A stretch of DNA of 35,159 bases from Gammaproteobacteria bacterium (GTDB lineage Bacteria > Pseudomonadota > Gammaproteobacteria > Arenicellales > Poriferihabitantaceae), in assembly GCA_011523765.1 (NCBI GenBank), contig WTGA01000038.1, positions 1 through 35,159 on the forward strand. Reading direction: 5' to 3'. Below, piece by piece: positions 1 to 35,159 of the stretch. The position numbers were made by a program, and so were the translations under genes. A model generated the notes under the pieces. That model saw only the letters and a list, made by a program, of their open reading frames with translations. It was not told the DNA's origin and did not search any database. Position 1 is the first letter of the stretch. The number at the start of each line of letters is the position of its first letter.

Positions 1-114
1 CCCACACCGGACTTGCACCGGCAACACTGGCACCAGTTAGCCTGGCGCTCATGAAAAGAGTTTGAAAACAAGTAGGATAGAGGGGTAATCCAATCATACC
101 GATGAGGAATACCC

Positions 115-440
115 ATGCCAGCCAAAAAATATATTGTCCGGTTAAGTGACGAGGAGCGAAAAGAACTCACCCGATGTGTCAAAACGGGAAAAGTGGCGGC
201 TTACAAGCGTCAGCGGGCCCAGATTTTGTTAAAGGCGGATGTCAACCGCCCGGATGGCGGTCTCCAGGACCAGGAGATTGCCCGTTCCCTGGAGGTCGGC
301 CACCGGACGATCGAACGTACTCGGAAACGACTGGTCGAAAAGGGGTTTGAGCAGGTTTTGGAAAGAGAGACTCCCCCTGAGGTTCCGAGATTCCCGGCTC
401 AAGGGCGCGGCCACCCGGCCGGCCAGCGGGAGAAGTTGGC
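115..440 (+). pseudogene. IS630-family transposase N-terminal fragment (HTH region), frameshifted and truncated
   Basis: MPAKKYIVRLSDEERKELTRCVKTGKVAAYKRQRAQILLKAD...DQEIARSLEVGHRTIERTRKRLVEKGFEQVLERE is typical of IS630-type transposase N-termini. The continuation (LPLRFRDSRLKGAA) is in a different frame (ORF 239..472), and no DDE domain follows. Confidence 0.75.
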
Positions 441-485
441 AAAAACCAGGAAAGGATGTGTTCCAGAAGTAGCCTATTACGTCAC

Positions 486-620
486 TTACACTACCAAGGC
501 GACGACGATCCCAACGATGGCGAATGACTGTACCAGGAGGGCACGCCAAAGCAGGGTCTGGATTCGGGCCTCCATCCCCGCCAGATCCGCCTTCGTGATG
601 TATGCCCGGCCGGTCGTCAT
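486..620 (-). CDS. 44-aa single-pass membrane protein (coiled-coil/TM, DUF1640-like style)
   Basis: Manual minus-strand translation: MTTGRAYITKADLAGMEARIQTLLWRALLVQSFAIVGIVVALVV*. Its ATG overlaps the TGA of the upstream zeta-like gene (ATGA). Confidence 0.5.
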   Translation of the reverse strand: MTTGRAYITKADLAGMEARIQTLLWRALLVQSFAIVGIVVALVV

Positions 621-1213
621 CGCGGGCGCAATGGGGTCATACGATCAAGGGCCGCAGCCGCCCAGCCGGGCATGGCCTCGTCGATCCACGATATCGTCTC
701 CCCGAATATCGCAACCTCCCGGTGCGGCCGGTCAGAGTCGGTATTGTCGTAGAGCATGGCGAGATCCGCCCAGGCTATCACCGAGGGTAGGTTGGCGTGT
801 GAGCGCCCGAACCGCCGCCTCGCATCGGCTTCCGGAACATCGTGACCACCGAGCGCGACCCGGTTGCGGATGCGATCGAGCGCCACTTCTGGTGAACCGA
901 CGGACACGAAATGCAGGACGATACGGTAGCCTTCCCGCCGTGCGGCCGCCATGTGTCGGAAAATGCCGGAACCAGCGAGGGTGGTCTCCACCAAATGCGA
1001 CCGGCGGGCAGCAAGCGCGTCCTGCCGCCGGCGCAACGCCTCGCGCCCCGCCTGTAGAGGACCGCCGGACTGGATGCTGCGCGCAATGGCGTCGGGGTCG
1101 ATGATATCGAGCCCTCTAAACCCGCTCATGCGGGTCAGGGTGGACTTGCCACACCCATTCGGACCGGCAACGAGGAGGAGAGTCGGCGTGGAGGCGAATG
1201 CCGGTCGGGTCAG
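617..1213 (-). CDS. Zeta-toxin-like P-loop kinase (198 aa from a proposed CTG start)
   Basis: In-frame extension upstream of the listed ORF (617..1129) encodes LTRPAFASTPTLLLVAGPNGCGKSTLTR-MSGFRGLDIIDPDAIAR, which has a Walker A motif. GGAGG lies 5 nt upstream of CTG at 1213..1211. No in-frame ATG/GTG/TTG was found upstream of the P-loop. Confidence 0.7.
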   Translation of the reverse strand: MTRPAFASTPTLLLVAGPNGCGKSTLTRMSGFRGLDIIDPDAIARSIQSGGPLQAGREALRRRQDALAARRSHLVETTLAGSGIFRHMAAARREGYRIVLHFVSVGSPEVALDRIRNRVALGGHDVPEADARRRFGRSHANLPSVIAWADLAMLYDNTDSDRPHREVAIFGETISWIDEAMPGWAAAALDRMTPLRPR

Positions 1214-1416
1214 GCGGACCTCCGCTTGCTGGGCCCCTTCATCACCCGGTCTCCGTCCTTGGTCCGTGCGATATAGGCGCCATCCGAGCGGATGCCGTAA
1301 AGCGTGCCACCGGCCTTGACCTGGGCCGCCAGATCGGCCCTGATCTGATCGCGCCAGTCTTTCGGGAAGCCCGGTATGTCAGGCGGCGGCGTGTGCGTTT
1401 TCCTGTGTTCGCCCAT
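1210..1416 (-). CDS. Small basic hypothetical protein, candidate antitoxin/partner of the zeta-like kinase
   Basis: MGEHRKTHTPPPDIPGFPKDWRDQIRADLAAQVKAGGTLYGIRSDGAYIARTKDGDRVMKGPSKRRSA. Directly upstream of and overlapping the kinase start. The listed ORF extends to 1452. Confidence 0.5.
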   Translation of the reverse strand: MGEHRKTHTPPPDIPGFPKDWRDQIRADLAAQVKAGGTLYGIRSDGAYIARTKDGDRVMKGPSKRRSA

Positions 1417-1803
1417 ACCATTAATCTTACATGCAACGCCCGCGCCGTTCAATCTGTATGGTCAAATTTTCTTTACGTCCGCCTGACCCGAACTACACTG
1501 AAGCCCCGGGGAGGCCGTTCCAGTCCTTGACGTTGTTTCCCTCCGGCCTCATGCGCACGACGACCATTCGAGTTCAAATAGTACAACACACTCTGCAACC
1601 ATGGTTTATCAGGCGTTGCGATATTGGGTGGCCGACCGATCATACAACGGATCATGCCGACGGTATGTGGCGGTTGCCTCCCATCTGGCTTGGACCCGGA
1701 GAAAAGGGTTTCCCGGCCTCGTAAAATCAACAGGTTAAGTCATTGATTCCTGGAAAACCCCCCTGAATTAATTGAAAACCGGGTCGAATCGGCGGAAGTC
1801 GGG

Positions 1804-2592
1804 CTAAAGCGCCCACGGCGGCTTTTTCCGGTCAAAGAATCCCCGGATCCCGGCCTGAGCTTCCTCGGTCTCCCAGGCATCCGCCAGCATTCTGGCCGTG
1901 TATGCCCGGTTTTCATCCTCCGACTGCCGGCTGACGTTGCGGATAAGTTCCTTGGTCATGGCGATGGCACCCGGTGCACAGGCCAGACAGCTTTTCAGCT
2001 CGCTTTCCACCACAGCATCCAGTTCATCCGGTTCAACCGATTGATGAATCAGTCCCAGGGACACCGCCTCGGGTGCTCCGAAAAAGTGAGCATTCAAGAG
2101 GATTCGCCGGGCCGTGCTCACCCCCACCCGTTGAATGACATACGGCGAAATATTCGCCGGGGTCAGTCCCAGCCGGGTTTCAGTCATGCTGAACCGGGCC
2201 GTGTTCACACTCACGGCGATGTCACATACCGCAATCAACCCGACCGCCCCCGCATACGCCTGTCCGTTGATCCTCGCAATCGTGATTTTATTCAGGGAAT
2301 CCAGGGCTTCAAGCGTATCGGCCAGCAAGGCGCTTTCCGTGATGCGTGCTTCCCGGTCCTTGTGAAAATTCTCCTTCATCCATTCCAGGTCCGCACCGGC
2401 TGAAAAGCTCTGGTCGCCGGACCCCGTGAGCACGACCGCCCGGATGGACTCATCGCAACCGATCTCTTTACAGCACGCACGCAACTCGCGCATCATCCGG
2501 CTGCCCATGGCATTATGTTTCTCCGGCCGGTCCAGGGTCACCCGGGCCACCTTTCTCTCATCGATTTCAAATTTTATGTCGGTATAGCTCAT
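1804..2592 (-). CDS. liuC: Enoyl-CoA hydratase/isomerase, probably methylglutaconyl-CoA hydratase (LiuC-like)
   Basis: Crotonase fold motifs; FSAGADLEWMKEN and RLGLTPANISPYVIQRVG resemble LiuC/AUH. Start at MSYTDIKFEID. Confidence 0.75.
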   Translation of the reverse strand: MSYTDIKFEIDERKVARVTLDRPEKHNAMGSRMMRELRACCKEIGCDESIRAVVLTGSGDQSFSAGADLEWMKENFHKDREARITESALLADTLEALDSLNKITIARINGQAYAGAVGLIAVCDIAVSVNTARFSMTETRLGLTPANISPYVIQRVGVSTARRILLNAHFFGAPEAVSLGLIHQSVEPDELDAVVESELKSCLACAPGAIAMTKELIRNVSRQSEDENRAYTARMLADAWETEEAQAGIRGFFDRKKPPWAL

Positions 2593-3665
2593 CTGGTTGT
2601 CTTCCACTCGAAACTTTCATTCCTGTCACTGTCCCGGCAGGCAGGCAGGGGCGGGGTCCCGAATCCATCGATTTTACCCGGGTAGTGCACCTGGTCCCCT
2701 TCCAGCACCCCCCTGCTCAGGGAATGGTCATGCATGGTGATTTCATCCGGCAAAGGGACCAGCTGCACGCAGCAATCCATCTCCCGGAACCGGTTTTCCC
2801 AGGCAGCAGCCGGCCGGCCTGCGATAATTTTCCGGATCCTGGAGATCAGTGCGGACTGGGGGATGGGGTCGGTATAGCGGACGGCCAGGCCCGGCTGCCC
2901 GATGGCCCGGCAAAATCTTTTCCAGAATTTTTCCTCCAGGGCCCCCAGGGTCAAAATACGCTGGTCGGCCGTGCGATACATGTTGTAACAGGCGGCACCG
3001 CCCGTCAGCAGGCTGCGGACACCCTGCAGCCGGTCGGTCGACTGCCATGAGAACAGGGTTTCATACAGACTGATATCAAGATAGCACCCCTGGCCGGTTT
3101 TTTCCCTCCGGTACAGGGCCGCCAGGATGGCATTGACCGCCTGCAGTGCCCCCACATGATCGGCCAGCAACGGAAAAGCCATTTCCGGAAAACGGTCTTC
3201 GTCATGAAATGAATACAATCCCGCCAGTGCACAATAGTTGATATCGTGGCCCGCCTTGAAGCGATAAGGGCCGGTCGCACCGAATCCGGAGAGATGGCAA
3301 TGAACCAGTCCCGGATTGATGTCCTCCAGCACGCCGGCGGACAGCCCGAGTCGGTCCATGACCCCGGGTCGATATCCGTTCAACATGACATGACTGCGGG
3401 ACAGGAGTGCTTTCACCTGATCCCGGTCAGCCGGGCATTTCAGGTCCCTGAACAGGATGGTCTTGCCGGCATTGACCTGGCGGTACAGGGGCGATAGCGC
3501 CTCCCCGTCGGGACACAGAAGCTTTCGCATCGGATCCCCCCCCGGTGGTTCGATCTTGACCACATCGGCTCCCAGCGTGGCCATCAGGTGGGTGGCGTAA
3601 GGTCCCGGCAGGAACTGGGAAAAATCGACGACCCGGACATCGCCCAGCAAGGCGGTATCTGGCAT
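2589..3665 (-). CDS. CaiB/BaiF family CoA-transferase
   Basis: LLGDVRVVDFSQFLPGPYATHLMATLGADVVKIEPPGGDPMR is the classic family III CoA-transferase N-terminus. Confidence 0.9.
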   Translation of the reverse strand: MPDTALLGDVRVVDFSQFLPGPYATHLMATLGADVVKIEPPGGDPMRKLLCPDGEALSPLYRQVNAGKTILFRDLKCPADRDQVKALLSRSHVMLNGYRPGVMDRLGLSAGVLEDINPGLVHCHLSGFGATGPYRFKAGHDINYCALAGLYSFHDEDRFPEMAFPLLADHVGALQAVNAILAALYRREKTGQGCYLDISLYETLFSWQSTDRLQGVRSLLTGGAACYNMYRTADQRILTLGALEEKFWKRFCRAIGQPGLAVRYTDPIPQSALISRIRKIIAGRPAAAWENRFREMDCCVQLVPLPDEITMHDHSLSRGVLEGDQVHYPGKIDGFGTPPLPACRDSDRNESFEWKTTR

Positions 3666-3749
3666 CAGTCCGGATCAGCACAAAATGAAGGGATGGCTGT
3701 AAAAGTCCGGCCATGGCGGCGGATGGCCCGTCCACCGATGGTTTTCCGG

Positions 3750-4985
3750 CTACTCATAGTTGCGAATATCCTCAATCACCACCCCGTCATTGGCAATGGA
3801 ATTCAACGCCACCAGTTTTACGTTGCCCCGGACCTTGCAGACATCCCGAATACTTTGGGCAATGGCCTCCTGCATTCCCTCCACCCTCGCATTCGTTTCA
3901 CACTGCAGAGTGATGTCATCCTCCTGGTCAACCCAGTCAATGACCAGTCGGGCTTTTTCAACCTCCCGGTGCCGTTTGACAATCTCATGGATCTGTTGCG
4001 GATGAATGAACATCCCCCGGACCTTGGCGGTCTGGTCCGCCCGGCCCATCCAGCCCCGGATTCTTCGGTTGGTCCGGCCGCATTCGCTCACGCCATCCAT
4101 CATGGCGGACAGGTCTCCGGTGGCAAAACGAATCAGCGGATAGTCCGGGTTCAGGCTCGTGACGACCACTTCGCCCACTTCACCGTCCGGGGCCGGCTCA
4201 CTGCCTCCTGGCCGGATAATCTCGACATGGACCCCTTCATCCACCACCAGGCCTGCATCCGGAATGGTTTCATAGGCAATCACCCCCAGGTCTGCGGTGG
4301 CATACGCCTGCACGATGGCCACTCCACGCTCTGAAAACATCGCGCGCAGCGGGGGCGGCAGCGCTTCTCCGGATACCAGCCCCTTTTCAATCGAACGCAC
4401 ATCGGTCCGCATGTCATCGGCTTTCTCCAGAATGATCTTGAGAAATGACGGCGTCCCGACGTAACCCACCGGCTTCAGGTCCGTGATCGTCCGGACCTGC
4501 ATCTCGGCCTGCCCCACCCCCCCGGGTATGACGGTGCATCCCAGCGCATGCAGACCGCTGTCGAGCATCGCCCCGGCCGGGGTCAGGTGGTAGGAAAAGC
4601 AGTTCTGCACCAGGTCCCCGGCCCGGAATCCTGCAGCAAACAGCGGTCTTGCCAATCTCCAGAAATCCGGACGGTATGAGCAGGCTTCGTAGATGGGTCC
4701 CGGAGAGACGTGGATGTAGCGAATGTCGGGCGGGGCCAGGGCAACCAGGCCTCCCATGGGAGGATTGGCGGCCTGGTGTCCGACCAGATCCGATTTCCGG
4801 GTCAGCGGGTACTGATTCAGGTCGTCCAGGGATGAAAATGCAGCGCAGTCAAACCCGCCCAGTGCCGTTGCATAGGCCCGGGTATGGGCCTTGGCATGGA
4901 TCAGCTGATCCCGGATCCCGTGAACCAGGGCCTGTTTGCGCTCGGCCCCGCTTCGGGTTTCCAGGCGATCGTAGTATTCAGTCAT
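3750..4985 (-). CDS. Phenylacetate-CoA ligase-like AMP-dependent ligase (PaaK family)
   Basis: PaaK-like architecture: NCFSYHLTPAGAMLDSGLHALGCTVIPGG, YATADLGVIAYE, GEVGEVVVTSLNPDYPLIRFATGDLS, GWMGRADQTAKVRGMFIHPQQI. Confidence 0.85.
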   Translation of the reverse strand: MTEYYDRLETRSGAERKQALVHGIRDQLIHAKAHTRAYATALGGFDCAAFSSLDDLNQYPLTRKSDLVGHQAANPPMGGLVALAPPDIRYIHVSPGPIYEACSYRPDFWRLARPLFAAGFRAGDLVQNCFSYHLTPAGAMLDSGLHALGCTVIPGGVGQAEMQVRTITDLKPVGYVGTPSFLKIILEKADDMRTDVRSIEKGLVSGEALPPPLRAMFSERGVAIVQAYATADLGVIAYETIPDAGLVVDEGVHVEIIRPGGSEPAPDGEVGEVVVTSLNPDYPLIRFATGDLSAMMDGVSECGRTNRRIRGWMGRADQTAKVRGMFIHPQQIHEIVKRHREVEKARLVIDWVDQEDDITLQCETNARVEGMQEAIAQSIRDVCKVRGNVKLVALNSIANDGVVIEDIRNYE

Positions 4986-5061
4986 CCCGTGTATTCAAGT
5001 TGTGCTGCCGAGATCCGACGTCATGGAGCCGACCACCCCCTGCCCGGGCCTGCCAACCGGG

Positions 5062-5880
5062 TCACGCCAGCCAGCGCTTTCGGCGCCTGTAATGCTTGAC
5101 ATCCCGGAAACTTTTCTTGTCGGCTCCGCTGATTCCCAGGTAAAACTCCTTGACATCTTCATTTTCGGCCAGTGCGGCCGCTTCACCATCCATGACCACC
5201 CTTCCGTTTTCGAGAATGTAGCCGTATGTCGCATACCGCAATGCGACGGAGGTGTTCTGTTCCGCAAGCAGGAAAGTCACCTGCTCCTGTTCGTTCAGCC
5301 GCTTGACGATTTCAAAGATTTCCTCCACCAGTTGCGGTGCAAGACCCATTGAGGGCTCATCCAGCAAAATCACTTTTGGCCTGGCCATCAGTGCCCGGCC
5401 CACCGCCACCATCTGCTGCTCGCCCCCGGAAGTGTACCCGGCCTGGCTCCTGCGCCGTTCCTTGAGCCTCGGAAAGTAACTGTAGACCATGTCCAGGTCG
5501 TCATGGATCAATCGGCGGTTGTCTTTCCGGGTGTAGGCTCCCGTCAGCAGGTTTTCCTCGACGGTGAGATGCTCGAAACAGTGCCGGCCTTCCATCACCT
5601 GGATGACCCCTCTTTGGACCAGTTCGGTGGGCGACAGGGTATCCACCCTTTCTCCCAGAAACTCGATGTACCCCTTGGTCACCTCGCCCCGTTCTGTGCG
5701 CAGGATATTGGAGATCGATTTGATCGTGGTCGTTTTACCGGCGCCATTGGCCCCGAGCAGGGCCACAATGCCGCCTTCAGGAACCTCGAGGGACACACCT
5801 TTGAGCACCAGGATCACATGATCATAGATCACCTCGATATTGTTGACGCTCAGGACAATATTCCGGTCATCAGCCATCAT
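5062..5880 (-). CDS. livF: Branched-chain amino-acid-type ABC transporter ATP-binding protein (LivF-like)
   Basis: Walker A GANGAGKTTT, signature SGGEQQM, Walker B VILLDEPSMGLAP. Confidence 0.9.
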   Translation of the reverse strand: MMADDRNIVLSVNNIEVIYDHVILVLKGVSLEVPEGGIVALLGANGAGKTTTIKSISNILRTERGEVTKGYIEFLGERVDTLSPTELVQRGVIQVMEGRHCFEHLTVEENLLTGAYTRKDNRRLIHDDLDMVYSYFPRLKERRRSQAGYTSGGEQQMVAVGRALMARPKVILLDEPSMGLAPQLVEEIFEIVKRLNEQEQVTFLLAEQNTSVALRYATYGYILENGRVVMDGEAAALAENEDVKEFYLGISGADKKSFRDVKHYRRRKRWLA

Positions 5881-5908
5881 TCGGACCTGTGGAAGTGGGC
5901 ATGGAAAA

Positions 5909-5936
5909 CCGGAGCGGCGGAAAACCGCCGCTCCGG
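5909..5936. repeat. Perfect 12-bp stem hairpin (CCGGAGCGGCGG-AAAA-CCGCCGCTCCGG) between SBP and livF
   Basis: Direct reading. On the minus (transcribed) strand it reads CCGGAGCGGCGG-TTTT-CCGCCGCTCCGG-TTTTCC. Confidence 0.9.
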
Positions 5937-5959
5937 AAAACCGTCAGGAAGAGGTAGAC

Positions 5960-7255
5960 TTACCCGCAATCACGGGCAGTGATATTATTTTCCGCGGCAA
6001 AAGCAGCCGAATCTTCCGCAATCAGGGCATCCACCACGTCACGGTCGGCACCGGTAAATCCGGTGATCAGCGACCAGGACTGTGCACTGGCATCCCATTG
6101 CTGGATGGCCCCCAACCCGGGACCGCCATGATTGGCACAGCTGACGCTGATTTCAGGGCCGAAGTTTTCCAGGCCCAGCGCCGCCATCCGTTCCTGGTCA
6201 AGCTGCAGGGCTTCCATCCCGTCGCGCATCTGTTCCGGATTGATGTCACTGACCCCGTGGATTTCCTGCGCCTTGCGGGCGGCCTCCGATGCCAGCACGG
6301 CCGCATACATGCCCCGATTATACAGAACAGTGCCCAGATAGGATCCGTCTCCGGCCGCTTTTCCGGTATCGACGACATGCTTTTTCAGGTCATCATAGAT
6401 GGCAAAATCACTGCCGACGCCATGGAACGCAATCGCCTTGTATCCATGGGCACCCTCACCGGCGGGCAATACATCATTTTCCGATGCGGACCACCAGACT
6501 CCGATGAAATGATCCATGGGATAGCGAATGTTGGCAGCTTCCTGGATCGCCACCTGGTTCATGACCCCCCAGCCCCACATCAGCACATAATCAGGACGTT
6601 CCTGGCGAATACGCAACCATTGGGATTTCTGTTCCTGGCCGGGATGATCGACCGCAAGCAGGGTCAGGCTATACCCGTGTTTCTTGGACAACTCTTCCAG
6701 GGTTCGAATGGGCTCCTTGCCGTACGCCGAGTTATGATAGACCAGGGCGATGGATTTCCCCTCAAGGCTACCCCCTTCCTGGTCCGCAACATGCTTGATG
6801 ATAATGGAAGCGGCATCCCAGTAAGTCCCGGGGTAGTTGAATATGTGGCTGAATACGGCCCCGTTGGCAGCCGATGTCCGGCCATAGCCCATGGAATGAA
6901 CCGGAATTCCGTCTGCCGTGGCCTTGGGGATCAACTGGTAGGTGATTCCCGTGGAAAGCGGCTGGTAAACCAGTGATCCTTCCCCTTTGGTGGATTCATA
7001 GCACTCCACCCCTTTTTCGGTATTGTATCCGGTTTCGCACTCAAGTAGCCGGATGGGCACCCCGCCAATTCCGCCATCCCGCTCGTTCAAAAGGGTGAAG
7101 TAATCCGCATAACCGTCTGCAAACGGAATGCCATTGGGTGCGTAGGGACCGGTCCGGTAGCTCAGCGACGGGAACACCAGGTCTGCCGAGACCCCTCCTG
7201 TCCCCACGGTCATCATCATGGCGATGACTACAGTAACAAATTTCGTTTTGTTCAT
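5960..7255 (-). CDS. ABC transporter periplasmic substrate-binding protein (Liv/HAA-type)
   Basis: MNKTKFVTVVIAMMMTVGTGGVSADLVFPSLSYRTGPYAPNGIPFADGYADYFTLLNERDGGIGGVPIRLLECETGYNTEKGVECYE. Signal peptide, and GAGGAGAA Shine-Dalgarno just upstream. Confidence 0.9.
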   Translation of the reverse strand: MNKTKFVTVVIAMMMTVGTGGVSADLVFPSLSYRTGPYAPNGIPFADGYADYFTLLNERDGGIGGVPIRLLECETGYNTEKGVECYESTKGEGSLVYQPLSTGITYQLIPKATADGIPVHSMGYGRTSAANGAVFSHIFNYPGTYWDAASIIIKHVADQEGGSLEGKSIALVYHNSAYGKEPIRTLEELSKKHGYSLTLLAVDHPGQEQKSQWLRIRQERPDYVLMWGWGVMNQVAIQEAANIRYPMDHFIGVWWSASENDVLPAGEGAHGYKAIAFHGVGSDFAIYDDLKKHVVDTGKAAGDGSYLGTVLYNRGMYAAVLASEAARKAQEIHGVSDINPEQMRDGMEALQLDQERMAALGLENFGPEISVSCANHGGPGLGAIQQWDASAQSWSLITGFTGADRDVVDALIAEDSAAFAAENNITARDCG

Positions 7256-7308
7256 CTTTTCTCCTCGAAAATAGTTAACCCCCGTAATGGGGAGGGAAAT
7301 TGGCCTTC

Positions 7309-8385
7309 CTAATGGGGAAACGGCCAAAGTCGTAGCTTTTCTTTCGTGACCCGCCAGAGCTGTGCCAATCCATGGGGTTCCACAATCAAGAAAAACATAA
7401 TCAACCCACCAATCAGTATGAAAATCAGGTGAGCTACCAGGTCCGTGGGCCAACCCAGGCCACCGACCATGATATTCTTAAACAATACGGGCATCAGGAC
7501 CATAAAGGCGGCTCCGACAAAGGACCCGAATATCGAACCCAGCCCGCCGATAATGATCATGAACAGCACCAGGAAGGATTTGTCGATGCCAAAGGCTTCC
7601 GTCGGTTCCACGGCGCCGAGATAGATGGTAAAAAACATCGCTCCGGAAACCCCGATATAAAATGAGCTGACTGCAAAGGCGGACAGCTTGGTTTTCAGCG
7701 GGGGCACCCCGATGATTTCGGCGGCAATATCCATGTCGCGAATGGCCATCCACGCGCGCCCGAATCGTCCGCGGGTCAGGTTTTTGGCGATGATCGCGAA
7801 CACCACCACAATGGTGAGACAGAACAGATAGGTCGCCCAGGGTGGGGAATTCGGTCCCGAAACCGCCACCCCGAACACGAATCTCTCCGGTGCGGTAATC
7901 ATGCCCGTGCCCGAATAGTTGTAGAACCAGGGGACCTTGTTGAACAGCCAGACGAGAAAAAACTGGGCCGCCAAGGTGGCCACTGCCAGGTAGAATCCCT
8001 TGATCCGGAGACTGGGCAGCCCGAATACCACCCCGACCAGCGCGGTCACCCCCCCGGCCAGGAGGACCACAATAAACAGGTTCAATTCGGGAAAGGACGT
8101 CGTCAGCTTGTAGGAGGCATAGGCCCCCACCGCCATGAAACCGCCGGTCCCCAGGCTGACCTGGCCGCAATAGCCCGTCAGGATATTGAGTCCGAGGGCG
8201 GCCATGGCCCACACCAGCACGGGAACCAGGACCGACTTTTCCCAGTAGTCGTTGATGATGAAGGGCACCACCAGAAAGGCGAAGGAACCGACCAGGATGA
8301 CAAACCACTTGTCCAGAGCAATGGGAAACATCTGCTGGTCCCCATGATAGGAGGTCTTGAAATCCCCGGATTCTCGGTAAATCAT
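7309..8385 (-). CDS. livM: Branched-chain amino-acid-type ABC permease (LivM-like)
   Basis: Polytopic protein with LNILTGYCGQVSLGTGGFMAVGAYASY and GLGSIFGSFVGAAF. Confidence 0.9.
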   Translation of the reverse strand: MIYRESGDFKTSYHGDQQMFPIALDKWFVILVGSFAFLVVPFIINDYWEKSVLVPVLVWAMAALGLNILTGYCGQVSLGTGGFMAVGAYASYKLTTSFPELNLFIVVLLAGGVTALVGVVFGLPSLRIKGFYLAVATLAAQFFLVWLFNKVPWFYNYSGTGMITAPERFVFGVAVSGPNSPPWATYLFCLTIVVVFAIIAKNLTRGRFGRAWMAIRDMDIAAEIIGVPPLKTKLSAFAVSSFYIGVSGAMFFTIYLGAVEPTEAFGIDKSFLVLFMIIIGGLGSIFGSFVGAAFMVLMPVLFKNIMVGGLGWPTDLVAHLIFILIGGLIMFFLIVEPHGLAQLWRVTKEKLRLWPFPH

Positions 8386-8394
8386 GCTGGTTCG

Positions 8395-9396
8395 CTACAC
8401 CCGTTCTATGATCTTTTCACCAAACAGGCCCTGGGGCCGGTACATGAGAAACACCAGCGCCAGCACATAGGCAAACCAGTTTTCCGTTGCCCCGCCCACC
8501 ATGGGACCGATCCAGTACTCGAACAGCTTTTCTCCCACCCCGATAATCAGTCCGCCGATGATGGCGCCGGGAATGGAGGTAAAACCGCCGAGGATCAGGA
8601 CCGGCAGGGCCTTCAGCGCAATCAGGGACAGTGAAAACTGGACCCCGGACTTGGACCCCCACATGATTCCCGCCACCAATGCGACAAATCCGGCAATCGA
8701 CCAGACGATCACCCAGATGGTTCTCAGGGAAATCCCGACCGTGAGGGCCGCCTGGTGATCATCCGCAACCGCCCTCAATGCCCGGCCGGTTTTGGTGAAC
8801 TGGGAAAACAGGGTCAGTATGACCACCAGGATGACCGCAATCACGGTCGCCCACACATCCAGCACATCAATGTACATGCCGTAATACTTGGATCCTTCGG
8901 AGGCCCAGGTACGCGTCACATCCTCCCACCAGAAAGACCCGCCCGAAGGGATTCCGACATCCAGCGTCTTGATATTCGCGCCCCACATCAGGTCACCAAA
9001 CCCCTCCATGAAGAACGCCAGGCCAATGGTGGCCATAAACAGGATGATCGGGGCCTGATTGACCAGGTGCTGCAATACCAGTTTCTCGACCAGGTACGCG
9101 AAGACCATCATCACCAGGATGGTCAGCACAATCGCCAGGAAACTGTTCATGCCCGACCCCCAGTGGTGGTATTCCGTCCCGAATATGCTGTTGATCAGAT
9201 GGGCGAACGGCACCTGCCCGGTTTGGAATCCGACCAGGGTCAGGGCGGCAAACAGTGCCATCACCCCCTGGGCATAATTGAAAATCCCCGAGGCCTTGAA
9301 GATCAATACAAACCCCAGGGCAACCAGCGAATACATCACCCCGGCCATCAGGCCGTTGAGGATCACTTCGATGGTGTTGAGTATGGCCGGACTCAC
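8395..9396 (-). CDS. livH: Branched-chain amino-acid-type ABC permease (LivH-like)
   Basis: NGLMAGVMYSLVALGFVLIFKASGIFNYAQGVMALFAA; GGFTSIPGAIIGGLIIG. Confidence 0.92.
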   Translation of the reverse strand: MSPAILNTIEVILNGLMAGVMYSLVALGFVLIFKASGIFNYAQGVMALFAALTLVGFQTGQVPFAHLINSIFGTEYHHWGSGMNSFLAIVLTILVMMVFAYLVEKLVLQHLVNQAPIILFMATIGLAFFMEGFGDLMWGANIKTLDVGIPSGGSFWWEDVTRTWASEGSKYYGMYIDVLDVWATVIAVILVVILTLFSQFTKTGRALRAVADDHQAALTVGISLRTIWVIVWSIAGFVALVAGIMWGSKSGVQFSLSLIALKALPVLILGGFTSIPGAIIGGLIIGVGEKLFEYWIGPMVGGATENWFAYVLALVFLMYRPQGLFGEKIIERV

Positions 9397-9466
9397 CCTG
9401 GCTGTCTCCTAGTCTCCATGGATGCTTTGGGGATATTTTATCAAAACCGGGCCCTCCCTGTGCAGG

Positions 9467-10258
9467 TTACTCATGGGCAACCCCCAGGTACGCATCAATG
9501 ACCCGCTGATCGCTTCGGACCTCATCCGGCGTGCCGTCTGCCAGTTTCTTGCCGTAGTCCAGGACCACGACACGATGGGAAATATCCATCACCACGCCCA
9601 TGTCATGCTCGATCAGGGCGATCGTGGTGCCGAATTCATCATTGACATCCAGAATGAACCGGCACATGTCCTCCTTCTCTTCCAGGTTCATGCCCGCCAT
9701 CGGTTCGTCCAGCAGCAGGAGTTTCGATTCCGCCGCCAGGGCCCTGCCCAGTTCCACACGCTTTTGCAAACCATAGGGGAGCCGCCCGACCGGGGTCTTG
9801 CGGATGGATTGTATCTTCAGAAAGTCGATGATCTCCTCGACCTTTTCACGGTGTTCCATTTCTTCCCGTTCGGCAGGTCCCCTCCAGAGCCCCTGCCAGA
9901 ACATGTTGCATTTCATGTTGATCAGTCTCCCCGACATGAGGTTGTCCAGTGTGCTCATCCCCTTGAACAGGGCGATATTCTGGAAGGTGCGGGCGATTCC
10001 CAGCCGTGCAACTTCGTGGGAAGGCATCGGGCCGCGCAGCCGGCCGTCAAACCAGACTTCGCCTTCCTGGGGGTGATAAAACCCGTTGATCACATTCAGC
10101 ATGGAGCTTTTGCCGGCCCCGTTGGGACCGATAATGGCCCGGATCTCCCCTTCCAGGATATCGAAGCTGATATCCCTCAATGCCTTGACTCCCCCGAACG
10201 ACAGTGAAATGTTTTTCACTTCCAGTAAGACATCGCGGGACATTCGTTCGGTGTTCAC
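9467..10258 (-). CDS. livG: Branched-chain amino-acid-type ABC ATP-binding protein (LivG-like)
   Basis: LLEVKNISLSFGGVKALRDISFDILEGEIRAIIGPNGAGKSSMLNVINGFYHPQEG; GLQKRVELGRALAAESKLLLLDEPMAGMN. Confidence 0.92.
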   Translation of the reverse strand: MNTERMSRDVLLEVKNISLSFGGVKALRDISFDILEGEIRAIIGPNGAGKSSMLNVINGFYHPQEGEVWFDGRLRGPMPSHEVARLGIARTFQNIALFKGMSTLDNLMSGRLINMKCNMFWQGLWRGPAEREEMEHREKVEEIIDFLKIQSIRKTPVGRLPYGLQKRVELGRALAAESKLLLLDEPMAGMNLEEKEDMCRFILDVNDEFGTTIALIEHDMGVVMDISHRVVVLDYGKKLADGTPDEVRSDQRVIDAYLGVAHE

Positions 10259-10275
10259 AACGGGTACGGACCGGA

Positions 10276-12210
10276 TTAACCCGCCTTTTTCAATGGAGCA
10301 AATGGGGTGGTTTGCACAATGCGCAAATCCGCTTCTATGGTCCCTTTTCTGCCGTCTTCAAAAGTCACTTCCGTCACAACATGGCAGGATTCGGCGTCGG
10401 AATACAGCGCGTCAATCAGTTCCCGGTACTTGTCGGCGATGATTCTGCGACGAACCTTCCGGGTTCTCGTCAGCTCTCCGTCATCGGCATCCAGTTCCTT
10501 GTGCAGAATCAGGAATTTCCGGATCTGTGAACCGGACAATGCCTGGTCCGCCGCCAGATCCTGGTTCACCTGGATGATATTTTTCAGGATCATGTCATAC
10601 ACGGACGAATGCCCTGCGAGCTCCTGGTAACTGGCATAAGGCAGATTGTTGCGTTCGGCCCAGTTTCCCACCGCATCCAGATCAATGTTCACCATGACCG
10701 ACACATATTCCCGGTTCGCGCCAAAGGCCACCACCTCCTGGATCTGCGGGAAAAATTTCAGTTTGTTTTCAATATATTTGGGCGCAAACAGTGCGCCATC
10801 CTGCAGCTTTCCGACATCCTTGGCGCGGTCAATAATCTTCAGGTGTCCGTTCCCGTCGAAATACCCCGCATCGCCTGTCATCACCCAGCCCTGCGCATTC
10901 TTGGTCTCGCGGGTGGCTTCTTCATTCCTGTAGTAACACTGAAACACCCCGGGGCTGCGGTAAATCACCTCGCCATCGTCCGTAATCCTGACCTCGACTT
11001 CCGGGGAAGGAACCCCCACCGTATCCGCATACACCTCACCGTCTGGCTGGGCGGTCACGAAAACCGCCGCTTCCGTCTGCCCGTACAGCTGCTTGATGTT
11101 GATTCCCAGGGAACGAAAGAAGTCGAATATTTCCGGTCCAATGGCCTCCCCGGCCGTATACGCAACCCGAATCCGGCTGAACCCCATGGTATTTTTCAAT
11201 GGACCGTAAATCAGTACCTCCCCGATTTTGTACATCAACCGGTCCCGGAGCGGAACCGGGTCTCCGTTCAGGATCGCAATGCCGGTTTTTTTCGCAACCG
11301 CCATGAAGGTTTGAAACAGGTTGCGCTTGACCGCCCCCGCATCCTCGATTCGGATCATGACCGTGGTCAGCAGGTTTTCGAATATTCTCGGGGGGGCAAA
11401 GTAAAAGGTCGGCCCAATCTCCCGCAAATCGTTGGCCACGGTCGTGTCGCTTTCGGGGCAGTTGATGCAAAAACCGGTCACGTAGGCCTGGCCATAGGAA
11501 AAGATATGGTCCCCGACCCATGCCAGCGGCAAATAGGAAAGCACCTCCTCCCGTTCCGTGAGGTTGTCCTGCCTGGCACTGTTCTTGGACGTGATCAATA
11601 CATTGTCGTTGGTCAGCACCACCCCCTTGGGATTGCCGGTGGTCCCCGATGTATACAGGAAAATCCCTACATCCGAGCCGCTGCCCTGGTTGATTTCACC
11701 CGGCAGAAATTCCGGGTTCCTGCCGGCATGTTCACGTCCTGCGGCCTGGATTTCCTGAAAATCATGCAGTCCGTTGTGAGGGTAGTCCCGCAATCCGCGG
11801 GAATCATCATAGATCACATGCCGGATCGTTTCATTGTCGGCCTGGATTTCCATGATCTTGTCCACCTGTTCCTGGTCTTCGGCCAGCACAAACCCGACCC
11901 CGGCATGCTCCAGGACATACCGCATTTCCGCCACCACGGAATCCGCATAGATGGGTACGGGAATCCCCCCCAGGCATTGTGCCGCCGCCATCCCCCAATA
12001 CAGCCTGGGCCGATTGGCACCGATGATGGCAAGCTTGTCGCCACGCCGAAAACCAAGGGTTGCCAGGCCGCTGGCCAGCGCAACGATTTCATCTTTCATT
12101 TCCTTCCAGGTCCAGGCCTGCCAGATTCCCAGGTCCTTTTCACGAATGGCGGGACGTTCCGGAAAACGCTCCGCGTTCCATAACAGGTATTTGGGAAATG
12201 TATCGTGCAT
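10276..12210 (-). CDS. Long-chain acyl-CoA synthetase/AMP-binding protein
   Basis: YTSGTTGNPKGVVLTNDN, YGQTEAAVF, GWVMTGDAGYFDGNGHLKIIDRAKDVGKLQDGALFAPKYIENKLKF. Confidence 0.92.
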   Translation of the reverse strand: MHDTFPKYLLWNAERFPERPAIREKDLGIWQAWTWKEMKDEIVALASGLATLGFRRGDKLAIIGANRPRLYWGMAAAQCLGGIPVPIYADSVVAEMRYVLEHAGVGFVLAEDQEQVDKIMEIQADNETIRHVIYDDSRGLRDYPHNGLHDFQEIQAAGREHAGRNPEFLPGEINQGSGSDVGIFLYTSGTTGNPKGVVLTNDNVLITSKNSARQDNLTEREEVLSYLPLAWVGDHIFSYGQAYVTGFCINCPESDTTVANDLREIGPTFYFAPPRIFENLLTTVMIRIEDAGAVKRNLFQTFMAVAKKTGIAILNGDPVPLRDRLMYKIGEVLIYGPLKNTMGFSRIRVAYTAGEAIGPEIFDFFRSLGINIKQLYGQTEAAVFVTAQPDGEVYADTVGVPSPEVEVRITDDGEVIYRSPGVFQCYYRNEEATRETKNAQGWVMTGDAGYFDGNGHLKIIDRAKDVGKLQDGALFAPKYIENKLKFFPQIQEVVAFGANREYVSVMVNIDLDAVGNWAERNNLPYASYQELAGHSSVYDMILKNIIQVNQDLAADQALSGSQIRKFLILHKELDADDGELTRTRKVRRRIIADKYRELIDALYSDAESCHVVTEVTFEDGRKGTIEADLRIVQTTPFAPLKKAG

Positions 12211-12277
12211 GTGCCGTGTAGAGACAGGCTCTGAATGGGGGTCCGTTAGATTTTAATGCATGTCACCAAAATGTGCA

Positions 12278-12700
12278 TCAGATATGTTGACTCCAGTCCG
12301 GAGGAACGGAATAGGTTGCGGTGACATGGGCAACCGGTTCCGGCAGACCCTCGGAAAACAGGAAGATTTCACAAACCATCAGCCTCTTCCCTGCCTTGAG
12401 CAACCGGCATTCCCCAAGAATGTCCCGGTCCGCAGACGGCTTTCTCAGGAAATTGATGTTCAAGCTGGTGGTCACTGCCAGCGCGACTTCCCCTGCCTTG
12501 CCCAGGATGGCCACATAAGCCGCACAGTCTGCGACGCTCATCAGCGTTGGGCCGGAGACCGTCCCGCCCGGCCGCAGGTGCTCATGGCCGATTTTCTGCC
12601 TCAAAACCGAGGTTCCTTCTCCGATACTTTCCACAATACAGGTGTTTTGCGGAAACACCCGCGACAAAAATGCACGGGCCTGCTCAACATTCATGGACAA
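12278..12700 (-). CDS. PaaI-family hotdog thioesterase
   Basis: [28 protein letters not shown]...[14 protein letters not shown]. Confidence 0.85.
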
Positions 12701-12804
12701 TGCTCATCAATCCGGGGTCGTTGTCTGTCATGGACCACCCTGTGGCCGCTTCATCACGGGGATGTCGCGTTTCATCCCGGTGATATTGGTTCCCCGATTA
12801 TAGT

Positions 12805-12824
12805 TGACGTTTACGTAAACGTCA
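12805..12824. promoter_or_regulatory. Perfect 20-bp palindrome TGACGTTTACGTAAACGTCA, probable LiuR-type (MerR family) operator
   Basis: Direct reading. Located in the divergent region between the thioesterase/ACS operon and isovaleryl-CoA dehydrogenase. Confidence 0.75.
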
Positions 12825-12865
12825 TGTATTTTTTCACATTCCCTAGGAACCGGACATTGACCGTC

Positions 12866-14029
12866 ATGAATACCTTCCCTGCACTCAATTTCCATCTTGG
12901 CGAAGAGCTCGACCTGCTCCGGGATGCCGTGCAGGCATTCAGCCAACAGGAAATCGCGCCGCTCGCCGATGCAATCGACCGTCGCAACGAATTTCCGGTT
13001 CCGTTGTGGCGAAAACTGGGGAACATGGGGTTGCTGGGCATCACCGTCGGCGAGGAATTCGGCGGCACCGACATGGGCTACCTGGCACATATCATCGCCA
13101 TGGAGGAAATCAGCCGGGCCTCCGCGTCGGTCGGCCTGAGTTATGGGGCCCATTCCAATTTGTGCGTCAACCAGATTTACCGAAACGGCAATCCGGACCA
13201 GAAATCCCGGTATCTGCCCAAACTGGTCTCCGGCGAGCACATTGGAGCCCTTGCGATGTCGGAACCCAATGCCGGGTCCGACGTGGTCAGCATGGGGATG
13301 AATGCCCGGGACGAAGGCTCCCATTTCGTTCTGAACGGAAGCAAAATGTGGATTACCAATGGCCCGGATGCGGATGTCGTCGTGGTCTACGCCAAGACAG
13401 AACCGGCACTGGAATCCGGCGGCATCACCGCTTTTATCGTCGAGAAGGAATACGGCATTGAAGTGGCACAAAAACTCGACAAGCTGGGAATGCGGGGCTC
13501 GAATACCGGTGAACTGGTGTTGAAAAATGTCGAGGTTCCCAGGGAAAACGTCCTGCGTGAAGTGAACGCAGGGGTCAAGGTACTGATGAGCGGTCTCGAT
13601 TTTGAACGCGCGGTCCTCTCCGGCGGCCCGCTGGGCATCATGCGCGCCTGCATGGATGTGGTGGTTCCGTATGTGCATGAACGCAGGCAGTTCGGACGGC
13701 CCATTGGAGAGTTCCAGCTGATGCAGGGGAAACTGGCGGACATGTATACGACCCTGAATGCCTGCCGTGCGTACGCCTATGCGGTCGGACGTACCTGTGA
13801 CCTCGGTGAAACCAGCCGAAAGGATGCGGCAGGCGTCATCCTTTACGCCGCGGAAAAAGCGACCTGGATGGCACTGGAAGCCATCCAGGCACTGGGGGGA
13901 AACGGGTACATCAACGATTACCCCACCGGAAGGCTGTTGCGGGACGCCAAGCTGTATGAAATCGGAGCGGGAACCTCTGAAATCCGGCGGATGCTGATCG
14001 GCCGGGAACTGTTCAGCGAAAGTCGATGA
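12866..14029 (+). CDS. liuA: Isovaleryl-CoA dehydrogenase
   Basis: Acyl-CoA dehydrogenase with IVD-like [53 protein letters not shown] and [41 protein letters not shown]. Confidence 0.92.
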
Positions 14030-14259
14030 GAAACGCTCCAAAACAGCCCGGACCCCCGGTACCCCTTCCTGCGGGGGGCTGCCGGGAAGATGGCCTGTCC
14101 CAACGATTGCCATGACCGGCAACCGGAACAGGATGGAAGATTTCCCCGAAAAACGGCTTCCCCGAAAGGTCGAAGGCCTCGACGGGCCTGCCCGGCCCGG
14201 AAAGCGCACCGGACAAAACGACCCCGGATTTTTACCGAACGCCCTGCGGAGTACATTCC

Positions 14260-15447
14260 ATGCCGGATGATCCCGTCGTGATTGCGTCCTTTGCCAGAAC
14301 CCCCATGGGCAGCTTCCAGGGCTGCTTCCGCGGGCTGGCCGCTCATGAACTGGGGGCACAGGCGGTCCAGGCCGCGGTGGAACGTGCCCAGGTCGACCGC
14401 AGCGAGATCGATGAGGCCATCCTGGGAAATGTATTGTCCGCCGGCCAGGGACAGGCTCCCGCCCGTCAGGCCGTCCTCGGAGCCGGCCTGCCGCTGTCCA
14501 CCCACTGCACCACAATCAACAAGATGTGCGGGTCCGGAATGAAAGCAACCATGCTTGCCCACGATTTGTTGCGCGCGGGGGTCAACCGGGTCATGGTGGC
14601 CGGGGGGATGGAGAGCATGACCAATGCTCCGTACCTGTTGCTGAAAACCCGGTCCGGGCAGCGGATGGGGCATGGACAGCTGATGGATCACATGTTTCTG
14701 GACGGCCTGGAAGACGCCTATGAGAAAGGGGCGTTGATGGGGGCCTTCGCAGAGTCCTGTGCACAACGATACGGCTTTACCCGGGAGGCGCAGGACGAAT
14801 TTGCGATGACCTCCCTGGCCCGCGCACAAAATGCCAGCAAGGACGGCAGCTTTGATGCCGAAGTGACCCCGGTAGTGGTCCGGAACAAACAGGGAGAAAC
14901 CCTCGTTGAAAGAGATGAACCGCCTTTCAGGGCGCAGATTGAAAAAATACCCCGTTTAAGACCGGCCTTCAGGGAAAACGGGACCGTGACCGCTGCGAAT
15001 TCCAGTTCCATCTCCGATGGTGCCGCCGCCATGGTGCTGATGAGACGCTCGACCGCACAACGCCGGGGCATCAAACCCCGGGCAGTCATCCTCGGACACA
15101 GCACCCATGCCCAGGAACCCGGCTGGTTTACAACCGCACCGGTGGGGGCCATTGACAAATTGCTGGCATCGGTGAACTGGGAAGCGGAAGATGTGGACCT
15201 GTTCGAAGTCAATGAGGCCTTTGCCGTCGTGACCATGGCGGCAATGCGTGAACACCGCATTGACCATTCAAGAATCAATGTTCACGGAGGGGCCTGTGCA
15301 CTGGGGCATCCCGTTGGCGCTTCGGGAGCACGCATCCTGGTGACTCTCCTGTCCGCACTGGAACAGAAGAATCTGACCCGCGGCCTGGCATCGCTGTGTA
15401 TCGGCGGCGGGGAGGCGACGGCCATGGCCATAGAACGGTGTCCATGA
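14260..15447 (+). CDS. Acetyl-CoA C-acyltransferase (thiolase)
   Basis: THCTTINKMCGSGMKA active-site Cys; VNVHGGACALGHPVGASGARI-like and CIGGGEATAMAIE C-terminal motifs. Confidence 0.93.
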   Translation: MPDDPVVIASFARTPMGSFQGCFRGLAAHELGAQAVQAAVERAQVDRSEIDEAILGNVLSAGQGQAPARQAVLGAGLPLSTHCTTINKMCGSGMKATMLAHDLLRAGVNRVMVAGGMESMTNAPYLLLKTRSGQRMGHGQLMDHMFLDGLEDAYEKGALMGAFAESCAQRYGFTREAQDEFAMTSLARAQNASKDGSFDAEVTPVVVRNKQGETLVERDEPPFRAQIEKIPRLRPAFRENGTVTAANSSSISDGAAAMVLMRRSTAQRRGIKPRAVILGHSTHAQEPGWFTTAPVGAIDKLLASVNWEAEDVDLFEVNEAFAVVTMAAMREHRIDHSRINVHGGACALGHPVGASGARILVTLLSALEQKNLTRGLASLCIGGGEATAMAIERCP

Positions 15448-15471
15448 CTCTCCCCCTGGAGCCTGCGCACG

Positions 15472-17079
15472 ATGGCTGAGCTGAAATCCTGCATGGACCC
15501 GGATTCCCGGGAGGCCCGGGACAACCGGGCCGCCATGGATGCGGCCGTCGGTGATCTTCATGGGAAGCTCCGACGAATCGCGTTGGGTGGAAGCAAGGCG
15601 GCCCGGAACCGGCACACTGACCGCGGCAAACTGCCGGTCCGGGAGAGAATCAACCAGCTGCTGGACCCCGGCACGCCTTTCCTGGAACTCTCCCAATTCG
15701 CCGGATGGGGGATGTACGGCACCGACGTGTCGGCGGGCGGAGTCATTACCGGTATCGGCAGCATCCAGAACACGGAATGCATGATTGTCGCCAACGATGC
15801 CACGGTCAAGGGGGGAACCTACTTTCCGATTACCGTCAAGAAACATCTTCGTGCCCAGGAAATTGCCCTGGAAAACAATCTCCCGTGCCTCTACCTGGTC
15901 GATTCCGGTGGCGCGTTTCTGCCCCTTCAGGACGAGGTTTTTCCGGACAGGGAGCACTTTGGAAGAATTTTCTACAACCAGGCCAATCTGTCGGCGGCCG
16001 GCATTCCCCAGATTGCCGTGACCATGGGAAGCTGTACCGCGGGCGGTGCCTACGTCCCGGCGATGTGTGATGAAAGCATCATCGTGCGCAACCAGGGGAC
16101 CATTTTTCTCGGGGGCCCTCCCCTCGTCCGGGCCGCGACCGGTGAAGAGGTCAGCGCGGAAGAACTGGGTGGGGCGGAGGTGCACGGCAGGACCTCGGGG
16201 GTTGTCGATCATATTGCAAACGATGACTATCATGCTCTGGGCATGGCGAGGACCCTTGTTGGCAACCTGAACCGGGTCAAGCGCATTCACCTGAAATGCC
16301 GCGAACCCGCGGAACCCCGGTACCCCGCGGAACAGTTGTACGACATTGTTCCGGCAGACCCGCACAAGCCTTTCGAGGTTCGCGAGGTCCTGGCCCGCGT
16401 CACCGATCGCAGCGAACTGGATGAATTCAAGCTGAATTTCGGCACGACGCTGGTCTGCGGGTTTGCACATATACACGGCTATCCGGTCGGGATACTGGCC
16501 AACAACGGCATCCTGTTTTCCGAATCAGCGATCAAGGGCACCCACTTTATCGAACTGTGTGCACAACGGAAAATCCCCCTGGTCTTTTTGCAGAATATTA
16601 CGGGTTTCATGGTCGGGAAAAAATATGAGGCGGGCGGCATTGCCAAGGACGGCGCCAAGATGGTCACTGCAGTGGCCAACGCACGGGTGCCGAAGTTCAC
16701 GGTGATCATCGGCGGCAGTTTTGGAGCGGGCAATTACGCCATGTGCGGGCGTGCGTTCGGAGCCAGGTTCGTCTGGACATGGCCGAATGCCCGCATTTCG
16801 GTCATGGGAGGAGAACAGGCCGCCAATGTGCTGGCACAGGTCAGGTCGGATGCCATGGCAAAAGAGGGAAAGTCCTGGGGGGAGGCGGAACAGGCCGAAT
16901 TCAAGGCGGCGATTCGGGCACAATACGAAACCCAGGGCCACCCCTACTATGCCAGTGCCCGTTTATGGGATGACGGCATCATTGATCCCGTCGACACGCG
17001 CAGGGTGCTTGCACTGGGCCTGTCGGCGTCCCTCAATGCCGCGATCGAGGAGACCCGGTTCGGTGTCTTCAGGATGTAG
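15472..17079 (+). CDS. liuB: Methylcrotonyl-CoA carboxylase carboxyltransferase (beta) subunit
   Basis: [112 protein letters not shown]. Confidence 0.93.
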
Positions 17080-17081
17080 GC

Positions 17082-19076
17082 ATGTTTGAAAAACTGCTGA
17101 TTGCCAATCGGGGAGAAATCGCCTGCCGGGTTGCACGGACCGCAAAACGGATGGGGATTCCGACGGTGGCCGTCTATTCCGACATTGACCGCCATGCACT
17201 GCACGTCAAGCAGTGCACCCAAGCCATTCCCATCGGCGGTGCGACCACGCTGGAATCCTACCTGGATACCGGGAAAATTCTCAAGGCGGCGGAACAAAGC
17301 GGTGCGACGGCCATCCATCCAGGCTACGGTTTTCTCTCGGAGAATGCGGAATTTGCTGAAATGTGTGCCCGCAACGGCATCACGTTCATCGGTCCGACGG
17401 CCCGGTCGATCCGGATAATGGGTTCGAAAAGTGCCGCCAGGCAATGTATGGCCGATGCCGGCGTACCGGTCTTGGCCGGATATGACGGAGAGGACCAGTC
17501 GGTCTCGACCCTGACCCGCGAAGCCGGTAAAACCGGGTTTCCGCTTTTGATCAAGGCCGTTTCCGGGGGCGGTGGCAAGGGGATGCGCCGGGTCGGGAAA
17601 CCGGAAGACTTTGCCGGATCACTCGCTGCCGTCCAACGGGAAAGCCGGTCTGCATTTGCGGATGAACGGGTGATCCTGGAGAAATACCTGGCCGAAGCGC
17701 GCCATATTGAAATCCAGGTCTTCGGCGACCGGCACGGCAACCGGGTCCACCTGTTTGAAAGAGAATGTTCCGTGCAGCGCCGAAACCAGAAAATGATCGA
17801 GGAATCCCCGGCTGCCGGAATGACCGGGTCCCTGCGCCATGACATGACCGAAGCGGCCATTGCCTGTGCCCGGTCCATCCAGTATATCGGCGCGGGGACC
17901 GTGGAATTTCTCCTTGCGCCGGATCATTCCTTTTATTTCATGGAGATGAATACACGCCTGCAGGTGGAACACCCGGTCACCGAGATGGTAACAGGACTGG
18001 ACCTGGTGGAATGGCAGATTCTTGTCGCGGCCGGCCATGCCCTGCCATGCCTGCAGCCCGACATCCCACTTTCCGGGCATGCCATCGAAGCACGCATCTA
18101 TGCGGAAAACCCGGAACAGGAATTCCTGCCCACCGCGGGCAAAGTGCACTACCTGGAGCAACCCGAAACGAATGCCCGTACCCGGGTGGATACGGGGGTC
18201 GAGTCCGGTGATGAAATCAGCGTCCATTATGATCCCATGATTGCCAAGCTGGTAGTATGGGCCGGAACACGCAATGAAGCGGTTTCCAGCGTCGCAAGGG
18301 CACTCCGGAACTACCATGTTCTTGGCCTGGACAACAACATCCCCTTTCTCCATCGCCTGGTCAATCACAGCGCTTTCAAAAATGGATGCTACAGCACCAG
18401 TTTCGTGGAAAATCACATCGAAGAACTGCTGGCCGGGCCCCGGCACCATTTCAACCGTGCCCTCATGCTGGCCGGCAGCTATTTCCTGCTGGCCGGGAAC
18501 CAGCCGAACCACCTTCCCGACCCGAACGATTCAGACCGCTGGTCGCCCTGGAAACACAGTGACCTCTGGCAGAACGGACTGGAAAGACACCTTTCCGTCT
18601 TCCTTGAACACCGCTCCGAAACCCATACGGTCCGCATTTCGACGCATGCAGCCGGACTGCGCTTCGACCTTCCCGATGAAAGCGTGGAGGCCCGGTTCCC
18701 GGAGATCACTGCACACCGGATCAGCCTGCAGACCACTGCAGGAAAATTGACCGGGGTGATGGCGGCAGCGGGTTCCGTCCTGTTTCTTCGCCACCGGAAC
18801 GAACACTACCGTTTCAGGCATGTGGACCGGCGGTTTGACGGACAGCCTGCCGTCCATTCCGCCAATTCACTGAACGCACCCATGCCAGGCTCTGTCGTAT
18901 CCATCTCGGTGAATGAAGGACAGACGGTGACAGAAGGCGAACCGGTGATGGTCATCGAAGCCATGAAAATGGAACACCAGGTCCGGGCACCCCGTCCCGG
19001 GAAGGTTCACGCCATCCACTTTGCCGAGGGAGACCAGGTGAAGGAAGGACAGGTATTGCTGGAGATCGGACGATGA
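17082..19076 (+). CDS. liuD: Methylcrotonyl-CoA carboxylase biotin-containing (alpha) subunit
   Basis: Biotin carboxylase domain FEKLLIANRGEIACRVARTAKRMGI...HPGYGFLSENAEFA; C-terminal biotinyl motif VIEAMKMEHQVRAP. Confidence 0.93.
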   Translation: MFEKLLIANRGEIACRVARTAKRMGIPTVAVYSDIDRHALHVKQCTQAIPIGGATTLESYLDTGKILKAAEQSGATAIHPGYGFLSENAEFAEMCARNGITFIGPTARSIRIMGSKSAARQCMADAGVPVLAGYDGEDQSVSTLTREAGKTGFPLLIKAVSGGGGKGMRRVGKPEDFAGSLAAVQRESRSAFADERVILEKYLAEARHIEIQVFGDRHGNRVHLFERECSVQRRNQKMIEESPAAGMTGSLRHDMTEAAIACARSIQYIGAGTVEFLLAPDHSFYFMEMNTRLQVEHPVTEMVTGLDLVEWQILVAAGHALPCLQPDIPLSGHAIEARIYAENPEQEFLPTAGKVHYLEQPETNARTRVDTGVESGDEISVHYDPMIAKLVVWAGTRNEAVSSVARALRNYHVLGLDNNIPFLHRLVNHSAFKNGCYSTSFVENHIEELLAGPRHHFNRALMLAGSYFLLAGNQPNHLPDPNDSDRWSPWKHSDLWQNGLERHLSVFLEHRSETHTVRISTHAAGLRFDLPDESVEARFPEITAHRISLQTTAGKLTGVMAAAGSVLFLRHRNEHYRFRHVDRRFDGQPAVHSANSLNAPMPGSVVSISVNEGQTVTEGEPVMVIEAMKMEHQVRAPRPGKVHAIHFAEGDQVKEGQVLLEIGR

Positions 19077-19963
19077 TCCCGGAATCCGTGCGGGTCGTCG
19101 AAGTGGGTCCCCGGGACGGCCTCCAGAACGAGCCGTCGGCATTGCCCCCGGATGTCCGTGCGGATTTCATCCTTTCCCTGCAATCCTGCGGATTGAAACA
19201 CATTGAAGGAGGCAGTTTTGTCCACCCCGAACGGGTCCCCCAAATGAGGGGAACGGACCAGGTACTGGCACGCCTGCCCCTGGCAGGAGAGTGCCGTTTC
19301 CCGGTGCTGGTACCCAATGTCAGAGGGCTGGAAGATGCACGGACGGCGGGCGCCCGGGACATTGCGGTATTCGCGGCGGCCTCCGAGACATTCAGCCAAA
19401 AGAACATCAACTGCGGAATTCGTGAAAGCATTCGCCGGTTCAGGAAGGTCTGTACCCAGGCACAGGCCAGCGGCATCACCATCCGGGGATATATTTCCTG
19501 CGTCATGGGTTGTCCTTACGAAGGCGATATCCCGGTATCCGCCGTGGAAGAGGTTGCAGTCCAGCTGATCGAGCTCGGGTGCCATGAAATCTCCCTTGGC
19601 GACACGATTGGTGTCGGCACTCCCGGCAAAACCGGTGAACTCATCGAAACACTGGGAAACCAGATCAACCGGAACCGGATAGCCGTGCATTTTCATGATA
19701 CCTATGGGCAGGCACTGGCCAATATTTATGCCGCTTTGCAGCAGGGAGTATCCGTCATCGACAGTTCGGTGGCCGGCCTGGGTGGCTGCCCGTATGCACA
19801 GGGGGCCAGCGGCAATGTTGCGACCGAAGATGTGGTGTATATGCTAAATGGACTGGGGGTCCAACACGGGATCGACCTGGAAAAACTGGTCCAAGCGGGA
19901 CGGAATATCTGTACAATCCTGAATCGCCCGGTAATGTCCAGGGTGAACCTGGCCATGCGCTGA
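19073..19963 (+). CDS. liuE: Hydroxymethylglutaryl-CoA lyase
   Basis: VEVGPRDGLQNEP, FHDTYGQALANIYAALQQGVSVIDSSVAGLGGCPYAQGASGNVATEDVVYMLNGLG. Overlaps the MCC alpha stop (ATGA). Confidence 0.93.
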   Translation: MIPESVRVVEVGPRDGLQNEPSALPPDVRADFILSLQSCGLKHIEGGSFVHPERVPQMRGTDQVLARLPLAGECRFPVLVPNVRGLEDARTAGARDIAVFAAASETFSQKNINCGIRESIRRFRKVCTQAQASGITIRGYISCVMGCPYEGDIPVSAVEEVAVQLIELGCHEISLGDTIGVGTPGKTGELIETLGNQINRNRIAVHFHDTYGQALANIYAALQQGVSVIDSSVAGLGGCPYAQGASGNVATEDVVYMLNGLGVQHGIDLEKLVQAGRNICTILNRPVMSRVNLAMR

Positions 19964-20028
19964 GACCGGGCAGGAGACCGGACATGCCCGGACCCCTGGC
20001 GACCTGACTGAACAACACGGGAACCCAC

Positions 20029-20712
20029 ATGAAACTGACACTTGGATTTGACGTCTACGGCACCCTGATCGATACACACGGGGTCATCAGTGAATTGGAA
20101 AAAATGATCGGGGCGACACAGGCGCCCCGTTTTTCCCAGGTTTGGAGAGAGAAGCAGCTGGAATACACTTTTCGCAGGGGGGCCATGCGCAAGTACCTGA
20201 ATTTCGGAATCTGTACCCGGCAGGCGCTGGACCATACTGCGGAAACCCTGCAGCATGCATTGAGCGATGAGCAAAAGGGGGAGCTGGTATCCGCTTACGA
20301 TACCCTGCCCGCTTTCGGGGATGCCGGGAACGGACTGTCAACATTGAAAAATGCGGGCCATGCATTGTTCGCATTTTCCAACGGCCAGGCGGAAGCGGTG
20401 GAAACTGTCCTGGAAAATGCCGGAATCCGGCAGTATTTCAGAGGGGTTGTCAGTGTCGATGAGATCGGAACATTCAAACCGGACCCGGAGGTTTACCACC
20501 ATTTTCTCAAAGTCACCCATTCCGCACCCGGGAACACCTGGCTGGTTTCCAGCAATGGATTTGATGTCATTGGCGCCGTGGCCATCGGCATGAAAGCGGC
20601 CTGGATACAGCGTTCTCCCGCGGTGATTCTGGACCCCTGGGAATTTTCACCAACGGTCATACTTGATTCATTGGACAAGCTGACTCACTCGATCTCTTCC
20701 CGACAACCATGA
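20029..20712 (+). CDS. HAD superfamily hydrolase, haloacid dehalogenase type II-like
   Basis: FDVYGTLIDT nucleophile motif, WREKQLEYTFRR, FSNG, FKPDPEVY, VSSNGFDVIGA match the L-2-haloacid dehalogenase motif set. Confidence 0.85.
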   Translation: MKLTLGFDVYGTLIDTHGVISELEKMIGATQAPRFSQVWREKQLEYTFRRGAMRKYLNFGICTRQALDHTAETLQHALSDEQKGELVSAYDTLPAFGDAGNGLSTLKNAGHALFAFSNGQAEAVETVLENAGIRQYFRGVVSVDEIGTFKPDPEVYHHFLKVTHSAPGNTWLVSSNGFDVIGAVAIGMKAAWIQRSPAVILDPWEFSPTVILDSLDKLTHSISSRQP

Positions 20713-21125
20713 AACCCACTCCAGCATTTTTAAACCGGAAGGATACCGACAATTTGCCGGGCATCCTGGGAATTCAGTCCATTGAAATTGGCAGCGACTA
20801 CTCCATCGCTGAAATGACCGTCCATACCCGTCACATGAACCTGAAAGCGTTCATTCATGGCGGGAGTGTGGTCGCCCTTGCGGATACGGCGGCTGGTTAC
20901 GGCTGTTATTCAAACCTGCCCGAAGGGGCGAACGGATTCACGACGATTGAACTCAAGTGCAATTTCATTGGCAGCACACAATCCGGGGTCCTGCGCTCCA
21001 CCGCCAGATGTATCCATCGGGGGAAAACCACCCAGGTTTGGGATGCCGATGTCGTGGATGCCCACAGCGGCAGGACCCTCGGCGAGTTTCGCTGTACCCA
21101 ATTGATTACCTATCCATCGCCATGA
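20709..21125 (+). CDS. PaaI-family hotdog thioesterase
   Basis: RHMNLKAFIHGGSVVALADTAAGYGCYSNLPEGANGFTTIELKCNFIGS. ATGA overlap with the upstream gene. Confidence 0.85.
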   Translation: MKPTPAFLNRKDTDNLPGILGIQSIEIGSDYSIAEMTVHTRHMNLKAFIHGGSVVALADTAAGYGCYSNLPEGANGFTTIELKCNFIGSTQSGVLRSTARCIHRGKTTQVWDADVVDAHSGRTLGEFRCTQLITYPSP

Positions 21126-21682
21126 GCAAGATTGACCCCTCCAGCTGCGAACTGGTCCGCACAAAACTGCATGTGCGAGAGATCCGATGCGAAGGCTACC
21201 GGCGTTCCGACGGGTTGTGGGATATCGAAGCAACCCTTGCCGACACCAAAACGATTGGGTTCTTCAATCACGAGCGGGGGGAAATTCCACCAGGAGAACC
21301 CATTCACAAGATGGTTCTTGTGGTCACCCTGGAACTGGACATGACGATTGCTGATATCCGTGCACAGATGCCGTATACCCCCTTTCGAATCTGTCCGCAG
21401 GCAATGGAAAACCTGGCCCGACTCATCGGTCTTCGAATACAACCCGGATGGATGCGGGAAGTGCGAAAACGTATCCCGAATACGGACAGTTGCACACACC
21501 TTACCGAATTGCTGGGCCCTGTCTCCACGACCGCCTACCAGACGATGCACCAAGCCATTGAAAAACTGGAACAAAACAAAGTGAAGCGCCGTGCTCCTCC
21601 CATCCTGAACCAGTGCCATGCGCTGGCCAGTGACAGTGCCGTTGTCCAGGCAATGTGGCCACAGTTTTATGAACACGAATAA
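21122..21682 (+). CDS. DUF2889 domain protein
   Basis: KLHVREIRCEGYRRSDGLWDIEATLADTKTIGF...GEPIHKMVLVVTLELDMTIADIRAQMPYTPFRICPQAMENLARLIGLRIQPGWMREVRKR. ATGA overlap with the thioesterase. Confidence 0.8.
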   Translation: MSKIDPSSCELVRTKLHVREIRCEGYRRSDGLWDIEATLADTKTIGFFNHERGEIPPGEPIHKMVLVVTLELDMTIADIRAQMPYTPFRICPQAMENLARLIGLRIQPGWMREVRKRIPNTDSCTHLTELLGPVSTTAYQTMHQAIEKLEQNKVKRRAPPILNQCHALASDSAVVQAMWPQFYEHE

Positions 21683-22721
21683 CCCGGATTCCCCGGAAAA
21701 TCGGGAGGGTCGCAGAACCGGTGCAACCGCCAACGAACCCATGCCCGACACGATGCCTTTCAATCGACTGGAACGGGCGGGGGTGGGCGCCAGCCCTGAA
21801 GCCAGGCAGTTTCTGGAACAGAACCTGCCGGTTGAACCGGACCGCGACCCTCCCCGAAAGAATATCGAAACCCTGCGACAGGAAACCCGGGAGGCCTGCC
21901 AGCCCGCCATCGACCAGGCACTGGAACGTTTCCGCCCGGTCATTGACAGCAGGGAGATCGGCGGAGTCCGGTGCTTGTCCATCTCGCCCCCGGGGTCGGG
22001 AAAAACACCCGGGGACACCCTGTTGTTGTACTTTTTTGGGGGAGGCTATATCCAGGGCAGTCCCGAAGAAGACCTGCCCATTACCGCGGTCCTGTCACAT
22101 CGGTTGAATCTCACCGTGATTTCCCCTGATTACCGGTTGGCACCGGAAAATCCGTATCCCGCCGCCATCGAAGACGGCCGGATGGTATGCCGGGAGATCC
22201 TGGGCAAGATGAATGTCCGCAATCTTTTGCTGGTCGGTGAATCCGCGGGAGGCAACCTTGCCCTGCAAACCCTTCTTTGGATCAGAAGGCAAAACCTGGC
22301 CATGCCCAGGGCCTGTGCACTGCTGTCTCCATGGGTCGATTTGACCAACCAGGGGGACTCTTTTGATTTCAACAATGGCCGCGACCCCACCTTGCTGACC
22401 GCGTACGCCGAGACTGCCGCCGAACTCTTCGCCGGAAAACTGCCGGTTGACCATTCCGGCCTTTCACCGCTGCACGGGCAATATGACGAATCCTTTCCGC
22501 CGATGATGGTCACCAGCGGGACCCGGGACCTGTTGCTGAGCACCTGCGTACAACTCGTAGCCAGACTACGGGCCTCGGGGATTCAGGTCGATTTTCGCGT
22601 ATGGGAAAACATGTGGCATGTATTTGAGTATTACCCGCAGATACCGGAAGCGGGTCAGTCGCTCGCAGAAATTTGTCAGTTTCTGGCCCGGCACTCCAAC
22701 GGGGGGTGCAAAGCAAGGTGA
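21670..22721 (+). CDS. Alpha/beta hydrolase, hormone-sensitive-lipase-like
   Basis: FFGGGYIQGSPEED oxyanion motif, ISPDYRLAPENPYPAAIED, LLVGESAGGNLAL nucleophile elbow. The ATG overlaps the DUF2889 CDS end. Confidence 0.88.
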
Positions 22722-22743
22722 GTGCGGGTATCCGTACCACTCC

Positions 22744-23913
22744 ATGGCCCTCTGGCCTATCCACGTGACCATGAATGCGGTTGCACCCAGGTTTCTGTCG
22801 GCCTGGATGCTTGCACTCATGGTCTCCCTATCCACACAGATTTTCAATTCAAAAAAGACCATGGCTGACGGGGAAACACTTCATGCAATCCGGGTCCCTG
22901 CCGAGTGGGAGCCCCAGGAAGCCATTTGGCTGCAATGGCCCGGAAGATACGAAAAGGCCTATGAAACCGCATTCGGAAAAATGGCAACCGTGATCTCTGG
23001 TTACCAGAAGTTGCATATCATTCATGACAATGACCGGATTCGAAAAGAGGCCGAAACCGCGATATGGTCCGCCGGCGGCAACCCGGACCATGACCACATC
23101 GTGTGGCACAAAATCCGGAATGACGGTGCGTGGATGCGGGACAACGGACCGGTCTATGTCATCCAGGACGGGGAAATGCGCATTCAGAACTGGCAGTTCG
23201 ATGCCTGGGGCGGAGCGTTTGGCGCGGACATCCCGTTTGCGCATGACAATGCCATCCCCGATGCAGTGGGAAAATTCCTGGATATGCCCGTGGACCGAGT
23301 GAATATCGTCCACGAAAGAGGCAACCTGGAATTTAACGGGGTCGATACGGTACTCCTGAACTGGAGCACGATGGGTGACCCGAGGAGAAACCCCGGCTAT
23401 GTTCGGGAACAGGCAAAGAGGGATTTAAAGAAGTACTTTGGCGTGAGCAAGGTGGTCTTTGTGCAAGGCGTCCCCGAAGGCGACTTGACCAATGGGCATA
23501 TCGATGGCATTGCCCGATTCATCAATCCAACCACCGTCGTCGTTCCGGAGTGTACCAGAGCTTCCTTGTGCAAACCGGGCGACGGGAAGAACGACCAGAT
23601 ATTCGATGACGCCGCACAAACCATCAAAGCAGCCGGATTTACCGTTATTCGACATCCCATTGAAGGGGTCGGCACCCACAAAGGGGTGGTATATGACGCC
23701 AACTATATGAACTGGATCGTCGGAAACGGATTTGTCATTGCTGTGGGGTTTGACAATCCTGGCACGGATGCGAGTGCCAAACGACGCATCGAATCCTACT
23801 TTCCGGGCCGCGATGTGCATATTATTGAAATGCTCGGATCGTGGATGGGGGGCGGGGGCGCACACTGCCACACCAATGACCAGCCCGCATTTTCAACCAT
23901 CCACTTTCAATAG
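22744..23913 (+). CDS. Agmatine deiminase/peptidylarginine deiminase family protein with N-terminal hydrophobic extension
   Basis: RVPAEWEPQEAIWLQWPGRYEKAYE, NDGAWMRDNGPVYVI, HERGNLEFNG, EGDLTNGHIDGIARFI, GGGGAHCHTNDQPA (catalytic Cys region). N-terminus RFLSAWMLALMVSLSTQIF resembles a signal peptide. Start could be 22771 or 22861 instead. Confidence 0.85.
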   Translation: MALWPIHVTMNAVAPRFLSAWMLALMVSLSTQIFNSKKTMADGETLHAIRVPAEWEPQEAIWLQWPGRYEKAYETAFGKMATVISGYQKLHIIHDNDRIRKEAETAIWSAGGNPDHDHIVWHKIRNDGAWMRDNGPVYVIQDGEMRIQNWQFDAWGGAFGADIPFAHDNAIPDAVGKFLDMPVDRVNIVHERGNLEFNGVDTVLLNWSTMGDPRRNPGYVREQAKRDLKKYFGVSKVVFVQGVPEGDLTNGHIDGIARFINPTTVVVPECTRASLCKPGDGKNDQIFDDAAQTIKAAGFTVIRHPIEGVGTHKGVVYDANYMNWIVGNGFVIAVGFDNPGTDASAKRRIESYFPGRDVHIIEMLGSWMGGGGAHCHTNDQPAFSTIHFQ

Positions 23914-24125
23914 GTTTTTCCTGTGACTGATGGGTCCAGTGAGCGGAGATTTCCTGTCCTTTGTACCAGATTTCTTCGGTATTTCGGACCGCTCTTCCAT
24001 TACCCATCGGGCATGGCCAAAACCGGTAAGCCGGTCAGACGGTATGGAGTTGTAATGCCCGGAATGGCCGACAGGTGGTGCGGGGTCTGAATCCTGCCCC
24101 GTGTAAGCGAAGAGAAATTGACCGG

Positions 24126-24156
24126 TTGTCAGCAATATGGCAGTATCTGCTATTAT
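24126..24156 (+). promoter_or_regulatory. Candidate parDE promoter with extended -10 (TTGTCA-N19-TGCTATTAT)
   Basis: TTGTCA at 24126 and TGC-TATTAT at 24148-24156, followed by the AGGAGG ribosome binding site before ATG 24178. TCTG-N7-CAGA inverted repeat across the -10. Confidence 0.4.
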
Positions 24157-24177
24157 CAGACCTTATCAGGAGGAAAA

Positions 24178-24417
24178 ATGCCAAATATACACCTTACGGA
24201 ACAGATGGAAAATTATATTCAGGGGCAGATCAGGTCGGGGGCATATGCCAATCTGAGCGAAGTCGTGCGTGCGGGCATGCGAATGCTCATGGAGAGGGAC
24301 AACGCACATCAGTTCTATACACTCAAAGCGGATCTCGAAGAGGCCTTGCAGGAAGCCGAAGATGGCGGGGTTGAGGAATTCGATTCCCGGGCCTACGAGC
24401 CGGATGCCGGAAGTTGA
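24178..24417 (+). CDS. parD: Type II antitoxin, ParD/CC2985 family
   Basis: MPNIHLTEQMENYIQGQIRSGAYANLSEVVRAGMRMLMERD: RHH antitoxin pattern. Overlaps the downstream toxin ORF. Confidence 0.9.
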   Translation: MPNIHLTEQMENYIQGQIRSGAYANLSEVVRAGMRMLMERDNAHQFYTLKADLEEALQEAEDGGVEEFDSRAYEPDAGS

Positions 24418-24751
24418 CTATCGCGATGATATGACGATCAGGCTGTCCAGGCTGGCGAAACGGGATTTGGATGAAATCCGCAGATACACGGTGGAAACAT
24501 GGGGTCGCGGGCAATGGTTGAAAACCTACCGGGGGCTGGTACAGGCTTTCGAGGGAATCGTGGCCAATCCGGATGATGGACGCGACCGGAGCCTGTTCGC
24601 GACGGGTCTTCGCTCAGTGAATTACAGACGGCATGTGATATTTTTCGCACGGATAGCCGCCACCGGCAATGAGGCGGTTATCATTCGGATCGTTCATCAG
24701 CGCCGAAATTTGCCGGCATTGGTCTACTACGAAGAGATCAGTGGCTGCTGA
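24404..24751 (+). CDS. parE: Type II toxin, ParE/RelE family
   Basis: TIRLSRLAKRDLDEIRRYTVETWGRGQWLKTYRGLVQAFEGIVANPDDGRDRSLFATGLRSVNYRRHVIFFARI...IIRIVHQRRN. Confidence 0.9.
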   Translation: MPEVDYRDDMTIRLSRLAKRDLDEIRRYTVETWGRGQWLKTYRGLVQAFEGIVANPDDGRDRSLFATGLRSVNYRRHVIFFARIAATGNEAVIIRIVHQRRNLPALVYYEEISGC

Positions 24752-24917
24752 TTGTGCAGGGAAACTGGATGTTGGAGGATCTTGAGGTTTGCTCATCACA
24801 AGCCTTGTCATATTGAGTGTGACGCTGTCGTAGCCGCAACCTCCTGGATAGAGACCGAAGAAAGCGGGGGCCGGGCATTCGATATCGGTTCACCTGACCG
24901 CCAAGCTGCTTCGGGAT

Positions 24918-25754
24918 TCAGGTTGCCCTGCCCCAGAACAGCTTTCTCACCTTTTCGCTGTTCACCCTCCCCGGCTCTTCAGCAAAACAAAGCACCGGAA
25001 CCAGTCTTGGAGTGGGACCTGAAACCCGGGTTACCCGGTGCAGTGTCTGTTTCCCACCAAATATCAGCAGGGTCCCTGGCACAAAGGGCAAATTCTCAAC
25101 GCCACTTCGGTTTCCATGCAATACACTGCCGACCATTGATTGTTCGTTTTCCATCCCCCGGATCCGGGGCACATATTCAAACTCTCCGCCCTGCTCGGGT
25201 GACTGGAGCATCAGTGTGACGGAGTACTCAGACTCGTCGAAATGCCATCCATGCTCGCCGCCCTCCACAAACACGTTAATGGAACACGCACCCATCGGGT
25301 CCGAAAACCGGTAAAAGGGAGACTTGCCCAATACACGTCCTATAAAATCTTTCAGGGGATCCCAAAGATATATCTGGTTGAGGAGCGACCCGGGATCAAT
25401 CCGGTCATAGGGGATGGAACCCACCACGGTCCTTTCCATGGTATGTTCCACTGAACCGGGACCCTTGGGGCAATCGGGCGTATCCAGGTAAGCATTGTGG
25501 GAGTTATCGCAGAAATACGCACTGTCCATCCACTGGCTGGCCTCCCCGGCCAGGATATCCAGCGCTGATGGAAGGATGAATTCCGGGAGCTCACAGATAC
25601 CCGTACGCCGATAGACCTGCCGGCAATCCGCAATAAATTCGTCTTCCAGCGATTCATCCGCGCCATAAAACGGATATTTCCCAAGGTTGATACACTCATT
25701 CATAGGCTCAACGGGTCCTCTTCTTCCCCCTTGCAATGGCTCTTTGTTCTCCAT
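24918..25754 (-). CDS. 2-oxoglutarate/Fe(II)-dependent oxygenase, resembling ArpA/BesD-like amino-acid hydroxylase/halogenase relatives
   Basis: MGACSINVFVEGGEHGWHFDESEYSVTLMLQSPEQGGEFEYVPRIR contains HxD; distal LHRVTRVSGPTPRLVPVLCF contains His and Arg. Confidence 0.75.
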   Translation of the reverse strand: MENKEPLQGGRRGPVEPMNECINLGKYPFYGADESLEDEFIADCRQVYRRTGICELPEFILPSALDILAGEASQWMDSAYFCDNSHNAYLDTPDCPKGPGSVEHTMERTVVGSIPYDRIDPGSLLNQIYLWDPLKDFIGRVLGKSPFYRFSDPMGACSINVFVEGGEHGWHFDESEYSVTLMLQSPEQGGEFEYVPRIRGMENEQSMVGSVLHGNRSGVENLPFVPGTLLIFGGKQTLHRVTRVSGPTPRLVPVLCFAEEPGRVNSEKVRKLFWGRAT

Positions 25755-25757
25755 GGC

Positions 25758-26531
25758 TCACCCGGGAGTGCGGGCCCGGAAATGACCCTGGCCAATCCCT
25801 CCTTCGGCAAAGGCCCGCGCCCGGGTCCGGGTCCAATCCAGACAGGTTTCATATCCTTCGTCGCCCAATATTCCGGTCAGTTTGGCCTTTAACTCACCCT
25901 GCACCCGGTTGACGGCACTTTGGGACAGTTGATGAATGAATCCGGTCCGGTCAGACAGTGAAAACTGCTCAAACCCGCTGTCCTCAAAAGCGGACACGAA
26001 TTCATGCCGGTCGACAAAATGAAAATTGAGCCCCCGTTCCCGCAACAAGCGGTCCCATTGCCGATAGGAAGCATTGTCTTCCAGCTTCAGCCATTCGCAT
26101 CCGGCAACGACGGCTCCTGCCTTCAACACTCTTTTGACTTCTCCCAAAAATGGCCGCAGTTCCAACAAGTGGCAGGTCACCGCGGTCAAATACACCAGGT
26201 CGAAAGTGCCCTTTTCAAACGGCAACAGCCCGGGTTCGATTTTCTGCAGGACGACCTGGCTTTCCAGGTCATACTTCCGGACCAGCGCTGCAGCACGTTC
26301 CAGCACCTGGCTGTCAATATCCACCCCGGTCACGGACCCTGCCCGATGGTCCCTGGCCAAGGTGACACTTGCCCCTCCCAGCCCGCATCCAAGGTCGAGT
26401 ATGGATTTACCCGCCAGATCGACACCATCCACAATGGCCGCCACCTCATCGTCACCACCTGCCGAAAGATATCCCTCACCATAAATCAGCTCCATGGTAG
26501 CGATATTTTCTGCGCTGTAGTTGTTCGACAT
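25758..26531 (-). CDS. Class I SAM-dependent methyltransferase, possibly phosphoethanolamine/amine N-methyltransferase-like
   Basis: IYGEGYLSAGGDDEVAAIVDGVDLAGKSILDLGCGLGGASVTLARDHRAGSVTGVDID. The N-terminal segment resembles PEAMT-type FGxGFVSTGG. 3-nt gap to the downstream 2OG oxygenase. Confidence 0.8.
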   Translation of the reverse strand: MSNNYSAENIATMELIYGEGYLSAGGDDEVAAIVDGVDLAGKSILDLGCGLGGASVTLARDHRAGSVTGVDIDSQVLERAAALVRKYDLESQVVLQKIEPGLLPFEKGTFDLVYLTAVTCHLLELRPFLGEVKRVLKAGAVVAGCEWLKLEDNASYRQWDRLLRERGLNFHFVDRHEFVSAFEDSGFEQFSLSDRTGFIHQLSQSAVNRVQGELKAKLTGILGDEGYETCLDWTRTRARAFAEGGIGQGHFRARTPG

Positions 26532-27309
26532 GGTGACAAGATTTCGGAAATGACCGGTTCCCCGGATCATAATGACAAGATGCAAAATAGTCCATTCATC
26601 GGCCATGTTTGTCCGCTGTCCGGCCAATCCGGCAATACGCGGGGTTTCAGGGTCAGCAATGACAGGACCCGGATATCACTGTCAACATGGTCCCGGGAAT
26701 ATCCCTCCCTGGACCAGCCAATCTGCCCGGGGTCTTGTGCCGTCGCTCCGATGAAGACCTGGGCTCCAGCACGCACTCCGATTCCTTTGTCATCCATCTG
26801 TGACCGGCACTTCGTTCCGGCAGACCCCAGGCCATCTTCAAGTTTGAACGGGAAATCGGCAAGAATGCGACCGCAGTGTCCATCCGTCCTGCAGGGCACC
26901 CTGCCCTGGTACAGACCACTTCATCCGGCGGCACGCTCACCGGCATCGGTTTTACCGCCCAGGGAAAATTTGCAGTATCCTGCTGTCGACGTAGTCGGGC
27001 CGCTATGGCAATCCCGGTGTAAACCACCTGTTTGAAGGCATTGACGATGAAATACCGGATGATTTCGGGGTTTGCGATCATGGTGCGAACGGGTTCGAGC
27101 TGGACCGTGCGGACATGGTTTGCCAACGAAACCGGGCCGCATCCAGATTATTTTCTGCTGATTCCATTCCGTTCTGTGGTAGCCTTCCGGTCAATAACAG
27201 GAAAAACCATACCAGCCGATTATCGGGAAATATGCTACATGATTTCGACCACCGATAGTCCTCCTGTCGAACGGGGGATCGATGGCATACCCGGTCATCA
27301 CCACCTGAA

Positions 27310-28134
27310 GTGAACGCACGCAACATGAAACCCGCACAGTCAGTACCCGACGAGGCAATGACGCTCATCGAACACCTCCCCCATGACCTGGATGGCGGAA
27401 TCGCGAGCCGGGCCAGTATCGGGTTGATTGTACTGGCCACCGACTACACCATCGAATATGAATGGCGGCGGATATTCCATGCAGTAAACGGTGTCGCGGT
27501 CTATCACAGCCGCATTCCGAATGACGATGAGATCACTCCGGACAATCTCAGGGCGATGGCACCCCGTATCACCGATTCGACATCCCTGATCACCCCGGAT
27601 ACCCCGCTGGATGTCGTTGCCTATGGCTGCACTTCCGCCTCCATGGCCATCGGCGAGGAAACGGTGTTTGAGCAGATCAGGAAAGCGGAACCTGGTGCAA
27701 AATGCACTACCCCCATCACGGCTGCATTGGAGGCATTCAAGGCCTTCAACGCAAAACGGATTGGTGTTTTGACCCCCTATCCCGCGGATGTCAATCGAAT
27801 TGTCGCCGGGTATATGGCCGGCAAGGGAATCGACGTGCCCGTCTTCGGATCGTTCAACGAGGACCTGGATACGCGCGTATCCCGTATCTCCCCGGCTTCC
27901 ATTGAAAACGGGGTCCGGGAACTGGCCAGACAGGCCTGCGTCGATGCCATATTCGTCTCGTGCACCTCGGTACGGCTCGTTGATGCCTGCAAAGAGATGG
28001 AAGGCCAGCTGGGCATCCCGCTCACCTCTTCCAACCATGCCATGGCCTGGCATGCCATGCGGCTGGCGGGAATCGAGGACCGGTTGACTGAATTCGGATC
28101 ATTGTATGGGCTTTCGACGGCAATGACCGCCTGA
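27310..28134 (+). CDS. Asp/Glu racemase-superfamily protein, maleate isomerase/arylmalonate decarboxylase/EutA-like
   Basis: ASIGLIVLATDYTIEYEWRRIF; two catalytic-type Cys contexts VVAYGCTSASMAIGEE and AIFVSCTSVRLVDAC; RIGVLTPYPADVN. Confidence 0.85.
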   Translation: MNARNMKPAQSVPDEAMTLIEHLPHDLDGGIASRASIGLIVLATDYTIEYEWRRIFHAVNGVAVYHSRIPNDDEITPDNLRAMAPRITDSTSLITPDTPLDVVAYGCTSASMAIGEETVFEQIRKAEPGAKCTTPITAALEAFKAFNAKRIGVLTPYPADVNRIVAGYMAGKGIDVPVFGSFNEDLDTRVSRISPASIENGVRELARQACVDAIFVSCTSVRLVDACKEMEGQLGIPLTSSNHAMAWHAMRLAGIEDRLTEFGSLYGLSTAMTA

Positions 28135-28159
28135 ATCGAGAGTCACCGGGTCTGGCCGG

Positions 28160-28188
28160 GACCGGAGAAGGACACCGGTCTATTTTTT
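28160..28188 (+). terminator. Rho-independent terminator overlapping the convergent gene end
   Basis: GACCGG-AGAAGGACA-CCGGTC followed by TATTTTTT. Confidence 0.65.
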
Positions 28189-28842
28189 CCGGGCAAGAAA
28201 CAGGCCGTCACCCACCGCCACCATGGCAATGTCCACCCGGTCATCACTGGAAATGTGCCGGTTAATCGCTCGTATGGCCACGGTACTTTCCTCGTTGTTT
28301 CCGTCATCAATGACGGCACCCCCCCAGAAAACATTGTCGACAATGATCAATCCATTGCGCCGCACCAGCCGGACGGCTCGCTCATAGTATTTCCCGTAGT
28401 TCAGCTTGTCCGCGTCAATGAAAACCAGGTCGGCGTGACCTTCCAGGCCACCGGACAACAGGTCATCCAGCGTATCCAGCGCGGGACCGATTCTCAGTTC
28501 GATCTTTCCGGCCACGCCCGCCTGTTTCCAGAAGCTCTTTCCGATGTCCGTCCACTCGGTGCTGAGGTCACAGGCAATCACCCTGCCGTCATCGGGCAAG
28601 GCCTGGGCCATGCACAAGGTGCTGTAACCCGTGAACGTGCCGACCTCAATCACGACCTTTGCGTTGATCAGCTTTACCAGCATTGCCATGAACTGCCCCT
28701 GGTCAGGTGAAATCTGCATCTCTGCCATTTCCATTTCCCGGGTGACTTCCCTCAATTGTCTTGATGCATCCGATTCGCGGACCGAAATCGATACCAGGTA
28801 TTCATACAGCGCTGCCTGATGGGTTAACGGGTTTTTGGGCAC
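28180..28842 (-). CDS. O-methyltransferase (class I SAM, catechol/caffeoyl-CoA OMT type)
   Basis: LINAKVVIEVGTFTGYSTLCMAQALPDDGRVIACDLSTEWTDIGKSFWKQAGV...ADLVFIDADKLNYGKYYERAVRLVRRNGLIIVDNVFWGG. Confidence 0.93.
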   Translation of the reverse strand: MPKNPLTHQAALYEYLVSISVRESDASRQLREVTREMEMAEMQISPDQGQFMAMLVKLINAKVVIEVGTFTGYSTLCMAQALPDDGRVIACDLSTEWTDIGKSFWKQAGVAGKIELRIGPALDTLDDLLSGGLEGHADLVFIDADKLNYGKYYERAVRLVRRNGLIIVDNVFWGGAVIDDGNNEESTVAIRAINRHISSDDRVDIAMVAVGDGLFLARKK

Positions 28843-28852
28843 GGTCTTCCTC

Positions 28853-29527
28853 CTATCTTTGGGTGATGCTCGAAATCACGATTTCCCCATGGGGGCCATC
28901 CACGACGAGTTCCATGTACGGTGAAACGGAGTCCTCAATCTCATGAATATCCACCAGGGAGCCGGCCCCGATTGATTTCAGTGCCTCTTCGAGCCATTGG
29001 CGGCGTGGATGATACAAACGGAAGGATTTGAACTGGCAATCCGGTTGGGACATCTGTTCAGATGGATGAAAGTCAACCAGCCATTCAATACAAAGAGGAA
29101 TGAAGCCAGCACCGGGCATCCCGCCATCCTCTGTCAAAGCCACCTTCCACTTCAGGTGATCCCGGCGTGCTTCCACAACGGTGCCAAGGGGAAGGTCTGA
29201 ACCCGACAGCAGGGAATCCAGCGAGTCCGTATTCACCGCCCAGGTCAACAATTTCGGGCCGCAGTCGAGAGAGTTCCGGACATGGGGATCATCCAGGCCA
29301 AACCATCGGGGACGGGACGGCGCCCGCATTTCGGGATGAATGGCGATCACTTCAAGATACACACCATGGCCCAGCGACATGACCTTGTTGAAGGTTCCCA
29401 TCATGTCGTGGACGCCGCCATCCGGAATGGTAATTCCCATTTTTTCGTGGATGTAGGCGGCCCCCTGCTCCAGGGTCCTGGCCGCGATGACAATATGGTC
29501 CAACCGGGTCGGCATGAGCGGAGTCAT
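28853..29527 (-). CDS. VOC/glyoxalase-like domain protein
   Basis: TRLDHIVIAARTLEQGAAYIHEKMGITIPDGGVHDMMGTFNKVMSLGHGVYLEVIAIHPE. Overlaps the upstream M24 gene stop (ATGA). Confidence 0.85.
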   Translation of the reverse strand: MTPLMPTRLDHIVIAARTLEQGAAYIHEKMGITIPDGGVHDMMGTFNKVMSLGHGVYLEVIAIHPEMRAPSRPRWFGLDDPHVRNSLDCGPKLLTWAVNTDSLDSLLSGSDLPLGTVVEARRDHLKWKVALTEDGGMPGAGFIPLCIEWLVDFHPSEQMSQPDCQFKSFRLYHPRRQWLEEALKSIGAGSLVDIHEIEDSVSPYMELVVDGPHGEIVISSITQR

Positions 29528-30765
29528 TCAATCATACAGAGTCCATACGGAATCTCTTCGGTCGCTCTGACCACCCTGTCTTCGTAGAAAAGAAAGGATT
29601 CCACAACAAAGAAGGCACCGGCCTGGTCGGGCAGAAATACCTGGATTTCAAAGTTGACCGCCGTATTGGCTTCAAAAATCCTGTCCGCATTCTTCTGCGA
29701 CAGCGGGTCGTAGACAAAATTTCCCACCCAGTCGGAAAAAAAGCCGATCCCCATTTCATATCCCCCCACCCAGCCCCTGCTATCCCACAATCCCTGCTCT
29801 TCATAATACCGTTTCACCCGCTCATTGAGTTCGCGCACCGGCAGATTGGGCCACAAACAGTCATTGGCCACTGCCATGGCCCCGGCTGCACGTTCGGCCG
29901 CTTCCAGCACCCTGGGCGCCGGGGGTCCCACATGAAATGTCCGGGCAGCGTTGACATGGTACCGTTTATACACCCCGCACAAATCCAGTGTCACGACCTC
30001 GCCGCTCCGGATTTTCTTTCTCGTCGATACTCCGTGGGTTGCACAGGTCTTTTTGCCCGAAAGTACCGGCATCATCATCCCCGGCAATTCGCCGCCCGCC
30101 GAGGCCATTGCCCGGATCACCTCCCCCTGCACCGCCAGTTCGGTTGCATCCGGTCGGATGGCCAGGCCTGCAGCGGCCTGACCGATGGTCGCAATGCGTG
30201 CTGCCTCCTCGAGACAGGCCATTTCCGCCGGGGACTTTTTCCAGCGCACCTCCCGCAAGACATGGCTGCCATCGACCACTTTCGCGCCTGCGCGCTCCAT
30301 TCTGGACTGGATTAACTCGCTGACCACGCGGTTGGGTCGCATGGCCCAATATTCAAGCCCTACCGTACCGTTCAGCCATCCCTCTGCCTTGAGTTCGTCG
30401 GCAATGAACCGGGTGCCATCCCGATAACTTTCCGGAGGAAAATAACGGACATCTCCATCCACTGAAAACATCCTGGTCAGGAAGGCCTCCCGTTCGGATT
30501 CAAAATGAATGAACCCGTCATGGTCCACATGCACGGCGAAACCATTGGACGGCGGCCATTCGACCGGACTTTCGGTTTGATACCACATGCATCGGTAACC
30601 GCTCAGGTAGTACATGCTTTCCGGGGATGTCAAAAAGAGGCAGTCGATTTCTTCTCTCGCCATCACTGCCCTGATCCGGAACAAGCGCTGATCAAATTCC
30701 TCTTGGGGAAATGCCGGCTCCCGGTCCGGCACGGCATCAAAATAAATTTCGTCTCGATACGGCAT
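29524..30765 (-). CDS. M24 (pita-bread) family hydrolase, creatinase/ectoine-hydrolase-like, with altered metal ligands
   Basis: FDQRLFRIRAVMAREEIDCLFLTSPESMYYLSGYRCMWYQ N-domain; C-domain LDLCGVYKRYHVNAARTFHVG and GYEMGIGFFSDWVG replace the canonical D...D and H motifs. Confidence 0.88.
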   Translation of the reverse strand: MPYRDEIYFDAVPDREPAFPQEEFDQRLFRIRAVMAREEIDCLFLTSPESMYYLSGYRCMWYQTESPVEWPPSNGFAVHVDHDGFIHFESEREAFLTRMFSVDGDVRYFPPESYRDGTRFIADELKAEGWLNGTVGLEYWAMRPNRVVSELIQSRMERAGAKVVDGSHVLREVRWKKSPAEMACLEEAARIATIGQAAAGLAIRPDATELAVQGEVIRAMASAGGELPGMMMPVLSGKKTCATHGVSTRKKIRSGEVVTLDLCGVYKRYHVNAARTFHVGPPAPRVLEAAERAAGAMAVANDCLWPNLPVRELNERVKRYYEEQGLWDSRGWVGGYEMGIGFFSDWVGNFVYDPLSQKNADRIFEANTAVNFEIQVFLPDQAGAFFVVESFLFYEDRVVRATEEIPYGLCMIE

Positions 30766-30830
30766 TTCGCATTGTCAGCCTGAAAATGATAGTGTAAATC
30801 AAATCCCGGACTGTGTTAACCTGAACGAGG

Positions 30831-30875
30831 CGGCATGGGATGAATGCCGTCACCTATTGATCCGCAAAAGGTGAC
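30831..30875. promoter_or_regulatory. Two adjacent inverted repeats in the divergent M24/PhyH intergenic region
   Basis: CGGCAT-N7-ATGCCG (30831..30849) and GTCACCT-N13-AGGTGAC (30849..30875), read directly. Confidence 0.4.
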
Positions 30876-30938
30876 CGAGTACATTCTTCAAACCATTGGT
30901 TCGTTCCGTTTAACCCTTCCTGCCTCAGCGGAGGAAAC

Positions 30939-31790
30939 ATGCATTCAGCGACCCCCAATCCGATCACACAGGCCTACCAGCGTGATGGTTTCTTCTTTCC
31001 CGTTGACACCATGTCAAGGGAACAGGCCGGGGCATACCGAAAAGAACTGGAGGAAGTAGAAAGTCGCGCCTCAGCCGAACCGGGGCGATACAATACGGCA
31101 ATCTGGTTCACCAATGCCAATTTTGTCCTCCCCTTTGTGGATGAAATCAGTCGACTGCCCACTATTCTCGAGCCGGTAAAGTCCGTACTCGGGCCCAACA
31201 TTCTGGTCTGGAATGCAAGTTTTTTCATCAAGGAGCCCCATACTCCGGACTTTGTCAGCTGGCACCAGGACCTCAAATACTGGGGGCTCACGGATTCCGG
31301 GGAAGTGACCGCGTGGGTCGCACTGTCCGATGCGGATGTCCGAAGCGGTTGCATGCGGTTTGTGGCCGGCAGCCATGAAACCGGTCTGCTGGATCACCGG
31401 GATACTTTTGCCGATGAAAATCTCCTCAGCCGGGGCCAGGAACTGGCCGTTGAGGTGGATGAAAGCAAAGCGGTCGATGTAGTGCTGGAGCCCGGACAGA
31501 TGTCGCTGCACCATGGACACACCTTTCATGCTTCCCATCCCAACCAGTCGGATGACAGACGGATCGGGCTGGCCATCCGGTACATCACCACGGAAATGGC
31601 ACAGCGTGACGGCATCCGGCCCTATGCCCACCTTGTTGCCGGAGAAGACCACTGCGGAAACTTTCAGTTGTTATCCGGACCAATCGAAACCATGGCCCGG
31701 CATAACGTCGAACTCGCGGTTGAAAATATAAAAATGGTCGAAAATTTTTTCTATGAAGAAGCGGCGATGCCCGGCAAAGCCCTGCGATAA
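30939..31790 (+). CDS. Phytanoyl-CoA dioxygenase (PhyH) family 2OG-Fe(II) oxygenase
   Basis: YQRDGFFFPVDTMS, FVSWHQDLKYWGL (HxD), SDADVRSGCMRFVAGSHE, HHGHTFHASHPNQSDDRRIGLAIRYI (distal His/Arg). Confidence 0.92.
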   Translation: MHSATPNPITQAYQRDGFFFPVDTMSREQAGAYRKELEEVESRASAEPGRYNTAIWFTNANFVLPFVDEISRLPTILEPVKSVLGPNILVWNASFFIKEPHTPDFVSWHQDLKYWGLTDSGEVTAWVALSDADVRSGCMRFVAGSHETGLLDHRDTFADENLLSRGQELAVEVDESKAVDVVLEPGQMSLHHGHTFHASHPNQSDDRRIGLAIRYITTEMAQRDGIRPYAHLVAGEDHCGNFQLLSGPIETMARHNVELAVENIKMVENFFYEEAAMPGKALR

Positions 31791-31836
31791 TGCCCATTTT
31801 CCCGATTCAACCCAACTCACGAACCAATTCAATCCT

Positions 31837-33492
31837 ATGAACGGTGCCGACTTAATTGCCGAAATACTGAAAAAGGAAGGGGTGGAATTCATCCCCGCAT
31901 TTCCACATTCCGATATTCTGGACAGTGCAGCGAAAATCGGGATTCGGCCGATCATAGTCCGCCAGGAACGTCAGGCCCTGCATATCGCAGATGGCTACTC
32001 CCGGATGAGTGCAGGCCGGAAGATCGGGTGCACCACGGTTCAATACGGCCCGGGGTCAGAAAACGCCATGGGTGCGGTGGCCCAATGCTACGCAGACAAC
32101 GTTCCCATCCTGCACATCCCCGGAGGCTATGCCAGAAATGATGCCTGCGTTTCTCCCAATTTCCGGGCATCCCGCAACATGCAGCATATCAACAAGTGGT
32201 GCGAAACGGTTCCTCACGCCGGGCGCATCCCCCAAATGATGCAAAATGCATTCGCTATTGTCAGAAATGGCCGGCCCGGCCCGGTGACCCTGGAAGTCCC
32301 CGCAGACCTGTTCATCGAGGAAGTGGGAAGCGAACTGGCCGATTCATACAAGATACAGTCCCGTTCAACACCGGTTGCCGATATCAGCCAGATCAGTGAA
32401 TTGACCGCAATCCTGCTGAAGGCCAAAAATCCCCTGATTATTGCCGGCCAGGGTATCCTCTATGCCCAGGCATCGGAAGAACTGGTGCGCCTGGCCGAAC
32501 TCGCCAGAATACCGGTCGCATCGACCTTGAACGGCAAGAGCGCCTTTCCTGAAAACCATCCACTTGCATTGGGTTGTGCCGGAGGCGCACGACCCGACCC
32601 GGTCAATGACTTCCTCAACCGGGCCGACCTCATCATCGGCCTGGGGACCAGCTTTACCAAGTCGGACTACATCACCCCATTTCCGACCCGGGGCAAAACA
32701 CTGGTCCAGCTAACGAATTATGAAGGTGATCTTTCCAAGGACTACCCGGTCGAACTGGGGATTCTCGGTGATGCAAAGCCGACTCTGGCGGCCCTGACCA
32801 ACATTCTTTCCGCCAATGCGGACACCCTGCGGAATCTCCGGCCGGAAATCACGTCGGAGGTGCGGGAAAGAAAGGCCGTTTTCATCAAGAAGTGGCTGCC
32901 TCTTCTGTCATCGGATGAAGAACCCATCAATCCGTACCGGGTCATCCGGGACCTGATGCACACTGTCGACCGCAGGAAAACCGTCGTCACGCACGAAGCG
33001 GGATCCCCCCGGGACCAACTGACACCATTTTGGGAGTCCATTGTCCCCCACGGGTACATCGGCTGGGGCAAAACCACCCAGCTCGGTATGAGCCTGGGAC
33101 TGGTCCAGGGTGCGAAACTGGCAAAACCGGACTGGTCCTGCGTGAACATAATGGGAGACGCGGCCATTGGGATGGTGGGGATGGACCTGGAAACCGGGGT
33201 CCGGTGCGGCATCCCCACCTTGACCATCGTGTTCAAAAACAGCGTGATGGGCGGGTATACACAGTACCATCCTGTGGCCACGGAAAAATACGGTATCCAC
33301 AAACTGGGCGGCGACTATGCCAACCTTGCCACCGCACTGGGGGCCTATGGAGAACGGGTGGAAAAAGCCATGGAAATCGTCCCGGCAATCCAGCGTGGCC
33401 TGGACGAAAATACCCGGGGGCGACCTGCCCTGATTGAGGTCATCACCAAGGAAGAATCCCGGATGGCGAAAAACCTGCCCGACTTTTCCTGA
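31837..33492 (+). CDS. Thiamine-diphosphate-dependent enzyme (acetolactate synthase/2-hydroxyacyl-CoA lyase superfamily)
   Basis: Catalytic Glu context VRQERQALHIADGYSRMS; ThDP motif GDAAIGMVGMDLETGVRCGIPTLTIVFKNS. Confidence 0.93.
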   Translation: MNGADLIAEILKKEGVEFIPAFPHSDILDSAAKIGIRPIIVRQERQALHIADGYSRMSAGRKIGCTTVQYGPGSENAMGAVAQCYADNVPILHIPGGYARNDACVSPNFRASRNMQHINKWCETVPHAGRIPQMMQNAFAIVRNGRPGPVTLEVPADLFIEEVGSELADSYKIQSRSTPVADISQISELTAILLKAKNPLIIAGQGILYAQASEELVRLAELARIPVASTLNGKSAFPENHPLALGCAGGARPDPVNDFLNRADLIIGLGTSFTKSDYITPFPTRGKTLVQLTNYEGDLSKDYPVELGILGDAKPTLAALTNILSANADTLRNLRPEITSEVRERKAVFIKKWLPLLSSDEEPINPYRVIRDLMHTVDRRKTVVTHEAGSPRDQLTPFWESIVPHGYIGWGKTTQLGMSLGLVQGAKLAKPDWSCVNIMGDAAIGMVGMDLETGVRCGIPTLTIVFKNSVMGGYTQYHPVATEKYGIHKLGGDYANLATALGAYGERVEKAMEIVPAIQRGLDENTRGRPALIEVITKEESRMAKNLPDFS

Positions 33493-33510
33493 CGACCGGC
33501 GCTTCGGGGC

Positions 33511-34662
33511 GTGAACATTGAACAAAAATACCCCAGCGTCCGGGATATGCGCAAGGCGGCCCGAAAGCGGATCCCCCGGTTCGCATATGACTACCTGTCG
33601 GGAGGAATTGGACTGCATAGCGCTCTGCGCAATAACCGCGATGCCCTGGACAACGTCATCATTATTCCGAGGTACCTGGTTGGCAATGCCGATCACCCCC
33701 GGACCGGCTGCACCTTCCTGGGTGAGCAGTATGATTTTCCGTTTGGCGTAGCTCCGGTTGGCCTGGGGGGCATTATCTGGCCCCAGGCCGCCCAACACCT
33801 CGCCTCTGCGGCGCAATCCCACAACATTCCATTCTGTCTGAGCGGTTTTGCCACGGCTTCCATTGGGGAAATCGCCGATGTGGCCGGAAAACATGCCTGG
33901 TATCAGCATTACATGTGCGCAGATGAAAAGCTGAATGAAATCCTGTTCAAACGCGCTCTGGATTGCGGATACGAAAATCTGATCATCACCGTTGACATTC
34001 CAACCGTTACCCGACGGGACCATGATATCCGGAACGGTTTGTCTGTACCGCCCAGATTGAATCTGCGCACCCTGTGTGATGCAGCACGCCGACCCCGCTG
34101 GGCCATGGAAACCCTGTTGTCGGGCGTTCCGCAGTTTCAGAATTACAGGGAATTTTTTCCCAAAAACGCGAACCTGGAGAAAATTGGCATGTTCATCCAG
34201 GAAGTGATCGAAGGACATGCCTCCCTGGAGCGACTGAAACGGGTACGGGACCAATGGCCCCACAACCTGATTGTCAAAGGGGTCCTGAATCCCGACGATG
34301 CCAGGGACTGCCTCCATATCGGGGCCGATGCCATTGTCGTTTCCAATCACGGCGGCAGACAACTGGATGCCGCACCTTCGGCGATTGACTGCCTGCCGGC
34401 CATTCGGGATACGGTTGGCCCTGATTTCCCCCTGATCGCAGACGGTGGTGTATTGACCGGCCTGGATATTATCCGTTATCTGGGCAAGGGTGCGGATTTT
34501 GTTTTTGCAGGCCGGGCATTCATGTATGCGGTGGGCGCAATGGGCAAACCGGGTGCGGCCCATGTCATGAATGTCCTGTCTGAAGAATTTCGCTGCACCA
34601 TGGCGCAGATCGGATGCGGGAAGATTGCTGATCTGCCCGGTTTTCTGGAGCCCGGATCCTGA
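33511..34662 (+). CDS. FMN-dependent alpha-hydroxy-acid dehydrogenase/oxidase (LldD/glycolate oxidase family), GTG start
   Basis: IPRFAYDYLSGGIG, FPFGVAPVGLGG, YQHYMCAD, VSNHGGRQLDAAPSAIDCLPAI, IADGGVLTGLDIIRYLGKGADFVFAGRAFMYAVGAMGKPG. Confidence 0.93.
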   Translation: MNIEQKYPSVRDMRKAARKRIPRFAYDYLSGGIGLHSALRNNRDALDNVIIIPRYLVGNADHPRTGCTFLGEQYDFPFGVAPVGLGGIIWPQAAQHLASAAQSHNIPFCLSGFATASIGEIADVAGKHAWYQHYMCADEKLNEILFKRALDCGYENLIITVDIPTVTRRDHDIRNGLSVPPRLNLRTLCDAARRPRWAMETLLSGVPQFQNYREFFPKNANLEKIGMFIQEVIEGHASLERLKRVRDQWPHNLIVKGVLNPDDARDCLHIGADAIVVSNHGGRQLDAAPSAIDCLPAIRDTVGPDFPLIADGGVLTGLDIIRYLGKGADFVFAGRAFMYAVGAMGKPGAAHVMNVLSEEFRCTMAQIGCGKIADLPGFLEPGS

Positions 34663-35074
34663 CCGATTTCCCCGCGCGAGCCAATGCGGGAATCGTGCGA
34701 TACCGGCGAGGCGACGGCGGGCCCTCGAAATCCCGGAATGAGGCAGGCACCCATACCGCCGCTTCTCGGAAATCGGCCGCACTCAGGCGCTTTCACAATC
34801 ATCTGATCGGCGTAGCCGCCCAGCAATCGTGGCAATGGTCAGTGGTTTCGTCTCTTGTTCAGACAGGCTGGACAGGAAGAATCCTGGGAATTTTCAATCG
34901 CCGGACCACTGGAAACACAAGGCTGGACCGGCCAATCCGGCACCGGGAGAAATCATCCTTGCCGTCCCGAGCCCGGGACGGACTGGCCAGGAGGCAATAC
35001 CCGCCTGCACACTGTATGCCGGGACGCGCACCCTGCAATCCCCACCTTAGCATTGGAGTGGCGCGGTCCCAATC

Positions 35075-35112
35075 AAAAAAGGCTGTGCCGAGCTTTACTC
35101 GGATACAGCCTT
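35075..35112 (-). terminator. Candidate terminator hairpin for a minus-strand transcript entering from the right
   Basis: Minus strand: AAGGCTGTATCCGAG-TAAAG-CTCGGCACAGCCTTTTTTG. Near-perfect stem followed by a T-run. Confidence 0.5.
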
Positions 35113-35159
35113 CTCAAAACAACCGGACACCAACCCGCCCGTGGTCTCGCGACGGTACG

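Follow-up and report, generated by a model that had tools for sequence, protein, structure and literature searches.

A PhyH, ThDP enzyme and FMN dehydrogenase gene trio and its tentative link to one-carbon shortening of a carboxylic acid

What might a PhyH-family hydroxylase, a ThDP enzyme and an FMN-dependent 2-hydroxyacid dehydrogenase, encoded side by side, do together? The question arises from three genes in the window, the whole 35,159-nt stretch of DNA analysed here, which is an entire contig from a draft genome of 3.09 Mb and 96% completeness. A sequence-only reading had described the trio as a bacterial analogue of peroxisomal α-oxidation. According to the ORF calls, the genes lie together on the + strand, and the gaps reported earlier, 46 nt between the PhyH and ThDP genes and 18 nt between the ThDP and FMN genes, were confirmed. 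The three genes are as follows:

30939–31790, + strand, 283 aa: PhyH-family Fe(II)/2-oxoglutarate hydroxylase of the ThoJ-like subfamily, with a complete HxD...H...R site
31837–33492, + strand, 551 aa: ThDP enzyme of family PRK06154 (NF004807), from a sub-clade with the active-site signature PHSD...[YH]HP
33511–34662, + strand, 383 aa: FMN-dependent 2-hydroxyacid dehydrogenase, mandelate/L-lactate dehydrogenase-like, with a GTG start

All three proteins scored far above the Pfam cut-offs: 103.9 bits for PhyH, 120, 79 and 74 bits for the three TPP_enzyme domains of the ThDP protein, and 382 bits for FMN_dh. The open ThDP frame could also begin at an ATG at 31753; the start was set at 31837 because homologues conserve the start MNGADLI there. 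No terminator-like sites were found on the + strand between the genes of the trio. The earlier observation that the immediate operon contains no CoA ligase also held, the closest AMP-binding genes being more than 18 kb away. The contig ends ∼500 nt past the FMN gene, placing genes further downstream out of view; as far as the operon is visible, it contains no aldehyde dehydrogenase.

The PhyH and FMN proteins

The PhyH protein retains the HxD motif (H109 and D111), H197 and R207/R208, and these residues are invariant in ten homologues. Together with the Pfam score, they place the protein among those of the PhyH fold with an HxD...H...R site. The best match in the PDB, by both sequence and fold, was ThoJ (6zyk and 6zyl; 33% identity, TM 0.84/0.91), followed by SyrB2 and MysH. 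Human PHYH ranked 25th in the comparison, with a TM of 0.61. The protein, previously taken for a peroxisomal-type hydroxylase, is thus nearer to ThoJ than to human PHYH and no closer to phytanoyl–CoA hydroxylase than to many other hydroxylases. ThoJ is a non-heme RiPP hydroxylase of thioholgamide biosynthesis. By contrast, the window showed neither a RiPP precursor nor biosynthetic genes, and the neighbours are catabolic. A halogenase role was rejected for the PhyH protein, as it was for a HalD-family protein of the window described below, since both retain the metal-binding Asp.

The PhyH fold does not give the substrate, because relatives of the window protein within the class occur in unlike neighbourhoods: they adjoin TmpA-TmpB (L127), a serine/threonine dehydratase (L126), ACC deaminase and aceE (L128) and, in the same genome as the window, kbl-tdh (L133). 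Phosphonate oxidation, for which TmpA-TmpB beside one relative might speak, was rejected, as phosphonate genes are absent near the window trio.

The FMN protein was found to be of the mandelate/L-lactate dehydrogenase type, having the FMN 2-hydroxyacid fold with MDH and LldD as its best matches. It aligned with mandelate dehydrogenase 6bfg in one stretch (residues 7–379; 231 bits) and scored 162 bits with hydroxyacid oxidase 1. The two PDB chains ranked above 6bfg were lactate oxidase repeats of artificial length, whose score was summed over four stretches. The top NCBIfam family was LldD (PRK11197), at 287 bits and under its cut-off of 376. The FMN enzyme had earlier been called an HAO-type oxidase; its best alignments are instead to mandelate dehydrogenase and LldD.

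Placement of the ThDP enzyme

The ThDP protein belongs to NCBIfam family PRK06154 (NF004807), for which it scored 740.3 bits against a cut-off of 607; among the matches listed, this was the only family above cut-off. The family is uncharacterised and carries the database title 'thiamine pyrophosphate-requiring protein', and no mention of its name was found in the literature searched. It has members in Proteobacteria, Chloroflexota, Poribacteria, Nitrospinota, Armatimonadota and other groups. In each of two trees, the window protein and the other PRK06154 proteins fell into a single clade (100/100) with a long stem, and the OXC and HACL/HACS references formed a separate clade (100/100) with the window protein outside. 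The two clades were joined weakly in the first tree (77/68), and their support as sisters fell to 55/0 in the tree with more references, such that the deeper order is not settled.

E44, the cofactor glutamate, shows no variation across 88 family members, and the window protein retains the GD...N motif as well as a GD(S/A)AxGxxGM-like motif in common with OXC/HACL. The FQE/YEE motif is present in the ALS, PoxB, Xsc, HACL and OXC references, including 5/5 of the HACL/OXC references used, whereas NFxA-type residues occur throughout PRK06154 (NFRA in the window protein); the FQE/YEE string itself matched one of the 88 members, by accident. A Gly conserved in the reference ThDP enzymes corresponds to His24 of the window protein, within the PHSD part of the signature; the [YH]HP half lies near the C terminus. 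Both halves are common to 11/11 sub-clade members, whereas most members of PRK06154 at large have xN and other residues.

Several identities were rejected for this protein. The NCBIfam HACL model gave 170 bits, far short of its cut-off of 600 and, together with the position outside the OXC/HACL clade (100/100) and the missing FQE/YEE motif, this argues against HACL and oxalyl–CoA decarboxylase and hence against the HACL1-type enzyme proposed earlier. Acetolactate synthase, the alternative that the sequence-only reading had itself named, fared no better: TIGR00118 gave 264 bits (cut-off 538) and all acetolactate synthase models 264 bits or less, and both the trees and the absent FQE motif indicate that the protein is not a canonical ALS. 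A separate true ALS (L001, 842 bits) is encoded elsewhere in the same genome. The glyoxylate carboligase score, 215 bits, was also below cut-off, and the window protein keeps the ThDP glutamate, which is Val in GCL.

A structure-based placement had also been suggested. The model of the ThDP protein (pLDDT 93.7) matched glyoxylate carboligase (TM 0.90), HACL (TM 0.84–0.88), HKA synthase, CDH and AHAS about equally: HACL was among the matches, with no clear winner, and the sub-types were not separated by fold. The best PDB match by sequence was the hydroxy-keto acid synthase BbmA.

Conservation of the gene neighbourhood

To survey the neighbourhood, we used 80 loci kept from GTDB contigs, 60 relatives, 369 class genomes and 109 order genomes. 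The full PhyH-ThDP-FMN trio was found in none of the 109 order genomes, 369 class genomes and 80 GTDB loci. A search for the conserved three-gene order, advised at the outset, thus yielded no second trio but did yield its pairs, ThDP-FMN in five other genomes and ThDP with PhyH in three. ThDP genes at 62–66% identity occur in G015, G018, G322, G451, G452, G453, L029, L030, L031 and L032. The FMN gene directly follows the ThDP gene in G015, G018 and G322; in L030 and L031, a GMC oxidoreductase gene stands between them, and L029 has GMC plus an FMN remnant of ∼52 residues. The gene order is ThDP-GMC-PhyH-agmatinase in G451 and G452 and ThDP-PhyH-agmatinase in the partly visible G453. These last three represent another family of the same order. 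Their agmatinase, which adjoins PhyH, scores above the agmatinase cut-off, and the window PhyH shows no specific grouping with their PhyH proteins beyond subfamily level.

Across the 11 sub-clade loci, including the window, FMN is present in 6/11 (plus the one remnant), GMC oxidoreductase in 6/11 and PhyH in 4/11, and at least one of the three is a same-strand neighbour in 11/11. Oxidoreductase partners at every locus thus set the sub-clade apart from PRK06154 at large. Around the ThDP gene of Phyllobacterium (L033, 57%), these partners are all missing, and its protein does not have the [YH]HP part of the signature.

Other genes of the window, some of which recur at related loci, are as follows:

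29524–30765, − strand: M24/creatinase-fold hydrolase, divergent from the trio at 173 nt
28853–29527, − strand: Glyoxalase_3 protein, found next to the ThDP-FMN pair in G015 and G018 as well
28180–28842, − strand: Methyltransf_3 O-methyltransferase, likewise a neighbour in G015 and G018
27310–28134, + strand: EutA/arylmalonate decarboxylase-like protein, below both NCBIfam family cut-offs, neighbour also in G015
24918–25754, − strand: HalD-family Fe/2OG enzyme with HFD, a relative of which adjoins the ThDP gene in L034
22618–23913: agmatine deiminase-like PAD gene, well below its cut-off

None of the other ThDP-FMN pairs had the M24/creatinase-fold gene next to it. The HalD-family protein appears to be of the hydroxylase type, since its metal site (HFD) is complete.

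In the wider PRK06154 family, the ThDP gene has an NAD-dependent D-2-hydroxyacid dehydrogenase next to it in gammaproteobacterial L042, L054 and L066, and an NAD 2-hydroxyacid dehydrogenase adjoins it divergently in Dehalococcoidia L056 and L105. In L034, the ThDP gene and a HalD-aldehyde dehydrogenase-LDH group diverge from each other. When the ThDP genes were grouped at 70% identity, 2-hydroxyacid enzymes lay at most two genes from the ThDP gene in 7/17 lineages. They filled 5.7/64 weighted slots within two genes versus 0.2/56 further out and, at 60% grouping (8 lineages), 1.8/32 versus 0.2/32, while the contrast for PhyH/HalD was weaker (1.8/64 versus 0.6/56); these contrasts are descriptive and do not constitute an unbiased test, because the count profiles were derived from neighbours already noticed. 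At six poribacterial loci, a tandem PhyH pair lies just upstream of the PRK06154 gene. Two poribacterial genomes hold 107 and at least 151 PhyH genes, and the tandem pairs may therefore reflect shared descent of one chance event.

Possible functions of the trio

We tentatively favour a CoA-independent oxidative route that would shorten a small and probably polar carboxylic acid by one carbon, a reading that we consider plausible but far from secure. The PhyH protein, whose class and metal site are evident, would hydroxylate a presumed substrate at a presumed position. The FMN enzyme, assigned to its class by sequence, would then convert a putative 2-hydroxy acid to the 2-oxo acid, as in mandelate and lactate dehydrogenases. 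Finally, the PRK06154 enzyme, which has the fold and cofactor residues of a ThDP enzyme, is predicted to decarboxylate the 2-oxo acid by ThDP attack, releasing CO2 and an aldehyde. In relatives, the GMC oxidoreductase may replace, or add to, one oxidation step.

The mandelate pathway comprises the FMN mandelate dehydrogenase MdlB and the ThDP benzoylformate decarboxylase MdlC. It resembles the window in having an FMN 2-hydroxyacid dehydrogenase and a ThDP enzyme in one operon, but the window ThDP enzyme is from another family, PRK06154, and an Fe/2OG hydroxylase is added. By analogy, the pathway logic is best read as that of the mandelate pathway plus an upstream hydroxylase, and not as peroxisomal α-oxidation (PHYH, HACL1). 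The latter is like the window in outline, with a hydroxylase and ThDP-dependent C–C cleavage, whereas the window operon has no CoA activation gene, its ThDP enzyme is outside HACL/OXC and its PhyH is ThoJ-like. Of the sequence-only reading, CoA-free one-carbon shortening by ThDP cleavage survives as the best fit, though with a 2-oxo acid, not a 2-hydroxyacyl–CoA, as the intermediate; the peroxisomal analogy does not, since all three proteins resemble other families more. The literature searched held nothing direct on this gene combination or on bacterial α-oxidation.

The one-carbon-loss route is favoured by the same-strand packing (46 and 18 nt) with no + strand terminator, by the recurrence of ThDP-FMN in G015, G018, G322, L030 and L031 and as a remnant in L029, and by that of ThDP with PhyH in G451, G452 and G453. 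It is further favoured by the oxidising neighbour and PHSD...[YH]HP signature at all 11 sub-clade loci, by the clustering of 2-hydroxyacid dehydrogenases near the ThDP genes of the family, and by the full-length alignment of the FMN protein with 6bfg. However, the trio occurs once, most ThDP-FMN loci are without PhyH, the window PhyH is not grouped with those of G451–G453, and genome G000 is PhyH-rich. The visible operon also has no aldehyde dehydrogenase, and fold matching does not tell a decarboxylase from a lyase or a ligase.

The last point bears on a second reading, possible but distinctly less probable, in which the ThDP enzyme would be a carboligase or C–C lyase acting on 2-hydroxyketones or 1,2-diketones, with FMN and GMC enzymes making the carbonyl partners and no net loss of CO2. 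Glyoxylate carboligase (TM 0.90), BbmA and cyclohexane-1,2-dione hydrolase are among the top folds, and BbmA heads the PDB sequence matches, although identity to the three is ∼25% overall and the FQE/FQA motif found in ALS and GCL is missing from PRK06154. The PHSD loop adjoins the position of CDH His28; when His28 and N484 are replaced together, CDH couples pyruvate with ketones (PMC12247030). The counterpart of His28 is not His24, as Ser25 aligns at that position. The recurrent pairing with unrelated 2-hydroxyacid dehydrogenase families best fits a 2-oxo acid substrate, yet carboligases too take 2-oxo acids as donors.

Unlikely, though only slightly more so, is a reading in which PhyH stands beside the other two genes by chance or is used separately and the module consists of ThDP and FMN with the Glyoxalase_3, Methyltransf_3 and EutA-like genes. 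G015 and G018 hold such a set without PhyH (EutA in G015), close PhyH relatives adjoin unrelated pathways (TmpA-TmpB, the dehydratase and, in the genome of the window, kbl-tdh), and 15 PhyH genes in G000 make one chance PhyH neighbour possible. Against this stand the same-strand arrangement of PhyH and ThDP at 46 nt, the position of PhyH in G451–G453, where it follows the sub-clade ThDP gene immediately or with one gene in between, and the tandem PhyH genes at the six poribacterial loci, albeit in genomes with more than 100 PhyH each.

Very improbable is an α-oxidation analogue in which PhyH would make a 2-hydroxyacyl compound that an HACL-type ThDP enzyme cleaves, yielding a formyl unit plus an aldehyde: the HACL folds, the shared GD(S/A)AxGxxGM-like motif and the weak union in one tree are outweighed by the position outside OXC/HACL, the 55/0 support with more references, the missing FQE/YEE motif, the HACL score of 170 versus 600 bits, the operon without a CoA ligase and a PhyH that is not PHYH-like.

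The PHSD sub-clade connects the widespread PRK06154 family with the chemistry of 2-hydroxyacids and 2-oxo acids and, as its enzyme keeps oxidising partners, the chemistry of the family is now open to testing in a two-enzyme assay.

As to the substrate, the agmatinase beside PhyH in G451–G453 and the PAD gene of the window are weak hints of guanidino compounds. More speculatively, and with little likelihood, the PHSD sub-clade might be a new 2-oxo acid decarboxylase amid interchangeable PhyH, GMC and FMN modules that shortens a guanidino or methylated-amine acid by one carbon, with agmatinase-type hydrolysis following in some bacteria. The arginine transaminase pathway includes AruI, a 5-guanidino-2-oxopentanoate decarboxylase, and a guanidinobutyrase. 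Likewise, G451 and G452 each combine a ThDP enzyme with a ureohydrolase, and the same combination is partly visible in G453. The window ThDP enzyme is not AruI-like, and two separate AruI-like proteins are encoded elsewhere in the same genome.

PhyH genes beside the ThDP gene in Poribacteria

In six poribacterial loci, a tandem pair of PhyH genes lies immediately 5' of a ThDP gene of the PRK06154 family, to which the window ThDP enzyme belongs, at a spacing of 19-286 nt. The arrangement was noted at the following coordinates:

L073, L090, L098, L099 and L106, about 6,200-8,000: tandem PhyH pair 5' of the ThDP gene
L081, about 2,000-3,700: tandem PhyH pair 5' of the ThDP gene

The PhyH family is hugely expanded in genomes G425 (the source of L073; 107 matches) and G426 (the source of L059; at least 151 matches). 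The window genome has 15 PhyH matches.

Neighbourhoods of the PhyH, ThDP and FMN relatives

Relatives of the window PhyH were also found in two other gene rows:

L127, 3910-7026: TmpA-like TauD enzyme, TmpB and PhyH
L133 (own genome, contig C41), 581-4865: kbl, tdh and PhyH, then a sterol-desaturase-like membrane protein

The TmpB of L127 scores above the family cut-off, and it is possible that the PhyH of this locus catalyzes a third step of trimethylaminoethylphosphonate breakdown. A relative of the L133 membrane protein (43% identical) is divergent from the ThDP gene in L185-L187. DmdA/GcvT-like demethylase genes lie near the ThDP-GMC-PhyH operon in L186 and L187 (about 8,600-10,250); others occur in L177, near the own-genome FMN paralogue, and in L126, near the closest PhyH relative.

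Two further loci carry genes of, or around, the ThDP-FMN pair:

L165 (genome G004), about 2,985-5,287: EutA-, Glyoxalase_3- and FMN-like genes
L125 (genome G015), 1485-6117: Bmp/PnrA-type ABC importer genes, immediately 3' of the ThDP-FMN pair

The importer of G015 may carry the substrate. In L165, neither ThDP nor PhyH lies between the three genes, and the contig stops within FMN.

Apparently damaged FMN and GMC genes

In L029, whose assembly is a chromosome in one contig, an FMN enzyme reduced to its first ~50 residues (11282-11437) lies 3' of the GMC gene and appears to be a truncated gene. The GMC gene of L187 (3307-4825) is broken into two overlapping frames by a frameshift or assembly error; the L186 copy is intact.

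Other genes in the window

Two further features were annotated in the window:

12260-19963: a run of acyl-CoA dehydrogenase, thiolase, carboxyltransferase, biotin carboxylase and HMG-CoA lyase-like genes
24918-25754: HalD-family Fe/2OG protein

The former resembles a leucine/isovalerate breakdown cluster. The latter is probably a hydroxylase, because HFD replaces the HxG of the halogenase.
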